From Acidobacteriota bacterium (GTDB taxonomy: Bacteria; Acidobacteriota; Holophagae; Holophagales; Holophagaceae), in the NCBI GenBank assembly GCA_016195985.1, contig JACPYP010000022.1, positions 186,001 through 250,000 of the forward strand: a DNA stretch of 64,000 bases. The letters are read 5' to 3'. Below, in pieces: positions 1 through 64,000 of the stretch; position 1 is the first letter of the stretch, and each line of letters starts with the position of its first letter. The notes under the pieces were generated by a model. The model did not search any database and was not told the origin of the DNA. It saw only the letters and a program-made list of their open reading frames with translations. The translations under genes were made by a program, and so were the position numbers.

Positions 1-290
1 ACCACGGCCACCATCCCCACGCCGGCCCAGGCGCCAAGCCAGGGGGCGACCTGCTGGGCGTGCATGAGCATCATGGTGGTGTAGGCGCCCACGCCGAAAT
101 AGGCCGCATGGCCCACGGAGTGCTGCCCCGCGTAACCGCCCAGGATGTTCCAGCTCTGCCCTTGGGAGATGCTCATGAAGAGCAGGATCATCATGTGCAG
201 CGCATAGGGACTGTCCACGAACCTGGGAAGGGCGAAGAGGGCGCCCAGGACCAGGATTCCGGCGACGGGCTTGAGGACGGGATTGGCCAT
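1..290 (-). CDS. livM: Branched-chain amino acid ABC transporter permease LivM (partial, runs off the left edge)
   Basis: The visible N-terminal ~96 residues begin MANPVLKP, followed by a membrane segment and a Gln/Gly-rich stretch (SISQGQSWNILGGYAGQ). This is the usual beginning of LivM-type inner-membrane permeases, which pair with LivH to form the channel of a HAAT-family importer. The ATG at 290 lies 10 bases after the livH stop, so the two are cotranscribed on the minus strand. The rest of the gene, and probably the LivG/LivF ATPases, lie outside the window. The substrate may be branched-chain amino acids, amides, urea or small aromatic acids; the sequence does not decide. Confidence 0.85.
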   Translation of the reverse strand, partial: MANPVLKPVAGILVLGALFALPRFVDSPYALHMMILLFMSISQGQSWNILGGYAGQHSVGHAAYFGVGAYTTMMLMHAQQVAPWLGAWAGVGMVAV

Positions 291-300
291 GGCGCCCACC

Positions 301-1170
301 TCAGGTGCGGGACTTGCCCATCAGGCCTGAAGGCCTGAAGAGAAGCACTAGGAGGAAGAGGACGAAGACCACCACATCCTTCCAGCCGGAGGAGATGTAG
401 ACGGCACTGAGGGATTCGGTGATGCCGATGAGGATGCCGCCCAGGGTGGCCCCCACCACGCTTCCCATTCCGCCCAGCACCGTGATGACGAAGGCTTTCA
501 AGGTGAAGCCGCCGCCCACCTGGGGAAAGATGTAGTAGGTCGGCGAGATCAGCGCCCCGGCCGTGCCGGCCAGGGCGGACCCCAGGCCGAAGGCGAGAAT
601 GGACATGCGCTTCACGTTGATGCCCATGAGCTGGGCGGCTTCGCGGTCCTGAGCCGTGGCCCGGATCGCCTGGCCCGTGTCCGTCTTGAGCAGGAACCAA
701 TAGAGCGCCGCGGTGACCGCCGCCGTGATGGCGAAGGAGATGAGCAGCGGTGTGGACACCGTCACGCCTCCGCCCACCTGGAGCGTGGAGGAGGAGTAGG
801 AGGTGGTGAGGATCTTGTAGTCGGAAGTGAAGATGAGCATCGCGGTGTTGCTCATGACCAGCCCCAGGCCGATGGTCAGCAGGATCTGGTTCTGGGCCAC
901 CGCATGAAGCACCCGGTTGATGAACACTTTCTGGAGGAAGCCCCCGAACAGGAACATCAGCGGGAAGGTGATCAGCACCGATACGAAGGGATCGATGTGC
1001 AGCCAGGTGAAGAGGACGTAGGTGAGGTACATCCCCACCATGAGAATGTCTCCATGGCCGAAGTTGATGATCCGCATGACGCCGAAGATCAGCGTCAATC
1101 CGATGCCGATGAGCGCGTACACCCCGCCGATCAGGATGCCGCTGAGGAAGGATTGCATGAAGACGGCCAT
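301..1170 (-). CDS. livH: Branched-chain amino acid ABC transporter permease LivH
   Basis: A 289-residue, very hydrophobic protein of normal length for LivH. It opens MAVFMQSFLSGILIGGVYAL and carries the family-typical segments LTLIFGVMRIINFGHGD near residue 30 and VLGGMGSVVGATLGG near residue 230. It forms one half of the inner-membrane channel of a LivHM-type importer. It sits between the substrate-binding protein gene (start of that gene 1.2 kb upstream, gap about 105 bases) and livM (gap 10 bases), in the order livK-livH-livM on the minus strand. The family call is firm; the transported substrate is not determined. Confidence 0.9.
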   Translation of the reverse strand: MAVFMQSFLSGILIGGVYALIGIGLTLIFGVMRIINFGHGDILMVGMYLTYVLFTWLHIDPFVSVLITFPLMFLFGGFLQKVFINRVLHAVAQNQILLTIGLGLVMSNTAMLIFTSDYKILTTSYSSSTLQVGGGVTVSTPLLISFAITAAVTAALYWFLLKTDTGQAIRATAQDREAAQLMGINVKRMSILAFGLGSALAGTAGALISPTYYIFPQVGGGFTLKAFVITVLGGMGSVVGATLGGILIGITESLSAVYISSGWKDVVVFVLFLLVLLFRPSGLMGKSRT

Positions 1171-1275
1171 GGGAGCGCGACCTTTGGGGATGAAGCGCCA
1201 GCTCGGCTCAGCCGGCCTGGTGCGCGGGGATCCAAAGGTTCGCGCGCAGCGCGGAACCCCCGGACGGCATCAACC

Positions 1276-2421
1276 TCACTTCCACTTGGGGAAGGGGAAC
1301 ACCGGCTTCTTCGTGGCGAACGGCGCGGGCAGGATCGTTTCATAGTTTCCCGCGATGATCTGCTGCACCAGCATGGTGTGGTTGTTCTGGTTGTTGAATC
1401 CGTCGTAGTCGGCGAATTGCACCTCGCCCATGATGCCGTTCCACTTGCCGCTCTTGAGTCCGTCGCGGGTCTTGGCGCGGTCCCCGCCTGCGTTTCTCGC
1501 GGTCTCCGCCATGATCACCATGGAGGCGTAGGCGCAGGCCGCGTGGTACGTGGGCTCCTTGCCGAACTTGGCTTTGTAGCGGGCGCCGAAATCCTTGGCG
1601 CCGGGCCAGTTCACATCATCGGTCCACTGGGTGCAGGAGATGACGCCCTCGGAGATGGCCTTCTCCCGGGCAAACTCGGTCGTGGTGAACCCGGCTCCTG
1701 CGCCGAGGAAAGCCTGGGGCTGGAGCCCCACCTCCTTGGATTGCCTCATGAGCAGGATGGCATCGGCCACGTAGGACACCATGAAGACCAGGTCCGGATT
1801 CTTCGACTTGATCTGGGCCAGGCTGGAGCGGTAGTCCGCCGATCCCTTGGGATAGGCCACGTCGCCCAGCACCTGGAGGCCCTTCCTGGCCGCATAGTCC
1901 TTGGCCGTCTTCGACGTGGAGGTGCCGAAGTCGGTGTTCTCGTAAACAAACGCGATGCTTTTCGGCTTCCCCAGCGACAGGGCCGCATCGATGAGACTGG
2001 AGGCGTACTTGTCCGCCGGGGCATTCATGCGGAAGACATGCTTGAGCCCCAGCCGGGTGATCTCCTCCTTGGCGGCAGCCGGGATCAGGAGCGGCACCTT
2101 GTACTTCTCCGCCAGCTTGGCCACGGCATTGGAACATGCGGAAGTGTAGGGACCCACCACGCCGGTCACGTTATCCCTGGTGGCCAGCTTCTCCATGGCG
2201 CTCATGGAGATCTGCGGCTTGCCCGTGTCGTCCTCCCATACCAGGTGCAGGTTGAAGCCCTTCTTCTTCAGATCCTCTTCAGCCAGCTTGATGCCGTTGG
2301 TGATGTTCTCTCCGATGGGCGCCTCGGCGCCGCTCATGGTGTTGATGACGCCGATCTTCTGGGCCAGCAGAGAGGGGGACAGAACCGCGGCGACGCCCAA
2401 AGCCAGGAGGTGCTTTCGCAT
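1276..2421 (-). CDS. ABC transporter periplasmic substrate-binding protein, LivK/Peripla_BP_6 family
   Basis: 381 residues with a cleavable signal peptide (MRKHLLALGVAAVLSPSLLAQ) followed by a type I periplasmic-binding fold: KIGVINTMSGAEAPIGENI at the N terminus, then the GVVGPYTSACSNAVAKLAE segment typical of the ligand cleft. Length fits the family. It is the first gene of the livK-livH-livM unit and captures the substrate in the periplasm. Family members bind branched-chain amino acids, amides, urea or aromatic acids, so specificity is left open. A porin gene lies just upstream on the same strand, separated by a strong terminator, and may supply outer-membrane uptake. Confidence 0.88.
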   Translation of the reverse strand: MRKHLLALGVAAVLSPSLLAQKIGVINTMSGAEAPIGENITNGIKLAEEDLKKKGFNLHLVWEDDTGKPQISMSAMEKLATRDNVTGVVGPYTSACSNAVAKLAEKYKVPLLIPAAAKEEITRLGLKHVFRMNAPADKYASSLIDAALSLGKPKSIAFVYENTDFGTSTSKTAKDYAARKGLQVLGDVAYPKGSADYRSSLAQIKSKNPDLVFMVSYVADAILLMRQSKEVGLQPQAFLGAGAGFTTTEFAREKAISEGVISCTQWTDDVNWPGAKDFGARYKAKFGKEPTYHAACAYASMVIMAETARNAGGDRAKTRDGLKSGKWNGIMGEVQFADYDGFNNQNNHTMLVQQIIAGNYETILPAPFATKKPVFPFPKWK

Positions 2422-2483
2422 GGCTGCTCCAGAACAAAAAGGATAGGGATGGATGGTGCCCGGGAGTCTACACCCTTCTCCGC

Positions 2484-2533
2484 AAAAAAAACCACGGGAT
2501 CCGTGGGTTGTGACCCAGGCATCCCGTGGTTTT
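2484..2533 (-). terminator. Rho-independent terminator of the porin gene
   Basis: A perfect 13-bp inverted repeat (2488-2500 with 2521-2533, 20-base loop). On the minus strand it ends in a run of eight T (complement of A at 2484-2491). It begins 33 bases after the porin stop codon and precedes the substrate-binding protein gene, so it should end porin transcription and separate the porin from the liv genes. Confidence 0.85.
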
Positions 2534-2566
2534 AAAGCCGCAAAGAAATCAGCTAATTAGATCAGA

Positions 2567-3835
2567 TCAGAAAGCCACCATCAGGGAGGCGACGACGCTG
2601 CTTCCACCCTGCTCGCCCGTCTGGCCGGCCCGGGGGGCCAGGAAATTCTTGCTGCGCAGGATGTAGTCCAGCTTCACCTTGCCCAGAGTCTGCTTGGTGG
2701 GCACGAAGAGGTAGTTGTAGCCCACGGTGATCTCCGTGTACTTGGGCGTGTAGTCATTGCCCGTGGCCACACCAGGAGCGCTTTCCTTGTAGGGGTTGTA
2801 GGCGGTGTACCACTTGTCGCCGGAGTTGTAGTTCAGCATGTCATAGCGGGCCAGCAGCCAGTGGGCGCCCATCTTGTAGACACCGGTGACGGCGTAGCCC
2901 AGGTACTTCTGGTCCAGGTGTTCGCGGCTCCAGGTGTTCAGGGAGGCGAAACGGCGGCCCAGCAGGCCCGTGGCGAACTCAGCATCGAAGTGCCAGTCGG
3001 TGTTGTCGAAGGCATAGTAGACGCCCTGAAGGGTGGTCTTGTCCGCGTTGTCCTTCACCTGCTGGGCGGTGGGGGCATTCACCGTCCAGGCCGCGTTCAC
3101 GACAGCGGGCGAGAAGGTCGAGGTCTTCAGGGCGGACACGCCCTCACGGTAGTAGGCGCCGAACTTGTGCTGGGGGCCAAAGCCGCCCTCGAAACGGAAA
3201 GTCCAATCCTTCTGGGCGTTGCTGTCGTTGTTCTTGCCGCCACTGCCGTCTTCGGTGGTGCCGTTGGAGACCGCGAGGTTCACCTTGCCCTGGAAGCCCT
3301 GGGGATCGCCGTAGCCGTAGGAGAGCCACACACCGCGGTCGCGCTTGTCCCCGAACTGGCGGTTCAGCTGGTTGCGGTCAAAGAAAAGGATCTCGCGGGC
3401 GGACACGATGGTCGCCTCGTAGGTGGTCGGCATCTTGAACTGACCGGCCTTGATCGTGAAGCCCTTGGCGGGCACCCAGGTGATCACGGCATCCTGCAGC
3501 ACGTTATTGGGCACGGTGGTGGTGTTGCTGTTGTTGGGGTCGAACATGACGTTCCAGCTCACGTCATCCGTGACCTTGCCGCTCATGTAGACTTCCGCGC
3601 GCTTGATGGCGAAGGTGTTCTCGGTGAAACGGGAGCTGCTCATTCCGTCGTAGTACTTGCCAAGCCCTGGCGCGGTTGCGACGGAGGGCAGGCTGTTGTT
3701 GCGCAGGTTGTTGTCGACCATCTGCGTATACCAGAACTCCACCAGCGCGCCGTCGAACTTGACCGAGGGGGCCTGGGCCTGGGCGAACCCGGCAGTAAGC
3801 AGCGCGGCAATACCGGCGATGCGGTTGATCTTCAT
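2567..3835 (-). CDS. Outer-membrane porin, phosphate-selective porin O/P-like
   Basis: 422 residues with signal peptide (MKINRIAGIAALLTAGFAQA) and an OprO/OprP-type layout: an N-terminal strand region with FTIKAGQFKMP near residue 130, then NQLNRQFGDKRDRGVWLSY near 165, and alternating aromatic/polar strands ending in a C-terminal Phe (SLMVAF), the usual signal for barrel assembly. It is a 16-to-18-strand channel candidate in the outer membrane. The family includes anion porins but many members are general or solute-linked. Its position beside the liv importer suggests coordinated uptake, although its own terminator means it is a separate transcript. Confidence 0.8.
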   Translation of the reverse strand: MKINRIAGIAALLTAGFAQAQAPSVKFDGALVEFWYTQMVDNNLRNNSLPSVATAPGLGKYYDGMSSSRFTENTFAIKRAEVYMSGKVTDDVSWNVMFDPNNSNTTTVPNNVLQDAVITWVPAKGFTIKAGQFKMPTTYEATIVSAREILFFDRNQLNRQFGDKRDRGVWLSYGYGDPQGFQGKVNLAVSNGTTEDGSGGKNNDSNAQKDWTFRFEGGFGPQHKFGAYYREGVSALKTSTFSPAVVNAAWTVNAPTAQQVKDNADKTTLQGVYYAFDNTDWHFDAEFATGLLGRRFASLNTWSREHLDQKYLGYAVTGVYKMGAHWLLARYDMLNYNSGDKWYTAYNPYKESAPGVATGNDYTPKYTEITVGYNYLFVPTKQTLGKVKLDYILRSKNFLAPRAGQTGEQGGSSVVASLMVAF

Positions 3836-4319
3836 GGGAGGACTCCATATGAGTGGGGGGGTTAAGGGGCTGGATGAAAGGGTTATCCACCAGGGGACCT
3901 GAAAAAGCGGGGCTCCGGTCGCTTGGGGATGTAGCAGACGAATTCAAGCTAAACGGGCGTCCAGCCTGAGTCCATCAAAAATCGGTAAAAGGTATGGGCA
4001 AGTGTGTGGCAGAACACTTGGAGATGCACTCTTTTATGTGATTTTTTGGAAACAAAGACGTTATCAAAAGATGCCCAGTCCGGACATCTCTCGAAGCCCC
4101 CACCCCACATCCCCCCGTCGCATATGAACCCGGCTGGCTGAAAACCAGCTTATGGGCTTTAGATATATTGACGTATCCCGGTAATACATAATTTACAGGC
4201 AGTATTCCTGCCGATTGACCATGTGACAAGCTCTGACGGGGCTCCGCGTGGGTGGGCGCCGGTCCAGCAGTGAGATCCCCGGCCCGGTTCCGCCTGCCGC
4301 CGGCACCGGCGGCAGACAC
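3836..4319. other. Intergenic region between the porin and HU genes
   Basis: 484 bases without a convincing gene. It is less GC-rich than its surroundings and contains an A/T-rich stretch at 4160-4196. It must hold the porin promoter (minus strand). It also contains a 7-bp inverted repeat at 3999-4020 (listed separately) and a small hairpin around 4198-4212. A 114-codon minus-strand frame across it has no family resemblance, no good ribosome site and poor codon bias, so it is not called. Confidence 0.6.
3999..4020. promoter_or_regulatory. Candidate operator palindrome upstream of the porin gene
   Basis: Perfect inverted repeat CAAGTGT (3999-4005) and ACACTTG (4014-4020) with an 8-base spacer, 164 bases upstream of the porin start. 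The symmetry and spacing suit a dimeric repressor or activator site, but no matching regulator is adjacent. Possibly chance. Confidence 0.3.
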
Positions 4320-4342
4320 AAAAAAAGGGGCCGGAAGGCCCC
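4320..4342 (-). terminator. Rho-independent terminator of the HU gene
   Basis: GGGGCC/GGCCCC stem (4327-4332 with 4337-4342) with a 4-base loop. Read on the minus strand it is followed by seven T (complement of A at 4320-4326). It lies 20 bases downstream of the HU stop codon. Confidence 0.88.
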
Positions 4343-4362
4343 TGTTCTGCGGTGCGAAGTGT

Positions 4363-4689
4363 TTACTTCTTCTTGGCGGCCTTGGCGGGCTTGGTGGCCT
4401 TCGCCTTGGGCTTGGCGGCCTTGGCGGCCTTCGAGGCCTTGAAGCTCATGGACTTCGAGGCGGCGATCTTGATGGGCTCGCCCGTCTGGGGGTTGCGGCC
4501 CGTGCGAGCCTTGCGGCTCTTCTGGCTGAAGGTGCCAAAGCCGACGAGAGCGACCTTTCCACCCTTGTTCACGTGGGTGGCGATGGTCTCGAGGACACAG
4601 TTGATCGCCGTGGCAGCAGCCGTTTTGGTGATGTCGGCGGCCTTGGCGACCACATCGACGATTTCAGCCTTGGAGAGGTTTTCGGCCAA
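4363..4689 (-). CDS. HU-family DNA-binding protein with lysine/alanine-rich C-terminal tail
   Basis: The 108-residue reading begins at TTG 4689 (AENLSKAEIVDVVAKAADIT), six bases after an AGGAGG ribosome site at 4696-4701. Frames starting further upstream have no such site and add residues not seen in HU proteins. Residues 1-90 form the HU/IHF fold, with GGKVALVGFGTFSQKSRKAR and the NPQTGEPIKIAASKS beta-arm region containing the intercalating proline. The last ~18 residues are a Lys/Ala/Pro tail (AKPKAKATKPAKAAKKK), resembling the histone-H1-like tails of some HU variants and expected to bind DNA non-specifically. Single gene with its own terminator. Confidence 0.9.
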   Translation of the reverse strand: MAENLSKAEIVDVVAKAADITKTAAATAINCVLETIATHVNKGGKVALVGFGTFSQKSRKARTGRNPQTGEPIKIAASKSMSFKASKAAKAAKPKAKATKPAKAAKKK

Positions 4690-5010
4690 GAGAGGCCTCC
4701 TGTGTGAAAGCGCCATCGGGCGCGGGTTGTTGATGGGTGCGGCGCGAACGCCTTGCCGCTTGGATATTGCCTCAAATTTGGATGAGATCAAGCATTCAGA
4801 ATGCAAATCGTTTGGCCGGGGATGCAGGAATCCCGCAGCTAAGCCGCCGCCAGAGCCGGTTCGATGCGGTCAAAACGCCCATTCTACGGGCCTTTTGGCC
4901 ATTCCGGCCCCCGGGCCGGCAAGGCTCCGGCGGCGCCCCGCCTCATTCGGGCCGGAATGCATGCCGGGGCCCCGGGGTGCCGATCTGGGGGTATCGACAA
5001 GGAGCCCGAC
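4690..5010. other. Divergent intergenic region (HU promoter side and plus-strand barrel gene)
   Basis: 321 bases. It carries the HU ribosome site (4696-4701), a short GCATTC-A-GAATGC palindrome at 4792-4804, and a weak minus-strand -35/-10 candidate around 4765-4792. A GC-rich inverted repeat at 4905-4920 is nested in a longer one (4902-4910 with 4950-4958). It has no T run, so a terminator role is doubtful. No gene is seen. Confidence 0.45.
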
Positions 5011-5790
5011 ATGAACCGGACCACCCTGGTGCTCGGCCTCGTCACCTGCGCGCCCCTGCTGTCCGGGGATCTGGACCGCACCTTCCAGTTCGACCTGCAT
5101 CGCGTGGGGCCCACCTTCGAGGGCCACTTCAACGGCGTGCAGAACGGAAAGCCTTTGAGGGTGGACCTCCAGAACGATTTCGGGCTCCAGAAGGATTCCA
5201 CCAAGCTCGGTCTCAGCCTGGAGTACCAGGGACCCCGCTTCGCCGTGGAATTCTCCGGCGAGGAGCAGGACTACCGCGGCCACAACTTCATCCAGAAGGA
5301 CGTGCAGCTCAACGGCTCCACCTTCCATGCAGGGGCCCTGGTCGATTCAGACGTCAAGCTGCGGAACTACACCTTCAACTGGACCATCCGCGCGTTCGCG
5401 CGGCCCCAGTTCTGGATCGGCATCGACCTTGGGGCGCGCGTGTGGGACCTCAGGATGACCGCCTCCGCCTATGAACCGCTGACCACGGCCTACGTCCCTC
5501 CCGTCACCGAGAAAGTGCCCCTGCCCATTCCGCAGATCGGCCTCTCCACAGGCTTCAATGCCTTCGACAAACGGATCGTCGCCAAGGGCTACTACCACCT
5601 GCTCAGCGCGAAGGGCGCCACTTACCATCACGCGGGAGCGGACCTGCGCTACTTCCCCGTGCGGTGGCTGGGCGTGCGCGTGTTCACGGACACGGAAAAG
5701 CTGGATGTGCCCAACGGTTCGGTCAAGGACGACCTCGAGATCCGGCTGGACCGGCAGGGCACCGGCTTCGGCGTCGTGCTGCGCTTCTAG
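5011..5790 (+). CDS. Predicted exported beta-barrel protein, function unknown
   Basis: 259 residues from ATG 5011, with AAGGAG at 4999-5004. Upstream in-frame codons lack a signal-like start. The N terminus (MNRTTLVLGLVTCAPLLSG) resembles a signal peptide. The rest alternates polar and aromatic residues in strand-like stretches (YTFNWTIRAFARPQFWIGI, KGYYHLLSAKGATYHH) and ends in VVLRF, with a terminal Phe typical of outer-membrane barrels. I do not recognise a named family. It stands alone between the HU gene and a convergent lipoprotein gene. Confidence 0.7.
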   Translation: MNRTTLVLGLVTCAPLLSGDLDRTFQFDLHRVGPTFEGHFNGVQNGKPLRVDLQNDFGLQKDSTKLGLSLEYQGPRFAVEFSGEEQDYRGHNFIQKDVQLNGSTFHAGALVDSDVKLRNYTFNWTIRAFARPQFWIGIDLGARVWDLRMTASAYEPLTTAYVPPVTEKVPLPIPQIGLSTGFNAFDKRIVAKGYYHLLSAKGATYHHAGADLRYFPVRWLGVRVFTDTEKLDVPNGSVKDDLEIRLDRQGTGFGVVLRF

Positions 5791-5818
5791 CTCGAAGGAA
5801 CACCTGGGCGGAGAGACC

Positions 5819-6619
5819 TCACTGCCCCAACACCAGCCGGTAGCCGTTGATGGTGAGCACGCCACACCCCAACGAGACGCCCGGATCGGTGATGGAGGCA
5901 TTGAAGCGCACCTCGGCGGCGGCCGGTGGAAGGGACAAGCTCAACACACCTGAGCTGGGATAGGCACAACCGGGCGACCAGACGAGCGGCGCCGTCTGCG
6001 GAATGGCCACCGTCACGGTATCGCCCGCGGGCTGGGTCTGGTGGAAGGCGTAGGTGCCCCAGAACTTCACGGCGTTGGCATTGGACCAATCCGCCTGCAG
6101 GCTGGTGGTGTAGGCCCAGGTCTTGTTCTTGGAGGCATCCGCCGTGACCTGGCGGGAGACTGTGAAGGGCTGGCCCTCAGGCATCGTGAGCGAAGCCGTC
6201 TTTGCCGAGGTGTTGACCGTGATGATCTTGGTGCCGGCGTAATGCCAGGCGCCGATGGCGTCCGTCACGACCACATCGAAGAGGGCGTTGTTCACCACGG
6301 TCCCGGTTCCGGAGGCCGTGACCGTGACCGTGCCGGTCATGATGCCGCCATTGGCCGACAAGCACCCAGTGAAGGTGTAGCGGAAGCTGCTTGGACTGAG
6401 GGTGCTCACCGTGACACAGCCGCCGCTGGAGGAGCCCGCGGCGATGCTGTCGGGGCGGAGGCTTTCCAGGTCCGTGAAGACCGTGGTGGCCACTCCCGCA
6501 GGGGAGGCCTTCAGCGAGGCCGCATCAGTGTTCTGCACCTGGACCTCGGTGGTGGTGCTGGAGGTGCAGGCAGCCAGGCCCAGCACCGCCGCCGCGGCCG
6601 CACAGGTTCGGATGGACAT
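5819..6619 (-). CDS. Predicted lipoprotein, function unknown
   Basis: 266 residues. Signal peptide with lipobox LAAC (cysteine 18), then a Thr/Ser-rich stretch (TSSTTTEVQVQNT) likely acting as a linker. The remainder is rich in Thr, Val and Gly and reads as beta-structure; two cysteines (near SSGGCVTV and FTGCLSANG) may form a disulfide, with others near CAYPSS and LGCGVL. No known domain recognised. A ribosome site AAGGAGG lies upstream of ATG 6619. It is convergent with the barrel gene at 5011. Confidence 0.7.
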   Translation of the reverse strand: MSIRTCAAAAAVLGLAACTSSTTTEVQVQNTDAASLKASPAGVATTVFTDLESLRPDSIAAGSSSGGCVTVSTLSPSSFRYTFTGCLSANGGIMTGTVTVTASGTGTVVNNALFDVVVTDAIGAWHYAGTKIITVNTSAKTASLTMPEGQPFTVSRQVTADASKNKTWAYTTSLQADWSNANAVKFWGTYAFHQTQPAGDTVTVAIPQTAPLVWSPGCAYPSSGVLSLSLPPAAAEVRFNASITDPGVSLGCGVLTINGYRLVLGQ

Positions 6620-6884
6620 GGGACCTCCTTACGGCCAGACCCCTCTATCGGCTTGGGAAGCCAGGTGGGTGAGATTCAATCCAACTGAGCGACATTGGGT
6701 GGAGACCCATGCCCGGCGTGGTCTGGCGGTCCCAACGGCATCAGGGGGGCTCTTGAAATCAACGTTGTCCTGATCCCGTTCCAGCTGAGGGTCAGCAGCC
6801 TCTCTCCGAGACCCATGCCCGGTGGCCCCCAAAGGCTGGCCTGGTTCACCCAGACTCCTGCCTCTTGCAGGGTTGCATTTCATC
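6620..6884. other. Intergenic sequence upstream of the sigma-54 control region
   Basis: 265 bases between the divergent lipoprotein gene and the upstream block of the reductive-dehalogenase-family operon. I see no gene. It ends in an imperfect TTGCA/TGCAA repeat (6865-6890), where enhancer sites of sigma-54 promoters commonly lie. I looked for a cobalamin riboswitch here because the operon encodes likely cobalamin proteins, and found none. Confidence 0.4.
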
Positions 6885-6936
6885 TTGCAATGCCCATCAA
6901 TAATCACCTTTGACTCGTATTTTTTAAAATTAATTA
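6885..6936 (+). promoter_or_regulatory. Upstream block shared with the 17041-17091 region; candidate enhancer site
   Basis: This stretch begins TTGCAATGCC and continues with AATAATCACCT, TCG and an A/T-rich ATTTT/TAAA part. The same order of elements (TTGAAATGCC, AAAATCGCCT, TCG, ATTTT, TAAA) occurs at 17041-17091. The distance from the first T to the -24 TGG is 89 bases here and 90 there. Shared sequence at fixed distance from two -24/-12 promoters fits binding sites for one sigma-54 activator, most simply the product of the gene at 15309. The A/T-rich part could also favour IHF or HU bending. Confidence 0.6.
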
Positions 6937-6973
6937 TATATATATTTATATACACATTTTCATTCAACATTCC

Positions 6974-6990
6974 TGGCCCTCGATTTGCAT
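6974..6990 (+). promoter_or_regulatory. Sigma-54 (-24/-12) promoter of the reductive-dehalogenase-family operon
   Basis: The sequence TGGCCCTCGATTTGCAT matches the sigma-54 consensus TGGCAC-N5-TTGCA at all but one of the strongly conserved positions. The invariant GG (6975-6976) and GC (6987-6988) are exactly 10 bases apart. Transcription would begin near 7000 and leave a leader of about 66 bases before the start codon at 7066. A sigma-54 activator is encoded directly after the operon. Confidence 0.75.
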
Positions 6991-7065
6991 TGTTCGAAGC
7001 GATGCCGGCGCCTCGTTTGTTCCGACGTAACGGATTTTGGTGCATCGGATCGGGGAGGTCTCCGC

Positions 7066-7536
7066 ATGTCATCCAGTCCATCGCGCTTGCTCCAGTGGGG
7101 ATTCCTGGCCACAGTCCTCGGGGTTTCCACCTTGGTGGGAGCCATGGCCTTTTCCAAGCCCACCCTCAAATCCACTCACAACTGGAAGCGTGACGGCGGC
7201 GTAAGCCGGGCTCCGGCACCCACCGAGGCTGAGATCCAAAGCGCCCTGAGGTCAGTGAAGGACGCGGAACTCAATCTGAACATCGTGGACCTTGGGCTGA
7301 TCTACGAAGCCAGGCAGTCCAAGCCCGGGCACGTCGACATCCTCATGACCCTCACCACCCCCAGTTGTCCTTTCGGAAACGCCATCGTTCAGGATGTACG
7401 CAAGGCCCTCTTCGCACTGCCTGGGCTCAACACGGCGGACCTGCGGGTGACCTTCGAGCCAGCCTGGAGTTGGGACCGGGTCCCCGAAGAAGTCCGGAAA
7501 AGCATGATCCAGGGCGCCACGGCGCATGCGCACTGA
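7066..7536 (+). CDS. Membrane-anchored DUF59 (MIP18-like) protein
   Basis: 156 residues from ATG 7066, with GGAGG at 7054-7058. Residues 12-30 form a single N-terminal membrane segment or uncleaved signal (GFLATVLGVSTLVGAMAF). The remainder is a DUF59/MIP18 domain: LRSVKDAELNLNIVDLGLIY and the hallmark LTTPSCPFGNAIVQDVRKAL with its conserved Cys. Cytosolic relatives (SufT, PaaD, MIP18) help assemble Fe-S centres. A membrane-tethered version at the head of an operon encoding many Fe-S proteins suggests a dedicated maturation role, which is inference. The gene downstream starts 7 bases after the stop. Confidence 0.78.
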   Translation: MSSSPSRLLQWGFLATVLGVSTLVGAMAFSKPTLKSTHNWKRDGGVSRAPAPTEAEIQSALRSVKDAELNLNIVDLGLIYEARQSKPGHVDILMTLTTPSCPFGNAIVQDVRKALFALPGLNTADLRVTFEPAWSWDRVPEEVRKSMIQGATAHAH

Positions 7537-7543
7537 GGATCCA

Positions 7544-8182
7544 ATGCTGCCCATCACTCCCCTGCTCAACGGCTTCCTTTTGGGCCTCTCCACTGGCCCC
7601 GTGTGCATGATCAGCTGCGTGCCATTGATTCTCCCTTTCACCCTTGGGCGAGGTGGCGGCAGCCTTTGGCCCTTTGTGGGGAAATTCCTCGGAGGGCGCC
7701 TCGTCGCTTACAGCCTGGTTGGCATCCTGGCTGGCCTGCTGGGATCAGCCCTGCCACCGTCCTTTCGCCGGGTGGGCATCGTGCTATGGATCCTCTTGTC
7801 CCTGCTGCTGGTAATGCACGGCACAGGTTGGGGCTTCAAGCATCTTGGGTTCTGCCGGGCGGGCTACCGGTTCATGAACCATCGCCACTTCCCCGCCATC
7901 CTTGGCTTCATGGCGGGCATCAGCGTCTGCCCTCCCTTCCTCCTGGCTGTGGCCTACGCCATGGAGCGCGGTACCCAGGTGGCGGGCGGTCTCGCATTCT
8001 TCCTCGCCTTCTTTGCCGCCACCACCCTCTACGTGCTGCCCCTGGGCTTCCTGGGCCACTTGCCGCGAAGCCGCTGGCTGGGCCACATCGGCAAGGTGGC
8101 GGCCGTGGGCGCGGGGCTTTTCATGCTTTACCAGGGCCTCGCGGCTCTGCGGATTTCCTCCATCCAAACCTCCCTGCCCTGA
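7544..8182 (+). CDS. TauE/SafE- or DsbD-like polytopic membrane protein
   Basis: About 212 residues from ATG 7544 (MLPITPLLNGFLLGLSTGPV); an alternative ATG at 7526 overlaps the preceding gene by 11 bases. Six or so membrane segments are visible. It carries the paired-cysteine pattern of the DsbD/CcdA-like and urease-accessory H-type family: GPVCMISCVPLILPF near the N terminus and GISVCPPFLLAVAYAMERG in the middle. Relatives move reducing equivalents or metal/sulfur species across the inner membrane. In this operon it could maintain thiols or supply a metal to periplasmic Fe-S proteins; this is not shown. Confidence 0.75.
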   Translation: MLPITPLLNGFLLGLSTGPVCMISCVPLILPFTLGRGGGSLWPFVGKFLGGRLVAYSLVGILAGLLGSALPPSFRRVGIVLWILLSLLLVMHGTGWGFKHLGFCRAGYRFMNHRHFPAILGFMAGISVCPPFLLAVAYAMERGTQVAGGLAFFLAFFAATTLYVLPLGFLGHLPRSRWLGHIGKVAAVGAGLFMLYQGLAALRISSIQTSLP

Positions 8183-8210
8183 GGCGGGGACATCTAAGGA
8201 GTCACGCCAC

Positions 8211-10130
8211 GTGAAACACAACAAAAAACTCCTCATGGCGATCCTGTGGTCGGCCATGGGGGCCTCCCTCATCCTGTTCGTGGCCACACGTTTCAACGTA
8301 TACGCCTTCCTGTCGATCTTCGTGACGGCAGCGCTGGCTCTGGCCTGGTGGGGCATGAACTTCCCCATCACGGAAACGGCGCGTCGCAATACGCACCTGG
8401 GTGTCGTCGGTTTCTGGACCCTCATCTTCGGGCTGCTCTTCGGGCCCTTCCCAGTCCCCAAGAAACCTCAGTACGTGGTCGGCGAAGTCCACCGCTTCAG
8501 CGAAATGGAACACGGGTGGGGCCGCATGTACTCCGGCGCCCTCGGTCCCCAGATCGCCAATCACGGTCGGGTCTACACCGATCCCGAGGAAGTCAACGGC
8601 ATCGGTGGCGCCCGCGGGAAGAGCCCCAGTTTCGTGACGGGTTATCCCTTGGCCCGCGCACTCTTCGGGGGCGCCTCGGCCCTGGATGGCTACCGCGGGG
8701 TGGAGAAGCACGGTGGTGAGCCCGCAGCCCCGGTCAAATATCCGTGGGTGAACTACGAAAGCGAAGCCAGGGGCACCAAGCTGGGCTGGAACAAAGGCGA
8801 CATGCTGCTGCCGGAAGTGGCCAAGCAGCTGGGCTACGAGAAGGCTCGCTACACGCCCGAAGAAAACTCCCTGATGGTCAAGGGCATCGGGAAATGGCTC
8901 GGCTCCATGGATGTGGCCATCGCCGAGGTGGATCCCCGATGGTTCTACAGCCACGACTTCATCACCAAGGGCACGCCGCTGCCTCTGGAGGAAGTGAAGG
9001 AACTGAAGTACGCCATCCAACTCTTCGTCGACCAGGACTGGACCCGTGTGCACAACGATCCTGGGAATTCCTGGTGGTCCGTCGCCAAGAGCGGCCAGGC
9101 TTACTCAACCAGCGCCTGGCAAGCCGTTCGCCTCGCCGCGATGCTGCGCGACATGGGCTACGTGGCGCGGGTGGGCTTTGGCGGCATTAACTACGACTCC
9201 GTCGAGTCTCCCATTTCCGTTTACAGCGGCAAGGGCGAGTACGGTCGCCTGTCAGATGCTGTGGTTCCCAGCGCAGGCGGGCTTCGTTTCAAGAGCGCCT
9301 CGGTGCTCACCAACTTCCCCCTGAAGGCAGGGGATCCCGATCAAGGCTACGGTATCACCCGCATGTGCGCGAACTGCGACCGCTGCGCCCGGGCCTGCCC
9401 GGTCAGCTCCATCGCCATGGGCGAGCCCACGGTGGAGAACGGCGTGAACATGTGGCAGGTGGATAAGGACAAGTGCGTGCGCTTCCGCGCCGGGAACCTG
9501 GGTGGCAACTGCTGCAACGAATGCCTGCGCGTATGCCCCTACAACAAACCCGATACCCTCTTCCACCGCCTGGGCAACTACATGATCGCCCACAGCCCAG
9601 TGGCGCCCTACCTTTTCGGCAGCGTGCGCGGCGTGGGTCTCGAGGATTGGCTTGATTTTGACTACTCCTCCGAGGCCGGCCATGTGAAGAATCGTCCCGC
9701 TCGGTGGGTTCAGGAGAACCCCGGCTTCAAGATGCAGTTCCCCTACTACGTCGGCAACTACATCTACACCGAGGAAGACCGCTCCACGGCCGAAGCTTGG
9801 GCCGCCGGAGAGGGCGCCAAGATGGGCAAGGTCGGCCTCACGTACAAGGGTGTGGAATGGGGCAAGATCGAGCCTCGGCTTCTGGATGCCAACGGCCGCA
9901 GCCGCAACGTCCATCACGACTTCGAGAAGGGAGCGCTTCCCGCTGAGCTTCCGCTTCCCGGAAAGACGATCTCCAAGGAAGAAGCCCAGGCACTTCTGGA
10001 CAGCGGACAGGCCTTCGCGGGCGGCAGCAATCACACGGATGCGAACGTCTTCCCGCCCCGCAGTCCCAAGTACGAGAGGGGCGTCCTGACCTATAAGGAA
10101 GCCGCGAAGAAGTGGAAAGAGGAGAAGTGA
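8211..10130 (+). CDS. Membrane-anchored reductive-dehalogenase-family protein (RdhA-like 1)
   Basis: 639 residues from GTG 8211, preceded by AAGGAG. There is no Tat signal. Instead residues 5-85 contain three membrane helices, placing the catalytic part outside the cytoplasm if the N terminus is inside. The C-terminal half shows the family's two [4Fe-4S] motifs: CANCDRCARACP near residue 386, then KCVRF...CCNECLRVCPYNK around 423-446. Upstream lies the cobalamin-domain-like segment (AMLRDMGYVARVGFGGINYD, GEYGRLSDAVVPSAGGLRF). RdhA enzymes use corrinoid and two clusters to remove halides from organic molecules. Substrate is unknown, and a non-dehalogenating role is possible. An unusual long C-terminal extension (~190 residues) follows the clusters. 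Confidence 0.8.
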   Translation: MKHNKKLLMAILWSAMGASLILFVATRFNVYAFLSIFVTAALALAWWGMNFPITETARRNTHLGVVGFWTLIFGLLFGPFPVPKKPQYVVGEVHRFSEMEHGWGRMYSGALGPQIANHGRVYTDPEEVNGIGGARGKSPSFVTGYPLARALFGGASALDGYRGVEKHGGEPAAPVKYPWVNYESEARGTKLGWNKGDMLLPEVAKQLGYEKARYTPEENSLMVKGIGKWLGSMDVAIAEVDPRWFYSHDFITKGTPLPLEEVKELKYAIQLFVDQDWTRVHNDPGNSWWSVAKSGQAYSTSAWQAVRLAAMLRDMGYVARVGFGGINYDSVESPISVYSGKGEYGRLSDAVVPSAGGLRFKSASVLTNFPLKAGDPDQGYGITRMCANCDRCARACPVSSIAMGEPTVENGVNMWQVDKDKCVRFRAGNLGGNCCNECLRVCPYNKPDTLFHRLGNYMIAHSPVAPYLFGSVRGVGLEDWLDFDYSSEAGHVKNRPARWVQENPGFKMQFPYYVGNYIYTEEDRSTAEAWAAGEGAKMGKVGLTYKGVEWGKIEPRLLDANGRSRNVHHDFEKGALPAELPLPGKTISKEEAQALLDSGQAFAGGSNHTDANVFPPRSPKYERGVLTYKEAAKKWKEEK

Positions 10131-10137
10131 GGCGACC

Positions 10138-10365
10138 ATGCTGAATCTAAAAGTCAACTTCCAAATGAAGTGGTACGAAGGACTGCTTTGGGCCGTGGAA
10201 ATCGGCCTGGTCGCCTTCGGTCTTTGGGCGCTCGTCGACACGCTCATGATTTCGTGCTCGAAGGCCGCATGGCGCTTCCTTCTGTTGTTCCTGATTTGGG
10301 CACTGCCCGGCGCAGCGGTGTTGGTGTTCTTCCGCCCCGGCCGGAACGCGCAAGACAACGCTTGA
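10138..10365 (+). CDS. Small two-helix membrane protein (possible RdhB-like anchor)
   Basis: 75 residues starting 7 bases after the preceding stop. Two hydrophobic stretches (EGLLWAVEIGLVAFGLWALV and FLLLFLIWALPGAAVLVFF) are followed by a basic tail. Position directly behind an rdhA-like gene is where rdhB membrane anchors normally lie, but canonical RdhB proteins have three helices and the sequence match is not clear. The RdhA-like proteins here already carry their own helices, so a classical anchor may be unnecessary. Confidence 0.65.
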   Translation: MLNLKVNFQMKWYEGLLWAVEIGLVAFGLWALVDTLMISCSKAAWRFLLLFLIWALPGAAVLVFFRPGRNAQDNA

Positions 10366-10422
10366 CCCCCTCGGCGCGACCGGGCCCGTCCCGGCCGCGC
10401 CGCAGCTATCCCCGGATGATTC

Positions 10423-11850
10423 ATGACCGATCCCACTCGACCCCGGATGCGCTGGTACACCCTCTTGTGGGTGCTCCTTCTCTCGCTGTTCATTCCACTC
10501 GGCATCCTCTTGGCCACCACCGCCTTGGCAGAACACGAATTCAGGGCCGTGGCCGTTTCCCTGGGCGCCACCCTGCTGATCATCGGCCTCATCCTTCTGC
10601 TCTTGGCCCTCAGCCGCCGGGGCGCGCTCGAGAGCCTCTATGCTCGTCGCGGCCTCAAGGCGGGCCTGGCCGTGACGGCCCTGTTCACGGCCTCACTGGT
10701 AATCCCCTCGGAAGCCAGCCTGCCCCGGAAGGACATCCGGCGTTTCACCACCGGCACCCAGGCATATGACGCCAGCACGCAGCCCGGCAACGAGATCTTC
10801 ACTCAGATCGAGAAGAAGCAGGCCAGTTCTGACAAGGACGTCATGACCTTTTCCATCTTCGATGTCTGCGTGGGCAAGGTCTCCCACCGCGTGAGCCGCG
10901 ACGGCGAGGTGTCGCCCAACCGCGTGGAAGTGATCAACCCCGGAATTCTCACCCAGAAGCTGAAGGCTGATGCCAAAGCCCTGGGTGCCGATGTGGTGGG
11001 CATCACCGAGCTGGATCCGCGCTTCGTGTTCCAGAAGGACAACGAGGGCAACCCCGTGCGGCTCAAGCACCGCTACGCCATCGTGCTGGGCAAGGGGCTT
11101 GACTACAAGCTGAGCCATCCCACCGCGCCTCTTCCCTGGCAGAGCCTCTACTCCTCGATTCCCGAAGAAGTGGCCGCGGTGCTTTCGGGGCGGCAGGTGC
11201 AGACTGCGACCCAGATCCCAGAGGAAACCCTCAACGAGTACCGGGAAACCCTCGAATTCTTTTCCGATGGGGGTCGCACGGCTGTGGAACTGGCCAGCCT
11301 GATTCGCAGCTATGGCTATCCGGCGCGGGCGCACTTCGGCCGCTGGAGCGAAGTCCAGGTCGTCCCGCTCGCGATCATGGCGGGCCTGGGCGAACTGGGG
11401 AAGAACGGCATGCTGGTGAATCCCGCCTTCGGCCCCCGAGGCAGCTTCCCCATCGTCACCACGGACCTGCCCCTGATCCCGGACAGGCAGGTGGATCTTG
11501 GCATCCAGGAATTCTGCCGGGCCTGCGCCAAATGCGCCGACGCCTGCCCACCCAGGGCGGTCCCCCAGGGGGATCCCGCCCTGGTGAACGGATTGCTCCG
11601 CTGGCAGGTGGACGGAACGAAGTGCTTCTCATACATCAAGACCAATCCCAAGTGCATGGCCTGTGTGGGCGCCTGTCCGTACAACAAGAAGGACTACTTC
11701 GTGCACCGGTTGGCCGTGACCGCCATCGCCCGGAAATCCCGGGTGATGAACTGGCTGATGCTCCGGTTGGACAACCTATTGGGCTATGGCGCCCGCTCGG
11801 TGCGAGTCGGCCAAGAGGCACGGAAAACCCTTGTCCGGGTGCCTCAATGA
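10423..11850 (+). CDS. Membrane-anchored reductive-dehalogenase-family protein (RdhA-like 2)
   Basis: 475 residues from ATG 10423. Three N-terminal membrane helices (residues 12-95) replace a Tat signal. The body is closer to textbook RdhA than its neighbour: PLAIMAGLGELGKNGMLVNP near 320, FGPRGSFPIVTTDLPLIPDR near 340, then two cluster motifs, FCRACAKCADACPP near 364 and KCFSY...KCMACVGACPYNKKD near 405. The family uses a corrinoid and two [4Fe-4S] clusters; QueG, present elsewhere in this window, is its cytosolic relative. Two RdhA-like paralogues in one operon could act as a pair, for instance one catalytic and one electron-relaying. Confidence 0.82.
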   Translation: MTDPTRPRMRWYTLLWVLLLSLFIPLGILLATTALAEHEFRAVAVSLGATLLIIGLILLLLALSRRGALESLYARRGLKAGLAVTALFTASLVIPSEASLPRKDIRRFTTGTQAYDASTQPGNEIFTQIEKKQASSDKDVMTFSIFDVCVGKVSHRVSRDGEVSPNRVEVINPGILTQKLKADAKALGADVVGITELDPRFVFQKDNEGNPVRLKHRYAIVLGKGLDYKLSHPTAPLPWQSLYSSIPEEVAAVLSGRQVQTATQIPEETLNEYRETLEFFSDGGRTAVELASLIRSYGYPARAHFGRWSEVQVVPLAIMAGLGELGKNGMLVNPAFGPRGSFPIVTTDLPLIPDRQVDLGIQEFCRACAKCADACPPRAVPQGDPALVNGLLRWQVDGTKCFSYIKTNPKCMACVGACPYNKKDYFVHRLAVTAIARKSRVMNWLMLRLDNLLGYGARSVRVGQEARKTLVRVPQ

Positions 11851-12005
11851 TCCGGTTGACGGCTTCCCGGGAATGGTGGCTGGTGGCTGCAGGCGGGCTG
11901 CTCGTGGGCATCGCCTTCAATGTGGCCCTGCACGCCCATCCAGTGGGTCTAGGGGGCCTTCTGGGCGGGATCGCCAGCGCGCTGCTCGTGCGGGGGCTCG
12001 CGTGA
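11847..12005 (+). CDS. Small membrane protein, function unknown
   Basis: 52 residues starting at an ATGA overlap with the RdhA-like 2 stop. One or two hydrophobic helices (EWWLVAAGGLLVGIAFNVAL and GGLLGGIASALLVRGLA) with two histidines between (LHAHPVG). Too short for a family call. The ATGA overlaps on both sides indicate coupled translation within the operon. Confidence 0.6.
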   Translation: MIRLTASREWWLVAAGGLLVGIAFNVALHAHPVGLGGLLGGIASALLVRGLA

Positions 12006-12133
12006 TGGCTGCGCTCGACAACCTCATCACCGGCGGCCTGATGGTTCTGGCCTGCTGGGCGCTGTGGCGCACTTCACGCCGCCCACGGCAGAGCGGGTGT
12101 GCAGGCTGCGATCACCCGGAGGGTTGCTCATGA
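12005..12133 (+). CDS. Small Cys-rich membrane protein, FeoB-associated-like
   Basis: 42 residues: one membrane helix (NLITGGLMVLACWALW), a basic stretch, then a terminal CAGCDHPEGC cluster. Helix-plus-Cys-tail proteins of this size are known as FeoB-associated Cys-rich membrane proteins. Here no FeoB is present, so the Cys tail may bind iron or an Fe-S cluster for the neighbouring proteins. It starts at the A of the preceding stop codon and ends in an ATGA overlap with the next gene. Confidence 0.6.
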   Translation: MAALDNLITGGLMVLACWALWRTSRRPRQSGCAGCDHPEGCS

Positions 12134-13584
12134 CAATCCTCGGAGCCATGGCCCTCGCCCTGTTCCTGGGCGCCTGCCTGGCCTCCATCCGGGGCTGGAT
12201 TCCCCAGCGGGCGCTCACCCTCCAGACCACCCTGCTGCTGGTGGCAGCCCTCATCGTGATCCTCCGCTTGGCCTTCGGAAAGCCGCCGGCCTTCGGAGAG
12301 ATCCTGGGCGGCACGAGCCTGCATCCCATCACCGCCACCGTGGCGGGTTTTCTCCTTGCAGGAGCCCTTCAGGCGGCCGGAGGCTTTGACGCGGCATCCG
12401 CCTTGCTGCGGCGTCTCACGGGCACCGGCCTGGGCCTCCCCTTCGCCCTGGTGGTCCTGGTGAACCTGCCCACCATCTTCGCCATGCCCTGTGGTCGCAT
12501 CCTGGCGGCGCCACTCATGCCCCTCGCGCTGCTTCTGGGGCAGGAGGCAGCGGAACGCAGTGGCGACCGCACCATGCTGGCCATGGTCGTCTTCGGCATG
12601 CTGGTGAATGCAGGAGCCAGCTGCGTGCCGTCGGCCCTCGGAGGCATTGGCCTCCTGGGTGAGGGCATGGGCCGTTTCCCCGCTGGATCCTTTGGCGATC
12701 CCAGCCAGCTCGGAACCCTGGTGCTGACCCTTGCCACCATGGCCCTGATCCGTTTCGTTCACGGCCGGGATCTGAAGATGCGCCCGCCCGCCACCACTGA
12801 GCCTTCCGTGACCGTGCCCGATCAGGGCTACACGGCGCTCGCAGTCTTTGTCCTGATGCTGGCGCTGGTGATGATCGTGCGCCCCCGCATTCCGCTCCAA
12901 GTCATCCTCACCGTCAGCACCCTGATGATCATGGCCCTCGCCCGGCTCTCCCTGGCGAATGTGCTGGCGGGTGTAATCCTCCATCCCCTTTCCGCCATGA
13001 TCGCGGGCTTTCTGGTGGCTGGCGCCCTCTCGGCCTCCGGTGGCTTCGATGCGCTGCTGTGGCTGCTGGAAGGTCTCGCGCGGCACACGCCCCTGGGCTT
13101 CGTCGGCGTCAGCATCCTGGTGGTCTTCCTGCCCCTGATGCTGGCCATGCCCTGCGGGCGCATCATGTCTGTGGCCCTCATTCCCGGCGTGCTGCTCTTC
13201 GGCGAGAAGGTTGCCCATGCCACAGCCTTCCCACTGGCGGCCCCCGTGTTGCTGGTCTCCTTCATCCTCAGTGCAGCGGGAAGCTGTGGTCCCAGCCCCC
13301 TCGGCGGCGTGGGCAACATCGGCGAGGGGCGCCTGCGCATTCCAGACTTCTGGTCGAGCCGTCCTCAGGCGTTGGGCATCTTCCTCGGCGTACCTGCGGC
13401 GGCCCTGGTCATCCGCTTCGGAGGCGTGAGTGGCGGCGCCTATCGGCTGTCCACGCTCTCCACCTGCCTGGGCTTCGGGCTGGTCTCCGGTTTGGGCACC
13501 AACTGGCTGTTTGGTTACCGTCTGCGCCACCTCGGCGGCCTTGCGGGTGGCCTGTTGGTGGGCCTTCTGGTCTGGATTCTATGA
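12130..13584 (+). CDS. Internally duplicated polytopic membrane protein with conserved Cys motifs
   Basis: 484 residues from ATG 12130 (ATGA overlap with the preceding gene). About a dozen membrane helices arranged as two homologous halves, roughly residues 35-225 and 255-450. Each half repeats, in order: LHPITATVAGFLLAGAL / LHPLSAMIAGFLVAGAL, then GGFDA, then AMPCGRI, then GASCVPSALGG / GSCGPSPLGG. The design resembles ion-transporter or channel folds made by duplication, and two cysteine motifs per half are unusual in transporters. I cannot name a family. In an operon of Fe-S proteins it could be a quinol- or ion-coupled membrane module. Confidence 0.75.
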   Translation: MTILGAMALALFLGACLASIRGWIPQRALTLQTTLLLVAALIVILRLAFGKPPAFGEILGGTSLHPITATVAGFLLAGALQAAGGFDAASALLRRLTGTGLGLPFALVVLVNLPTIFAMPCGRILAAPLMPLALLLGQEAAERSGDRTMLAMVVFGMLVNAGASCVPSALGGIGLLGEGMGRFPAGSFGDPSQLGTLVLTLATMALIRFVHGRDLKMRPPATTEPSVTVPDQGYTALAVFVLMLALVMIVRPRIPLQVILTVSTLMIMALARLSLANVLAGVILHPLSAMIAGFLVAGALSASGGFDALLWLLEGLARHTPLGFVGVSILVVFLPLMLAMPCGRIMSVALIPGVLLFGEKVAHATAFPLAAPVLLVSFILSAAGSCGPSPLGGVGNIGEGRLRIPDFWSSRPQALGIFLGVPAAALVIRFGGVSGGAYRLSTLSTCLGFGLVSGLGTNWLFGYRLRHLGGLAGGLLVGLLVWIL

Positions 13585-14075
13585 AGCGCCCCGCCCTTAC
13601 CCTCAACACCACAGCCATGCTGTTGCTGACGATCTTCCTGGGGCTGCTGGGCGGCCATGCCCTGGCCAACCGCCAACCCTGGGCCCTCACATGCTATGAC
13701 TGCAAAGCCTGCGGCGCGGCCTGCGCGTTGGGCATCGATCCTCAGGGTTTTGTGGCAGCCCAGCTGGCCAATGATCCAGATCTGCCCATCTATGCCACGA
13801 ACATCCGGCTGAACGTTCGGAAGGCGCTGGCCCTGGATCCCGAGCTCGAGATCACGCGCGGCGAGCGGCATCTGCCCTTGCGGCAGGCGGTGACCCAATT
13901 CGGCTTGGCCCCTTCAGAAGAAGTCGTCACCTATCGGATGAAGGCCCGCCACGCGGCGGCCCTCTGCCTTGAATGCGCCGCCTGCGAGAAGGCCTGCGTC
14001 CTGGAGTTGCCGCTGCTCCGGGCCATCCGCCAGCTCAAGGCACCGCAGCCAGCGGGAGCCACTCATGCGAAGTAA
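13581..14075 (+). CDS. Membrane-anchored iron-sulfur protein
   Basis: 164 residues starting in an ATGA overlap with the duplicated membrane gene. An N-terminal helix or signal (AMLLLTIFLGLLGGHALA) is followed by two cysteine clusters: CYDCKACGAACALGID near residue 38 and CLECAACEKACVLELP near residue 130. Both follow the CxxCxxxCxxxC ferredoxin-type spacing. This fits an electron-transfer protein exposed on the periplasmic face. Together with the next two genes it forms a set of three membrane-linked Fe-S proteins. Confidence 0.75.
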   Translation: MKRPALTLNTTAMLLLTIFLGLLGGHALANRQPWALTCYDCKACGAACALGIDPQGFVAAQLANDPDLPIYATNIRLNVRKALALDPELEITRGERHLPLRQAVTQFGLAPSEEVVTYRMKARHAAALCLECAACEKACVLELPLLRAIRQLKAPQPAGATHAK

Positions 14076-14709
14076 GGCCTTCCTGCTCCTCGCCGCGATC
14101 ATCACGGGACTGGCTCTGGGCGCCCTGATCGCACAAGCTCCTTTCAAAGAGCGCTTCCCTGGGGCCTACCCCACGTTCGAGGCACCCATCCGGGGGGCCT
14201 TCCGTTTCAGTCCCGAAGGGGTGGAGATCACCGTGGCCGAAACCACCAAGAGCGGCCGCCTGATTGTTTTTGCCTACGAACCCGGTGGGCGGATGGTGGG
14301 CATTCTCAAGCCCATGGAGCAGGGGCGCATTCAGGTGCGCCCCGGCGACCTGGCTGATTTCGAAGTCCAGGTGGAGGGCAAGGCCGTGAAGGGCTTCCGC
14401 TTTTTGAAACGCATGGATCGCTACGCGGAATCCGTGGACATGGCCTTGCGCCTTCGCCAGGCTTCGGACCAGGGGCTTCGGTTTGGCATCCAGCGCTGCC
14501 TGCATCCCTTCTGCACACGCTGCACCTCCGGCTGCGCCAGCGTCATCAGCGGAAGCGACCTGCCCATCACCCTGGAAGTGGCCCCCAGCGGCCATATCCA
14601 CCCGGTCTACGCCAAAGGCAAATGCCCCCGATGCGGCATCTGCTTTACCTGGTGTCCCTCGGGCCTCATCACCCAGACCCGCTCGCTCTCGGGGGGAGGA
14701 GTCCACTGA
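14065..14709 (+). CDS. Membrane-anchored iron-sulfur protein with N-terminal helix
   Basis: 214 residues from ATG 14065, overlapping the preceding stop by 11 bases. An N-terminal helix (FLLLAAIITGLALGALIA) is followed by a ~120-residue beta-rich domain of unknown type (RGAFRFSPEGVEITVAETT). Two C-terminal cysteine sets follow: CLHPFCTRCTSGCASV near 151 and CPRCGICFTWCPSGL near 187. The second is a ferredoxin-like half motif ending in CP. It probably relays electrons next to the RdhA-like proteins; the beta domain gives no further clue. Confidence 0.72.
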   Translation: MRSKAFLLLAAIITGLALGALIAQAPFKERFPGAYPTFEAPIRGAFRFSPEGVEITVAETTKSGRLIVFAYEPGGRMVGILKPMEQGRIQVRPGDLADFEVQVEGKAVKGFRFLKRMDRYAESVDMALRLRQASDQGLRFGIQRCLHPFCTRCTSGCASVISGSDLPITLEVAPSGHIHPVYAKGKCPRCGICFTWCPSGLITQTRSLSGGGVH

Positions 14710-15032
14710 TGGCCGAAGCGTTCTACGCCGCGTGCATCCTCTTTCCCATGGCCGTGCTGGGCTGGCTGGTGGTGCGTCTCGTGCTTAGGGGCAGCTCACA
14801 GGTTCTGCTTTGCATGGAGTGTGAGCAGTGCATGGGGCGGTGCCCCCTCGTGACTCGGAAGGGCCCCGATTTCCCTGGCCCCCGCGGCATCATGGTGGCC
14901 GCCAAGGCGGGCCGGCTTCAGAAGGCGGCCGAGGGCGGCGCCCTGGCCTGCACCAACTGCGGTCTATGTGAGAAAGCCTGCCCGCGCGGCCTGGCACCCT
15001 ATCAAGAACTGGAGGTGCTCAGGCGGAAATAG
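14709..15032 (+). CDS. HdrC/ferredoxin-like 2[4Fe-4S] membrane protein
   Basis: 107 residues starting in an ATGA-type overlap with the preceding gene. One N-terminal helix (FYAACILFPMAVLGWLVVRLVL) is followed by two four-Cys motifs: CMECEQCMGRCPLVTR near residue 35 and CTNCGLCEKACPRGLAP near residue 81. The spacing and the arrangement resemble heterodisulfide-reductase subunit C or the Fe-S subunits of quinol:electron-acceptor modules. It is the last gene of the operon, and a small GTCGGC/GCCGAC hairpin (15059-15072) follows without a T run. Confidence 0.75.
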   Translation: MAEAFYAACILFPMAVLGWLVVRLVLRGSSQVLLCMECEQCMGRCPLVTRKGPDFPGPRGIMVAAKAGRLQKAAEGGALACTNCGLCEKACPRGLAPYQELEVLRRK

Positions 15033-15308
15033 GCCATTCACGGGCGGCGCGGGAAGAGGTCGGCAGGCCGACTGAAGCGAGGCTTTGCGTTGCATTTCGA
15101 CTGTATTGGGAATCAACCGTAATCCAATTTCCGGGCAGATTGGTCGAGGGCTTTCTTTGCATCTTCCCGCTCTGGCACTCCGAACATATCGATGGCCCAA
15201 CGAGAAATAATGCCCTGGAGGTGACCCTTTTCTCAGGTTCGACGAAGTAGCATGAGCCTGCACGGCGAAGGTGCTGCGTGACGCGCGCCAAAGGATCTGG
15301 GCACGTCC

Positions 15309-17024
15309 ATGGAGTCGACTGTGAGGTTGCTGAATTCTCATCTTCTTGAGTTGTTCGACATCGACCACGAGACCGGAGTCATCCGCCTCGGCGACGAGCG
15401 CATGGTCATTCAAAGCACGGCGGCCCTTGGCCTGCTGCGCAAGGAGCTGATCAATACGGTGGGGCTCGAAACAGGGCGCCGTGTGAGGATCCGCTTCGGG
15501 TTCGCCCAGGGGTGCCACGACGCGCTCTCCTTGAAAGAACGCTTGGCCAATCTCAGTCCCGAAGAACGCATCCTCATGGGCTGCACCCTCCACACCCTGG
15601 AAGGGCTGGTGACAGTGGAACCGCTCAAGATCAGTTCCGAACCAGGCCGCAAGCATTTCGAGATGGAAGCGCTCTGGCACAACTCGCACGAGGGCGCCGA
15701 ACACCTGAAACATTTCGATCGCGGCGCCATGAGCGTGTGCTGGGCCACCTTGGGCTACGCCACTGGCTTCGCCACAGCCTGCGCAGGCCACGACATCTAC
15801 TTTCAGGAAGTGGAGTGTGTGGCCAAAGGCGACGCCCGCTGCCGCGTCATTGGCAAGGACGCCGGGAGTTGGGGCGAAGCCCTCGAAGGCATCCGGGCGG
15901 ATTACCTCCTGACCGACCAGGGCCGGCCGCGCCTCACCCTTTCCGGCCTCCAGGAGGAGGTCCAGTCCCTCCAGGCTGCGACCCGAAGCCAGCAGGAGAA
16001 GCTCCTCCGCTATGAACGGATCCTCACCGGGCGGGAGCCCGAGATGGATCTGCTGCGGGCCAGGGTCGCCAACATGCCCGACTCCGCCCGCTTCATCGTG
16101 CGCAGCGCGGCCATGGAGGAGGTCCTGCGTATGGCCGCCCAGGTGGCGCCCCTGGATACCCATGTGGTGATTGTGGGCGAAAGCGGCACCGGCAAGGAAT
16201 TCATCGCCCAGTTCATCCATGAACACAGCGGACGCGCTGCAGAACCCATGGTGGTGGTGAACTGCGCGGCGCTGCCGGAAACCCTGCTGGAGTCGGAACT
16301 CTTCGGCCACAAGAAGGGGGCTTTCACCGGCGCGGTGAAGGACAAAGTGGGCCTCTTCGAACATGCGGGAAATGGCACCCTGTTTTTGGACGAAATCGGC
16401 GAGATGCCGTTGTCTACCCAGGCCAAGCTGTTGCGGGTGCTGGAAAACCGCGAAGCACGCCGGGTGGGTGACGAGCACACATTCAAGGTCCGGGCCCGCA
16501 TCGTGGCAGCCACGAACCGCGATCTGCGCGAGGCGGTGGCCCAAGGATCCTTCCGCTCCGACCTCTACTTCCGCATCGGAGCCTTTCCCATCCTCACTCC
16601 GCCACTGCGGGCCCGGCAGGAAGACATCCCTCCCCTGGTCTATGAATTCATGCAGCGGTCCTCCGCCCGGGTTCAGAAGGAGATCCGTTCCATCAGCTCG
16701 GAGGCGATGGCCCTGCTCATCAGGTATCCCTGGCCGGGGAACGTGCGTGAGCTTCAGCATGTGATCGAACGCGCCGTGATCGTGGCTCGTGGCGATGCCG
16801 TCGCCGCGCGGGACCTGCCTCCCGAGGTCCTCAACCGGCCCCGGATCAAATGCAATGGCGGCAGCCTCGACCTGAAAGAACGGGAGATCACCATCATCCA
16901 GGAGGCTCTGGAGCGTTTCAGCGGCAATCGCACCAAGGCCGCTGAGGCGCTGCATATCAGCCCCGTCACTTTGTGGCGGAAGCTCAAGCGCCATCATTTG
17001 ATGAAAGACCCCCTTGCCACATGA
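15309..17024 (+). CDS. Sigma-54-dependent activator with XylR_N and V4R sensor domains
   Basis: 571 residues. Residues ~15-110 resemble the XylR/DmpR N-terminal activator domain, and ~130-190 the V4R (4-vinyl reductase) ligand domain (ATGFATACAGHDIYFQEVEC, CRVIGKD). The AAA+ module follows, with Walker A GESGTGKE near 290 and the sigma-54-contact motif GAFTGA near 338. A Fis-type helix-turn-helix (NRTKAAEALHISPVTLWRKL) ends the protein. Relatives (XylR, DmpR, PoxR) bind aromatic compounds and switch on -24/-12 promoters. Such promoters lie before the upstream operon (6974) and the downstream export unit (17131), making this the likely regulator of both. Confidence 0.88.
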   Translation: MESTVRLLNSHLLELFDIDHETGVIRLGDERMVIQSTAALGLLRKELINTVGLETGRRVRIRFGFAQGCHDALSLKERLANLSPEERILMGCTLHTLEGLVTVEPLKISSEPGRKHFEMEALWHNSHEGAEHLKHFDRGAMSVCWATLGYATGFATACAGHDIYFQEVECVAKGDARCRVIGKDAGSWGEALEGIRADYLLTDQGRPRLTLSGLQEEVQSLQAATRSQQEKLLRYERILTGREPEMDLLRARVANMPDSARFIVRSAAMEEVLRMAAQVAPLDTHVVIVGESGTGKEFIAQFIHEHSGRAAEPMVVVNCAALPETLLESELFGHKKGAFTGAVKDKVGLFEHAGNGTLFLDEIGEMPLSTQAKLLRVLENREARRVGDEHTFKVRARIVAATNRDLREAVAQGSFRSDLYFRIGAFPILTPPLRARQEDIPPLVYEFMQRSSARVQKEIRSISSEAMALLIRYPWPGNVRELQHVIERAVIVARGDAVAARDLPPEVLNRPRIKCNGGSLDLKEREITIIQEALERFSGNRTKAAEALHISPVTLWRKLKRHHLMKDPLAT

Positions 17025-17040
17025 AGGAGCTTCTTTCAGT

Positions 17041-17091
17041 TTGAAATGCCTGGCCATGAAAATCGCCTGATCGATTATTTTAAACACTATA
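17041..17091 (+). promoter_or_regulatory. Upstream block shared with 6885-6936; candidate enhancer site
   Basis: TTGAAATGCC, AAAATCGCCT, GATCGATT and TTTTAAA in the same order and at nearly the same distance from the -24 element (90 bases) as the block at 6885. It contains an AATCG-N6-CGATT inverted repeat (17061-17076), a plausible half-turn-spaced site for an activator dimer. It starts 16 bases after the activator gene's stop. Confidence 0.6.
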
Positions 17092-17130
17092 AAAGATAAA
17101 CTTGATTAACACCAAATACGCCTAATGCCT

Positions 17131-17147
17131 TGGCTCGGACTTTGCGA
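17131..17147 (+). promoter_or_regulatory. Sigma-54 (-24/-12) promoter of the outer-membrane channel/ABC exporter unit
   Basis: TGGCTCGGACTTTGCGA. The invariant GG (17132-17133) and GC (17144-17145) are exactly 10 bases apart, and the -12 part TTTGC is consensus. Transcription would start near 17157, which rules out the long in-frame start codon at 17130 for the downstream gene. Confidence 0.72.
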
Positions 17148-17231
17148 TTGCAATCGGGTGCCTCCTTCGATTTGGACCCTATGGTCACCTTCCGGAGTCA
17201 CGCACCCAACCACCTTCCTGGAGATCTCCCC

Positions 17232-18590
17232 GTGGAACCAAAGCACCCCCATGCGGCCCTGGCTGCATCCGCCATCCTTTCGCTCCTGGGAGCCACGCCA
17301 TGCCTGAGCCAGACGCCCCCAAGCGATTCCAAATATGAATTCGGTTTCGAAGAGCGCGTTCGCTCTGAGGACTGGGACAACATCGCCGATCACAACAATG
17401 CCAAGGCGGATTACCGCACGCACTACCGTTTCCGCACCCGGGCCTGGCTCACCGCCAACCTGACCAAGGATCTGGAACTCTCTGCGGGCCTCTGCAGCGA
17501 AAACCGCAAGACCACCCGCCCTGAGAATTTCCGGTACAACGGCCGTGAAGTCGTCTTTGACACGCTCTACCTCGACTACACCTTCTCTCCCGCCTTTTCC
17601 GTGCGGGTGGGGCGCCAGAACTTGATGCGCGGCGAAGGCTTCGTCCTTTTCGACGGCAGTTCAGGCGACGGCTCCCGCACCACCTACTTCAACGCCATTG
17701 ATGCCACCTTCACCTGGAGCAAGTCCAAGCTGGAGTTCCTGGTCATTTCTGATCCCAAGGAAGACAAGCTTCCGGTGGTCAACGAAATCAAGAATCCAGC
17801 GGAAAAAGTCCTGCTCAATGAATGGGATGAGCAGGGTCTTGGCCTCTACTACACCGGCCGGGAGATCCCAGGTACCAGCCTGGAAGGCTACTATTTCTAC
17901 AAGACGGAGAAGAAGGACTACCGGGCGGTCACGTCGCCGGCCCTCCAGCCTGACAGGCGCATCCACACCCTGGGAGGCCGAGTGGTGCAGGACCTGCAGG
18001 GCGGATGGACGCTGAGCGCGGAGGCCGCGGGCCAGCAGGGTACCCAGGATGCTCGTCCGGGCACACTCGACCATGCCAGGGACATCAGCGCCTGGGGCGG
18101 GTATGCCCGCACGAAGAAAACCTTCGAAGGCGGCTGGAAACCCTCGGTTTCCTTGGCCTACATCGCCCAGTCCGGACAGGATCGCAGTTCCGACAAGATC
18201 ACGGCCTGGGATCCCATCTTCAGCCGCTGGCCCAAGTGGAGCGAGTTCTATGTCATCTCCGTGGCGCCGGAGAAGGCCATCGGCTACGCCACCAACAACA
18301 GCATGTGGGAAGCTGAATTCAAATGCAGCCCCACGAAGGCCCTGGACCTCCGCGCCACCCTCTACAAAATGGCCGCGATGGAAGCTCCCGCGGCTGCGCC
18401 GGGTCCGATCTTCAGCAATGGCAAGGACCGCGGCCTGCTCTGGCAGACCCGCGCGGACTACCGGTTCAGCCCGTCATTGAAGGGTCACGTGCTCTATGAG
18501 CATTTCACGCCGGGATCATTCTATTCCGGCGATGACTCCGGCCATTTCTTGCGCTTCGAATTCAGCTACACCTTCAAGACCCGTTTCTAG
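17232..18590 (+). CDS. Outer-membrane beta-barrel protein, alginate-export (AlgE)-like
   Basis: 452 residues from GTG 17232, preceded by GGAG. This start puts a clean signal peptide (EPKHPHAALAASAILSLLG...CLSQ) at the N terminus; starts further upstream (17181, 17130) give unlikely leaders, and 17130 precedes the promoter. The body reads FGFEERVRSEDWDN, RFRTRAWLTANLTKDLELSA, SVRVGRQNLMRGEGFVLFDG and ends in FSYTFKTRF with the terminal Phe of barrels, a layout seen in alginate-export-domain proteins. It heads a unit with an ABC-2 exporter, so it may be the outer-membrane exit or a solute channel. Confidence 0.72.
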   Translation: MEPKHPHAALAASAILSLLGATPCLSQTPPSDSKYEFGFEERVRSEDWDNIADHNNAKADYRTHYRFRTRAWLTANLTKDLELSAGLCSENRKTTRPENFRYNGREVVFDTLYLDYTFSPAFSVRVGRQNLMRGEGFVLFDGSSGDGSRTTYFNAIDATFTWSKSKLEFLVISDPKEDKLPVVNEIKNPAEKVLLNEWDEQGLGLYYTGREIPGTSLEGYYFYKTEKKDYRAVTSPALQPDRRIHTLGGRVVQDLQGGWTLSAEAAGQQGTQDARPGTLDHARDISAWGGYARTKKTFEGGWKPSVSLAYIAQSGQDRSSDKITAWDPIFSRWPKWSEFYVISVAPEKAIGYATNNSMWEAEFKCSPTKALDLRATLYKMAAMEAPAAAPGPIFSNGKDRGLLWQTRADYRFSPSLKGHVLYEHFTPGSFYSGDDSGHFLRFEFSYTFKTRF

Positions 18591-18599
18591 CCAACCGCC

Positions 18600-19520
18600 A
18601 TGACCCAGCCCGCCCTTCGGGTGCAGGGCCTCTGCAAGCGCTTCCTCCAGGTCCAGGCCATCGATGCCCTGGACCTGGAGGTGGCCGAAGGCGAGGTCTT
18701 CGGCATCCTCGGCCCCAACGGGGCCGGGAAATCCACCTGCCTGGAAATGATCGAGGGGCTCATTCCGCCTGATGCGGGAACCATCGAGGTGCTCGGCCTG
18801 AAATGGCAGCATCAGGGCCCCCTCATCCGGGCGCGCATGGGTGTGCAACTCCAGCGGAACGCCCTCTACAACAAGATCACGCCCCGGGAGGCCCTGACCC
18901 TGTACGGGAGCTACTATCCGCAATGCCTTTCCACGCCGGCCCTGTTGGAACGGGTTCAGCTTACAGACAAAGCTGACGACTACCACGGCACCCTGTCGGC
19001 AGGGCAACGGCAACGTCTGGCCTTGGCCATGGCCTTGGTGAACGATCCCGAACTGGTGTTTTTGGACGAGCCCACCACGGGCCTCGACCCCCAGGCCCGT
19101 CACTCCTTCTGGGAAGTGGTGCGCGGTCTCAAACGGGAAGGGCGGACCGTGATCCTCACCACCCATTACATGGAAGAAGCTGAAGCTCTCTGCGACCGCG
19201 TCGCCATCTTGGACCGCGGCAGACTCCTTGCCCAAGGCCGTCCCTCAGAGCTCATCCAGGAATTGGAACATCCAAGCGTGGTGGAGCTCACCTTCGATTC
19301 GCCCGAACCAGATCCGACCGCCTTCGCCGCGCAGCTTCGTCAGCCCATCAAAGCCTGCTCCCATCGCTGGGAGATCCCCACCCGCGACCCCAAGCACTTG
19401 CTTCCGCCCCTGCTCGACCTCACGAAGGAGACCGGGCTGAGCTTCCGGCAGATTCATGTCCGGCAGCCCACACTGGAGGATGTGTTCCTTCAGCGCACCG
19501 GCCGCCATCTGAGGGACTAA
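18600..19520 (+). CDS. ABC-2 type transporter ATP-binding protein
   Basis: 306 residues starting 9 bases after the barrel gene. Walker A GPNGAGKS near residue 38, signature LSAGQRQR near 134, Walker B LVFLDEPTTGLDPQAR near 155 and an H-loop TTHYMEEAEAL near 183 place it in the drug/polysaccharide exporter (DRA/CcmA) class. The C-terminal ~80 residues are the usual regulatory extension. It powers the permease encoded next to it. Confidence 0.9.
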   Translation: MTQPALRVQGLCKRFLQVQAIDALDLEVAEGEVFGILGPNGAGKSTCLEMIEGLIPPDAGTIEVLGLKWQHQGPLIRARMGVQLQRNALYNKITPREALTLYGSYYPQCLSTPALLERVQLTDKADDYHGTLSAGQRQRLALAMALVNDPELVFLDEPTTGLDPQARHSFWEVVRGLKREGRTVILTTHYMEEAEALCDRVAILDRGRLLAQGRPSELIQELEHPSVVELTFDSPEPDPTAFAAQLRQPIKACSHRWEIPTRDPKHLLPPLLDLTKETGLSFRQIHVRQPTLEDVFLQRTGRHLRD

Positions 19521-19530
19521 GGCCGCTGCC

Positions 19531-20577
19531 ATGTTCATCCACCAATTCCTCATGGAGTGCCGCCTCTACGCCCGGGACCGTGGCACCTTGTTCTGGACCT
19601 TCCTCTTCCCGGTGCTCGTGTTTCTGGCCCTTGGGGCCACCATCCAGGACAACCCCGAACCAAGCCTTGTCTGGGTGAAGGCCTCCCAGAAGAGCAGCAT
19701 AGATGCCAGCTTTCGAGTGGCCCTGGAGCAGGTCTCCATGCATGTGCAAGAAGTCGAGGCCAAGGAGGCCGAGGCTCGCTGGCGACGCGGTGAGACCGCC
19801 ATCCAAATGCAGTCGGAGGGAGCGGGTTATCGCCTTCGGATCAACCATGACCGCCTGGCCCAAGGGCGGCATGCGGCCCAGGTGGTGCAGCAGGTCTTCC
19901 TTTTGGAACAAGCCAAACGAAGCGGAACCCCTGCCCAGCTGATACCCGTGTCAATGGAAAGCTCCGGCCGCCCGAGCGTCCCCCGCTACGCCGCCTTCCT
20001 GCTGCCGGGCCTCATCGGCCTGAACCTCGTGTCGATCGGCCTCTTCAGCCTCGGCATGGTGAACGTGACCTACCGCGAACAGGGCTTCTTCCGCAGCCTT
20101 GCCGTCACCCCCCTGCCCCGTTGGATCTTCCTCTCCAGTCAGATCATGCAACGCTGGCTGGTGGTGATGGTGCAGGCCACGCTGCTCCTGGCCACCGGGT
20201 GGCTGGCCTTCGGCATCCACAACCAGGGTTCGCAGGTCAGCCTGTTCCTGCTGCTCACCCTCGGCTGCGCCTGTTTCATGTCCATGGGATTCGCCGTGGC
20301 CAGCCTCGCTCGCACGGCCGCGAGCTACGGCATTCTTTCCAACGCATTGTATTTCCCCATGCTGATGCTTTCAGGCGTGTATTTCAGCATGGAGACGGCG
20401 CCGTCCTGGATGCAGCGAGCGGTGGTGGTGCTTCCGCTCTCGCCGTTCCTCCGGGCCCTGCGCGGTGTGATGAACGATGGCGCTCCGCTCCTGGATCACG
20501 CACCGGGTCTGGTGATGGTGGTGGCCTGGACCGCTCTGGCCTTCAGCCTTGCCGCGAAACGGTTCTCCTGGCATTGA
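19531..20577 (+). CDS. ABC-2 type transporter permease
   Basis: 348 residues with an N-terminal helix (TLFWTFLFPVLVFLALGA), a ~140-residue extracytoplasmic domain, and a block of five helices at the C-terminal end. The conserved ABC-2 segment (LLPGLIGLNLVSIGLFSLGM, YREQGFFRSLAVTPLPRW) is present. It starts 10 bases after the ATPase gene. Substrate is unknown; coinduction with the RdhA-like operon suggests export of the same inducing or toxic compound. Confidence 0.88.
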   Translation: MFIHQFLMECRLYARDRGTLFWTFLFPVLVFLALGATIQDNPEPSLVWVKASQKSSIDASFRVALEQVSMHVQEVEAKEAEARWRRGETAIQMQSEGAGYRLRINHDRLAQGRHAAQVVQQVFLLEQAKRSGTPAQLIPVSMESSGRPSVPRYAAFLLPGLIGLNLVSIGLFSLGMVNVTYREQGFFRSLAVTPLPRWIFLSSQIMQRWLVVMVQATLLLATGWLAFGIHNQGSQVSLFLLLTLGCACFMSMGFAVASLARTAASYGILSNALYFPMLMLSGVYFSMETAPSWMQRAVVVLPLSPFLRALRGVMNDGAPLLDHAPGLVMVVAWTALAFSLAAKRFSWH

Positions 20578-20674
20578 CGCCCCACCGGCTCCAGCAATCA
20601 AACACGGGCGTGGACCGGACGTGGCCTCCAAATCAGGCTCCAGGAATTCTCGCGGAGGTTCCAGACGAGATGAA

Positions 20675-22261
20675 TCACCTCGCGGAGCCCTTCACCTTGC
20701 GGTCTCCAACGAAGATCCCGCGAGGACTGGACTGGATCGAGAGCCCCGGGATCCGCACCCAGTTCTCCTCGCGCTTGAGGTCCACCCAGTGGATTCCCGG
20801 GACTTTTTCCAGCTCGGTGATGAGTCCCTTCAGCTTCTCCAAGCCGAGATAGGGGTGGTAGAACACGCCCAGCAAGGCATCCCTGTACCGGGAGCGCTCC
20901 ATGGCTGTTCCGCGGATCCGGGCCGCGGCTTCCGGCTGGTCGCCCGGAACGAAACCCAGGTTTTCGGGGTAGGCCGCCATGCCATTCAGGAAAGCTGGCC
21001 GGCTGAGATGCAAGGTCGAAACCTGGTTTCTCCAGGTGGTGTCCGATACCTGCAGATGTCCGACGTAGGTTGAGAAGAATTCCGAAAGGCAGCGGTAGCC
21101 AGCCTGGGACATGGCGTAATGGGGCGCTTCGAATGCCAGGGGATAGAGCCGCTGGGCGGCCAGGGCTCGCACCCCTTGCCGGACGCGGGACCGGACGTAG
21201 GCCTGCTCATAGGCCTTCCCCTTGGCCAGCCACTCCGGAAGGTCCTCCGCGCTGACGGGCCGGTTCGAGGGTTCGTCCGGGTCCTGATAGACGGGACGGT
21301 CGCTTTCCACATCCCAGAATTCGAACCCCTCGCCCGTTTCCGAATTCCGGTACTGGTGGGTGTGGCCGTGCAGGATGATCGAGGCGCCGTTTTCCTGCAT
21401 GAACCGCAGGGCCTTGACAAGCCCGGGAGCCTCAGAGAGCTGCTTGAGCCGCCCCGTTTCAGGATTCCGGTACGTGGGAATGACGCCCGCCATGTAGGGG
21501 ATTTTTTTCTCCTTCAGGTAGGTTCCGATGGCGAGAAGGCTCCGGGCGTCGGTGTTGGGATGGATGTCCTCCAAACGGAGGTAGACGAGCGGAAAGGGGC
21601 GGGCGGCGGACTGATCGAAAAAGGCGAAGAGGGTCTCGCCGACGACGGGCAGGATCTCCTGATCCAGAGCCACTGGCGCGAGGTAGAACAGGTCGCCATC
21701 CGAAACGCAGAACGGCTTGCTGGCCCCGTCGAGAAAGGCCCAGGCGTGGACCATCCAAGCCGCCCCTGATCCGGCCTCGACCTTCTTCATCAGGTGCCTG
21801 ATGTCGAGTTGAAGCCTGGGCATGCCCTCGCCCGCCTGAAGGCCGTCGTACAACGCGTCCGTGGCGGCGATGATCCGGCTTGCGGCCCAGGGAACGCGCT
21901 GGATGCCGTTGCCGATGACCAGCGTCCGGCCCTGCCGCTTCTGGAGGTAGTCCGCCACGCTGCCCGGCATCTCGGTGTAAAGCCCTCCGAAGTAGACCAC
22001 GTGAGAAGGCCCCGCGCCTGCCGGGGCCACGAAGTCCTGGGCTTTCACCAGCGTCACCTGGGTGGAAAAGTGCCCCAGGAGGATCGCCAGGATATTCACC
22101 TGCTTCTCCAGGCTCTCTTCAGGCACGTTCAGGATGGCGAGCACCCGGGGTCCGGAAGGAGCGGCCGCCGGAAGGGGTCGCGCATCCGCCCCGGAAGCCA
22201 GCCCGCCCGCGAGGGACAGGACCAGGAACACCCAGCCCCGGAACCATCTAGGAACACGCAT
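20675..22261 (-). CDS. DUF2334 polysaccharide-deacetylase-like exported protein
   Basis: 528 residues from ATG 22261, with GGGAG just upstream and signal peptide (RWFRGWVFLVLSLAGGLASG). The central part matches the DUF2334 deacetylase fold: LRLEDIHPNTDA near residue 244 (metal/catalytic Asp), ILHGHTHQYRNS near 310 (metal His), then EAPHYAMSQAGYR near 400. It lies 82 bases after wecB on the same strand and ends the nfrB-nfrA-wecB unit. It could trim acetyl groups from the ManNAc-type glycan. This is inferred from the fold and the context. Confidence 0.78.
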   Translation of the reverse strand: MRVPRWFRGWVFLVLSLAGGLASGADARPLPAAAPSGPRVLAILNVPEESLEKQVNILAILLGHFSTQVTLVKAQDFVAPAGAGPSHVVYFGGLYTEMPGSVADYLQKRQGRTLVIGNGIQRVPWAASRIIAATDALYDGLQAGEGMPRLQLDIRHLMKKVEAGSGAAWMVHAWAFLDGASKPFCVSDGDLFYLAPVALDQEILPVVGETLFAFFDQSAARPFPLVYLRLEDIHPNTDARSLLAIGTYLKEKKIPYMAGVIPTYRNPETGRLKQLSEAPGLVKALRFMQENGASIILHGHTHQYRNSETGEGFEFWDVESDRPVYQDPDEPSNRPVSAEDLPEWLAKGKAYEQAYVRSRVRQGVRALAAQRLYPLAFEAPHYAMSQAGYRCLSEFFSTYVGHLQVSDTTWRNQVSTLHLSRPAFLNGMAAYPENLGFVPGDQPEAAARIRGTAMERSRYRDALLGVFYHPYLGLEKLKGLITELEKVPGIHWVDLKREENWVRIPGLSIQSSPRGIFVGDRKVKGSAR

Positions 22262-22343
22262 GCACACTCCCTCGCCGGCCGAGGCCGTCGATCCCATCCA
22301 TCATGAAAGGGAGGGCCCTCTGAAGATAGGCTGCGCCACGAGG

Positions 22344-23477
22344 TCAGGCTTCAGCCAGATCCCGCATGAGAACGGAGGCGATGCGCTGGGCGGAGCGTCC
22401 ATCCCCGTAGGGGAACCGAGGCCGGGCCATGCCGGCATACGCCTCCGGATCATTCCAGAGGGTTTCCACCTCCTGATCGAAGCGGTCCGGATCGCTGCCG
22501 ATCAGGCGCACCCCCCCGGCCTCCACCGCCTCCGGGCGTTCGGTCACGTCGCGGAAGACCAGCACCGGCCTACCGATGGCGGGCGCCTCTTCCTGGATGC
22601 CACCGCTGTCGGTGAGCACCAGATGCGCTTCCCGCATCACCGCCACCAGGCCGGGATAGCTGAGAGGCTCGATCAGCTGGACGTTCGGCAAGCCGGCCAG
22701 ATGTTCGCTGGCTGGACCCGCCACGTTGGGATTGGGGTGCACGGGATACACGAGACCCGCCTCGGGGTGGCGCTGGGCGAAGCGGCGCAGCGAACCGAGA
22801 ATGCGCTGGAGGGGTTCGCCGAAATTCTCGCGGCGGTGGAGGGTCACCAGCACTCGCCGCTCGCCCGCCTTCAGGGGGCGGACCACCGGGGGCAGGGCCA
22901 GGTCCGGCCGAGCCACCGTTTCGAGAAGCGCGTCGATGACGGTGTTGCCGACCACATGGATGCTGGAATCCGGAGTGCCTTCCCGCAGCAGGGCCGCGCG
23001 GGCCGTTTCCGTGGGGGCGAAATGCCAGCGGGCCAGCGGCGCCGTGAGGCGGCGCATGCCTTCCTCCGGAAAGGGCGAAAGCAGATCTCCGCTCCGGAGG
23101 CCGGCCTCCACGTGGCCGAACGGAATCCCAGAGAAATAGGCGGCCAGCGCCGCGCAGAACACGGTCGTGGTGTCTCCCTGGGCCAGCACCGCCTGGGCGC
23201 CGGAAGAGCGGAACACCTCCGCCAGGGCCGGAATGAGCCTGCCCGTGAGGTCGGGCAACGTCTGGCCTGGACGCATGGCATCGAGATCCCACTCGGTCCG
23301 CAGCTGGAACGTGTCCATCATCTGATCGAGCATGCCCCGGTGCTGGGCCGTGGCCAGAACCCTCGCGTCCAATCCAGCGGACTGGAGCGCCTTTACCACA
23401 GGGGCCATCTTGATCACTTCGGGCCGGGTGCCCATGACGCACACGACCTTCTTCGCCATTGCCGTTCCGTTCACCAT
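22344..23477 (-). CDS. wecB: UDP-N-acetylglucosamine 2-epimerase (non-hydrolysing)
   Basis: 377 residues from ATG 23477, chosen because AGGA lies 8 bases upstream; a later ATG at 23459 is also possible. It contains the whole family signature: GTRPEVIKMAPVV, QHRGMLDQM, QGDTTTVFCAALAA, HVEAGLRSGD and TDSGGIQEEAP. It interconverts UDP-GlcNAc and UDP-ManNAc. It starts 10 bases after nfrA, and the same trio (NfrA, NfrB, WecB) is needed in E. coli for the c-di-GMP-controlled ManNAc glycan used by phage N4 as receptor. Confidence 0.92.
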   Translation of the reverse strand: MVNGTAMAKKVVCVMGTRPEVIKMAPVVKALQSAGLDARVLATAQHRGMLDQMMDTFQLRTEWDLDAMRPGQTLPDLTGRLIPALAEVFRSSGAQAVLAQGDTTTVFCAALAAYFSGIPFGHVEAGLRSGDLLSPFPEEGMRRLTAPLARWHFAPTETARAALLREGTPDSSIHVVGNTVIDALLETVARPDLALPPVVRPLKAGERRVLVTLHRRENFGEPLQRILGSLRRFAQRHPEAGLVYPVHPNPNVAGPASEHLAGLPNVQLIEPLSYPGLVAVMREAHLVLTDSGGIQEEAPAIGRPVLVFRDVTERPEAVEAGGVRLIGSDPDRFDQEVETLWNDPEAYAGMARPRFPYGDGRSAQRIASVLMRDLAEA

Positions 23478-23487
23478 GGCCGGCATC

Positions 23488-25164
23488 CTAAAACCAGCAG
23501 GTGAGGGTGACGAACAGCCCCCCGCCCCGCCCGGCACTGCCGAGCCTGGAGCGCCCCTGGACCGTCAGTTCAACCCAGCTGGCTGGGGCGTGGCTCCGGT
23601 CCTCCCGGAACCAGCGGCGCAGCGAAACCCCTGCGCCCAGGCCGCCAGCGGAGGTTTCCTGCAGGCGGTTGTCGTAGTCTCCGGCCAGCACGAGATGGGG
23701 AGAAAGGACATTCCTGCCGTCGCCGGCGGGCAGACGCCAGGCGTGGCCCGCGCGGATTTCCGCCTGGTGGACGTACTGGCCCGTCTTGGCGAAAGTGGCC
23801 CCCTCGGTGTAGAAGCTCCAGTAATTCCAATCGGGCTGCCAGGGACGCAGATCCAACCCCCGGTCCAGCGAATAGGCGGCCCGGAACATCCAGTCGTCCA
23901 TGGCGAACCGGCCGGCCTTGATCAGCTTCTGCGCCGTCACGACAAGGTTCTCCGAGGAAAAGGGCTTGACCCGCACGCCAACGGCACCCTGAAGGGTCGG
24001 GCCTCCCGTCGTGCCCGCCCCGGCGGAGTAGAGGTTCTCGAAGGCCTGCAGGAACACCTGGACCATCCGGCCATTCCGCGCGAGGGCCTCGGGCTGCCAA
24101 TAGGCCTCGAGGCCCTGCTGCAGCACCTTCTGCTGGGACTCGACACCCGGAAGCAGGCCGCCCTGGCGGTAGGCGGTGCTCGACACCAGCCCCCCATTCC
24201 GGCTCAAACCCTCCACCTCGCGGCGGAGGCCGAAATCCAGCACAGGGTCGCGCTCGCCGGCTTTCTCCCGGGCCTCAATGCCCCTGGAGAAGCACTCGGC
24301 GGCCTCGGCGTTCTGTCCCGCCCGCTTGGCGGCATAGCCCGCATCCAGCCACGGGCCGGAGGGACTGGCGGCATCCAGGGCCGCGCGAAACTGCGCCAGG
24401 GCCTCGGCATCGCGTTGGCGGGCCAGGTATGCGTAGGCCAGGTCCAGCGCCACGCGGCGGTCCTTCGGATCATCCGAGCGCAGCGCCTCCAGGGCCTTCA
24501 ACTCAAGGTCCTTCTTCTTCGCCCCGCGGGCGGCATCGCAAAGGCCCTGCAGAAGGGTGCGCCGCTGCTCCGCCGCCGGGCCCATCGCCAGGGCTTTTTC
24601 GAACTCCGCGCAAGCGGCTTCCGGGCGGCCGCTGGCAAGCACCAGAAAGGCCCGGCGGGATTGATTCGCCAGCGCCGGCTCGCCATCAAGCCCCTCCAGC
24701 GCCGCCAGCGCCTCCCCCGGACGCCCCAGGGCCTGCAGCAGATCCACCAGGGCGGAACGCGACTTCTGGCGGATGTCTGTCGGAGCGGCCGGATCGGCGG
24801 AGAGGCGGCCCGCCGCCTCGAGCCCCTCGGCCAGCCGGCCCTGGCGCTGCCTCAGGTAGACCAGAAAGAGACGGGCCTCGGCGTTCCCCGCCAGGAGGCG
24901 CTGATTCACCGCCTCGGCCTCCTCCAGGCGCCCCATGGCGAACAGCAGCTCGCGCTTGAGGGCCAGCAGCTGCGGGTGGCCGGGAGCCAGGGCCAGGGCG
25001 CTCTCCGCGGCGTGCAGGGCGCCGTTCTGGTCCTGGTTCCGTTGCAGCCGGTAGGCCTCTTCCGCCAGGCGGTAGGGCTCGCCGTCCAGGGGCGCAGGCG
25101 CCTGGGCCAAGAGGGCCGGACCGGCGAGGAAGGCGGGCAGAAGGCCGGTGACGCGTCGATGCAT
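23488..25164 (-). CDS. nfrA: NfrA-like outer-membrane protein with TPR repeats
   Basis: 558 residues with signal peptide (RRVTGLLPAFLAGPALLAQ). Residues ~30-300 are tandem TPR-like helices (ALHAAESALALAPGHPQLLA, AFLVLASGRPEAACAEFEKA). The C-terminal ~220 residues form a beta-rich barrel-like domain matching the NfrA C-terminal domain (LQGAVGVRVKPFSSENLVV, AYSLDRGLDLRPWQPDWNYW) and end in VTLTCWF. It lies between nfrB (gap 33) and wecB (gap 10). NfrA is the outer-membrane partner that exports the glycan and serves as the N4 receptor in E. coli. This copy is shorter than E. coli NfrA (~990 residues). Confidence 0.85.
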   Translation of the reverse strand: MHRRVTGLLPAFLAGPALLAQAPAPLDGEPYRLAEEAYRLQRNQDQNGALHAAESALALAPGHPQLLALKRELLFAMGRLEEAEAVNQRLLAGNAEARLFLVYLRQRQGRLAEGLEAAGRLSADPAAPTDIRQKSRSALVDLLQALGRPGEALAALEGLDGEPALANQSRRAFLVLASGRPEAACAEFEKALAMGPAAEQRRTLLQGLCDAARGAKKKDLELKALEALRSDDPKDRRVALDLAYAYLARQRDAEALAQFRAALDAASPSGPWLDAGYAAKRAGQNAEAAECFSRGIEAREKAGERDPVLDFGLRREVEGLSRNGGLVSSTAYRQGGLLPGVESQQKVLQQGLEAYWQPEALARNGRMVQVFLQAFENLYSAGAGTTGGPTLQGAVGVRVKPFSSENLVVTAQKLIKAGRFAMDDWMFRAAYSLDRGLDLRPWQPDWNYWSFYTEGATFAKTGQYVHQAEIRAGHAWRLPAGDGRNVLSPHLVLAGDYDNRLQETSAGGLGAGVSLRRWFREDRSHAPASWVELTVQGRSRLGSAGRGGGLFVTLTCWF

Positions 25165-25197
25165 AGAGGGGCTCGGAGGAGGGCGGATCTGGGAGAT

Positions 25198-27804
25198 TCA
25201 ACAGGATCCGGCAACGGTTGGAAACGGGATGCCGGCGGGGACATGGGTTTCAAGGAGGGAGTGCTCCTCCAGACCAGCTTCGACGAGCCCCCGAACCCGC
25301 AGGAAGGCCCGCAGGTTCCCGTGGCTGGCGTAGGCATAGCCGGCCAGGGCTTCCCGCAGCTGGGCCCGGGGAAGGCCGTTCCGGAATGAGAACCCCAGGT
25401 GCTGTTCTGCTGAGGCCACGGCCTCCAGATCCCCGGCCGCGGGCTCGCCGAGGGCCATGCAGGCCAGGGCGCAGGCGGCTTCGCTTTCCGTGAGAATGAA
25501 GAACTGCGGCATCACCGTGAAAGACTCGGCGAAACGCTCGCGCAGCTCAGCGAAGGTGCGTTCCTCCGGTGGATTGGCGACGCCGATCTGGAGTTCGTGG
25601 TTGTTCCCAATGCCCAGGGGGATCCACCCGTGCTGGAGGGCCAGGTTCCTGGGCAGGAGGCTGCGCGCCTGCTCGACCGCCGCCATGTCCAGCCGTTTCC
25701 GCGGAAGGTTGGCCTGGAAGGCAATGGCGTCCGCCAGACAGGCCTCGGAAAGGCCCTGCTGGTCCATGAGCACCCGGCCGATGCGCTTGCCGGTATTGCC
25801 CTGCTCTTCGAGCGCGGCGCGAAGCTGGTGTTCCTCCAGCTGATTCCACTGGAGCAGGATCTCGCCCAGCTTCAGGCCCAGGAAGCGGCCCAGCGGACCC
25901 GAGGCCGCCGGATCGGCCGCGTCCGTCGCGCCGTCCGTGATGAGGCCGCCCGTGATGAGGTAGGCCAAGGCGCGGGCGGTCTCGCTTTCCGTCAGGATGA
26001 AGAATTTCGGAGCCACCCGCAGATGCTTGAGGGCCTCGGCCTGGGCCTCCTCCGAAGGAGGCGCCGAAACGCCGAGCAGCAGCTCTTCCTTTTCCCCGAT
26101 GCCCAAGGGCACCCATCCATGCTGGATGGCCATCGCATGCGGCAACAGGGATTGCGTCCGTTCGAGCGAATCCATGTGGAGCATGCTGCGCGGCAGGTTC
26201 GACTGGCTGGCGATGGCATCCGCCAGATTGGCTTCGGAAAGGCCGTGGCGCTCCATCAGGATGGTCCCCAGGCGGCGGCCCGTCTTTTCCTGCTCGCGGA
26301 GGGCCTCGTCGAGGCGCGGCTTGTCGAGTTCGTTCCACTGGATCAGGATCTCGCCCAACTTGCGGCGGAAGGGTTGCATGTCCGCGCTGGTCGGATAGGC
26401 GTGGGCGGTCTTGTCCCAGGTCAGAGCCCGGCCCGAGAATCGGTGGCCGAGGTACTGCCGCCACGCCCGCACCGCGGCGGCGAAATTCACCAGGTTGCTC
26501 ACCAGGATCCGGGGGATGGCGAGCAAGCCGTGAACCGAGCCGTAGAGGCGCCGGACGAAAATGAAGCGCTGAACCACCCGGTTCAGCATGAACAGCGCGT
26601 TCACCTGCATGAGGCCCATGAGCCACCCGCCCGGCCCGAAACTGGCGGGAAGACGGAGGCCCCCGGCCCCGAGATGCTGGAGGACCAGGACCGATCCCAG
26701 GGCCGTGAACAACAGGTAGGCCAGGATGGTGACCAGGCTGGTGAACAGGCCCTTGCGATCCCGGAACATGAAGTACTTGGCCTTCAGATCCCCCTTCCAG
26801 CCCATGGTTTCCCAGCCCTGAAGGCCGATGCCGAGGATCCACCGGGCCCGCTGGCGGTAGGCGGTCCGGAAGGTGGAGGGGAAGTATTCCCGCACGCCCA
26901 GCAGATCATGGCGTTCGACCATGCGCTCACCGCGCCAATCCTTGATGCGCTGGCTGTACTGCAGAGGGATTTTCACGAAGGCCTGCTTCAGGCCGAACTG
27001 CTTCAGGCGAAAGCTGAAATCGTAATCCTCGGTCAGCGTCGACGTGTTGAATGGCGCCTCGCCGGTCGCTTCCATGAGCGCTCCCATGGCGCGGCGGGAG
27101 TAGCACATGCCCGTGCCGGCGCAGGGCACGAGGCCGGTCAGGCTCTCCCGCACCACCAGATCCTTGGAGTGCCATTCCGCGAAGTCGTCCTGGTAGGTTC
27201 CGGCCACCCAATGGTTCCAATCGCGTTCCAGGCTGAGCACGGGAAGCTGGATGAGGTCCTTGCGATCGATCAGGTAGTTGAAGACCTTCAGCTCCAGGGG
27301 ATGGATGACATCCTCCGAATCGTGGATCACCAGCCCGGCGAACAGCCGGCCCGCCGCCTTCTCCTGGCGGAACACCGCATCGACGATCGAGTTCAGGCAG
27401 TCGGCCTTGCAGGTTGGGCCGAAGTGCGGCACATCCACCCGCCGCACGTTGTGGTACCGCCGGGCCATGCGGTCCACCTCAGCCTGGGTTTCGCCGTCAT
27501 TGAGGTAGGTTCCGACGAAGATCAGGTAGTTGCGGTACTCCATGGTCGCGTTGGTGTTTTCGATCATCTTGGCGATGACGTCGAATTCCTTCCAGGCGGG
27601 AACCATGATGGCGAAGGGTGCCTCCGGCCCCTCACGAAGCGCCTCCAGGCGCAGGCGGGGATGCTTGCGCCGGATCGTCAGGCTCCGGAACAGCTGGCGG
27701 ATCCAAAAATAGGCATCAATGAACGCGTCATCGCAACTGCTCACGAACACCAGCACATTCACGAAGACTGCGAGGCCGAAGAGCACTTGAAACATGGGGT
27801 CCAT
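25198..27804 (-). CDS. nfrB: NfrB-like glycosyltransferase with two MshEN c-di-GMP-binding domains
   Basis: 868 residues. An N-terminal helix is followed by a GT2 glycosyltransferase: MVPAWKE near 67, DSED metal motif near 163, TEDYDF near 265 and QRARWILGIGLQGW near 320, then further helices to ~460. Two C-terminal MshEN domains follow (around 485-545 and 647-710), each with the c-di-GMP-binding pattern: RRLGTILMERHGLSEANLAD and KRIGRVLMDQQGLSEACLAD, then AxxQ. E. coli NfrB has one such domain and needs c-di-GMP for activity. A possible third, degenerate copy ends the protein. First gene of the operon. Confidence 0.87.
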   Translation of the reverse strand: MDPMFQVLFGLAVFVNVLVFVSSCDDAFIDAYFWIRQLFRSLTIRRKHPRLRLEALREGPEAPFAIMVPAWKEFDVIAKMIENTNATMEYRNYLIFVGTYLNDGETQAEVDRMARRYHNVRRVDVPHFGPTCKADCLNSIVDAVFRQEKAAGRLFAGLVIHDSEDVIHPLELKVFNYLIDRKDLIQLPVLSLERDWNHWVAGTYQDDFAEWHSKDLVVRESLTGLVPCAGTGMCYSRRAMGALMEATGEAPFNTSTLTEDYDFSFRLKQFGLKQAFVKIPLQYSQRIKDWRGERMVERHDLLGVREYFPSTFRTAYRQRARWILGIGLQGWETMGWKGDLKAKYFMFRDRKGLFTSLVTILAYLLFTALGSVLVLQHLGAGGLRLPASFGPGGWLMGLMQVNALFMLNRVVQRFIFVRRLYGSVHGLLAIPRILVSNLVNFAAAVRAWRQYLGHRFSGRALTWDKTAHAYPTSADMQPFRRKLGEILIQWNELDKPRLDEALREQEKTGRRLGTILMERHGLSEANLADAIASQSNLPRSMLHMDSLERTQSLLPHAMAIQHGWVPLGIGEKEELLLGVSAPPSEEAQAEALKHLRVAPKFFILTESETARALAYLITGGLITDGATDAADPAASGPLGRFLGLKLGEILLQWNQLEEHQLRAALEEQGNTGKRIGRVLMDQQGLSEACLADAIAFQANLPRKRLDMAAVEQARSLLPRNLALQHGWIPLGIGNNHELQIGVANPPEERTFAELRERFAESFTVMPQFFILTESEAACALACMALGEPAAGDLEAVASAEQHLGFSFRNGLPRAQLREALAGYAYASHGNLRAFLRVRGLVEAGLEEHSLLETHVPAGIPFPTVAGSC

Positions 27805-28247
27805 GAGCGTCTACCCGCGGTAACCGCGAGCCTTTACTGGTTTTGGAATGAAGCCCGCCGCGGCCGCCGCTGGAAGGCCGTTCTGGCTATGCCGGTTTCG
27901 ATGGCCGGTCTGATTGGTAAAAAATCAGTAGACGTGGAGGTGTCTTTGTTTACGCTGTGTCAATCAGCAACTGGACAACCTTCACAACAGCCTCGCTTTT
28001 TCATCATCGAGCAGCGGAAAAAACCTGTCAATAGACCCAGATATATTTTTTTTGCTAACATTAGTGTTTAATTCATTAATATTTACATTGCTAACACAAA
28101 TCATCCTGGGACCACGCTGAACCTTCGGAGTTTCCACTCAGGTAACCAAATCGTGAAATTGCCTTCAGATCATAGATTCTCGGAAAAACATCTTCATTCC
28201 TTGTTCCGCAGCCAGGTGGCGTATTCTTCCAATCATGGGAGCCGATC
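27805..28247. other. Divergent intergenic region between nfrB and the glycosidase-like gene
   Basis: 443 bases, strikingly A/T-rich from 28016 to 28105, with no gene. The nonamer TTGCTAACA occurs twice in direct repeat (28052-28060 and 28088-28096, 36 bases apart). It must carry the nfr promoter and the divergent promoter. I see no strong -35/-10 pair, -24/-12 element or terminator. Confidence 0.5.
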
Positions 28248-29207
28248 ATGAGGACGGAACTCGACTGGTTGCCGGGTTTGGTATTTGGCCTCCGCGCGGC
28301 CCTCAGCCGTGGCCTCCGGTGCTGGATCCTCTCCTGCGCCGCCCTCGCGCTGTCCACCGCCGGGGAGGGCCGGGCCACCCCCGCGGCCCCCGCTCCCTGG
28401 CTCTGGGGCGTCACCTCGGACGATCCGACCCTGAACACGGCCCAGCAGGTGGATGCGCTGAAGGCCCTGCCCCGCCGTGCCACCGTCCGGCTTGTCTTTG
28501 ATCCGCCAACCGGTGGACACCCCGCCGCCCCGGACTACGCCCCTTCAGCGCGGGCCTTTTCCCTCGCGGCGGACGTGATGGGGCTTCCAGTGGATTCATC
28601 CGCCATGGCCGCCACCAGCCTCCCGGCCGTGCGGGCCCGCATCGCCGAATACCTCGAGGCCCTGGGGCCCTACGTGTCCATCTGGGAAGTCGGCAACGAA
28701 ATCAACGGGAACTGGCTGGGATCCGACGTCATGCCCAAGGTCGAAGCCATGTTCGACGCCGTGAAGGCCGCGGGCAAAAACACCGCGCTCACCTTCTACC
28801 ACGACGTTTCACCCCCGCGGGGCCACGGCCTCATCCCCTGGATCGACGCCAACATCCCCAAGGGGCATCGCATGCGCGAGGGTCTGAGCCTGGTGCTGGT
28901 CAGCTATTACGAGGACCAGAACCAGGGACACCGGCTCACCCAGAAAGAACTCGACCGCCTCTTCGGCGCCCTGGCGGCCCGCTTCCCCAAAGCCCAGCTC
29001 GCCATCGGAGAATTCGGCTGGGGCGGAGGCGTCCCAGCCTCCGAAGCAGTCCGGGCCGACCTGCTGCGGCGCTTCTACAGCTACCGTGTCCCCCGCGTGC
29101 CCGCCTTCGCGGGCGGGGGCTTCTACTGGCATTTCCGCCAGACCATGGTGCCGAAGACCAGCCCCGATTGGAGCGTGTTGAACAACCTGCAGGGCAAGGC
29201 GCAGTGA
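28248..29207 (+). CDS. Exported glycoside-hydrolase-like TIM-barrel protein
   Basis: 319 residues with a long signal region (GLRCWILSCAALALSTAGEG). The fold reads as a clan-A type glycosidase: SIWEVGNEINGNWLG near 147 carries the candidate acid/base Glu, AIGEFGWGG near 258 the candidate nucleophile Glu, and WHFR near 302 a C-terminal aromatic. No precise family assigned. Divergent from nfrB and transcribed away, so it may hydrolyse or modify the same glycan, which is an inference from position. Confidence 0.7.
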   Translation: MRTELDWLPGLVFGLRAALSRGLRCWILSCAALALSTAGEGRATPAAPAPWLWGVTSDDPTLNTAQQVDALKALPRRATVRLVFDPPTGGHPAAPDYAPSARAFSLAADVMGLPVDSSAMAATSLPAVRARIAEYLEALGPYVSIWEVGNEINGNWLGSDVMPKVEAMFDAVKAAGKNTALTFYHDVSPPRGHGLIPWIDANIPKGHRMREGLSLVLVSYYEDQNQGHRLTQKELDRLFGALAARFPKAQLAIGEFGWGGGVPASEAVRADLLRRFYSYRVPRVPAFAGGGFYWHFRQTMVPKTSPDWSVLNNLQGKAQ

Positions 29208-29457
29208 GGCCGATCGGCACAGCATCGCCTCGCATCGGGCGCGTACTGCCGTTTCAGCGGCCCTGCCGACAACCGCCGGCGAACCGGCCCCGCCCCGGCC
29301 AACCGCGACCTTGCCTCCCTGCTGGGTTTTCGAGGTGGGCCAGATGGTGGACTTTACGCCCGATTCACTCCTTGCCAGTTGGGTCGTGACGGGAATCGTC
29401 CCCTGAAGATGCCATCCGTCTGGGGACCAGGCATGGCTTGGATTTCGACACTTCAGC

Positions 29458-30192
29458 TCATGACGATTCAATCTCGAGGAATTCTTCCGGTATGCCCAAT
29501 CCGTTCAGGTTGAACCTGAGGAAGTGGGTCACCAGACGGGGCAAGTCGTCCTCGTGACAGGGTGGCTCGTTCAGCAGTCGGGCGAGGATGTCCTGGTGGC
29601 ACAGGAAGAACAGCAATTGCGCATGAATGCTCATCCCCATCCGCACCAACCCGTCATGATCCAATTCGGATCTGAGTACCCGAAGGCAACGGTGCAAGTA
29701 ATCGATGTGCGGCTGCACCGCTTCCAAAAGGTTGTCCATGGATTGTTCAGGTGGGTAGATCATGGTCTTTGCGATGAGCACCAGGACAGATCGCTCCAGC
29801 TGTGGATCCTTCTCTGGTGGAAGGCTGGAATGGAGGTGGAGGCTTATCCGGATGAATTCGTGAATGTAGGCCCGAAGGGCGGTGACCGCTTGTCGAAGCA
29901 TCGCAGACTTGCCCGCAAATGGGCCCGCGGGCAATGGGGGTATGGGCAGTGTTTTCGCGGTGTGCCGCGCCATGCGGGCTGCGAGGTGAAGCGCGGCGGC
30001 ATGCAGGCCAGCCTTCCCGCCAAAGTGGAAGGAAATGAGACTGCTATTGACTCCCGCGGCATCGGCGATCTCCCGGATCGAGGCCCCTTCGAACCCCTTT
30101 TCCGCGAAGATGCGGATGGATGCCTTGAGCAGTGGCAGTCTGGAGTTGGAGGTCGGCGAGGACATGCCCTGATCGTCTTTGACTTGGGTCAT
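29458..30192 (-). CDS. TetR/AcrR-family regulator of the RND efflux operon
   Basis: 244 residues with an N-terminal TetR helix-turn-helix: ASIRIFAEKGFEGASIREIA, then AAGVNSSLISFHFGGKAGL near residue 50. The C-terminal domain is the CecR/YbiH-like ligand half. It starts in an ATGA overlap with the end of the RND-fusion gene, so it is the last gene of the efflux operon and probably an autoregulated local repressor. No palindrome matching a TetR site was found near the operon promoter except the one at 36143. Confidence 0.85.
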   Translation of the reverse strand: MTQVKDDQGMSSPTSNSRLPLLKASIRIFAEKGFEGASIREIADAAGVNSSLISFHFGGKAGLHAAALHLAARMARHTAKTLPIPPLPAGPFAGKSAMLRQAVTALRAYIHEFIRISLHLHSSLPPEKDPQLERSVLVLIAKTMIYPPEQSMDNLLEAVQPHIDYLHRCLRVLRSELDHDGLVRMGMSIHAQLLFFLCHQDILARLLNEPPCHEDDLPRLVTHFLRFNLNGLGIPEEFLEIESS

Positions 30193-33100
30193 AGGTTTTG
30201 GCCTCCGCCGAGAAGGCGATCCAGCTCGGCACGAGTAAGGTCCAATCCCAGCCGAGCGGCCAGAAGGTCGGCCTCGGACGCCTTGGCCTCCGCATCCGCT
30301 TCTGCTTTCTTGGAGGCCGGGATGAGTCCCGCCTGATGCTGATTCCCCGCCAGGCGCGCCTTTTCCACGTTCATGACACAGGCCTCATCGGCAGCCTCCG
30401 CCAGGATGCGCGCGGTCTCCAGCTTGCGAAGCAGCTTGTCGAGATCAATCTCTGTTCGGCTGCGGACGTGATCGTAGTTGCTCGATGCCTGGTTCACAAG
30501 GGCGGCCCGCTGCTTGACCACACCGGATCGCTTACCCCAATCGAAGATATTCCAACTCAACGAAAGGCCGTAGGAGGTGGAATTGGCCTGAACGAAAGGG
30601 AGACCATCCTGGTGAGTCCGACGGACGAAGGCGCCCATTTCGGGAATGTATTCCGCCTTGCCGGCCTTGAGTCCGCTGCGGCTCTTTTCCAGCGTCGCCT
30701 GGGCGGCGGCCAGATCGGGATTCGACTGCCGGACTTGGTTCAGCAACGCCTCGCGGGTCGGAAGCGGCCTTGCATCCGAGGACACCGGGGCCAGGTTCAG
30801 GGGCGTCTGGAGGGGTTCACCCATCAAGTCGTTGAGCTCTGAGGTGAGATCGGCGGCGGTGGCCTGAGCCGAAAGCAGCTTGTGGCGGTTCTGGAGGAGC
30901 TTGGCCCGACTTCCGGTCGAAAGGACCTTCAGGGCATTGCCCGCCTTGACGGCTTCCTTGGCATCCAGGTCCTGCAGGTCTGCTGCGGCTACGCCAACCT
31001 GAGCGGCAGTGATATGGGCCTGGGCGATCAGAAGGCCGAAATAGGCCTGGCGCGTCAGGAAGGCGATCTCGGATTCCATTTTGCGCAACTCGGCCTTGGC
31101 AGCCCGCTCTTCCGCTGAGGCAACCTCATTCCCGTGGTGGATCTTGAACAGTTGGGTGAGAGGCTGGCTCAAGGTGAGGTTCTGGATGAAAAGATGCGTC
31201 TTTCCCTGGCCTAGGCTGATGTCCTCAGTCGGGAAAGGGCCCATGCCTGGAACGGCTCCCAGAGAACCTACCGGAATGGTCATGAAGGGCTGGTCGTTGC
31301 GCTTCAACCAAGTGGCATCGGTTGAAAGCTGGGGGAAAAAATCGGCTCGCGCGGTGCGTCTTTTCCCTGAGGCTTCTTCGACCTTGGCCCGGGCGATGCG
31401 AACCCCCGTGCTGTGGTCGAGGGCACTGGCTACGGCCGTCTCCAGGGTCAGGTTCCTGGGCTCCGGCGCCCCCGCACTGAGCGGGGAGGCTAGGACCAGG
31501 GCCAGAGCCAGGATCCCCATCGGGATGATCGAAGCCATGCTGCTTCCGGCAGAGGCATTCTCCTTGGGCCGGAACACGAGCACGTAGATGACCGGAACCA
31601 CCAGGAGGGTGAAGAACATCGAGAAGATCAAGCCGACCGCGAGGACGCTGGCCAATGGACTCCACATCTTCGAGCCTGAGAGGATCATGGGGGTGACGCC
31701 GACGGCAGCAGCCATGGTGGTGAGGAAGATGGGGCGCAGCCTGCGTTCGCCCGCCATGGTGGCGGCCTCAACGAGGGGGATCCCCTCGTGCATTTTTTCC
31801 TTGATGTAGTCGATGAGGATGATGGCATTCCGGACCACGATCCCGCAGAGGCTGATCATGCCCATGAAGGCCGTGAAACCGAAGGAATTGCGAGTCAGGA
31901 GGAGGCCGACGACCACGCCAAAGAGTGAAAGGGGAATGGACGCCATGACGACCAGGGGCTCTGACAGGTTCCGGAACTGGATCATGAGGATGAAGAAGAT
32001 GGCCAGGAGGCTGATGCCGAGGGCGCCCACCATTTCAGGCTGCGTTTCTTCCTGGTTGGCGAACTCGCCGCCCAGCTCGAGGTGGTACCCGGGAGGAAGG
32101 GCAATGGCCTTCACCTTCGGCAGCGCCGCCTTGAGGATGTCGGAGGCATAGGCCTTCGGGGCCTGAAGGCAGCGGACGGTCAGCGTGCGAACGCCGTTCC
32201 TGCGCACGAGGCGGCTGGTCTGCCACGCGGGAGCGAGATCCGCGATGGCCCGAAGGGGAACCTTCCCGTTCGTGAAGGAAGAGCCCACATAGGTGTTTCG
32301 CACATCATCGAAGGTGGCGCGGTGTTCTGGATCCACCCTAAGGACGATGTTCACGGCCCGGTCGCCCTCCCAGAAGGTGCTGACGGGCGTGCCGTCAAAG
32401 GCGCCGTTGAGGAGGTTCGACACGCCCATGTGGGTGATGCCCAGGCGGTTGGCCAGCTCCGTATTCAAGTCCACATTGACCATGGGGGAATCGTTCCGGT
32501 AGTCGGTGTGGAGGAACTGGGCCCGGGGGTCCTTCTGGAGGATGTCTCCGATCTGCTCGCCGATGGCTTTCAGTTTCGAATCGTCATCTCCAGAGATCCG
32601 GAACTCGATGGGCGCTTCCATGACCTGTCCTTGCTGGAGCTCCTGAACCAGCACCATCCCTTCGGGCGTGAGACGAGCCAGGCGAGTCCGGAGCTCCGCC
32701 ACAAGTGCCGTGGTGGCCTTCACGTCCACGGTATTGACAATGAACTGGCCGTAGGCTGGATCGGGCTGCTGGGGGTTCACGTTGTAGTAGAAGCGGGGGG
32801 AGCCCTGCCCCACGAAGCCAGCGAGGTGAGTCACCCGCTTGTCCCTGAGAAGTTCGCCCTCAATGCGTTTCATCGTGGCGTCCGTGGCCTCTATGCGGGT
32901 CCCCTGGGGCATCCAAAGGTCGACAACGAACTGATTCCGTTCCGCGTTGGGGAAGAACTCCTGAGGGACAAACCGGAACAGGAGGCCACCCAGGGCGATC
33001 CCTGCCGCGCCCAGCCCTACTGCCAGCATGGGCTTGGCCATGAAGTAGGTAATGGCCTTCTTGTAGGCAACCTGGAGGAGATCCAGGGCATTGAATTTCT

Positions 33101-34625
33101 TCGCGTGCTTTGCGGGTTCTGCATCGTGATCGTGCAGGCCCTGGTGGATGAAGGTCCGGCAAAGAAGTGGGGTGACAAAGACCGCCACGAGGAAAGACAC
33201 GGAAAGGGCCACCGCCACCGTGATGGGGAGGGCCAGGATGAACTCGCCGGGACTGCCGGAGAGGATGACCAGCGGCAGGAAGGAGGCGATGATCGTGAGG
33301 GTCGCGGTGAGTACCGGCACGAGCACTTCCGTGGCGGACCGCCAGGCGGCTTCGGCCTTCGGGACCTTGTGGTCCAGGAGTTCCACGTAGTTGTCAGCGA
33401 TAACGATGGCATCGTCCACGACGATGCCGAGCACCACGATCAGGGCCGCGATGGAGACCTGGTGGAGTTGAACTCCGAAAGCGTTCATGACGGCGATGGT
33501 CGTCAACATGGTGGTCGGGATCGCCAGGGCCGCAATGAGCGAGACACGGAACGGCAACAGGAGGACCGTTACCACGATGACGCACCCAATGGCGATGAGG
33601 AACTCGCGTCCCATGTGGGACATCCGCTCCTGCACGACCTCCGGCTGGTTGGCGATGTAGTCCAGGTGGAGATCGGGCGGAAGGAGGGGCTTGACGCGGT
33701 GGTTGAGCACCTCCGTGACCTTTTCGCCCATCTCGACCATGTTGTGGCCCTTCTGCATCTCCACGGAGATGATGAGGGCGGGCTTGCCATCGTAGCGCAC
33801 CATGAATTCCGGATCCTGGTAACGCCGCTCCACCTTGGCGAAGTCCCCGATGTAGCTTGGCTGCCCGGTCGGGGACTGGCCGACCATCACCTTCTTGATC
33901 TGATCTTCCGTATTAAACAATCCGGTCGTGTGGAGAGGAATCTTGCCGTTATCCGTGCGGGCGCTCCCGCTGGCATGGACTTCGTTCCGCTGGTTCAGTG
34001 CTCCCGCGATCTGCCGGGGGTCCGTGAAGTAGTGGCTCATGCGCTCAAGGCTGCTCGTCACCCAGATCTGTTCATTCTGCCGGCCGTAGACTGCGATCTT
34101 TCCGACTTCGGGCACGGTGCGCAGGGAGTCCTGAATCGTATCGACGTAGTCGCGGAGCTCCCGGTAGCCGTAACGCTCGCCGCTCACGCTGATGAGCATG
34201 GCCACGGTGTCTCCAAAATCCGAATTCACCACAGGCCCCATCACCTCGCTCGGCAGTTCCTGGGCCCTCACCTGGTTCATCTCGTGGCGCAGCTTCGCCC
34301 AAAACACATCCGGAACCTTGACGTTCTTCTCCAGCTCCACATTGATGATCGCGAGGCCGGGGCGACTGGTTGAGTAGGTCTTCTCCTTGCACACTTCCTG
34401 GAACTTGAAGATGTGCGATTCCAGAGTCTTTGTGATCTGCTTCTCCACCTGTTCCGTGGTGGCCCCAGGGTACATGGCCGCAACGATGCCGGTTCGGATG
34501 GTGATGGTGGGATCCTCAGTGCGAGGCATGCCCATCAGGGCGTGGATGCCCATGGCCACGGCCATGATGACGAGAATGGCGGTGATGGTCGGGTAGCGTA
34601 GAAAAGCTTTGATGGCTTTATTCAT
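30189..34625 (-). CDS. RND efflux pump fused in frame to a TolC-like outer-membrane factor
   Basis: One uninterrupted 1478-residue frame. Residues 1-1018 are a complete HAE-type RND pump: PRTEDP near 35, GIVVDDAIVIADN near 405 (proton-relay aspartates), MISLCGIVVRNAIILIDYIK near 930. Residues ~1030-1478 are a complete OEP/TolC-family factor, beginning with its own signal-like helix (MASIIPMGILALALVLASPL at 1030) and continuing LTLETAVASALDHSTGVR and SLSWNIFDWGKR. The two proteins are normally separate genes. Met1030 (ATG at 31538) has GGAAG six bases upstream, so internal initiation could also make a free factor. Adaptor gene is 2 bases upstream. Confidence 0.85.
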   Translation of the reverse strand: MNKAIKAFLRYPTITAILVIMAVAMGIHALMGMPRTEDPTITIRTGIVAAMYPGATTEQVEKQITKTLESHIFKFQEVCKEKTYSTSRPGLAIINVELEKNVKVPDVFWAKLRHEMNQVRAQELPSEVMGPVVNSDFGDTVAMLISVSGERYGYRELRDYVDTIQDSLRTVPEVGKIAVYGRQNEQIWVTSSLERMSHYFTDPRQIAGALNQRNEVHASGSARTDNGKIPLHTTGLFNTEDQIKKVMVGQSPTGQPSYIGDFAKVERRYQDPEFMVRYDGKPALIISVEMQKGHNMVEMGEKVTEVLNHRVKPLLPPDLHLDYIANQPEVVQERMSHMGREFLIAIGCVIVVTVLLLPFRVSLIAALAIPTTMLTTIAVMNAFGVQLHQVSIAALIVVLGIVVDDAIVIADNYVELLDHKVPKAEAAWRSATEVLVPVLTATLTIIASFLPLVILSGSPGEFILALPITVAVALSVSFLVAVFVTPLLCRTFIHQGLHDHDAEPAKHAKKFNALDLLQVAYKKAITYFMAKPMLAVGLGAAGIALGGLLFRFVPQEFFPNAERNQFVVDLWMPQGTRIEATDATMKRIEGELLRDKRVTHLAGFVGQGSPRFYYNVNPQQPDPAYGQFIVNTVDVKATTALVAELRTRLARLTPEGMVLVQELQQGQVMEAPIEFRISGDDDSKLKAIGEQIGDILQKDPRAQFLHTDYRNDSPMVNVDLNTELANRLGITHMGVSNLLNGAFDGTPVSTFWEGDRAVNIVLRVDPEHRATFDDVRNTYVGSSFTNGKVPLRAIADLAPAWQTSRLVRRNGVRTLTVRCLQAPKAYASDILKAALPKVKAIALPPGYHLELGGEFANQEETQPEMVGALGISLLAIFFILMIQFRNLSEPLVVMASIPLSLFGVVVGLLLTRNSFGFTAFMGMISLCGIVVRNAIILIDYIKEKMHEGIPLVEAATMAGERRLRPIFLTTMAAAVGVTPMILSGSKMWSPLASVLAVGLIFSMFFTLLVVPVIYVLVFRPKENASAGSSMASIIPMGILALALVLASPLSAGAPEPRNLTLETAVASALDHSTGVRIARAKVEEASGKRRTARADFFPQLSTDATWLKRNDQPFMTIPVGSLGAVPGMGPFPTEDISLGQGKTHLFIQNLTLSQPLTQLFKIHHGNEVASAEERAAKAELRKMESEIAFLTRQAYFGLLIAQAHITAAQVGVAAADLQDLDAKEAVKAGNALKVLSTGSRAKLLQNRHKLLSAQATAADLTSELNDLMGEPLQTPLNLAPVSSDARPLPTREALLNQVRQSNPDLAAAQATLEKSRSGLKAGKAEYIPEMGAFVRRTHQDGLPFVQANSTSYGLSLSWNIFDWGKRSGVVKQRAALVNQASSNYDHVRSRTEIDLDKLLRKLETARILAEAADEACVMNVEKARLAGNQHQAGLIPASKKAEADAEAKASEADLLAARLGLDLTRAELDRLLGGGQNL

Positions 34626-34627
34626 GT

Positions 34628-35707
34628 CTACTTGCTCCCCTTGACGGGATCAGCGCCCATGCCGTTACGCAGGGCGTTCTGGCCGGCGACCACGATCAAC
34701 TCGTTCCCCGTGAGGCCCGAGCGCACTTGGACGCTGCGCCCGTACACAGCCCCGACTTCCACGCGCTTGGAGTAGACCCGCTGCTGGTCGGGGAAGTACT
34801 GGAACACTTGGGTGGCGCCCTGCGGGTCGCGAACGATGGCTTCGGTGGGCAGGAGCAGCATGTCCAGCTTGCGGGTACCCGTAATGGAGACCTCAGCCAC
34901 CATCCCCGCCTTGAGTTCGCGCTCATGGTTCGCCACGAGGATGCGGGTCATGTAGGTGCGGGTCGCCGGATCGGCGGAGACGTTCACCAGCTTTACCGTC
35001 CCCTGGAAGGTCCGGCCGGGCAAGGCCGGAACCGTCAGCGTGGCGGACTGTCCCACCTTGACCAGATTCACGTCGGTCTCAGGCACCCCAACGTTCACTT
35101 CGATGGGATCCAGTGCAGCGATTTCGAAAACCGGCTGGCCTGCGCCGACCATCACACCGGGCTCCACCATGCGCCGAACCACGAACCCGTGGATGGGGGC
35201 CACCAGCTTGGCTTCGGTCAGGTTTTTGCGGGCCACGCCTTCTCCCGCGATCGCTTGCTGAAGCTGCTGGCGGGAGGCGTCACGGGCCGCCGTGAACTTG
35301 GCGAAATCATTCGGAGCCAGACTCTGGCTGTCGAACAACTGCTTCATCCTGTGGAATTCCTGATCTGCCTGAATGGCCCCGGCCCGGGCGGTTTCCACCT
35401 GGGCGTGGGCAGCTTCCAGCGCGTGAGTGAGGTTCACAGCATCGAGTTCAGCGAGGAGCTGACCCTTGCGTACAGGATCACCCTCGCGCTGAAGAACCCT
35501 GACTGCTCGCCCAGGAACCTGGAAGGCCACCATGGAAGACGCGCCCTGGGGGATCAGGGTGCCACTGACGCCAATCCGTTCCAGTTCCTGGACATGGTTG
35601 GGCTGGGCCACTTGGATGTTGGCTTTAGCGGTTTCGGTCGTCTCGTGTTTCGTCCCGCAGGCAAGGAGCAGGCAGAGCGGCGATAGGAAAAGCAGTTTCT
35701 GATTCAT
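34628..35707 (-). CDS. RND efflux periplasmic adaptor (membrane fusion protein), lipoprotein
   Basis: 359 residues with lipobox LLLAC (Cys 17). HlyD-type layout: RAVRVLQREGDPVRKGQLLAEL near 68 (lipoyl half), a coiled-coil hairpin (HALEAAHAQVETARAGAIQA, ARDASRQQLQQA), second lipoyl half ARKNLTEAKLVAPIHGFVV, and a beta-barrel part. It joins pump and outer-membrane factor. It lies between the STAS gene (gap 24) and the RND-fusion gene (gap 2), so the stoichiometry of adaptor to the fused protein is set by one transcript. Confidence 0.9.
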   Translation of the reverse strand: MNQKLLFLSPLCLLLACGTKHETTETAKANIQVAQPNHVQELERIGVSGTLIPQGASSMVAFQVPGRAVRVLQREGDPVRKGQLLAELDAVNLTHALEAAHAQVETARAGAIQADQEFHRMKQLFDSQSLAPNDFAKFTAARDASRQQLQQAIAGEGVARKNLTEAKLVAPIHGFVVRRMVEPGVMVGAGQPVFEIAALDPIEVNVGVPETDVNLVKVGQSATLTVPALPGRTFQGTVKLVNVSADPATRTYMTRILVANHERELKAGMVAEVSITGTRKLDMLLLPTEAIVRDPQGATQVFQYFPDQQRVYSKRVEVGAVYGRSVQVRSGLTGNELIVVAGQNALRNGMGADPVKGSK

Positions 35708-35731
35708 AAAATCTCCACACAGGGGAATGGG

Positions 35732-36016
35732 TTAATCCTTGGAAAGGGATTCGACTTCCTCGATGACGGCTTCGATGAATGGGGTTGGACCCAGTAGCGA
35801 GCAGCCGGCGCGGCGCATGGCCGCGAGCATGGCTTTGCCGCGGGCATCCACGAAGGAAACCTCGGTCAAGTCCACCGACACGCCCCAGTGGCCGGGAATT
35901 CGGGGCGAAATATCCATCCATACCCTGAAGAGTTCGTCCACCCAGGGATGAATGAGCTTCCCTTCCAGGCGTAGCCGCACGGCATCTGGTTGGTTCTCGA
36001 CATGGATTCTCAACAC
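35732..36016 (-). CDS. Small STAS-domain protein
   Basis: 94 residues from GTG 36016, with GGAGG six bases upstream. It resembles anti-sigma-factor-antagonist or lipid-binding STAS domains: VRLRLEGKLIHPWVDELFRV, VDLTEVSFVDARGKAMLAAM with an Asp-Ala at the usual phosphoserine position. So it lacks the SpoIIAA serine in the DxSG pattern (VDARG). First gene of the efflux operon, about 18 bases after its predicted transcription start. A STAS protein heading an RND operon is unusual; it may sense a ligand or support lipid transport. Confidence 0.75.
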   Translation of the reverse strand: MLRIHVENQPDAVRLRLEGKLIHPWVDELFRVWMDISPRIPGHWGVSVDLTEVSFVDARGKAMLAAMRRAGCSLLGPTPFIEAVIEEVESLSKD

Positions 36017-36044
36017 ACAGGGCCTCCGTTCATGGAGTCCTTAG

Positions 36045-36060
36045 GGCGAACCCGATGCCA
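36045..36060 (-). promoter_or_regulatory. Sigma-54 (-24/-12) promoter of the STAS-RND efflux operon
   Basis: Read on the minus strand: TGGCATCGGGTTCGCC. GG and GC are exactly 10 bases apart; the -24 part is nearly consensus and the -12 part has one mismatch (TTCGC). Predicted start near 36034, leaving a short leader containing the GGAGG ribosome site of the GTG at 36016. The sigma-54 activator at 36469 lies upstream in the same direction. Confidence 0.6.
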
Positions 36061-36142
36061 ACTTGTCGAAAATAAATAAGTTTTTTATTATTAACATTTA
36101 AATCAAAATGTTTTTCCAGATCTGACAACCATTTCGTCGAAT

Positions 36143-36162
36143 CGAGACGACATGGCGTCTCG
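36143..36162. promoter_or_regulatory. Candidate enhancer palindrome upstream of the efflux promoter
   Basis: Perfect 7-bp inverted repeat CGAGACG/CGTCTCG with a 6-base spacer, about 83-102 bases upstream of the -24 element. This is a normal distance for sigma-54 activator sites. The half GAGACGAC recurs at 36437. Confidence 0.5.
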
Positions 36163-36197
36163 CGACTTCATTTCGTCACTTGGTCTGGCCGAGGCCG
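36144..36197. repeat. 54-bp diverged repeat, copy A (copy B at 36437-36490)
   Basis: Ungapped comparison with 36437-36490 gives 42 of 54 identical bases, offset 293. Copy B covers the last codons and stop of the sigma-54 activator gene and the sequence just after it. In copy A the aligned stop codon is also kept in the same relation, but the codons before it are degraded. It may be the remains of a duplicated 3' gene end, or paired enhancer sites. Confidence 0.55.
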
Positions 36198-36276
36198 CGT
36201 CGCGTCGTATTGGCGCGAGAAGTCCAGCGCTGCTGTCGAAGCCGCTTGTTGTCCGCCAGTGCGGTGGCCAATAGAA

Positions 36277-36307
36277 ATGCCGCGAATCGAATGAGGATTC
36301 GCGGCAT
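36277..36307. other. Perfect hairpin in the efflux control region
   Basis: 12-bp perfect inverted repeat (36277-36288 with 36296-36307) around a 7-base loop. No T run follows on either strand, so intrinsic termination of the activator gene transcript is uncertain. It lies between the activator gene end and the enhancer-like palindrome. Confidence 0.4.
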
Positions 36308-36436
36308 CCAAGGTTCTCCAGCCATGGATTCCTTGGACACACCCGACGCCATTTCCCTCGGGTTATTTAAAGTCTTGTTTTAATGGATCTTTAAATAATC
36401 GAGTCAACCAACCCCCAATGAAAACACGACCTCGGT

Positions 36437-36490
36437 GAGACGACAGGACATCCGACGACTTCATGCCGTCACTTGTTCCGGTCGAGCCCG
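36437..36490. repeat. 54-bp diverged repeat, copy B
   Basis: Partner of the repeat at 36144; it includes the stop codon (36469-36471) and the last residues of the sigma-54 activator gene. Confidence 0.55.
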
Positions 36491-38145
36491 AGCCGCTTCA
36501 TCTTGGAATGCAGGGTCGTGCGTTTCAGCCCAAGGCGCGCTGCGGCCCCCTGAGGTCCCCCCACCGCGCCTCCACTCGCCTTCAAGGCATCCAGAATGCC
36601 CTGGCGTTCAAGGTCTTCGAAGGTCCGGGCAGCGGCGCTCGGAGACGGTGGTTCCGCAGGAAGCGCCATCTCACTCATGGGCACATGCAAATCGGGACCT
36701 GGGCTGAGAATCACCGACCGCTCCACCAGGTTCTGCAGCTCCCGGATGTTTCCAGGCCAAGGCCATCGGACCAGGAATTCCATGGCCTCCCCGGGGATGC
36801 GCTCGATTCGCTTGTCCATGGCCCGGGCGAATTTCTGAGTGAAATAGCGAACCAGGTTTGGAATATCCTCCTTGCGCTCGCGCAGGGCTGGAACCCGTAC
36901 GGGAAACACATTCAGGCGGTAGAACAAATCCCGACGGAAGCTCCCGTCCTCTACCATCTGTGCCAGGTTCTGATGAGTGGCCGCGATCAGCCGCACATCG
37001 ACGTGAAGGGTTCGAGTGCTGCCCAGGCGTTCGAATTCACGCTCCTGAATGGCGCGCAGAAGCTTGGGCTGGAGCTCCATCGGCAGGTCACCGATCTCAT
37101 CCAGGAACAGGGATCCCAGGTGAGCCAGCTCGAAACGGCCCACCTTGCGGGCGATGGCCCCTGTGAAGGCTCCCCGTTCGTGGCCGAACAGTTCGCTCTC
37201 CACCAAGCCCAAGGGAATGGCCGAGCAATTGAGCTTCACAAAGGTGCGTGCCTTCCGCCTGCTGCGTTCATGGATGGCTCGCGCAAGCAGTTCCTTGCCA
37301 GTTCCGGTTTCCCCCAACAGGAGCACGGTGGCGTCCGAAGGGGCCACGGTTTCAATCTGCTGCAGAACCTTCGCAAAGGAAGGACTGGCCCCGACCATCT
37401 CCTGTGTCGAGAAGTCCTGAGCCCTTTCCTCTTCCAGATAGAGTTTCTCCTCCACCAGCTTGTCGCGTGAGTGACGGATGTCCTGGAAGGCCAGGGCGTT
37501 GTCCAGGGCAAGGGCGATCTGGCCAGCGACCAGTTCCAGAAGTCGGAGAATCGCGCCCTCGAAGTGATGTTCCTTCTGACTCCCCAGGCTCATCCCCCCG
37601 ATCCTCTTGCCCCGCGAGAACAGTGGAATCATGCAGATCGACTGAATGTGCTCCTGCTTGAGAATCCGGGCAATCTCCGGATGCGGGAAGGTCTCGATTC
37701 GATCCGGACCGAGAATTTCGATCTCTTGGACGTCCTGCTTTTCAAAAATCCATTCGATGAGTTCAGGTATCTGGTCGCCGATCTTGAACTGTCCCCTGGA
37801 AAGGGGGATGTCCAAGGATCTAAGCCTATCCGTGCCGCCACTCGACTCTAGAGTGGCAAGAGTCATGTAGTGGTGATGTGTGCGCTCCCACAAAGCCGAA
37901 GAGATGGCCTCGAAAAGTTGCTCTGGGTCCAGGTTGTTCAGGAGCAGCTTATTGATGTGAAGCACGAGGCGTTGCTCGTCGCGTTCTTGCGTCAGTACGT
38001 TTAATTGGCGACGAAGATCCTGTAGCAACGCCAGTTTGCGCGAAGCGACTCGCCCACTATGGAGGTGAGGAGAGCTCTTTCCTCCCGAACTCCGGCTAGG
38101 ATGGCTGCCTTGCCGAGAGGGGAGGGGCGCGTGATTGTCTTGCAT
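36469..38145 (-). CDS. Sigma-54-dependent activator with GAF sensor domain
   Basis: 558 residues, FhlA-like order. A polar N-terminal tail is followed by a GAF domain (~65-225; NLDPEQLFEAISSALWERTHHH, MIPLFSRGKRIGGMSLGSQ) and a short coiled coil. The AAA+ module has Walker A GETGTGKE near 278, GAFTGA near 328 and FLDEIGDLP, and the C-terminal Fis-type helix-turn-helix is AARLGLKRTTLHSKMKRLGL. Acts in the cytoplasm as a bacterial enhancer-binding protein. Neighbouring -24/-12 promoter at 36045 and palindrome at 36143 make the efflux operon its likely target; the GAF ligand is unknown. Confidence 0.88.
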   Translation of the reverse strand: MQDNHAPLPSRQGSHPSRSSGGKSSPHLHSGRVASRKLALLQDLRRQLNVLTQERDEQRLVLHINKLLLNNLDPEQLFEAISSALWERTHHHYMTLATLESSGGTDRLRSLDIPLSRGQFKIGDQIPELIEWIFEKQDVQEIEILGPDRIETFPHPEIARILKQEHIQSICMIPLFSRGKRIGGMSLGSQKEHHFEGAILRLLELVAGQIALALDNALAFQDIRHSRDKLVEEKLYLEEERAQDFSTQEMVGASPSFAKVLQQIETVAPSDATVLLLGETGTGKELLARAIHERSRRKARTFVKLNCSAIPLGLVESELFGHERGAFTGAIARKVGRFELAHLGSLFLDEIGDLPMELQPKLLRAIQEREFERLGSTRTLHVDVRLIAATHQNLAQMVEDGSFRRDLFYRLNVFPVRVPALRERKEDIPNLVRYFTQKFARAMDKRIERIPGEAMEFLVRWPWPGNIRELQNLVERSVILSPGPDLHVPMSEMALPAEPPSPSAAARTFEDLERQGILDALKASGGAVGGPQGAAARLGLKRTTLHSKMKRLGLDRNK

Positions 38146-38406
38146 CCGTCATCCTTCATCGGGGTTATATCATCAAGGCAGGATCGAGACCCATGAACCC
38201 TCTTTCGGCCCATTTCGCCGTGGGAATGAGCGCGTTGCCGTTGCAAGGTTACAACCACACGGCGCGGATTTAAGATCACACTCCGGACCTGGGACCTCCC
38301 GCCTGGTCGATGCGCTGCGGCTGGCGTCCTCGCTGCGGGTGATCGACTTTGAAGCATCCACTTCGAGGCGAAGCGGCAGGTCTTTCGACAATCCGGCGGA
38401 ATAGCG
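38146..38406. other. Intergenic region upstream of the sigma-54 activator gene
   Basis: 261 bases between the activator start and the tRNA terminator. No gene, repeat family or clear promoter seen. Reading frames across it are short and lack ribosome sites. Confidence 0.5.
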
Positions 38407-38440
38407 AAAACCCCCGTCAGCACTGGGCTTCAGGGGGGCT
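38407..38440 (-). terminator. Terminator downstream of tRNA-Arg
   Basis: GC-rich hairpin CCCCC (38433-38437) with GGGGG (complement of 38411-38415) and an inner AGC/GCT stem; on the minus strand it ends TTTT (38410-38407). Read on the plus strand the same hairpin is followed by seven T (38440-38446), so it may work in both directions. Confidence 0.65.
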
Positions 38441-38445
38441 TTTTT

Positions 38446-38522
38446 TGGTGGTCCCGGAGCGACTCGAACGCCCGACCCTCAGATTCGTAGTCTGATGCTC
38501 TATCCAGCTGAGCTACGGGACC
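38446..38522 (-). tRNA. tRNA-Arg (anticodon ACG)
   Basis: Minus-strand cloverleaf of 77 bases including an encoded CCA (38448-38446). Acceptor GGTCCCG pairs with CGGGACC and has discriminator A. The D arm is GCTCAGCTGGATAGAGC, the anticodon stem CAGA/TCTG with loop CTACGAA giving anticodon ACG, and the T arm GGGCG TTCGAGT CGCTC. ACG is normally deaminated to ICG and reads CGU, CGC and CGA. Confidence 0.96.
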
Positions 38523-38539
38523 GCACTGAGAGAATGATT

Positions 38540-39772
38540 CTACCGGATTCCGGCGGCCTGTCCATCCCAAAGACGGAGGGGCTTGGTTTTGGAGGCTTCG
38601 CAGGGGCGTCCGGTGAGGCCGGTGGCCAGGCGGTCCATGAGGGCCCGGGCGGTGGTGAGCTTGCCGCCCAGCACCAAGGTGAGGTTCCGGAAATGCGGAT
38701 GCGGTTCCAGCACGGCCTCGCGGCTGAGGTGGCTGGTGGCTCCTCCGGCGGCCACCAGGGGCCGCACGCCCAGCTCTTCCGCGCGAACGGGCAACCGGCG
38801 CCAGGCGATGGCTGGGAGGTTCTCCTCCAGGGCCTGAAACAATTCCTCCCGTTCGGAATCCTGGATGGGCACCCATCCGTCTGTCACTTCGCGTTCGGTG
38901 GTGCCCACCTGGAGCAGGCCGTCCCGGGGGATCACGAAGAGGATGCGGCCCTTGGGACGGCGGATGGCCCAGGGGCGCTCGCAGCCGGGCACGGCGTCGA
39001 ACCAGAGATGGATGCCCGAGGAAAGGCGGAGCCGCTTGCGGGTGTCGCCGAACCAGGCCGCCAGGGCGCCGTCGGTCCAGGGCCCCAGGGCGAACACCCA
39101 GCGCCGGGCCGACAGGGTGCGCGGCGTGCCGTCCCTCCGGTCGTGCAGCTGAAGCGACATCAGGGCCCCTCCTTCCTCGGCGAAGGCCCCAGGCTCGTGG
39201 TGGTCCAGGAGGAGCGCTTCGCTCGACGCTGCGAGGTCCTTGGTCAGATCCCGGTCCCAGGTCATGAGGTCCGCGTAGGCCGTGGCGCCGCGGAAGGGCC
39301 CCTTGGCGCTGCGGGGATCGGCCTCGAACACCGGGGAGGGGACTCGGCCGCGCCGCAGCTCTGCGGGCCAGCCGGGGCGGTCGGCGCCCCAGTGGTCGTA
39401 GAGCCCGATGCCGAAGCGGTGGGCCAGCCCCTCGGCCCAGAACCGGTGGGGCATCCAGAAGGCCTCCCAGCGGCAGCGCCGGGGCGCGATGCGGGCCCAG
39501 GCGGCGCGCTCGGCCAGGCCCTCGCGCATCTGCGGGATGTCGCCCGTGAGCATGTAGCGGATGCCGCCGTGCAGCAGCTGGCTGGACCACTGGCTGGTGC
39601 CGCCGCCTACCTCGCCCTTGTCCACCAGGGCGCAGCTGACGCCGCGCAGGGTCAACTCCCGCGCCAGGGCGGCGCCGTGGATGCCGGCGCCGAGAATGGC
39701 CACTTCCACGTCGAGGGATGCGGCCAGCGTGCAGGGGCCTGCGGGGGGAGAGGGCCAGGCCGGTTCGGACAT
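38540..39772 (-). CDS. FAD-dependent glycerol-3-phosphate dehydrogenase-like oxidase
   Basis: 410 residues. FAD-binding Rossmann motif VAILGAGIHGAALARELTLR near residue 23, followed by GlpD-like GGGTSQWSSQLLHGGIRYML near 56, and a C-terminal FAD contact (LVLGGKLTTARALMD). It matches the glpD family but lacks the extra C-terminal ~100-residue domain of full-length GlpD (about 500 residues), so a role on glycerol-3-phosphate is likely but not proved. It stands alone, divergent from the MFS gene. Confidence 0.78.
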   Translation of the reverse strand: MSEPAWPSPPAGPCTLAASLDVEVAILGAGIHGAALARELTLRGVSCALVDKGEVGGGTSQWSSQLLHGGIRYMLTGDIPQMREGLAERAAWARIAPRRCRWEAFWMPHRFWAEGLAHRFGIGLYDHWGADRPGWPAELRRGRVPSPVFEADPRSAKGPFRGATAYADLMTWDRDLTKDLAASSEALLLDHHEPGAFAEEGGALMSLQLHDRRDGTPRTLSARRWVFALGPWTDGALAAWFGDTRKRLRLSSGIHLWFDAVPGCERPWAIRRPKGRILFVIPRDGLLQVGTTEREVTDGWVPIQDSEREELFQALEENLPAIAWRRLPVRAEELGVRPLVAAGGATSHLSREAVLEPHPHFRNLTLVLGGKLTTARALMDRLATGLTGRPCEASKTKPLRLWDGQAAGIR

Positions 39773-39834
39773 GGAAGCAGTGTGCCCGGTCTCTGTGCTT
39801 CTGTGTCCGGTCCCTGTGCTTCAATGAAGGCACC

Positions 39835-41055
39835 ATGACCCAGAACCGGCTCCGCACCGTCCTGAACCTCACTGTCCTGGTGGCCGCCCTCGGCTACTTC
39901 GTCGACATGTTCGACCTGCTGCTCTTTCCGATCGTGCGCCAGCCCAGCCTCACGGCGCTGGGCGTGCCGCCCGCCCTTCAGGTCGAAGTGGGCGCCAGCC
40001 TGCTGAATTGGCAGATGGTGGGCATGCTGCTGGGCGGCATCTTCTGGGGCGTGCTGGGCGACAAGAAGGGCCGCCTCTCCACCCTCTTCGGCAGCATCGC
40101 GCTCTATTCCGTGGCCAACCTCGCCAACGCCTTCGTCCATTCGGTGCCGGCCTACGCGCTGTGGCGTTTCCTCGCGGGCCTGGGCCTGGCAGGGGAGCTG
40201 GGCGCGGCGGTCACCATGGTGTCGGAGATCCTGCCGAAGGATCTGCGGGGCTACGGCACGGCCATCGTGGCGGCGGTGGGCATCTTCGGGGCCGTCACCG
40301 CCAAGCTGGTGGGCGACTTCTTCCCCTGGCGCGCCACCTATGCCATCGGCGGCGGCCTGGGTATCGCCCTGCTCTTCCTGCGGGTGGGCATCCGCGAGAG
40401 TTTCATGTTCGCCAAGACCCACGAGGCCACGGTGGCCCGCGGCGACTTCCTCAGCCTCTTCACCGACTGGAACCGGCTGGGGCGCTACATCCGCTGCATC
40501 CTCATCGGCCTGCCCACCTGGTTCGTGGTGGGCATCCTCATCACGTTCTCGCCGGAATTCGCGCCGGTGCTGAAGGTCGCGGGCAAGGTGAACGCGGGCA
40601 CGGCGGTGGCTTTCTGCTACACCGGCATCACCCTCGGCAGCGTGCTCAGCGGCTTCCTCAGCCAGGCCTACCACACGCGGAAGAAGGTGGTGGGCTGGTC
40701 CATCGCCGCAGCCCTGGGCGGCGTGGTGGTCTATCTGAGCGTCCGCGGGTTCACGCCTCCGCTCTTCTACGTCCTGGCGGGCTACCTGGGCCTGGCCACA
40801 GGCTACTGGGCGGTGTTCGTCACCATCGCCGCCGAACAGTTCGGCACCAACCTGCGGGCCACCGTGGCCACGACGGTGCCCAATTTCGTGCGGGGCGCGG
40901 TGCCCCTGATCACGGGGGGCTTCCTGTACTTCCGGGGCTCCCTGGGAATGGTGGGCGCGGCCTGGGCCGTGGGCGCCATCTGCTTCGCCCTGGCCTTCGG
41001 AGCCCTCTGGGGCCTGCCGGAGACCCACGGGCGGGATCTCGATTTCGTGGAGTAG
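39835..41055 (+). CDS. MFS transporter
   Basis: 406 residues from ATG 39835, with GAAGG just upstream. Twelve membrane helices with the MFS loop signature GVLGDKKGRLSTLFG near residue 78 and, in the second half, a related loop GFLSQAYHTRKKVV. The LAGELGAAVTMVSEILPKDL segment resembles the metabolite:H+ symporter/SV2 branch, which imports carboxylates or sugars acids. Substrate not assigned. Divergent from the GlpD-like gene; their starts are about 60 bases apart. Confidence 0.85.
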   Translation: MTQNRLRTVLNLTVLVAALGYFVDMFDLLLFPIVRQPSLTALGVPPALQVEVGASLLNWQMVGMLLGGIFWGVLGDKKGRLSTLFGSIALYSVANLANAFVHSVPAYALWRFLAGLGLAGELGAAVTMVSEILPKDLRGYGTAIVAAVGIFGAVTAKLVGDFFPWRATYAIGGGLGIALLFLRVGIRESFMFAKTHEATVARGDFLSLFTDWNRLGRYIRCILIGLPTWFVVGILITFSPEFAPVLKVAGKVNAGTAVAFCYTGITLGSVLSGFLSQAYHTRKKVVGWSIAAALGGVVVYLSVRGFTPPLFYVLAGYLGLATGYWAVFVTIAAEQFGTNLRATVATTVPNFVRGAVPLITGGFLYFRGSLGMVGAAWAVGAICFALAFGALWGLPETHGRDLDFVE

Positions 41056-41173
41056 CGCGCCAAGGTGGATTGAATTTTGCGACCTTGATTCAAGCTCAAA
41101 TGGCCCCATGTTGGGACCCTTCATCCCCAGGACCCTGCGCCGATCCGCCGGGGACCCTGTGGATGCTGTCCCA

Positions 41174-41211
41174 GCGCCTCCAGCCGCGACCTGAGGTCCG
41201 TCTGGAGGCGC
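41174..41211 (+). other. Nested hairpin in the osmC leader
   Basis: A perfect 10-bp inverted repeat, GCGCCTCCAG (41174-41183) with CTGGAGGCGC (41202-41211). In the loop lies a further GACCT/AGGTC stem. The structure ends 10 bases before the AGGAGG ribosome site of osmC. It could be a regulatory leader structure. Confidence 0.45.
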
Positions 41212-41231
41212 CCATCCTGACAGGAGGACTC

Positions 41232-41789
41232 ATGGGCACCACCACCACCCTGCGCAACGGCGTGAACGTCGAGGAACTGAACGTCCTCGTCAATCGCGTG
41301 AAATCGAACCCGGCCCTGGGCAAGTTCCAGTTCCGATCCAAATCGAAATGGATCAGCCGGGCCCACTCGCACAGCACGTTCGACTCCCTCCACGGCATGG
41401 GCATGGACCACCTGCGCTCCACCCCCCTCTTCATGGAAGGCGACGAACCCGCGGCCCTGCTGGGCACGGACCTGGCTCCCAATGCCGCGGAAACCGCCCT
41501 GCACGCCCTCACCTCCTGCCTGAGCGTCACCTACGCCTACTCGGCGGCCGCCATGGGCATCGACATCACCGATCTCAGCTTCGAGCTGGAAACGGATACG
41601 GATCTGCGGGGTTTCATGGAGTTGGATTCGGCCATCCGGCCGGGGCTCTCCCAGATCCGGGTGAAGGTCAACCTCGCCTGCAACGGAACCCCGGAGCAGA
41701 TCAGGCAGCTCCACGCCCAGGTGCAGCGCACGTCGCCGCTCTACGACACCTTCAAGAACCCGGTGGATGTCCAGATCACCACGGGCTAG
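41232..41789 (+). CDS. OsmC/Ohr-family protein
   Basis: 185 residues from ATG 41232, with AGGAGG at 41222-41227. OsmC fold: KSKWISRAHSHSTFDSLHG, then NAAETALHALTSCLSVTYAY with the conserved Cys of the family, and a C-terminal beta/alpha half (FELETDTDLRGFMELD). Family members reduce organic peroxides, usually with two cysteines; here only one clear catalytic-type Cys (in TSC) plus one late Cys (NLACNG) are seen. Function in oxidative defence is likely. Confidence 0.82.
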   Translation: MGTTTTLRNGVNVEELNVLVNRVKSNPALGKFQFRSKSKWISRAHSHSTFDSLHGMGMDHLRSTPLFMEGDEPAALLGTDLAPNAAETALHALTSCLSVTYAYSAAAMGIDITDLSFELETDTDLRGFMELDSAIRPGLSQIRVKVNLACNGTPEQIRQLHAQVQRTSPLYDTFKNPVDVQITTG

Positions 41790-41790
41790 T

Positions 41791-41838
41791 GTGCCTCGCC
41801 GGAAATAACTGGATCATTCAGGGGAGCTGGCGAGGCAC
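41791..41838. other. Inverted repeat downstream of osmC
   Basis: GTGCCTCGCC (41791-41800) pairs with GGCGAGGCAC (41829-41838) around 28 bases, beginning directly after the osmC stop. There is no T run, so at best a weak terminator or a processing/stability element. The rest of the ~200-base gap up to 41987 shows nothing. Confidence 0.4.
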
Positions 41839-41987
41839 CCTTCCATCGGGGCATGGCCCCTCTGGCGCATGGGCGCGGGACCGCGCCCATGCTGTCACCC
41901 CGCTGGGGGCGCTGCCACGCCCCCAGCCCCCCGCCCCGTGGTGTCCATGGGCGTTGAGATCGCACCTGGTCTTTCGAGCGGACACCA

Positions 41988-42719
41988 CTAGTAGACAGCG
42001 TCGGCGCCGCCGTCGACCGGTATGACCGTGCCAGTGGTCCAGGCGCTTTCACCGCTCAAGAGATGGGCGGCGAGGGCCGCGACTTCGACGGCGGCGCCCA
42101 TCCGTTTCAGCGGATTCACCCCCGACAGACGGGCCAGGTCGAGGGCGGGATGCCCGCTGGCGGCCAGGCGCGCGTCCACCATGGGCGTGTGCACCGGCCC
42201 GGGCGCGATGGCGTTGCAGCGGATGCGGCGCGGCGCCCATTCCAGGGCCAGCACCTTGGCCAGCATGTGCAGGCCGGCCTTGGCCACGCTGTAGGCGGCG
42301 CTGTCGGGGATGGCGCGCAGGCCGATGTTGGAGCCCACCAGCACCGCGCTGGCGCCCTCCCGCAGCAGCGGCCCCAGGTGATGGGCCAGAAGCCACGGCC
42401 CCCGCAGGTTGGCGGTCAGAACCGCCTCGAAATCCGCCGTGGAAGTCGATTCGACGGAACCCGTCCGGAGTTCGCCGGCCGCCAGGAACAGACCATCCAA
42501 GGGACCGCAGGTGGCCGCGAAGGCGGCCACGGCTGCCTCGTCCGCGTGGTCCAGTTTCACGCACTGGGCCTGCGGGGCGGTCTCCCGCAAGGCATCGAGG
42601 CGCCGGCCCGCCAGCACCAGATCGGCGCCCCGTTCCTGAAACAGGCGGGCGGCCACGCGGCCGATGCCGCTGCCTGCGCCGGTCACCAGGATCCGCCTGC
42701 CCTCCAGCGCCCGGTCCAC
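41988..42719 (-). CDS. Short-chain dehydrogenase/reductase
   Basis: 243 residues from GTG 42719. Classical SDR: TGAGSGIGRVAARLF near residue 13 for the nucleotide, LDGLFLAAGELRTG in place of NNAG, catalytic YSVAK near 142, and PGPVHTPM near 172. Starts 1 base after the DUF502 stop, so it is cotranscribed with pgsA and DUF502. Substrate unknown. Confidence 0.85.
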   Translation of the reverse strand: MDRALEGRRILVTGAGSGIGRVAARLFQERGADLVLAGRRLDALRETAPQAQCVKLDHADEAAVAAFAATCGPLDGLFLAAGELRTGSVESTSTADFEAVLTANLRGPWLLAHHLGPLLREGASAVLVGSNIGLRAIPDSAAYSVAKAGLHMLAKVLALEWAPRRIRCNAIAPGPVHTPMVDARLAASGHPALDLARLSGVNPLKRMGAAVEVAALAAHLLSGESAWTTGTVIPVDGGADAVY

Positions 42720-42720
42720 G

Positions 42721-43335
42721 TCACCGGCCCCGGTTGGGATCGGGCACCACCACTCCGCCGCTCACGGCCCAGGTGAGGGCCTGGTCGGCGCTGATATCGA
42801 CGGGCCGCACCCGGGCCGCCTCCACCATCACCACGTAGCCGGAGGTGGGATTGGGCGAGGTGGGCACGTAGACGGCCACCATGTTTTCTCCTCCGGCCAT
42901 GGCCCAGGAGCAATCGCGGCTGGCCACGAAGCCCAGGGTGTGCGAACCCGGATGGGGCCATTCCACCAGCACCACGTCCTTGAAGCTGCCCCCCTGCCCC
43001 GATTGGATGGCGCCCATGAGCTGGCGGGTGGCCCCGTAGATGGTCTTCACCACGGGCACATGCATCATCAGCTCATCGAGCCAGGTGAGCACCTGGCGGC
43101 CGATGAAATTCCCCACCAGGGCGCCCACCAGCAGCAGAAGCAGGCCGGTGGCCAGGGCCGAGCAGAGCGCCAGGCCCCAGGTGGGCGGATCGGGCACGTG
43201 CACCAGGTGGGCCAGCCAGGTGAGCGGGCCGCGGAAGATGCCGATGAGGGCCGTGAAGATGCCCTTGAGAATCCAGAGCGTGACCACCAGGGGCAGGAGA
43301 GTGAAAAGGCCTGCGAGGAGATACTTTCGGATCAT
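42721..43335 (-). CDS. DUF502 membrane protein
   Basis: 204 residues from ATG 43335 (MIRKYLLAGLFTLLPLVVTL). Two N-terminal helices and the DUF502 segments LDELMMHVPVVKTIYGATRQ and SGYVVMVEAARVRPVDIS are visible. The family is of unknown function and membrane-located. The start is unusual: its first 29 bases are duplicated 104 bases upstream, with a palindrome between (see the repeat at 43307). Formerly the pgsA stop probably overlapped this ATG directly. Confidence 0.82.
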   Translation of the reverse strand: MIRKYLLAGLFTLLPLVVTLWILKGIFTALIGIFRGPLTWLAHLVHVPDPPTWGLALCSALATGLLLLLVGALVGNFIGRQVLTWLDELMMHVPVVKTIYGATRQLMGAIQSGQGGSFKDVVLVEWPHPGSHTLGFVASRDCSWAMAGGENMVAVYVPTSPNPTSGYVVMVEAARVRPVDISADQALTWAVSGGVVVPDPNRGR

Positions 43336-43439
43336 CGAATCCCACCCTGTCGGCAAACGGACCCATCCCTACCGAGTGTCTCGCGTATCCCCGCAGGGGA
43401 TACCGAGAGTAGGCCTGCGAGGAGATACTTTCGGATCAT
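43307..43439 (-). repeat. Palindromic element with duplicated DUF502 start; encodes a leader ORF
   Basis: A 29-base stretch covering the ATG and first nine codons of DUF502 (43307-43335) occurs again, identical, at 43411-43439. Between the copies is a hairpin at 43379-43409 (TCTCG..GTATCCCC-GCA-GGGGATAC..CGAGA). Read on the minus strand, the upstream copy opens a 35-codon leader (43439 to 43332) that begins MIRKYLLAGLLSVSPAGIRE. Its ATG overlaps the pgsA stop and its stop overlaps the DUF502 ATG. The same hairpin with different paired bases is found at polA (56189). Confidence 0.8.
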
Positions 43440-44083
43440 TCGGAACCCTCGTGGCCCGTCAGGTGGCTGTTGCCCGTCATGATGCGGGGCCCCACCACTT
43501 TCCAGAAGCCGTGGAAGTAGGAAATGGCGCTCCAGATGGCCAGGATCACCGCGCCCCAGAGCAGCAGGACGCCCATGCCCCAGAAGAAGGTGTAGGGACG
43601 GTTCAGCTGAATGAAGAAGTGGAAGATCTCCTTGTGGGTCCACTCGTAGAGCCAGTAGTCAAGCCGGGGGCCGAGGATCAGGCAGGAGATGGCCGCCACC
43701 TGGAAGCCCATCTTCCACTTGCCCACGGTGCCTGCGGGAATGGTCATGCCCTCTTCGCTGGCGATGCCGCGCAGCCCGGTGATGGCGAATTCCCGCGCGA
43801 TGATGAGGAAGGTCATCCAGGCCGGAGCGAGGTTCAGCTCCACCAGCGAGATGAGGGCCCCGGAAACCAGCAGCTTGTCCGCGAGGGGATCCAGCAGCTT
43901 GCCCAGGGTGGTCACCTGCTTCCAGCGGCGGGCCAGGTAGCCGTCCAGCCAGTCGGTGATGGAGGCCACCCAGAACACCACCACGCCGATGACCTCGTGG
44001 TTGGTCACCTTGGTCATGAGGACCACGACCAGGATGGGGACCATGAGGATCCGGGCGAGCGATAGAAGGTTCGGAAGGTTCAT
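43436..44083 (-). CDS. pgsA: CDP-diacylglycerol--glycerol-3-phosphate 3-phosphatidyltransferase
   Basis: 215 residues with four or more membrane helices. The CDP-alcohol phosphotransferase motif is complete: DWLDGYLARRWKQVTTLGKL...LLDPLADK around residues 44-70. It makes phosphatidylglycerol phosphate at the inner membrane. First gene of a pgsA-DUF502-SDR unit. Its stop codon overlaps, in an ATGA, the start of the duplicated leader ORF at 43439. Confidence 0.92.
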   Translation of the reverse strand: MNLPNLLSLARILMVPILVVVLMTKVTNHEVIGVVVFWVASITDWLDGYLARRWKQVTTLGKLLDPLADKLLVSGALISLVELNLAPAWMTFLIIAREFAITGLRGIASEEGMTIPAGTVGKWKMGFQVAAISCLILGPRLDYWLYEWTHKEIFHFFIQLNRPYTFFWGMGVLLLWGAVILAIWSAISYFHGFWKVVGPRIMTGNSHLTGHEGSE

Positions 44084-44125
44084 GGGGTGCTGGTCGGCTC
44101 CAGATCCAGCCTACCCTCTTTTCCT

Positions 44126-44722
44126 TTACAGGACGGTCACTCCGCCCCGCGCCAGGAGCTTCTGCCAGCCCTCGTCCGGAACCGCCTCGAATCCGCCGGA
44201 CTCCAGCCCCCCATGGGCCAGGCTCGCGGCGGACACATGGACCGGAATGCCCCGGCCCCGCAGCCCCTCCAACAGGGCCACAGCGCCGGGATCTTCCAAC
44301 AGCTCCACCGCCTGGTGGGCCATGCAAAGCCAGGGCGTGCCCGCGTCGAGCCGCGCCAAGGTCTCCAGGAGGAGCCTTCGCCCCAGGGCCCGGTCCCCCG
44401 GGGCGAAGGCGCTCCGCAGCAACAGCACGGGCAGGAGCGCGGGCAAGGGCGCGGGGCCGCCCGGCTCCGGGGGCGCCACGGGGCTGAGCACCGGCACCGG
44501 CCGGGGCCCCGGGGCCACCTGTAGTTCCCAGGGACGGCCCGCCCGGCTGACCCGCACCGTCCGCCCCTGCTTTTCCAGGAAGCTCACGACGTTGACCCGC
44601 AGCAGCTCCTCCTCGCCCCGGATGCGCAGGGCCTCGCCGGGGCGGTCCTGGAGCAGGCCGCGCAGCTCCAGGAGGGCCTGGAAGACCGTGACGTCAAGCA
44701 ACTCGAGGGTAAGAATGTCCAT
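44126..44722 (-). CDS. YedF-like protein with TusA- and DsrE-type domains, catalytic Cys absent
   Basis: 198 residues from ATG 44722. N-terminal TusA-like domain (LLDVTVFQALLELRGLLQDR, RVNVVSFLEKQGRTVRV), then a proline-rich linker, and a DsrE/DsrF-like C-terminal domain (VLLLRSAFAPGDRALGRRLL, GIPVHVSAASLAHGG). This is the layout of YedF, linked to selenium or sulfur metabolism. The CPxP active-site motif of TusA is replaced by TVFQ, so sulfur transfer by this route is unlikely. The start codon shares bases with the divergent queG region. Confidence 0.65.
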   Translation of the reverse strand: MDILTLELLDVTVFQALLELRGLLQDRPGEALRIRGEEELLRVNVVSFLEKQGRTVRVSRAGRPWELQVAPGPRPVPVLSPVAPPEPGGPAPLPALLPVLLLRSAFAPGDRALGRRLLLETLARLDAGTPWLCMAHQAVELLEDPGAVALLEGLRGRGIPVHVSAASLAHGGLESGGFEAVPDEGWQKLLARGGVTVL

Positions 44723-44738
44723 GGGAGGTGACCTTCGC

Positions 44739-45683
44739 GTGCCAGTTGAACACCCGGATCCACTGGCATTCAAGGCCTGGCTTCGTTCCGAGGCCCTGGT
44801 GGCGGGATTCTCCGCCGCTGGCTTCGCTTCCTGCCAGCCCTTCGCGGCGGAGGAAGCCCGCCTCCAGGCCTGGTTCCAGGAGGGCCGGGGCGCCCTGCTG
44901 CCCTACCTGGATCCCGCCGTCCTGCTGGATCCCCGGGCCCTCTGGCCCCAGGCCCGCACCGCCCTGGTGGGCTTCTTCCCCTACGCCCGGCCGGAGGCGG
45001 TTCCAGGCGCGGCGCCGGGAAGCCTGAAGCTGAGCCGCTACCTGTGGGGGCCGGACTATCACATGATCCTGAAGCCGCGGCTCGCGCGGCTCCTGGAAGC
45101 CGCCCAGGCCCAATGGCCGGGCCTGGAGGGCCGCGTCTGCGTGGACACGGCGCCTCTCCTGGAGCGGCAGCTGGCCGCCCGTGCCGGTCTGGGCTGGCAG
45201 GGCAAGCACACGCTCCTCATCCTGGGCAAGGCGGGCTCCTGGGGCTTCCTGGGCGTGCTGCTGCTCTCGGTGGACCTGCCGCCGGATCCGCCCACCCTCG
45301 CCGAATTTTGCGGAAGCTGCACCGCTTGCCTGGAGGCCTGCCCTTCGGGCGCCCTGGAATCCTTCCGCCTGGATCCGGCCCGCTGCCTCACCACCTACAC
45401 CATCGAGACCGAGACCGAGCCTCCGCCCGAGGTGGCCGCGGCCCTGGCCTCCAGCCGCTGGGCCGCGGGCTGCGATGCCTGCCAGGAGGCCTGCCCCTGG
45501 AACCGGGCCCCGGTCTGGGGAGATCCTGCCCTCTGGGGCGGCCCGAGCCCTCTCCACACCCTTCCGGCGGCGGAGCTGCCCCGCGGCGCGGCCCAGTGGC
45601 GGAAGGGCATCCGGAGGACCGCCCTGAGGCGCGTGCGGGACCGCCATTGGCGGGCCACCCTGCTCCGAATCCTGGGCCCTTGA
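44739..45683 (+). CDS. queG: Epoxyqueuosine reductase QueG
   Basis: About 314 residues from GTG 44739, chosen because GGGAGG lies ten bases upstream; the ATG at 44721 would lack a ribosome site and would overlap the divergent yedF-like start. Cobalamin-dependent reductase features: LSRYLWGPDYHMILKPRL near 94, then [4Fe-4S] motifs CGSCTACLEACPSGAL near 188 and CDACQEACPWNRAP near 245. It completes queuosine in tRNA. QueG is the cytosolic relative of the RdhA family, useful for comparing the two RdhA-like proteins at 8211 and 10423. Confidence 0.9.
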   Translation: MPVEHPDPLAFKAWLRSEALVAGFSAAGFASCQPFAAEEARLQAWFQEGRGALLPYLDPAVLLDPRALWPQARTALVGFFPYARPEAVPGAAPGSLKLSRYLWGPDYHMILKPRLARLLEAAQAQWPGLEGRVCVDTAPLLERQLAARAGLGWQGKHTLLILGKAGSWGFLGVLLLSVDLPPDPPTLAEFCGSCTACLEACPSGALESFRLDPARCLTTYTIETETEPPPEVAAALASSRWAAGCDACQEACPWNRAPVWGDPALWGGPSPLHTLPAAELPRGAAQWRKGIRRTALRRVRDRHWRATLLRILGP

Positions 45684-45768
45684 ATTTTTCATTGGAAGCC
45701 TTGGGTTTTTCCCATATAAACAAACTTCCGGCCAAAGGTGGCCGCCCCGGTTTGAGGAGGCCCCTCGG

Positions 45769-47664
45769 ATGCCCATGAAGCACTGGACGGTCCAGGATGC
45801 CGCGAGCCTGTACGGCATCCGCGAGTGGGGCAATGGCTACTTCGGCATCAACGCCAAGGGCCATCTCGAAATCACGCCCACGAAGGACGAGTCCCTCAGT
45901 TGCGACGTCTACGAGATCGTCCAGCACCTGAAGAAGAAGGGCATTCGCACCCCCGTGAACTTGCGGTTCCCCCAGGTCCTCGCCCACCGCGTCATCGAGG
46001 TGAACGAGGCCTTCCGCCACGCCATCATCGAGTTCGGCTACGAGGGCGGCTACCAGGGCGTCTACCCGGTGAAGACCAACCAGATCAAGGAAGTGGTCGA
46101 AGAGATCGTCCGTGCCGGCAACAAGTACCACTACGGCCTGGAGGCCGGTTCCAAGCCCGAGCTGATGATCGCCCTCAGCGTGGACCTGCACCCCGAAGCC
46201 CTGGTGCTCTGCAACGGCTACAAGGATGAAGCCTTCATCCGCATGGCCCTGCTGGCCCGCAAGGCCGGGCGCAAGGTGGTGATCACCGTCGAGAAGATGA
46301 CCGAGCTGCCGCTCATCCTGAAGGTGGCCAAGGAACTGAAGGTGGAGCCCCTCATCGGGCTGCGCGCCAAGCTCAACGCCCAGGGCTCGGGCAAGTGGGA
46401 GACCAGCGCCGGCGACCACGCCAAGTTCGGCCTCACCACCCGCGAGATCTTGGACGCCATCGAGGTGCTGGAGAAGCGCGACCTGCTGGACAGCGTCATC
46501 GAGCTGCACTTCCACATCGGCAGCCAGATCACGGACATCCGCAAGATCAAGTCGGCCATGAAGGAGGCCACCCGCATCTACGCCAAGCTCCGCAAGATGG
46601 GCGTCCCCATCCGCTACCTCAACGTGGGCGGCGGCCTGGGCGTGGACTACGACGGATCGAAAACCACGTTCAGCAGCTCCATGAACTACACCATCTCCGA
46701 GTACGCCGCCGACGTGGTCTACACCACCAAGGACATCTGCGCCCAGGAGCAGGTGCCCATGCCGGACCTGCTGAGCGAATCGGGGCGCGCCATCGTGGCC
46801 TACCACCAGGTGGTGGTGGTCGACATCATCGGCCTCATCGACACCACCCACACCAAGTACACGGTGACGCTGACCGGCAACGAGCCGCAGATCCTCAAAG
46901 AGCTGGCCTACACGCGGGACAACATCTCCATCAAGAACTTCTCGGAGATGTACCACGACGCCATCACGCAAAAAGATGAAATGCTCACGCTCTTCAACCT
47001 GGGCTACCTGGGCCTGGAGGACCGCTCCAAGGGCGAGACGCTCTTCTGGGAAGTCTGCCGGAAACTCTCGCGCATCCTCAGCAACAAGAGCCTGAAGTAC
47101 GTGCCCGAGGAATTCCAGGATCTCAACAAGAGCCTGGCCGACAAGCTCATCGCCAACTTCAGCATCTTCCAGTCCATGCCCGACCACTGGGCCATCGAGC
47201 AGCTCTTCCCGGTGATGCCCATCCATCGCCTGAAGGAGAAGCCGGGCCTGTCGGCCACGCTCTGCGACATCACCTGCGACAGCGACGGCAAGATGGAGAA
47301 GTTCATCGATCTCAAGGATGTCCGCGACGAGATCCCGCTCCACGAGCCCCGCGGCGGCGAAGCCTACTACGTGGCCTTCTTCCTCACGGGCGCCTATCAG
47401 GACATCCTGGGCATGCGGCACAACCTCTTCGGCGCGCCCAATGAGGCGCACATCATGGTCCACGAGGACGACACCTTCAAGGTGCAGCACATCGTGAAGG
47501 GCGACACCGTCAACCACGTGCTGCGCAGCGTCCACTACGATCCCGATGTGCTCATCCAGGGGCCCCAGACCAAGCGGAAGGCCAGCGTCAAGAACGACGC
47601 CGCCGAAGCCCTTCGCGCCCTGCTCACCGAAGAGCGGAACCTGCACACCTACCTGGAAATCTAG
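45769..47664 (+). CDS. speA: Biosynthetic arginine decarboxylase
   Basis: 631 residues, normal SpeA length. PLP lysine in GVYPVKTNQ (Lys102), then GLEAGSKPELMIAL, LHFHIGSQITDIRKIKSAM near 247 and LNVGGGLGVDYDGSKT near 284. A good AGGAGG precedes ATG 45769. It makes agmatine from arginine for polyamines. Monocistronic between queG and a convergent DinB gene. Confidence 0.95.
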   Translation: MPMKHWTVQDAASLYGIREWGNGYFGINAKGHLEITPTKDESLSCDVYEIVQHLKKKGIRTPVNLRFPQVLAHRVIEVNEAFRHAIIEFGYEGGYQGVYPVKTNQIKEVVEEIVRAGNKYHYGLEAGSKPELMIALSVDLHPEALVLCNGYKDEAFIRMALLARKAGRKVVITVEKMTELPLILKVAKELKVEPLIGLRAKLNAQGSGKWETSAGDHAKFGLTTREILDAIEVLEKRDLLDSVIELHFHIGSQITDIRKIKSAMKEATRIYAKLRKMGVPIRYLNVGGGLGVDYDGSKTTFSSSMNYTISEYAADVVYTTKDICAQEQVPMPDLLSESGRAIVAYHQVVVVDIIGLIDTTHTKYTVTLTGNEPQILKELAYTRDNISIKNFSEMYHDAITQKDEMLTLFNLGYLGLEDRSKGETLFWEVCRKLSRILSNKSLKYVPEEFQDLNKSLADKLIANFSIFQSMPDHWAIEQLFPVMPIHRLKEKPGLSATLCDITCDSDGKMEKFIDLKDVRDEIPLHEPRGGEAYYVAFFLTGAYQDILGMRHNLFGAPNEAHIMVHEDDTFKVQHIVKGDTVNHVLRSVHYDPDVLIQGPQTKRKASVKNDAAEALRALLTEERNLHTYLEI

Positions 47665-47665
47665 C

Positions 47666-48145
47666 CTAGGACCAGCGCGCCGCCGGCTTCTGCTTCCAGA
47701 GCCAGATGATGTAATCCACGTTGATCACCTGCCCGCCCAGGGCCCGCAAGCGGGCCATGTTCTGCCCGCGGTGATGCTGGCTGTGCATGCAGACCTGCAT
47801 GAGGATGTCGGACACGCTGAGCACACAGGGCGGATCCGGGAACCAGGGCACCCGCAGGGTCCGTTCCAGCGTGGCCTTATCCAGGCTGTGGCCCAGGGCC
47901 AGGTAGACCTCGTGCGCCGCTTCGCAACGGGCGCGGAGTTCCAGACAATCCGCGGTGGGCCGCTCGGGAAGCGCCATGTCTCCGCCCTTGAGCAGCTGGA
48001 GGAAGGCCTCGAGAACCGTGACTTGATGATCGGCCCGGATCCTCAGCTCCTCGTCCTGCAACAGGCCCGACCTCTGCCAGGCCGAGAAGAATTTCGCGTC
48101 CGCCCAGGCCTGATGGGCCAGAAGATCCTTCAAGGAGCCGCTCAC
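47666..48145 (-). CDS. DinB-family protein
   Basis: 159 residues from GTG 48145. Four-helix DinB/YfiT fold with metal-type histidines in ADHQVTVLEA near 39, HEVYLALGH near 78 and MHSQHHRGQNMARLR near 120. Family members are often thiol-dependent metal enzymes (bacillithiol or mycothiol transferases), but many have unknown function. Ends 1 base from the convergent speA gene. Confidence 0.8.
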   Translation of the reverse strand: MSGSLKDLLAHQAWADAKFFSAWQRSGLLQDEELRIRADHQVTVLEAFLQLLKGGDMALPERPTADCLELRARCEAAHEVYLALGHSLDKATLERTLRVPWFPDPPCVLSVSDILMQVCMHSQHHRGQNMARLRALGGQVINVDYIIWLWKQKPAARWS

Positions 48146-48251
48146 GATCCCTCCCGTTCCGATGGGCGGATTCTACCGGAGGTCGGCGCCCCGGCACCGG
48201 GAGATTTCCAGGAGAATGAATGCCATCCATTCGGAACTCCAGGAGGCAGGC

Positions 48252-49139
48252 ATGGGCATTCAACGCTTGGGCGTCGTCGGCTGCGGACTCATGGGCGCCG
48301 GCATCGCCCAGTGCGCGGCGGAATCCGGTTTCCAGGTATGGATCAAGGAGGCCGACGGGGCCCTTCTCGCCAGGGGGCTCAAGCGCATCGACGAGGCCTG
48401 GGAAAGGGCCCTGGCCAAGGGCAAGGCCACCGGAACGCAGTGCGGTGAATGGCGCCAGCGGCTCCACGGCACGCTCGCCTTTGATGATCTGGCCGCCTGC
48501 GATCTGGTGGTGGAAGCCATCCCCGAACGCCTGGATCTGAAGCTGCAGACCTTCACCCATCTCGACCAGGCGATGGGCCCCGAGGCCATCCTCTGCACCA
48601 ACACCTCCAGCCTCTCCGTGGCCCAGCTCAGTCCGGTCCTCGCGCCTCAGCGCCTTTCCAGACTGGCGGGCCTGCACTTCTTCAATCCCGTGCCGGCCAT
48701 GCCCCTGGTGGAGATCGTCCGCACCCTCGCCACGGGTGCGGAGACCCTCGCGGCCCTTCAGACCTTCGTGAAGGATCTGGGCAAAACCCCGGCCCTGGCG
48801 CCGGACGCGCCCGGCTTCATCGTGAACCGCCTGCTGGTGCCCTATCTCCTGGATGCCATGCGCTGCGCCGAACAGAGGCTGGCCTCGGTGGAGGACCTGG
48901 ACACGGGCATGAAGCTGGGCTGCGGCCATCCCATGGGGCCTCTGCACCTCAGCGATTTCATCGGCCTCGACACCATGCAGAGCGTGGCGGACGTGCTTTT
49001 CGACGCCTTCGGCGAGCCCCGCTTCAAGGCCCCTGCCCTGCTTCGCCAGCTGGTGGCGGCCGGCCGTCTGGGGCGGAAGACGGGCTCAGGTTTCTACCGT
49101 TGGGAAGGCGAAAAACGCATGGAAGTCATGCCCCTATGA
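48252..49139 (+). CDS. 3-hydroxyacyl-CoA dehydrogenase (3-hydroxybutyryl-CoA dehydrogenase type)
   Basis: 295 residues from ATG 48252, with AGGAGG at 48241-48246. NAD motif VVGCGLMGAGIAQCAA near residue 8, CTNTSSLSV near 116, catalytic-His segment GLHFFNPVPAMPLVE near 139, and a C-terminal dimer domain (LLVPYLLDAMRCAEQRL). It oxidises (S)-3-hydroxyacyl-CoA in fatty acid or butyrate/PHB-type metabolism. Short form without a hydratase domain. Confidence 0.9.
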   Translation: MGIQRLGVVGCGLMGAGIAQCAAESGFQVWIKEADGALLARGLKRIDEAWERALAKGKATGTQCGEWRQRLHGTLAFDDLAACDLVVEAIPERLDLKLQTFTHLDQAMGPEAILCTNTSSLSVAQLSPVLAPQRLSRLAGLHFFNPVPAMPLVEIVRTLATGAETLAALQTFVKDLGKTPALAPDAPGFIVNRLLVPYLLDAMRCAEQRLASVEDLDTGMKLGCGHPMGPLHLSDFIGLDTMQSVADVLFDAFGEPRFKAPALLRQLVAAGRLGRKTGSGFYRWEGEKRMEVMPL

Positions 49140-49175
49140 CCCGTCCCCGGCACCATCCACGGTAGGCTTGCCCCC

Positions 49176-49526
49176 ATGCTCGATGTCCTGCTGATCCCGG
49201 CGGCCCTGCTGCTGCCGCTGGCCCTTCAGGCCGTGCGTCGGGGCGACCATCGCCTGCACGGCCACCTCATGCTGGCGGCCTTCACGATCATCGGACTGCG
49301 CCTGGTGCTCCACCCCCGGGCCCTGCTGCCCATGCATCTGGGCCTTTGGCTGGCCGTCCTCGCGGCCGCCGGAACCACCCTGCTGCTGGGCCGCAAGGCC
49401 CTGGCCTGGCGGGAGGCTCGCAGCAGCCACGCGGCCTACCCCCGGATCCATCGCGCCTCCGGCACCCTCACCCTGCTTGCCCTGGCCCTCGCCACCCTGG
49501 TTTGGCTGCTGCGGCACCAGGGCTGA
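49176..49526 (+). CDS. Four-helix membrane protein with histidines (DUF420-like)
   Basis: 116 residues with four hydrophobic segments and paired histidines near the membrane (RGDHRLHGHLMLAAF, RIHRASGTLTLLALALATL). The pattern resembles DUF420-type proteins, but I am not certain. 36 bases after the dehydrogenase gene, convergent with purD. Confidence 0.65.
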   Translation: MLDVLLIPAALLLPLALQAVRRGDHRLHGHLMLAAFTIIGLRLVLHPRALLPMHLGLWLAVLAAAGTTLLLGRKALAWREARSSHAAYPRIHRASGTLTLLALALATLVWLLRHQG

Positions 49527-49536
49527 TCCCGAAGGT

Positions 49537-50841
49537 CTACCAGGCGTCCTGAATGGTCTTTCCCGCCTGGGCGTGGCGCAGGGCCTTCAGGCCGATGTCG
49601 CGGCGCACCTGCATGCCGGGCCAGTGGACCTGGGGCAGCGCGGCCTCGATGGCGGCGCGGGCCGCGGTCAGATCCGGCGCGGAGGTGGCGAGGTTCATGA
49701 CGCGGCCGCCGTTCGTCAGCCATTGTCCATCCTGCTTGCGGGTTCCGGCGTGGATGAGGGTGACGGCGGGCTCGCCGACATGGATGGGTACGCCTTTCCT
49801 GGCGCCTTCGGGGTAGTCTTCCGCGGCCAGCACCACGGCGATGGCCGTATGGGGCTTGAGCTTCAGGGGCCGGGCCACGAAGCGCCCCTCAGCGACTTCC
49901 AACAGGAGGGAAGCCAGGTCTTCGTCCAGCAGCTGCATGAGCACCTGGGTTTCGGGATCGCCGAAGCGCACGTTGTATTCCAGCAGCTCCGGCCCCTTCG
50001 CCGTCCACATGACGCCCAGGAACAGCACGCCGCGGGCCACGAGACCGTCCTTCTGCAGGCCCTTGACGGTGGGCTCCACCAGGTCCGTCCGCATGCGCTC
50101 GATGTCCTCGGGGCTCAGGAACGGCAGGGGGCCGAAGGCGCCCATCCCGCCGGTGTTGGGGCCCCGGTCGTCGTCGAAGATGCGCTTGTGGTCCTGGCAG
50201 GCGGGCAGCAGGGCGTAGGCGGCATGGCCCGCATCCACGTCCACCAGCACGTGCAGCGACAGTTCCATCCCCACCAGGGGCGCCTCGAAGACCACGGTGC
50301 GGCTGGCATCGCCGAACTGGCCAGCCATGAAAGCCCGGAAGGTTTCTAGCGCTTCGGTCTGCGTCTGAGCGAGCACCACGCCCTTGCCCGCGGCGAGGCC
50401 GTCGGCCTTCAGCACGATGGGGTAGCCGTGGGCCCAGCCGCGGATGAGGGCTTCGCCGGCGGCCAGGTCGCTGATGGTGTGGCTGGCGGCGGTGGGAATG
50501 CCATGGCGCTGCATGAAGGCCTTGGCGAAGGCCTTGCTGCCTTCCAGATGGGCCGTGGCGGCATCGTGCCCGAAGACGGGGATGCCCAGGGCCCTCACCG
50601 CATCCGCCACGCCGGCCACCAGGGGCACCTCCGGCCCGGCCACCACCAGGTCGGGCCGGTGGGCGGCGCACCACTGGGCCACCTCGGCGGGCTTTTCCAG
50701 ATCGAGCTTCGCGCAGGCGCCCAGCTCCGCCAGCGCATCGCTGCCGGGGGCCGAAACCAGTTCCACGGCCGCGGACGAGGCCCGGAGTTTCAAAGCCAGG
50801 GCATGTTCCCGGCCGCCAGAGCCGAGGAGCAGGATTTTCAT
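49537..50841 (-). CDS. purD: Phosphoribosylamine--glycine ligase
   Basis: 434 residues, full length. N-terminal KILLLGSGGREHALALKL, ATP-grasp part KADGLAAGKGVVLAQT near 150 and DHKRIFDDDRGPNTGGMGAF near 225, and FGDPETQVLMQLL near 298. It catalyses the second step of purine synthesis. Convergent with the gene at 49176 and followed at 50882 by a two-component pair transcribed in the same direction. Confidence 0.95.
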   Translation of the reverse strand: MKILLLGSGGREHALALKLRASSAAVELVSAPGSDALAELGACAKLDLEKPAEVAQWCAAHRPDLVVAGPEVPLVAGVADAVRALGIPVFGHDAATAHLEGSKAFAKAFMQRHGIPTAASHTISDLAAGEALIRGWAHGYPIVLKADGLAAGKGVVLAQTQTEALETFRAFMAGQFGDASRTVVFEAPLVGMELSLHVLVDVDAGHAAYALLPACQDHKRIFDDDRGPNTGGMGAFGPLPFLSPEDIERMRTDLVEPTVKGLQKDGLVARGVLFLGVMWTAKGPELLEYNVRFGDPETQVLMQLLDEDLASLLLEVAEGRFVARPLKLKPHTAIAVVLAAEDYPEGARKGVPIHVGEPAVTLIHAGTRKQDGQWLTNGGRVMNLATSAPDLTAARAAIEAALPQVHWPGMQVRRDIGLKALRHAQAGKTIQDAW

Positions 50842-50881
50842 GGGGCCTCCGCGAACCTTCAGTATCGCCGAGAGGGCCCGG

Positions 50882-51634
50882 TCAAAGCCATTCCCCGAAC
50901 TGATCCCGGAAGGTCCGGCTCAAGGTGAGCTTGGTCCCGTCCCGCATGATCACCAGATGATCCCCGCCCGACCAGGGCTGGAATTCCCGGATGCAGTCCA
51001 GGTTCACGATGGCGGAGCGGTGGATGCGCCGGAACTGAGCGGGGTTCAGCCGGGCCAGCAGGCCGGTCATGGTCTGGCGCATCAGGTGGGAGGTGCCCTC
51101 CACATGCAGCCGCACGTAGTTGTCTTCGGCCTCGATCCACTGGATGGCCGAGGTCCGAACCAACAGGTGGCGGTCTCCCTGCCGGACCAGCAGGCGGTCC
51201 ACCCAGGGGCGCTCCAGGCGCACGCCTTCGATGAGGGCCGCCAGGTCCGGAGCCCCTCCGGCCAAGTGGGGCGCGCACCAGCGGCGGGCCCGCTCCAGGG
51301 CCTGGTGGAAGCGCTCCGCGGAAAACGGCTTCAGCAGGTAGTCCAGGGCGTGGACCTCGAAGGCCCGGAGCGCGTGTTGATCATGGGCGGTGACGAACAG
51401 CGTGGGCGGCATGCGGGCCGCCCCCACCGCCTCCACCACGCCGAAACCGTCCAGTTCGGGCATCTGGATGTCCAGGAAGACCAGGTCCGGCGACAGGTCT
51501 TCGATGGCCTTCAAGGCCTCCAGACCATTGCCGCATTCCTGGACCACCTCGATGTCCGTGACCCGCTTCAGCAGATGGCGGATGCGCTGGCGGGCCAGCG
51601 GTTCGTCGTCCACCACCAGGGCGCGGAGGTTCAT
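50882..51634 (-). CDS. LytTR-family response regulator
   Basis: 250 residues: receiver domain with DDEPLARQR, phospho-acceptor Asp in VFLDIQMPELDG near 55 and Lys in YLLKPFSAERF near 105, then a LytTR DNA-binding domain (WIEAEDNYVRLHVEG, FRRIHRSAIVNLDCIREFQP). Overlaps the histidine-kinase stop by 4 bases (kinase end 51631, regulator start 51634), so the pair is translated together. Confidence 0.9.
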   Translation of the reverse strand: MNLRALVVDDEPLARQRIRHLLKRVTDIEVVQECGNGLEALKAIEDLSPDLVFLDIQMPELDGFGVVEAVGAARMPPTLFVTAHDQHALRAFEVHALDYLLKPFSAERFHQALERARRWCAPHLAGGAPDLAALIEGVRLERPWVDRLLVRQGDRHLLVRTSAIQWIEAEDNYVRLHVEGTSHLMRQTMTGLLARLNPAQFRRIHRSAIVNLDCIREFQPWSGGDHLVIMRDGTKLTLSRTFRDQFGEWL

Positions 51635-52713
51635 GGCGTCTCCCCAGAGTCCACATCTATGGGGAGGCGGAGCGTCACCTGGGTGCCGCGGCCCCGGCTG
51701 CCCTTGATGTCCAGGCCGTGCCTGCCCTTATAAAGCAGTTCCAGCCGCGACCTCACATTGGCAAGGCCCACCCCCTCCCGGCCCGGCAGGTAGCCTTCGC
51801 CGTCGTCCCGAACCTCGAGGATCAGCCTTCCAGCCTCGAGGGCGGCGCCCAGGTGCAGCGTTCCCCCCTGGGGCCGGTCCGAGAGTCCATGCTTCAGGGC
51901 GTTCTCGACCAGAGGCTGAAGGATGAAGCAGGGGACCGGCAGGTCCATGAGGGTTTCGGGGATCTGGATCACCACCTGGAGGCGGTCCTGGAAGCGGATC
52001 TGCTCGATGGCCAGGTAGTCCTGGATGAAGGCGAGCTCCCTGCCCAGCGGCACAAACTGATCGTGCGGAGCATCCAGGGTCTTCCGGAGGAAATCCCCCA
52101 GACGGCCGATCATCTCGTCCGCGCCCTCGGGATTGGAAGGCACCAGGGCGGAAATCGAATTGAGCGTGTTGAAAAGGAAGTGCGGCTGCAGCTGCATGCG
52201 CAAGGCCAGATTCTGGGCCTCGGCGAAGCGGGCTTCCAGGCGGGCGGCCTCCACTTCCCGGGTCTTGTACTTCCGGTAGAGCCGCAACCCGTGGAAGCCC
52301 CCCACCACCGCCCACATGAACAGGAGATTGGTGTGGAAATAGGAACGGAAGAACCGCGGCAGGGCCTTGCGGATCATGGGCCAGTCCAGGGTTTTCCACT
52401 CGCTCGACTGCACCAGCAGAGAAATGAAGTAGGCCACCAGCAGTCCCATGGCGGCCACCACCACGCTCACCAGCAGATGGAGGCACCAGACCTTCGCATG
52501 GGCCCAGCCGAAGGATTCGATGGGATGGCGGTTGGCCAGCCAGAGCAGGAAGAGGCCCAGCAGGCCCCAGGCCCCGTTCTGAAGCAGGTTCATGATCAGG
52601 AGGCGAAGCACGGGGCTGGAAGGATAGAGCGCCATGTCCCAGGTGGCCATGTAGAGCCCCATCAGGCCCCAGATCCCCCAGTACCACTTCCACCTCAGGT
52701 TCAGGCTTTGCAT
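51631..52713 (-). CDS. LytS/YehU-type membrane sensor histidine kinase
   Basis: 360 residues. Four N-terminal membrane helices (residues ~10-150), then the His_kinase segment MQLQPHFLFNTLNSISALVP near 196 with the phospho-accepting His, and an ATPase domain with N-box VENALKHGL near 277 and GLANVRSRLELLYKG. Partner of the LytTR regulator encoded immediately after. The helices may sense a lipid-phase or cell-wall signal. Confidence 0.88.
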   Translation of the reverse strand: MQSLNLRWKWYWGIWGLMGLYMATWDMALYPSSPVLRLLIMNLLQNGAWGLLGLFLLWLANRHPIESFGWAHAKVWCLHLLVSVVVAAMGLLVAYFISLLVQSSEWKTLDWPMIRKALPRFFRSYFHTNLLFMWAVVGGFHGLRLYRKYKTREVEAARLEARFAEAQNLALRMQLQPHFLFNTLNSISALVPSNPEGADEMIGRLGDFLRKTLDAPHDQFVPLGRELAFIQDYLAIEQIRFQDRLQVVIQIPETLMDLPVPCFILQPLVENALKHGLSDRPQGGTLHLGAALEAGRLILEVRDDGEGYLPGREGVGLANVRSRLELLYKGRHGLDIKGSRGRGTQVTLRLPIDVDSGETP

Positions 52714-52870
52714 GCCCCCAGCCTAGAGGAGAGCCGCCGTTCCGGCCAGCCTGCCAGGGGCCAGACGATGCATTCCCGGGGCGGTTCAAGTCGAAGATGA
52801 CTGATTGGTAGAAAATGAATTGCCCGGGCCGGGAATCTTCGGAGTAGCATGTTCGGGCCGGGAGGTACCC

Positions 52871-53416
52871 ATGGCTGTCATCACCCTGAACGGGAGTCCC
52901 ATCCACACCTGCGGCGAGCTGCCTCTTCCCGGGCAGCCGACCCCCTTCTTCACCCTCACCCGCACGGATCTCAGAGAGGTCACCAGCGTGGATCTGGAGG
53001 GGAAGCGGGTGCTGCTGAGCATCTTTCCCAGCCTGGACATGGCCACCTGCGCCAAGAGCATGATGACCTTCAGCGCCCTGGCGGCCGACCTGAAGGACAC
53101 GGTGCTGCTTTGCGTCTCCATGGACCTCCCCTTCGCCCAGGGCTACTTCTGCGGCTCCCACGGCCTGGACCGTGCCGAACCCGTGTCGGCCTTCCGGCAC
53201 CCGGATTTCGGAACGGCCTTCGGCGTCACGCTGGTGGATGGCCCCATGCGCGGCCTCCTCGCCCGGGCCGTCGTGGCCATGGACGAGAACGGCATCGTGA
53301 CGCACACAGAACTGGTTCCCGAAATCACCCAGGAGCCCAACTACGACCTGGCCATCCACGCCATCCGCAACCACCACCACCCTTGCCTCGAGGACGCCCT
53401 CGAAAGCTCGGAGTAG
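52871..53416 (+). CDS. tpx: Thiol peroxidase (Tpx) with altered catalytic Thr
   Basis: 181 residues from ATG 52871, preceded by GGGAGG. Tpx-family thioredoxin fold: ITLNGSPIHTCGELPLPGQ, peroxidatic Cys60 in PSLDMATC, resolving Cys in DLPFAQGYFCGSHGL near 95, and a C-terminal Arg in LLARAVVAMDENG. Canonical Tpx has PSxDTxxC, with Thr three residues before Cys60. Here that position is Met57, and a Thr is at 59 instead. The altered site may lower peroxidase activity. Confidence 0.87.
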   Translation: MAVITLNGSPIHTCGELPLPGQPTPFFTLTRTDLREVTSVDLEGKRVLLSIFPSLDMATCAKSMMTFSALAADLKDTVLLCVSMDLPFAQGYFCGSHGLDRAEPVSAFRHPDFGTAFGVTLVDGPMRGLLARAVVAMDENGIVTHTELVPEITQEPNYDLAIHAIRNHHHPCLEDALESSE

Positions 53417-53422
53417 CGGCCC

Positions 53423-56233
53423 CTACTTGCAGGCCAGCCAGTTGCCGCCGCTGCGGACTTCAGCGGCCAGCTTCACGCCCAGGGGGCCCAGATCGTCGGC
53501 CCCTTCCATGGCCTCCTTCAGGAGACTCGAGGCCCGCTCCACTTCCCCCGGCGGCGCCTCCAGGAGCAGTTCGTCATGGACCTGCAGCAACAGCCGCGCC
53601 TGGAGGCCCTCGGCCTTCAGGCTGCGGTGCAGGCGCACCATGGCCCTTCGCATGAGGTCCGCGGCCGTGCCCTGGACGATGGTGTTCACGGCCTCGCGCA
53701 GGCCCTGGGCCTGGAACTGCTTGTTGGGGCTTTCCAGCTCGGGGATGCGGCGGATGCGGCCCCAGTGAGTGCGCACCAGGCCTTCGGCCAGAGCCTTCTC
53801 CTTGGCGCCCTCGATCCAGGCGGCCACCTTGGGCATGCGCTCGAAGTAGCGTTCGATGAAGGCCTTGGCCTCCTTCTGGCTGACGCCGATGTTGGCCGCC
53901 AGCGCGAAGGCCCCCTGGCCGTACAGCAGGCCGAAGTTTACGGCCTTCGAGGCGCTGCGCTGCTCAGAAGTGACCTGCTCCATGGGCACGTTGAAGACTT
54001 CGGAAGCCGTGCGCCGGTGGATGTCCTCCCCGGCCGCGAAGGCGCCCAGCAGCACGGGATCCTCCGCCAGGGCAGCCACCACGCGGAGCTCGATCTGGCT
54101 GTAGTCCGCATCCAGCAGCACCCAGCCGGGCTCGGGCACGAAGGCCCCGCGGATGGCGCGGCCTTCTTCGGTGCGGATGGGAATGTTCTGCAGGTTCGGG
54201 TCGTTGGAGGCCAGCCGGCCTGAGGCCACCACCGCCTGGTGCAGCTTGGTGTGCACGCGCCCCGTCACGGGGTTCACCATCTGGGGCAGAGCCTCCACGT
54301 AGGTGCCGAGCAGCTTCACCATCTGGCGGTGCCGCAGCAGTTCGCGGGCGATCTCGGCGCCCTGGTTTTCCGCCAGCTCCTGCAGCACGTCTTCGTCCGT
54401 GCTGGGCGCCTTGGTCTTTCCGGTGAACTTCACGGGCTTGTACCCCAGCTTGCCGAAGAGGATGGCGCCCAGCTGGGCGGGGCTGTTCAGGTTGAAGGGC
54501 TCCCCGGCGAGCTCGATCACGCGGGCCGAGGCGCGCTCGCGCTCGCCATGCATGCGCGCAGCGAGCTGGGACAGGACCTCCAGGTCGAGCCTGACGCCAT
54601 GGCCCTCCAGCGCGGCCAGCACCTCCACCAGGGGAAGATCCACCTCCGCGTACAGGCGCTTCAGCCGCTCGTCCGCGAGCTTCTCCCGCAGCTTGTCGCA
54701 CAGGCGCAGGGCCAGATCCGCATCCTCGGCGGCGTACTGCACCGCCTGCTCGAACACGGCCTCGTCGAAGCGCTTCTGGGCCTTGCCCTTCCCCACCACC
54801 TCCTCGAAGGCGATGGGCTTCACGTCCAGCAGGCGCACCGAGAGGTCGTCCAGGTTGTGGCGAACGCCGCTCTCCAGCAGGAAGCTCAGGATCATGCTGT
54901 CGTCGGCCAGCCCTTCCACGGGCATCCCGTGCCGCGCGAAGACCTGCAGGTCGTACTTCAGGTTCTGGCCGCACTTGCCTACAGCGCGGTCGGCCAGCAG
55001 CGGCGCCAGGATGCGCTGGGCCCCGGCGAAGGGAAGGTTGCGCGGATCCAGGTGGGGCGCCAGTTCCGCGAAGAAGGCCACGGCGTCGCCCCGCAGGTCG
55101 AGCAGGGTCCCGGGCAGGCCGCTGTCCGGCAGAAGCCCCGGCAGGGAGCCCTCCGTATCCGCCGTGGCGGGCCTGAGGTGCGCCAGCGGCACGTACAGAC
55201 CCTCGTTGGGCGCCCAGGCCAGACTCAGCCCAACGATGTGGCCCCGGGCGGGATCGATGCTGGTGGTTTCCGTATCCAGCCCGAAGCGCCCCGCGGCGCG
55301 GCAGGCGGCCACGGCAGCCTCGAGATCCTCGAGGGTCGCCGCGGCGCGGTAGCTCCGGGCACTGCCGGACTGCTGAGCGCTCTGGGTGAATTCCTTGGTG
55401 AGGGTCTGGAAGCCCAGCTCCTTGAAGGTCTCCCGGGCCCGGGCCTCGTCCACGCCGGAGTAGGCCAGATCCTTGGGATGCAGGGCCAGCTTCAAGTCCG
55501 TCACCACGGTGACCAGGCGGCGGGTGAGGAGAAGCCAGCCGGACTCAGGATCCAGCGAGGCCTCCAGGCCTTCCCGATGCTTGGGCTTCAGTTCCGCCTT
55601 CGCCGCGATGACACCGTCCAGGCTGCCGAACTTCTCCAGCAGCTGGGCCGCGCCCTTTTCGCCGATGCCGGACACGCCCTTCACATTGTCGGAGGTGTCG
55701 CCCAGCAGGGAGAGGAAGTCCACCACCTGCTCCGGCCACACGCCCATGCGGGCCTTCACGCCTTCGCGGTCGTGCCAGACTTCGCCATCCTTCGTGTTCA
55801 GCACCTGGATGCGCAGCTCGTCGTCGACCAGCTGGAGCAGATCCTTGTCGGGGCTCACGATGACGGCAGGCAGGCCCATGGCTGCGGATTCCCGGGCCAG
55901 GGTGCCCATGACATCGTCGGCCTCGTAGCCGTGCAGCTCCACGATGGGGATGGAGAGGGCCTCCACCAGCTGCCGGATCATGGGGATCTGCGGGCGCAGA
56001 TCCTCGGGCATGGCATCGCGGTTGGCCTTGTAGTCGGGGTAGATCTCGTGCCGGAAGGTGGGTTCGGGCGTGTCAAACACGCAGGCGATGTGCGAAGGCT
56101 TGTGCTTCTCCAGCAGCTGCAGCACCAGCCGCGTGAATGTGTAGGCCGCGCCGTTCTTCAGCCGGGGATTGGCGAAGTACGCCCGAAAAATGAACGCGAA
56201 GGTGTCGATCAAATAAAGGCGATCCTCAGCCAC
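53423..56233 (-). CDS. polA: DNA polymerase I
   Basis: 936 residues from GTG 56233, with GGAGAGG upstream. Order: 5'-nuclease (LYLIDTFAFIFRAYFANPRL, GYEADDVMGTLA, GDTSDNVKGVSGIGEKGA); a 3'-5' exonuclease that seems active (GLDTETTS near 318, NLKYDLQVFA, YAAEDADLAL); and a family-A polymerase (LASNDPNLQNIPIRT, LLDADYSQIELRV near 680, AVNFGLLYGQGAFAL, LLQVHDELLLEAP). The first 15 codons are repeated upstream by the palindromic element listed at 56189. Confidence 0.95.
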   Translation of the reverse strand: MAEDRLYLIDTFAFIFRAYFANPRLKNGAAYTFTRLVLQLLEKHKPSHIACVFDTPEPTFRHEIYPDYKANRDAMPEDLRPQIPMIRQLVEALSIPIVELHGYEADDVMGTLARESAAMGLPAVIVSPDKDLLQLVDDELRIQVLNTKDGEVWHDREGVKARMGVWPEQVVDFLSLLGDTSDNVKGVSGIGEKGAAQLLEKFGSLDGVIAAKAELKPKHREGLEASLDPESGWLLLTRRLVTVVTDLKLALHPKDLAYSGVDEARARETFKELGFQTLTKEFTQSAQQSGSARSYRAAATLEDLEAAVAACRAAGRFGLDTETTSIDPARGHIVGLSLAWAPNEGLYVPLAHLRPATADTEGSLPGLLPDSGLPGTLLDLRGDAVAFFAELAPHLDPRNLPFAGAQRILAPLLADRAVGKCGQNLKYDLQVFARHGMPVEGLADDSMILSFLLESGVRHNLDDLSVRLLDVKPIAFEEVVGKGKAQKRFDEAVFEQAVQYAAEDADLALRLCDKLREKLADERLKRLYAEVDLPLVEVLAALEGHGVRLDLEVLSQLAARMHGERERASARVIELAGEPFNLNSPAQLGAILFGKLGYKPVKFTGKTKAPSTDEDVLQELAENQGAEIARELLRHRQMVKLLGTYVEALPQMVNPVTGRVHTKLHQAVVASGRLASNDPNLQNIPIRTEEGRAIRGAFVPEPGWVLLDADYSQIELRVVAALAEDPVLLGAFAAGEDIHRRTASEVFNVPMEQVTSEQRSASKAVNFGLLYGQGAFALAANIGVSQKEAKAFIERYFERMPKVAAWIEGAKEKALAEGLVRTHWGRIRRIPELESPNKQFQAQGLREAVNTIVQGTAADLMRRAMVRLHRSLKAEGLQARLLLQVHDELLLEAPPGEVERASSLLKEAMEGADDLGPLGVKLAAEVRSGGNWLACK

Positions 56234-56439
56234 GGGCCACCTCTCCTCTCAACGGCAAGGTCTCGCGTATCGGCGCAGCCGATACCGAGAGAATGAACGC
56301 GAAGGTGTCGATCAAATAAAGGCGATCCTCAGCCACGGGCCACCTCTCCTCTCAACGGCAAGGTCTCGCGTATCGGCGCAGCCGATACCGAGAGAATGAA
56401 GGCGAAGGTGTCGATGAGGTAAAGGCGATCTTCAGGCAT
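56189..56439 (-). repeat. Tandem palindromic element with three copies of the polA start
   Basis: Two identical 103-base units (56189-56291 and 56292-56394) and a third partial copy to 56439. Each unit pairs the polA 5' end (start plus 15 codons) with a hairpin: TCTCG..GTATCGGC-GCA-GCCGATAC..CGAGA at 56261-56291 and 56364-56394. On the minus strand two 36-codon leaders result: 56439-56329 (starts ATG) and 56336-56226 (starts GTG). Both contain LSVSAAPIRETL from the hairpin and end 8 bases inside the next start. The upstream-most copy differs in codons but keeps the residues (only Ala2 to Pro changes). Confidence 0.82.
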
Positions 56440-56529
56440 GCCATCAGTGTCTCAGAATCACGCCGGATCAACTCCGTCCGGTCGAACTTCACCCCGGGCT
56501 GGACTTGCGGATGCTGTTTGGAAAGCGGC

Positions 56530-56557
56530 TTGACAGCACGAACGATCGTTCTATTTT
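56530..56557 (+). promoter_or_regulatory. Promoter with overlapping TetR-type operator
   Basis: TTGACA (56530-56535), 16-base spacer, TATTTT (56552-56557). Within the spacer is a perfect 12-bp palindrome GAACGATCGTTC (56540-56551). A dimeric repressor bound here would block RNA polymerase. The next gene is a TetR regulator starting at 56580, so autorepression is likely. Confidence 0.72.
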
Positions 56558-56579
56558 TAAACAACCGACGGAAACCGCC

Positions 56580-57233
56580 ATGACCCCCACCTCACCCAAA
56601 GCCCTCGTTCCGCTGCCCGCCAACAAGGGTGCGCTCACGCGGCAGGCCATCCTCCAGGAGGCCATGGACTTGGCCTCGGTAAGCGGCTTGGAGGGCCTGA
56701 CCATCGGTTCACTCGCCGAGGCCACCGGACTCAGCAAGAGCGGTCTCTTCGCTCATTTCGGCTCCAAGGAGGAACTCCAATTGGCGACCGTGCAGGCCGC
56801 CCGGGCCCTGTTCATCGAGCAGGTCTTCGCACCAGCGCTCGCTGCGCCCCGCGGACTGAAACGCCTCTGCGCGGCCCTGGCCTCGTGGCTCAACTACGCC
56901 GAACGGGAAATGTTCCGGGGCGGCTGCTTCTTCGCGGCGGTGTCAGTGGAATTCGACAGCCGACCCGGCCCCGTGAAGGACATGGTGGCCGCTTGCATGG
57001 GAGATTGGCGGGACAGCCTGGCGCGGCTGATCGCCGAAGCCAAAGAGTCGGGTGAGCTTTCTCGCGGGGCCGATCCCGAACAGCTGGCCTTCGAATTCGG
57101 GGCGCTGGCCCTCGGTGCCAATGGCGCCTTCCAGCTCCACCGTGATCACCGCAGCTTCACCATGGCCCGTCGCGCCATCAAGGAGCGGCTCAGGACCTAC
57201 GCCGCCGCCGGAACCCGTTTCCCCTCCCTCTGA
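56580..57233 (+). CDS. TetR/AcrR-family repressor
   Basis: 217 residues from ATG 56580, just after the promoter and palindrome. HTH: RQAILQEAMDLASVSGLEGL, TIGSLAEATGLSKSGLFAHF near 48, and a TetR_C_6-like ligand domain (EREMFRGGCFFAAVSVEFDS). Followed 7 bases later by an alpha/beta-hydrolase gene, which it probably controls along with itself. Ligand unknown. Confidence 0.87.
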   Translation: MTPTSPKALVPLPANKGALTRQAILQEAMDLASVSGLEGLTIGSLAEATGLSKSGLFAHFGSKEELQLATVQAARALFIEQVFAPALAAPRGLKRLCAALASWLNYAEREMFRGGCFFAAVSVEFDSRPGPVKDMVAACMGDWRDSLARLIAEAKESGELSRGADPEQLAFEFGALALGANGAFQLHRDHRSFTMARRAIKERLRTYAAAGTRFPSL

Positions 57234-57240
57234 GGTTCCC

Positions 57241-58197
57241 ATGGCCCGGCCAAATCCCAACGATCTGCGAATCCGGGCCCTGCGGCTGGGTTTCAGGGCT
57301 CTGCGCCTCGTTTCCCAGGACCTCGCCTTCCGGGGCGCGGAGCGCCTCTTCTCGACACCCCGACGTCGGCGGGAGACCGAGGTGGAGCGCGCCTTGCTCA
57401 GCACCGGACGCACCTTCCACTTCCAGTCCAAGGGGCTGCGGCTGCGTGGCCATGTTTGGGGCGAAGGGCCCGCAGTGCTCTGCCTCCATGGCTGGGAGGG
57501 CCAGGGATCGCAGTTTCACGCCTTCGTCGAACCCCTGGCCCAAGCCGGGTTCTCTCTGCTGGCCTTCGATCAGCCAGGGCATGGCGGTTCCCAGGGCCGT
57601 CGCAGCGGCCCCCTGGACTGGGCCCAGGCCTCGCTGGACCTGGTGGCGCAGGTAGGCCCCATCCATGGTGTCGTGGCCCATTCATTGGGCGCCGCGGGTA
57701 TCGCAGTGGCCATGGATCACGGACTGCAGGTGCCCCGCGCCGTGTTCCTGGCGCCGCCGGCCCGGCCCGATCCCTTCTATCACGGTGTCCTGTCGTTGCT
57801 GGGTTTCCCCGAATCCGAGCACCCCGGTGCCTTCGAGGTTTATGCCCGCCGCGCCGGACTTCCCCCGGAACGCATCCGCCTGCACAGCCTGGCCCCCCGC
57901 CTCACCCCGCCCATGCTCGTCATCCACGACCGGATGGACCGCGAAGTGCCCTGGTCCGACGGCGAATCCATCGCCACGGCAGCGCCCCGGGGCCGCCTCC
58001 TGAGCATGGAGGGCCTGGGCCACCGGCGCCTCCTGCGGGACTCCCGCGTGATCGAAGCCAGCCTCGCGTTCCTGAAACAGGGCGACGAAAACCCGCCCCT
58101 GCCCTTTCACGGCGAGGGGCCCCGCAGCCTGGAATGGCACCTGTTCCACCGGGAACTCCGGACGGACTGGGGCGTTCCTCAATCTCTGCTCGTCTGA
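57241..58197 (+). CDS. Alpha/beta hydrolase
   Basis: 318 residues from ATG 57241, with GAGG upstream. A ~60-residue basic N-terminal part is followed by the hydrolase fold: AVLCLHGWEGQG near 77 (oxyanion hole), GVVAHSLGAAG near 142 with nucleophile Ser, HDRMDREVPW near 235 with the acid, and EGLGHRRLLRD near 260 with the His. Cytoplasmic, substrate unknown. Cotranscribed with the TetR gene, so it may act on the repressor's ligand. Confidence 0.85.
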   Translation: MARPNPNDLRIRALRLGFRALRLVSQDLAFRGAERLFSTPRRRRETEVERALLSTGRTFHFQSKGLRLRGHVWGEGPAVLCLHGWEGQGSQFHAFVEPLAQAGFSLLAFDQPGHGGSQGRRSGPLDWAQASLDLVAQVGPIHGVVAHSLGAAGIAVAMDHGLQVPRAVFLAPPARPDPFYHGVLSLLGFPESEHPGAFEVYARRAGLPPERIRLHSLAPRLTPPMLVIHDRMDREVPWSDGESIATAAPRGRLLSMEGLGHRRLLRDSRVIEASLAFLKQGDENPPLPFHGEGPRSLEWHLFHRELRTDWGVPQSLLV

Positions 58198-58209
58198 GAT
58201 CGACGCGCC

Positions 58210-58962
58210 TCAGGCCCCGGCGCCCCAACGCTCCAGGAACGCGGCCCGGTAGGTGCGGCTCAGCACGCAGTGGCTTCCGTCCTTCAGGACGAGCAGCCCG
58301 TCGCCGTGGTCCCAGGGCTCCAGCCGCTGCACGGCCTCCAGCGCCACGAGGGTGCCGCGATGCACGCGGGTAAAGCGCTGGGGCGGCAGGCGCGCTTCGA
58401 GTTCCTTCAGGGCGCGCCGCACCTCTAACACCGCCGCGCCGGTATGCACCCGCACCCGTTTGCCGTCGGCCTCCAGGCGAAGGACAGCTTTCAAAGGCAG
58501 GGCTTCGAGCCCCCGCTCCCCTTCCACCAGCAGTCGCTCCAGGGGGAAATGGGCCAAGTGGCCCAGGAGGCCCTTCAGCCCGCCGGCTTTACCGGCGGCA
58601 AGCAGGGAGGCGGCCCGGTCGAGCGCGCGGGCCAGACGTTCCCCGTCGTAGGGCTTCAGCAGGTAGTCCACGGCGGAAGCCTCGAAGGCATCCAGGGCGT
58701 ACTGATCGAAGGCCGTGGAGAAAATGATCTGCGGCAGCGGGGAAGGCAGGGCCGCCAGCACCTCGAAACCCGTCAGCCCCGGCATCTGGATGTCCAGGAT
58801 CAGCAGGTCCGGCCGGAGGCTCCGGGTTTTCGCCACCGCCTCCAGGCCGTCGGAGGCTTCGCCGGCCCAGACGAAACGGGCATCCGCCGTGAGCATCCGC
58901 CTTAGTTTGGAACGGGCCGGGGCCTCGTCATCCACCACCAGCGCGCGAAACAACTCAGCCAC
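58210..58962 (-). CDS. LytTR-family response regulator
   Basis: About 250 residues from GTG 58962, with GGAGGAGG upstream; this start overlaps the kinase stop by 8 bases. Receiver with DDEAPARSKL, phospho-Asp in LLILDIQMPG near 54, Lys in YLLKPYDGERL, then a LytTR domain (RVHRGTLVALEAVQRLEPWD). Second such pair in the window, paralogous to 50882/51631. Confidence 0.88.
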   Translation of the reverse strand: MAELFRALVVDDEAPARSKLRRMLTADARFVWAGEASDGLEAVAKTRSLRPDLLILDIQMPGLTGFEVLAALPSPLPQIIFSTAFDQYALDAFEASAVDYLLKPYDGERLARALDRAASLLAAGKAGGLKGLLGHLAHFPLERLLVEGERGLEALPLKAVLRLEADGKRVRVHTGAAVLEVRRALKELEARLPPQRFTRVHRGTLVALEAVQRLEPWDHGDGLLVLKDGSHCVLSRTYRAAFLERWGAGA

Positions 58963-60076
58963 GGGCCTCCTCCAAGGCAAGGTCCAGGGGAAGGGTCAGG
59001 GCGACCCGGGCGCCCCCGCCGGGCGCCTCGCCGGCTTCCAGCCATCCGCGGTCGCCGTGCAGCAGGGCCAGGCTCCGGCGCAGGTTGTCGAGGCCGAGGC
59101 CGCCGGTCCTCGCATCCAGAAAGCCCCTGCCGTCGTCCGAAACGGAGAGCCTAGCCAGTCCGCCATCCAGCCGGGCCTCCACCCGGACATGGAGCGCCAG
59201 GCCGGGGGTTCCTTCGTTGTGTTTGAGGGCGTTTTCCACCAGGCGCTGCAGGGCGAACCGGGGAACGGGCATTCGGCCCAGACTCTGCGCGACGGCCTGC
59301 TCCACCTGCAACCGGTCGCCGAAGCGGGCCTCGGCGAAAGCCAGGTAGTGCTGAAGGTGTTCCAGCTCCCGGTCCAAGGACCAGGTGGGCCCCACGGCCT
59401 GAAGCCCATCCCGCAGCATCTGCCCCAACGCGGCGATGAGGCGGTCCGCCTTGGGCAGATCCTCATACATCACACTGCTCAGGGTGTTCAAAGCGTTGAA
59501 CAGGAAATGGGGATCCAGCTGCGCGGCCAGGGCCTGCAACCGGGCTTCCCGCAGTTCCGCCTCCAGGCGCGCGGCGACCAGTTCCCGCACCTGATGGGCG
59601 CGGCGGGCCTCCAGGAGATGGAAAAGCAGGGCCAGGGCCGCGAAGCTGATGAGGTCCTTGAGCCCCTCCATGGGCACCCGGTAGGCCGTCCGCCCATAAT
59701 CGTAGGGCCCCTGGCCCAGCCACTGGTAGATCCCGATCCGGAGCCCCCACATGCCCGCCACATGAAGGGTCCAGAACAGGAGGCTGCCCAGGGCGTGGAA
59801 GCCCAGGAAGCGGAGCCGCCCGGCCTCGCGCCAGGGGGCGTTCGCGGCGACAGTCATGACCAGGGGCAGCAGCGCCCAGACCACGAGGGCGGAGCTGAGC
59901 TCCCAGACCAGGGGCTCCCAGAACGGCGTGGAAAAGCCCGAGGCGCGCAGGTCCAGGTCCACCGTCACCGCCCGCCACGCGGCATTGGCCAGGAACAGGC
60001 CCAGCGCCAGGAGCGCCCAGCGCAGGCGCAACCTGGGCCATCGCCAGGTGGTGGGAGCGGGGGGATTGGTCTGCAT
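58955..60076 (-). CDS. LytS/YehU-type membrane sensor histidine kinase
   Basis: 373 residues with four N-terminal membrane helices (ALLALGLFLANAAWRAV, FLGFHALGSLLFWTLHVAGM), His-box QLDPHFLFNALNTLSSVMYE near 208 and N-box LVENALKHNEG. Sits one base from the acyltransferase stop upstream (60077) and overlaps the regulator downstream, giving an acyltransferase-kinase-regulator unit. Confidence 0.87.
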   Translation of the reverse strand: MQTNPPAPTTWRWPRLRLRWALLALGLFLANAAWRAVTVDLDLRASGFSTPFWEPLVWELSSALVVWALLPLVMTVAANAPWREAGRLRFLGFHALGSLLFWTLHVAGMWGLRIGIYQWLGQGPYDYGRTAYRVPMEGLKDLISFAALALLFHLLEARRAHQVRELVAARLEAELREARLQALAAQLDPHFLFNALNTLSSVMYEDLPKADRLIAALGQMLRDGLQAVGPTWSLDRELEHLQHYLAFAEARFGDRLQVEQAVAQSLGRMPVPRFALQRLVENALKHNEGTPGLALHVRVEARLDGGLARLSVSDDGRGFLDARTGGLGLDNLRRSLALLHGDRGWLEAGEAPGGGARVALTLPLDLALEEARG

Positions 60077-61237
60077 TCAGCGGGCCTCGCCTGGCAGTAT
60101 GGCGCCAAGCCGCGAACCCGGACGACCCCCCGGATTTGCTGGGCCCATGCCCAGGCAGGGGCGCAGCCAGCCGATGCGCGCCACGGCCTCGCAAAGGCCC
60201 CAGGTGGCCAGGAAGGAGGCCAGGGTCAGCAGACCGAAAAAGGGCCAGGGCGGCAATTGGAAACGCAGCATCCACCAGCCCAGCACCACGATCACGCTCT
60301 GGTGGAAGATGTAGAACGGATAGGCCAGCGCCTGCGCGTGGCGCAGCAGGGGCGTGGAGCGCGTGATGTGGGCCCGGCCGTACCCCAGGGCTGCGCACAA
60401 CGAGGCCCAGATACCGGTATAGAACACGAGGTAGCGCAGCGGCACCGGCAGCTTGTCCGACAGGCACACCCCCGCCAGGGTGGCCAGCGCGAGGCCCAGA
60501 TGCCAGTGGCGCAGGGCCTTCAGGCGCCCGTCGAGGCTGGGCAGCAGGCCCATCAGGTGCCCCGCCAGGAACAGCCCTCCGTAGAACACGAGGTTCTTGG
60601 GATCCCGCACCAGATTGTGGGTTTCGGGATGGTCCCGCAGCAGGAACCGGCCCAGCATGACCGGAACCGCCAGCCACCAGAGATTCGCCCCCCGGGCCAG
60701 AAAGGCCTCCGCCCGTCCCAGGAGCCGGGCGCCGGAGGCGCTGCGGAACCAGGTGAAGAGGGGCAGCGCCAGGATGCAGAACGCGAACAGGTAGGCCACG
60801 AACCAGAGGTGGTGCCAGCTGAGGCTGCCCTTGGGATAGGGGGCACCCCGCAGCACCGAGGGCCAGAAGGACCAATAGCTGCCCGCGTACTGCCCCTTCC
60901 ACACCCACTCCACCCAGACCTGGGGCGGCACGATCACCAGCATGCCGAAGACCAGGGGAAGGAGCAGCCGCTTCACCCGGTCCCAGGCGAAGGCGCCCAG
61001 GTTCCGGCGGCGCAGGGCGAAGGCCGTGGCCAGCCCGGCGATGAGCATCAGCAACGGCATCCGCACCATGTGGAGGAGGTCCATGGGGCCGTTCAGCGCC
61101 GCCAGAAGCCGCGGCGACTTCACGTGCCAGGGATCGTTCACGTTGAACATGCGGGCCGAGTGGTAGAGGTGCAGCAAGAGGATGCAGATGACGCGGAGGC
61201 CGTCGATGTCGGGCCTGCGGGTGGATGGATCGGACAT
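60077..61237 (-). CDS. Acyltransferase family 3 membrane protein
   Basis: 386 residues, about ten membrane helices. Opens RRPDIDGLRVICILLLHLYH with the usual catalytic His in the first helix, plus SWHHLWFVAYLFAFC near 145 and AYPFYIFHQSVIVVLGWW near 310. Family members O-acylate membrane glycans or lipids. Cotranscribed with the LytTR pair, which suggests that the kinase unit oversees a cell-envelope modification, an inference. Confidence 0.87.
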   Translation of the reverse strand: MSDPSTRRPDIDGLRVICILLLHLYHSARMFNVNDPWHVKSPRLLAALNGPMDLLHMVRMPLLMLIAGLATAFALRRRNLGAFAWDRVKRLLLPLVFGMLVIVPPQVWVEWVWKGQYAGSYWSFWPSVLRGAPYPKGSLSWHHLWFVAYLFAFCILALPLFTWFRSASGARLLGRAEAFLARGANLWWLAVPVMLGRFLLRDHPETHNLVRDPKNLVFYGGLFLAGHLMGLLPSLDGRLKALRHWHLGLALATLAGVCLSDKLPVPLRYLVFYTGIWASLCAALGYGRAHITRSTPLLRHAQALAYPFYIFHQSVIVVLGWWMLRFQLPPWPFFGLLTLASFLATWGLCEAVARIGWLRPCLGMGPANPGGRPGSRLGAILPGEAR

Positions 61238-61397
61238 GAAGCCCCCTTTCCGGCCAAGCTAACCGGCGGATCCCGCGCTCCAGAGGCCGGCTGGCCCGAA
61301 ACGGACCAAGGGGAACCTGAGACGGATGGATGTCCCAGGACTCACGCCCTCCCCGGAGGCGGCCGCTAGGATGGAAGATGCCCCTGAAGGAGCCGCG

Positions 61398-61850
61398 ATG
61401 CCCCGCCATCCCACATGGATTCCGGTCCTGGCCTGCCTCGCCTGCAGCCTGCCGGCCCAGGACCAGCGGGCCCAAGCCCAGGCCCTGGTGAAGGAAGCCA
61501 TCGCCTACGCGAAAACACAGGGAAAGGAGGCTCTCCTGCAGGCGACCAGCCAGGGCCACGGGCGCTTCCACTCACGGGACGGCAAGGAGCTGTACATCTT
61601 CGTCTACGACATGGCCGGCACCTGCAAGGCCATCGGCTATCAGAGCCAGCTGGTCGGCGTGAACCGGTGGGGCCTGAAGGATCCGGACGGCAAGCTTCTG
61701 CTGCAGGAGATGCTGCACGTTGCCAGGACCAAGGGAAGCGGCTGGGTGGACTACAAATACCCCAACCCGGTCACTGGCAAGATCGAGGCGAAAACGTCGT
61801 ACGTGGAGTACCACGACGGCTGGATGGTGGGCTGCGGCGCCTACCGGTAG
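61398..61850 (+). CDS. Secreted single-Cache-domain protein
   Basis: 150 residues from ATG 61398, with AAGGAG at 61387-61392 and signal peptide (WIPVLACLACSLPAQ). A lone sCache_2-type sensor domain: AYAKTQGKEALLQA, LYIFVYDMAGTCKAIGYQSQ, GWVDYKYPNPVTGKIEAKTS, GWMVGCGAYR. No kinase or chemoreceptor part follows, so it is a free periplasmic ligand-binding domain. Convergent with the SDR at 61888. Confidence 0.83.
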   Translation: MPRHPTWIPVLACLACSLPAQDQRAQAQALVKEAIAYAKTQGKEALLQATSQGHGRFHSRDGKELYIFVYDMAGTCKAIGYQSQLVGVNRWGLKDPDGKLLLQEMLHVARTKGSGWVDYKYPNPVTGKIEAKTSYVEYHDGWMVGCGAYR

Positions 61851-61887
61851 CCCGGCCGGCAGTCCGACTGATGGTTCATACCGGCAT

Positions 61888-62712
61888 TCAGCCCAGGCCG
61901 TACATCCGGCGCAGCAGGGCCTCCCACCAGGCGGCGGGCAGAACTGCCTTGAGCCTGCCCACCCAGCGGGCATCCCACCCGATCACCAGGCGGCGGGGCG
62001 GGCGCCTGGCATTGAGGGCCCGCAGCAGCTTCGCCGCGCAGGCCGACGCGTCCATGGCATACCGCTCGGCCTGGCCTTTGCGGCTCTCCAGGTAGCCGGC
62101 GATGACCGGTTCGTACCGCGTGCCCCGGGAGCGCTGAGGCAGGTCCCCCCAGACCAGGGGCAGGCTGTCGCGGAAGGCGGTGCGGATGGCGCCGGGCTCC
62201 ACCAGCACCACAGCCACCTCCCGGCCCACCTCCAGGCGCAGGCTTTCGGCCAGGGCCACCACCGCGTGCTTGGAGGCGTTGTAGGCTCCTCCCAGAGGAA
62301 TGGAAAGGCGGCCGAGCATCGAGGCCACCTGCAGGATGCGCGCGCCGGGCTCCCGCCGCAGCAGGGGCAGGAAGGCGTTGGTCACCTGGTGAAGGCCGAC
62401 GACGTTCGTTTCAAACTGCGCCCGCAGTTCCTCGGCGCGGAGCAGCTCCAGGGGCCCCACCTGGCCATACCCCGCGTTGTTCACCAGGGCCTTGAAGCGC
62501 AGGTCCGCGCAGGCCGCGGCGGCGCGGGCGATGCTGTCGGCGTCGGCCACATCCAGGGCGAGGAGGCGGAGGTCTTCTCCGGCCGGAAGGTCCGCCAGGC
62601 TCTCCACCCTGCGGGCCGTAGCCACCACGCCCCAGCCCGAGGCCCGGCAGAGCGGCACCAGGGCCCTCCCGATGCCCGTGGAACATCCCGTGATCAGCAC
62701 CCAGTTCCGCAT
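61888..62712 (-). CDS. Short-chain dehydrogenase/reductase
   Basis: 274 residues from ATG 62712, with GGGAG upstream; the much longer frame upstream is spurious. TGCSTGIGRAL near residue 8, NNAGYGQVG near 83, SMLGR with catalytic Ser near 131 and YNASKHAVV near 145. C-terminal part resembles the lipid- or retinol-type SDRs. Substrate unknown. Confidence 0.87.
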   Translation of the reverse strand: MRNWVLITGCSTGIGRALVPLCRASGWGVVATARRVESLADLPAGEDLRLLALDVADADSIARAAAACADLRFKALVNNAGYGQVGPLELLRAEELRAQFETNVVGLHQVTNAFLPLLRREPGARILQVASMLGRLSIPLGGAYNASKHAVVALAESLRLEVGREVAVVLVEPGAIRTAFRDSLPLVWGDLPQRSRGTRYEPVIAGYLESRKGQAERYAMDASACAAKLLRALNARRPPRRLVIGWDARWVGRLKAVLPAAWWEALLRRMYGLG

Positions 62713-62733
62713 GCTCCCATCCTTCCATAAACA

Positions 62734-62766
62734 AGCGGAGAGGACGCGCCAGGCGGCCTCTCCGCT
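62734..62766 (-). terminator. Possible terminator of the small exported protein gene
   Basis: Perfect 10-bp inverted repeat (62734-62743 with 62757-62766). On the minus strand it is followed by TTGTTTAT, a weakly U-rich run. It is 18 bases after the stop at 62784. Confidence 0.5.
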
Positions 62767-62783
62767 GGATGTCCCGGCTGCGG

Positions 62784-63080
62784 CTACTTCTTCTTGGCGC
62801 CCTTGGCATCCTTCTTGTCGCCGCCCTTGCCTTCGATCTTGGTGGCCACCTGCTTGTAGGTGACAGTCACCTTGTCGCCGGCCTTGACGGCATCCTTGCC
62901 GGCGGTGCTCCCATCGGTATAGAAGCGCCACTCTTCCTTGCCCAAATCCAAAGTGAAGCTGTCGGCGGAGACTTCTTTCACGACTCCGGTCTTCTGGTAG
63001 CTGGCCGCGGCGGCGGCCCAGCCCAGGGCGGCGCCCAGAACGGCAGTGGCGGAAAGCACGGCGAGAGACTTGATGCGCAT
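62784..63080 (-). CDS. Small exported protein with Lys-rich tail, function unknown
   Basis: 98 residues from ATG 63080, with GAGGAG 5 bases upstream. Signal peptide (SLAVLSATAVLGAALGWAAA), then a short beta/OB-like domain (GVVKEVSADSFTLDLGKEEW, GDKVTVTYKQVATKIEG) and a Lys/Gly/Asp-rich tail ending GAKKK. DUF5666-like in style, no firm family. Confidence 0.7.
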   Translation of the reverse strand: MRIKSLAVLSATAVLGAALGWAAAAASYQKTGVVKEVSADSFTLDLGKEEWRFYTDGSTAGKDAVKAGDKVTVTYKQVATKIEGKGGDKKDAKGAKKK

Positions 63081-63118
63081 GGGCACTCCTCAGGAAAGGT
63101 GCGCCCAGGCTATCAGAA

Positions 63119-64000
63119 TCAGACCAGGGCCAGCAGTCCCACCAGGTAGAAACTCATATCCACGCTCAGCTCGAAACGGTTCCGCCCGGTGGTGAAGCGC
63201 TCGTGGTAGAGCCAGAGGTAGAGCATCGGGTAGGCTGCGCAAATGACCAGCACCAGGGCCACCGCGAGGGGATGTCCTTGGCTCCGGCTGTCGAAGGTGA
63301 GCCAGAGGGTGCCCGCCAGCAGGGTACCCAGCAGGCCCAGCAGGACCGCCTGGGTGGCCCGCTTCCCCAGCAGGATGGGCAACGTCTCCTTGCCCACGAT
63401 TTGATCGTTCTGCATGTCGTGGATTTCGTAGATCACCGTGCGGACGAAGGCCAGCACGCCCACCAGGAAGATGGCCGCGAAAGCCCGCAGATCCCAGGCC
63501 CGTCCTTCCTGCCAGACGGGGGTGATGACCGCCACCGTGGCCAGGGCCAGGGCCACCACCACATCCTTCGAACCGGGAATCCGCCGCAAGGCCCACTCCC
63601 TGCCGCCCAGGCGGACGCGCTGCTTGTAGGCCGCCCCCACCAGCGAGGCGGCGGCCACGATGCCCAGCACCTTGCCGCCCAGGCTGGCGGCCAGGCCGAA
63701 GGTCAGCGCCAGGGCCGCCAGGGCCGAAGCCAGCAGCACCCTGCGGTTGCGCTCCAGGAACCGGGCGCGGGCAGGCCCCTTGGCGCCCAGGCCCAAGGGA
63801 TCGAGGAAGGGGCTCAGCAGGTACATGGCCAGCACGTAGGCGGCCGTGAGCAAGGGATAGCGCCAGCCCAGGGGCAGGCCCAGCCAGTGGTGCACGCCCA
63901 GGGTCATCAATCCCGCGCCGATGGCCATCAGTGAGGAGCTCCCGAAGGCGCCCTGGAGGAAGCTGCGCCAGCGGCTGGGACCATCGCCCAGCTGCTCGAG
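63119..64000 (-). CDS. UbiA-family prenyltransferase (partial, runs off the right edge)
   Basis: The frame is open to the window edge (…QLGDGPSRWRSFLQGAFGSS upstream of the first ATG), so the true start lies outside. Several membrane helices and a UbiA-type Asp motif in YEIHDMQNDQIVGKETLPI near the middle, preceded by RRIPGSKDVVVALALA. The family joins prenyl chains to aromatic or heme acceptors. The first Asp-rich motif may lie beyond the edge. Acceptor not assigned. Confidence 0.75.
   Translation of the reverse strand, partial: LEQLGDGPSRWRSFLQGAFGSSSLMAIGAGLMTLGVHHWLGLPLGWRYPLLTAAYVLAMYLLSPFLDPLGLGAKGPARARFLERNRRVLLASALAALALTFGLAASLGGKVLGIVAAASLVGAAYKQRVRLGGREWALRRIPGSKDVVVALALATVAVITPVWQEGRAWDLRAFAAIFLVGVLAFVRTVIYEIHDMQNDQIVGKETLPILLGKRATQAVLLGLLGTLLAGTLWLTFDSRSQGHPLAVALVLVICAAYPMLYLWLYHERFTTGRNRFELSVDMSFYLVGLLALV

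Follow-up and report, generated by a model that had tools for sequence, protein, structure and literature searches.

Genes of the operon and the island that carries it

The window analysed here is a stretch of 64,000 nucleotides from an Acidobacteriota genome, in which an array of eleven head-to-tail ORFs, all on the + strand, extends from position 7066 to position 15032 (Table 1). Six of the ten gene junctions are overlaps of 1 to 11 bases and four are gaps of 7, 28, 7, and 57 bases, in agreement with a preliminary description of the locus as a tight eleven-gene operon joined mostly by overlaps. That description also named a DUF59 protein, a thiol/TauE-like protein and three membrane Fe-S proteins, all of which are borne out by the matches in Table 1 and by conserved cysteines: Cys101 of g1 is invariant in the four genomes aligned, four Cys of g2 are invariant across four genomes, and g9, g10, and g11 each keep their eight Cys in four genomes. 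At E 1e-6, g10 is found in one of 297 genomes of the phylum, namely its own, and its PDB profile search returned generic ferredoxin-type domains only, while g11 resembles the SdhB, QmoC, and HdrC families, all under the cut-off. Of the membrane proteins called small in the same description, g8 is in fact large, two-repeat and transporter-like; it has four Cys invariant across three genomes and gave no match in a PDB profile search. For g6, the counterparts in loci L016 and L015 are tied to the one in L096 by weaker matches; same-position counterparts of g7 with Cys-rich tails are seen, by eye only, in L015, L016, and L096.

Table 1. Features of the operon and its surroundings (positions in the window).
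Feature	Position	Strand	Description	Evidence
Island	6676..17216 (limits approximate)		inserted island, operon and regulator	nucleotide match to empty site, same-genus genome
Promoter	6974..6989	+	candidate sigma-54 promoter TGGCCC-N5-TTGCA	76 bases ahead of g1
g1	7066..7536	+	DUF59 (FeS_assembly_P) protein, membrane-anchored, 156 aa	PF01883 E 6e-16
g2	7544..8182 (alternative start 7526)	+	DsbD_2 membrane protein, 212 aa	PF13386 E 1.8e-17
g3	8211..10130	+	RdhA1, 639 aa, three N-terminal helices, NpRdhA-type Y298, K361, R426	
g4	10138..10365	+	two-helix protein, 75 aa, accompanies RdhA1	RdhA1-adjacent homologs in 5/5 copies
g5	10423..11850	+	RdhA2, 475 aa, three N-terminal helices, ExE (E37, E39), F280 and S341	
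g6	11847..12005	+	membrane protein, 52 aa	L096 counterpart, tblastn E 3.9e-8
g7	12005..12133	+	single-helix Cys-rich protein, 42 aa	position and Cys-rich tail, by eye
g8	12130..13584	+	two-repeat transporter-like membrane protein, 484 aa	CitMHS weak, E 0.082, under cut-off
g9	13581..14075	+	2x[4Fe-4S] protein, membrane-anchored, 164 aa	Fer4_17 E 1.6e-7; 8 invariant Cys
g10	14065..14709	+	2x[4Fe-4S] protein, membrane-anchored, 214 aa	Fer4_9 E 6e-5, under cut-off; 8 invariant Cys
g11	14709..15032	+	2x[4Fe-4S] protein, membrane-anchored, 107 aa	Fer4_8 E 3.9e-11; 8 invariant Cys
g12	15309..17024	+	sigma-54 activator, XylR_N and V4R sensor domains	PF06505 9e-25, PF02830 4e-8, PF00158 2.7e-69

The flanks of the operon are colinear with a stretch of a same-genus genome (L073), positions 3159-6675 corresponding to 19890-16309 and positions 17217-18588 to 16108-14738. 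Between the matched flanks lie 10541 bases in the window and 200 in L073, and the operon together with its regulator is therefore an inserted island. The regulator g12 falls inside the insertion, downstream of the operon, which has been acquired horizontally and also occurs in a few spirochaetes. The putative sigma-54 promoter has a pattern, loosened after the site had been read, that finds no second exact match in the window; 0.27 exact matches are expected, and one is present in 22 of 100 shuffles. When one mismatch is allowed, seven matches are found against 6.79 expected. The site is absent from the stretch ahead of g1 in three spirochaetes and, not being significant alone, is suggestive only.

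The operon set is present in three Spirochaetota genomes; gene order is preserved in two, where further genes have been added, and the RdhA1-g4 pair has moved in the third; because of this recurrence, the gene set represents more than chance proximity. PPIase homologs occur in all three spirochaete operons, and the spirochaete cassettes L015, L095, and L096 adjoin Pkinase-AAA-HTH genes, not a V4R regulator. For the outer-membrane proteins that follow RdhA1-g4 in L016 and L095, no similarity was found. Eleven stretches surrounding further RdhA from the window's own phylum, four of them with tandem RdhA pairs (L047-L050), did not yield the operon's other genes at E 0.01; one such stretch, L052, gave a generic sigma-54 regulator match only. 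An FMN-binding region guessed by eye in L078 was dropped for want of Pfam support. Reductive dehalogenase genes have been reported in Spirochaetota, and an operon of this make-up was not found in the accessible portion of that source (PMC12090745).

Relationship and catalytic residues of the two RdhA proteins

Both large proteins match the TIGR02486 RDH model (RdhA1: E 4.8e-37, 128.5 bits; RdhA2: E 5.2e-42, 144.8 bits), in each case under the curated cut-off of 160.35 bits, and match the QueG model far more weakly (E 2.2e-4 and 4.6e-10). PF13486 is absent from their Pfam matches at E up to 1; the own-genome search for this domain was uninformative, as none of 14 controls matched. The eight Fe-S cysteines of the two [4Fe-4S] motifs are invariant in five RdhA1 and in four RdhA2, so that the paired motifs described earlier stand, and RdhA family membership is supported by sequence for both proteins. 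AlphaFold models built on 3-row alignments reached a mean pLDDT of 35.7 (RdhA1) and 40.0 (RdhA2), too poor to use.

In a 46-row tree that leaves out NpRdhA itself, RdhA1 falls into a 10-row clade with plasmid-borne proteins of Comamonas pBHB and Nitratireductor OM-1 (support 100/94). The pBHB protein of Comamonas sp. 7D-2 is known as BhbA. This grouping and the co-inserted XylR_N/V4R regulator lend support to the halo-aromatic leaning of the preliminary description. A comparison with transmembrane RdhA had also been proposed there: the set (the sequences of PMC6797604 being left out of it) contains 16 further three-helix RdhA, all within one 19-row clade to which neither RdhA1 nor RdhA2 belongs, and a "transmembrane RdhA clade" thus does not cover these two.

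The residues Y298, K361, and R426 of RdhA1, invariant in all five copies, align to Y426, K488, and R552 of NpRdhA, whose key residues are given in the accessible text of PMC10463259. In RdhA2, Phe (F280) replaces the catalytic Tyr and S/T341 the Lys/Arg in all four orthologs. Across the 46 family rows, Tyr is kept in 43 and the three Phe rows are RdhA2; at the Lys/Arg position, 43 rows have R or K and the same three RdhA2 rows have S or T. An RdhB-type ExE motif is found in RdhA2, with E37 and E39 invariant, and is lacking in RdhA1. The earlier notion of a pair of corrinoid enzymes is not supported: RdhA2 lacks both Tyr and Lys/Arg in four of four genomes, while RdhA1 keeps both in five of five copies. 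Judged by these residues, RdhA2 is a catalytically degenerate relative that keeps both [4Fe-4S] sites and an ExE helix module, and RdhA1 is likely an active, corrinoid-dependent reductive dehalogenase. A single comparison of g4 with one Sulfurospirillum protein in the RdhB position gave no alignment. Among the matches listed in a literature search on inactive paralogs, none concerned a reductive dehalogenase.

Proposed function and competing explanations

The reading favoured here, held with about even confidence, takes the island to code for a reductase that is inducible, bound to the membrane, directed at aromatics (probably halogenated ones) and built on an asymmetric active/inactive RdhA pair. 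It retains the RdhA family, the membrane Fe-S electron chain and the halo-aromatic leaning of the first interpretation, all three of which are supported, and gives up its pair of corrinoid enzymes. The V4R regulator would sense an aromatic and switch on the sigma-54 promoter ahead of g1. RdhA1 and g4 would form the corrinoid-dependent catalytic subunit, a halo-aromatic reductase, and RdhA2, anchoring the complex, would form with g9-g11 an electron-feeding hub, so that electrons might pass from quinol and g9-g11 via RdhA2 to RdhA1. DUF59 and DsbD_2, joined in spirochaetes by the peptidyl-prolyl isomerase, may aid maturation and folding of the cluster proteins. The corrinoid is probably imported rather than completed de novo, since CobS had no match in the own genome in a search that was positive in 10 of 14 controls. 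The spirochaete genome G332 contains two full-length RdhA1, each with g4, as opposed to one full-length RdhA2, which fits a single hub serving interchangeable catalytic units.

Counted in favour of this asymmetric reductase were the catalytic residues kept in RdhA1 and lost in RdhA2, the clade of RdhA1 with the Comamonas and Nitratireductor proteins, the invariant ExE of RdhA2, the two RdhA1-g4 units of G332, the charges around the RdhA helices, the PPIase homologs of the spirochaete operons, the quinone path described for PceA2B2 (PMC10624902), the conservation of the operon across genomes of two phyla and the presence of the regulator in the same insertion. Counted against it were the RdhA scores under the TIGR02486 cut-off, the missing PF13486 and Tat signal, the L015, L095, and L096 cassettes without V4R regulator, a sigma-54 site not significant alone, the failure of g4 to align to the RdhB-position protein, the RR that precedes helix 3 in only some copies, and the flank after helix 3 of the window RdhA2, which is as positive as the loop before it.

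A different cobalamin chemistry, in which RdhA1 would use the same pocket to reduce a substrate without halogen, much as QueG reduces epoxyqueuosine, is unlikely. Both proteins score under the RDH cut-off, the long flanks of RdhA1 (~90-215 and ~470-639) contain no Pfam domain, and the V4R regulator points to an aromatic, not to a halogen; this is opposed by the NpRdhA Tyr/Lys/Arg retained in RdhA1, its well-supported clade with the Comamonas and Nitratireductor proteins, and the weakness of the QueG matches beside those to RDH.

The side of the membrane on which the RdhA domains lie bears on whether the system respires halo-aromatics or, with cytoplasmic domains, detoxifies or catabolises them. 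A loose hydropathy threshold places three N-terminal hydrophobic segments in both RdhA1 and RdhA2, and neither has a classical N-terminal Tat signal, just as the preliminary description had stated; a stricter threshold splits the segments differently, giving two in the RdhA2 and three in the RdhA1 of the window. In three genomes, the N-termini of both proteins are positive, the stretch between helices 1 and 2 has little or no positive charge, and the helix 2-3 loop is positive (RdhA1 +2, +4, +4; RdhA2 +4, +7, +8), which by a simple charge count argues for RdhA domains on the outside. In the RdhA2 of the window, the flank after helix 3 (+4/-2) is as positive as the loop before it (+4/-1). Furthermore, g7 and g11 have positive charges after their single helix, and in two of three genomes so does g1; this pattern suggests a cytoplasmic location for their domains. 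Cytoplasmic RdhA domains would also agree with NpRdhA-type catabolic RdhA, described as cytoplasmic and Tat-free in the accessible parts of PMC6797604 and PMC10463259, and with the normal requirement of Tat for the exit of cofactor-loaded domains. Given the RdhA charge pattern and the lipoprotein-like starts of the spirochaete PPIases (by eye), this cytoplasmic placement is considered unlikely. An RR directly ahead of helix 3 is present in two of five RdhA1 and two of four RdhA2, including both window proteins, and is missing from that place in the L015, L095, and L096 proteins; in the L096 RdhA2 an RR occurs some ten residues before that place, within KRRGALES. Because this RR is not conserved, the idea that helix 3 serves as a Tat signal, in the style of actinobacterial Rieske proteins, was set back.

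It is quite unlikely that the RdhA domains instead cross the membrane unfolded and gain [4Fe-4S] and corrinoid on the outer face, which would make the operon an extracytoplasmic Fe-S maturation system. Its tools would be the anchored DUF59 protein, the DsbD_2 thiol carrier, the Cys-lined transporter with its Cys-rich helper and the foldase with its lipoprotein-like start, and it would serve a single inactive RdhA hub together with RdhA1 subunits that are catalytic and exchangeable. The charges after and before the g1 helix (+4/+1, +4/+3, +2/+2 in three genomes) lean to a cytoplasmic DUF59 domain and thus against such a maturation role; no paper joining periplasmic, iron-sulfur cluster assembly and Tat-independent was found in the literature collection searched.

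A model in which RdhA1 and RdhA2 each dehalogenate a substrate of their own, RdhA2 relying on other residues, would accommodate the eight Fe-S Cys of RdhA2 and its conserved core (153 invariant positions across four genomes), and is rendered very unlikely by the joint loss of Tyr and Lys/Arg in all four RdhA2 and in no other of the 46 rows, as well as by the second RdhA1-g4 of G332, which has no second full-length RdhA2. That unrelated redox genes came to lie side by side by chance is extremely improbable and contradicted by the recurrence of the set in four genomes (once rearranged) and its insertion as a block, even though g8-, g9-, and g11-like genes lie together on another contig without RdhA, next to an NrfD gene.

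If the asymmetric reductase is real, it would represent a further reductive dehalogenase architecture, in which a catalytic RdhA is paired with an inactive relative dedicated to it and has a membrane Fe-S relay of its own, the whole being transferred from phylum to phylum in one block. It would also show how membrane attachment, and possibly a link to respiration, can come about for an NpRdhA-type enzyme, make electron and cofactor supply to dehalogenases outside the cytoplasm directly testable, and indicate Acidobacteriota (the lineage of the window, probably Geothrix-like) and Spirochaetota as unexpected hosts.

Comparison with known dehalogenase systems

RdhA1 shares the Tyr/Lys/Arg of NpRdhA and the clade of the Comamonas pBHB and Nitratireductor OM-1 proteins. 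In contrast to the NpRdhA/BhbA type, the window system has no fused reductase and possesses three N-terminal helices and membrane Fe-S partners. NpRdhA contains a duplicated cobalamin-binding domain, according to the accessible part of PMC10463259, and the asymmetric pair thus has a single-chain parallel; in the window, however, the degenerate half forms a polypeptide of its own and retains its Fe-S sites. The hybrid transmembrane RdhA (Atashgahi 2019, PMC6797604), as far as the accessible text describes them, likewise have three N-terminal helices, no classical Tat signal and no recognisable RdhB, and the ExE of RdhA2 sits, as theirs does, between helices 1 and 2. Unlike them, RdhA1 has no ExE, RdhA2 has no catalytic residues, and the two dissimilar RdhA lie within a large conserved operon; the three-helix RdhA of the 19-row clade, for their part, do not have the positive helix 2-3 loop. 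No paper joining reductive dehalogenase with DUF59 or with V4R was found in the literature collection searched.

Actinobacterial Rieske proteins resemble the RdhA of the window in having three helices, the third of which may be involved in export (PMC4383559, accessible part), whereas the RdhA families of the window show no conserved RR directly before that helix. PceA2B2, a menaquinol:organohalide oxidoreductase, differs in that PceA forms an identical pair and is Tat-exported, PceB is separate, and the pceABCT operon has no dicluster proteins in the accessible portion of its description (PMC10624902). In its working, however, the whole would resemble PceA2B2, except that its pair would be asymmetric, with one active and one inactive member; the proposed logic is alike in both: an outer-face ExE membrane module from which electrons of quinol pass through two [4Fe-4S] to the corrinoid.

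The operon and its two RdhA proteins

The close packing of eleven mostly overlapping genes given in the preliminary description is confirmed, with overlaps at six of the ten junctions and remaining gaps of 7, 28, 7, and 57 bases between the head-to-tail ORFs. Domain scans of g1-g5 and g8-g12 gave the assignments in the table and no above-cut-off family match for the small membrane protein g4; g6 and g7 are small ORFs.

Features of the window and of related stretches in other genomes
Feature	Coordinates	Strand	Assignment
Insertion	6676-17216
Direct repeat, upstream end of island	6702-6716/6808-6822		perfect, 15 bases, 106 bases apart
Candidate sigma-54 site	6974-6989		TGGCCC-N5-TTGCA, 76 bases upstream of g1
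Operon g1-g11	7066-15032	+
g1			DUF59
g2			DsbD_2
g3 (RdhA1), g5 (RdhA2)			RDH family
g8			weak CitMHS match, nothing else
g9, g10, g11			Fer4-type domains
V4R regulator (g12), downstream of operon	15309-17024		sigma-54 activator, XylR_N and V4R sensor domains
Spirochaete L015	3062-7858		Pkinase-AAA_16-HTH_18 regulator
Spirochaete L015	14191-15447		g8 ORF, stops early
Spirochaete L095	3405-8123		Pkinase-AAA_16-HTH_18 regulator
Spirochaete L095	8526-11703		RdhA1-g4 cassette, then Phenol_MetA_deg outer-membrane protein
Spirochaete L096	498-5429		Pkinase-AAA_16-HTH_18 regulator
G306 contig (L078)	about 6771-12081		g8-, g9-, g11-like genes

In HMMER alignments, Y298, K361, and R426 of RdhA1 fall on Y426, K488, and R552 of the catabolic reductive dehalogenase NpRdhA (4ras), residues that a 2023 paper singles out as central to binding the substrate and to catalysis (PMC10463259). 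In RdhA2 the corresponding residues are Phe, Ser/Thr, and Ile/Leu, respectively. Across a set of 46 rows (44 mined ORFs selected on Fe-S motifs, both window proteins and three references from plasmids, minus three dropped rows), 43 have Tyr at the Tyr position and 43 have R or K at the Lys/Arg position; in both cases the remaining three are RdhA2 rows. With later genomes added, the catalytic set including Tyr is kept in all five RdhA1 and lost in all four RdhA2, each with Phe at the Tyr position. The pair of corrinoid enzymes proposed earlier is not borne out, as RdhA2 lacks Tyr and Lys/Arg in every copy.

In the tree comparison suggested at that stage, RdhA1 lies in a 10-row clade (100/94) together with proteins of Comamonas pBHB and Nitratireductor OM-1. 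Both window proteins fall outside the 19-row clade that holds the set's other three-helix RdhA, and RdhA2 forms a long, weakly placed branch (81/81). Judged from sequence, the island likely encodes a reductive-dehalogenase-type system in which one protein is the likely enzyme and the other a degenerate partner; the system type proposed in the preliminary description is retained, its pair of corrinoid enzymes is not.

Distribution, mobility and regulation

Both flanks are colinear with a genome of the same genus (82–85% identity), which has only 200 bases in place of the insertion; the operon is one mobile unit on a horizontally moved island. Among the matches listed for 297 genomes of the phylum, full-length RdhA1 occurs in the source genome only, all other matches lying between profile positions 199 and 503. 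None of 36 genomes of the genus matched at E 1e-20, and g10 was found at E 1e-6 in one of the 297 genomes, the source genome itself. Four loci in other genomes of the phylum (L047, L048, L049, and L050) carry RdhA-family tandem pairs without the rest of the operon.

A genome scan with RdhA1 identified two spirochaete contigs (62–63% identity), both with counterparts of the remaining operon genes, in the window's order in L015 but with the RdhA1-g4 pair relocated to the end in L016. Here, g6 counterparts are connected through weak matches, and those of g7 are assigned by position and Cys-rich tails alone. A search of 392 genomes of the G332 phylum revealed a third spirochaete, G526, with the operon in the window's order. 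None of the genomes listed there had come up within the window's own phylum, taken to be Acidobacteriota, which is therefore distinct from Spirochaetota; the operon thus occurs in two phyla. All three spirochaete operons include an additional four-helix-like gene and a PPIase gene, neither of which was found in the window. Spirochaete genome G332 has a second full-length RdhA1 with g4 (L095); the 19.9 kb examined there lack RdhA2, of which the genome as a whole contains a single full-length copy. Large regulators lie near the cassettes of L015, L095, and L096 in the V4R regulator's stead, and two of these three include a GAF domain. The L096 locus contains several masked runs, some of which cover the start of the g6 ORF and a portion of the PPIase gene; the g8 ORF of L015 may be frameshifted, and the g8 Cys count excludes L015.

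The V4R regulator lies within the insertion and probably arrived together with the operon, since its relatives at E 1e-100 reach only 40–43% and occur in 13 of 40 other genus genomes searched. The candidate sigma-54 site is the window's only exact one (0.27 expected by chance; at least one in 22 of 100 shuffles), and sites with one mismatch show no excess in the window. It is suggestive only, because the pattern was relaxed after the site had been read and the spirochaete stretches before g1 contain none. The direct repeat is possibly an activator site or a duplication.

Substrate and electron supply

The phylogenetic grouping of RdhA1, the V4R regulator and the Phenol_MetA_deg protein encoded after the second RdhA1-g4 pair suggest a halogenated aromatic, perhaps phenolic, substrate. 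We infer corrinoid binding and contact between RdhA1 and RdhA2; the host probably imports corrinoid, as CobS has no match in its genome.

The eight invariant Cys in each of g9, g10, and g11 would give each protein room for two [4Fe-4S] clusters, and g11 shows sub-cut-off similarity to SdhB-, QmoC-, and HdrC-type diclusters. In G306, g8-, g9-, and g11-like genes (E 3.5e-47, 0.002, and 3e-10) adjoin an NrfD gene and, as read by eye, an NrfC-like gene in a 13-kb stretch devoid of RdhA; the genome has an RdhA on a different contig. This suggests a recurring quinone-linked redox module that was recruited.

Membrane topology and export

In three genomes, simple hydropathy and charge counts place positive charge at the N-terminus of both RdhA proteins and in their helix 2–3 loop (RdhA1 +2, +4, +4; RdhA2 +4, +7, +8), from which we infer an N-in orientation with the RdhA domain outside, although in the window proteins the stretch following helix 3 likewise carries positive charge (+3/-1 and +4/-2). 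By the same criteria, g7 and g11 look C-in and g9 N-in, g1 leans C-in and g10 is ambiguous. Export is a puzzle. Tat can act internally, at the third helix, as described for Rieske proteins of actinobacteria (PMC4383559); such a route would require RR at that point, and only the window and L016 proteins have RR immediately before the helix. The boldest alternative, drawn from gene content, is export followed by outer-face maturation by the DUF59, DsbD_2, and PPIase proteins, against which the g1 charges count.

The positive helix 2–3 loop distinguishes RdhA1 and RdhA2 from the set's other three-helix RdhA, which lack it. In the segment linking helices 1 and 2, RdhA2 carries an ExE motif, with E37 and E39 invariant, as described for RdhB and hybrid RdhA (PMC6797604; PMC10624902); RdhA1 has none there.
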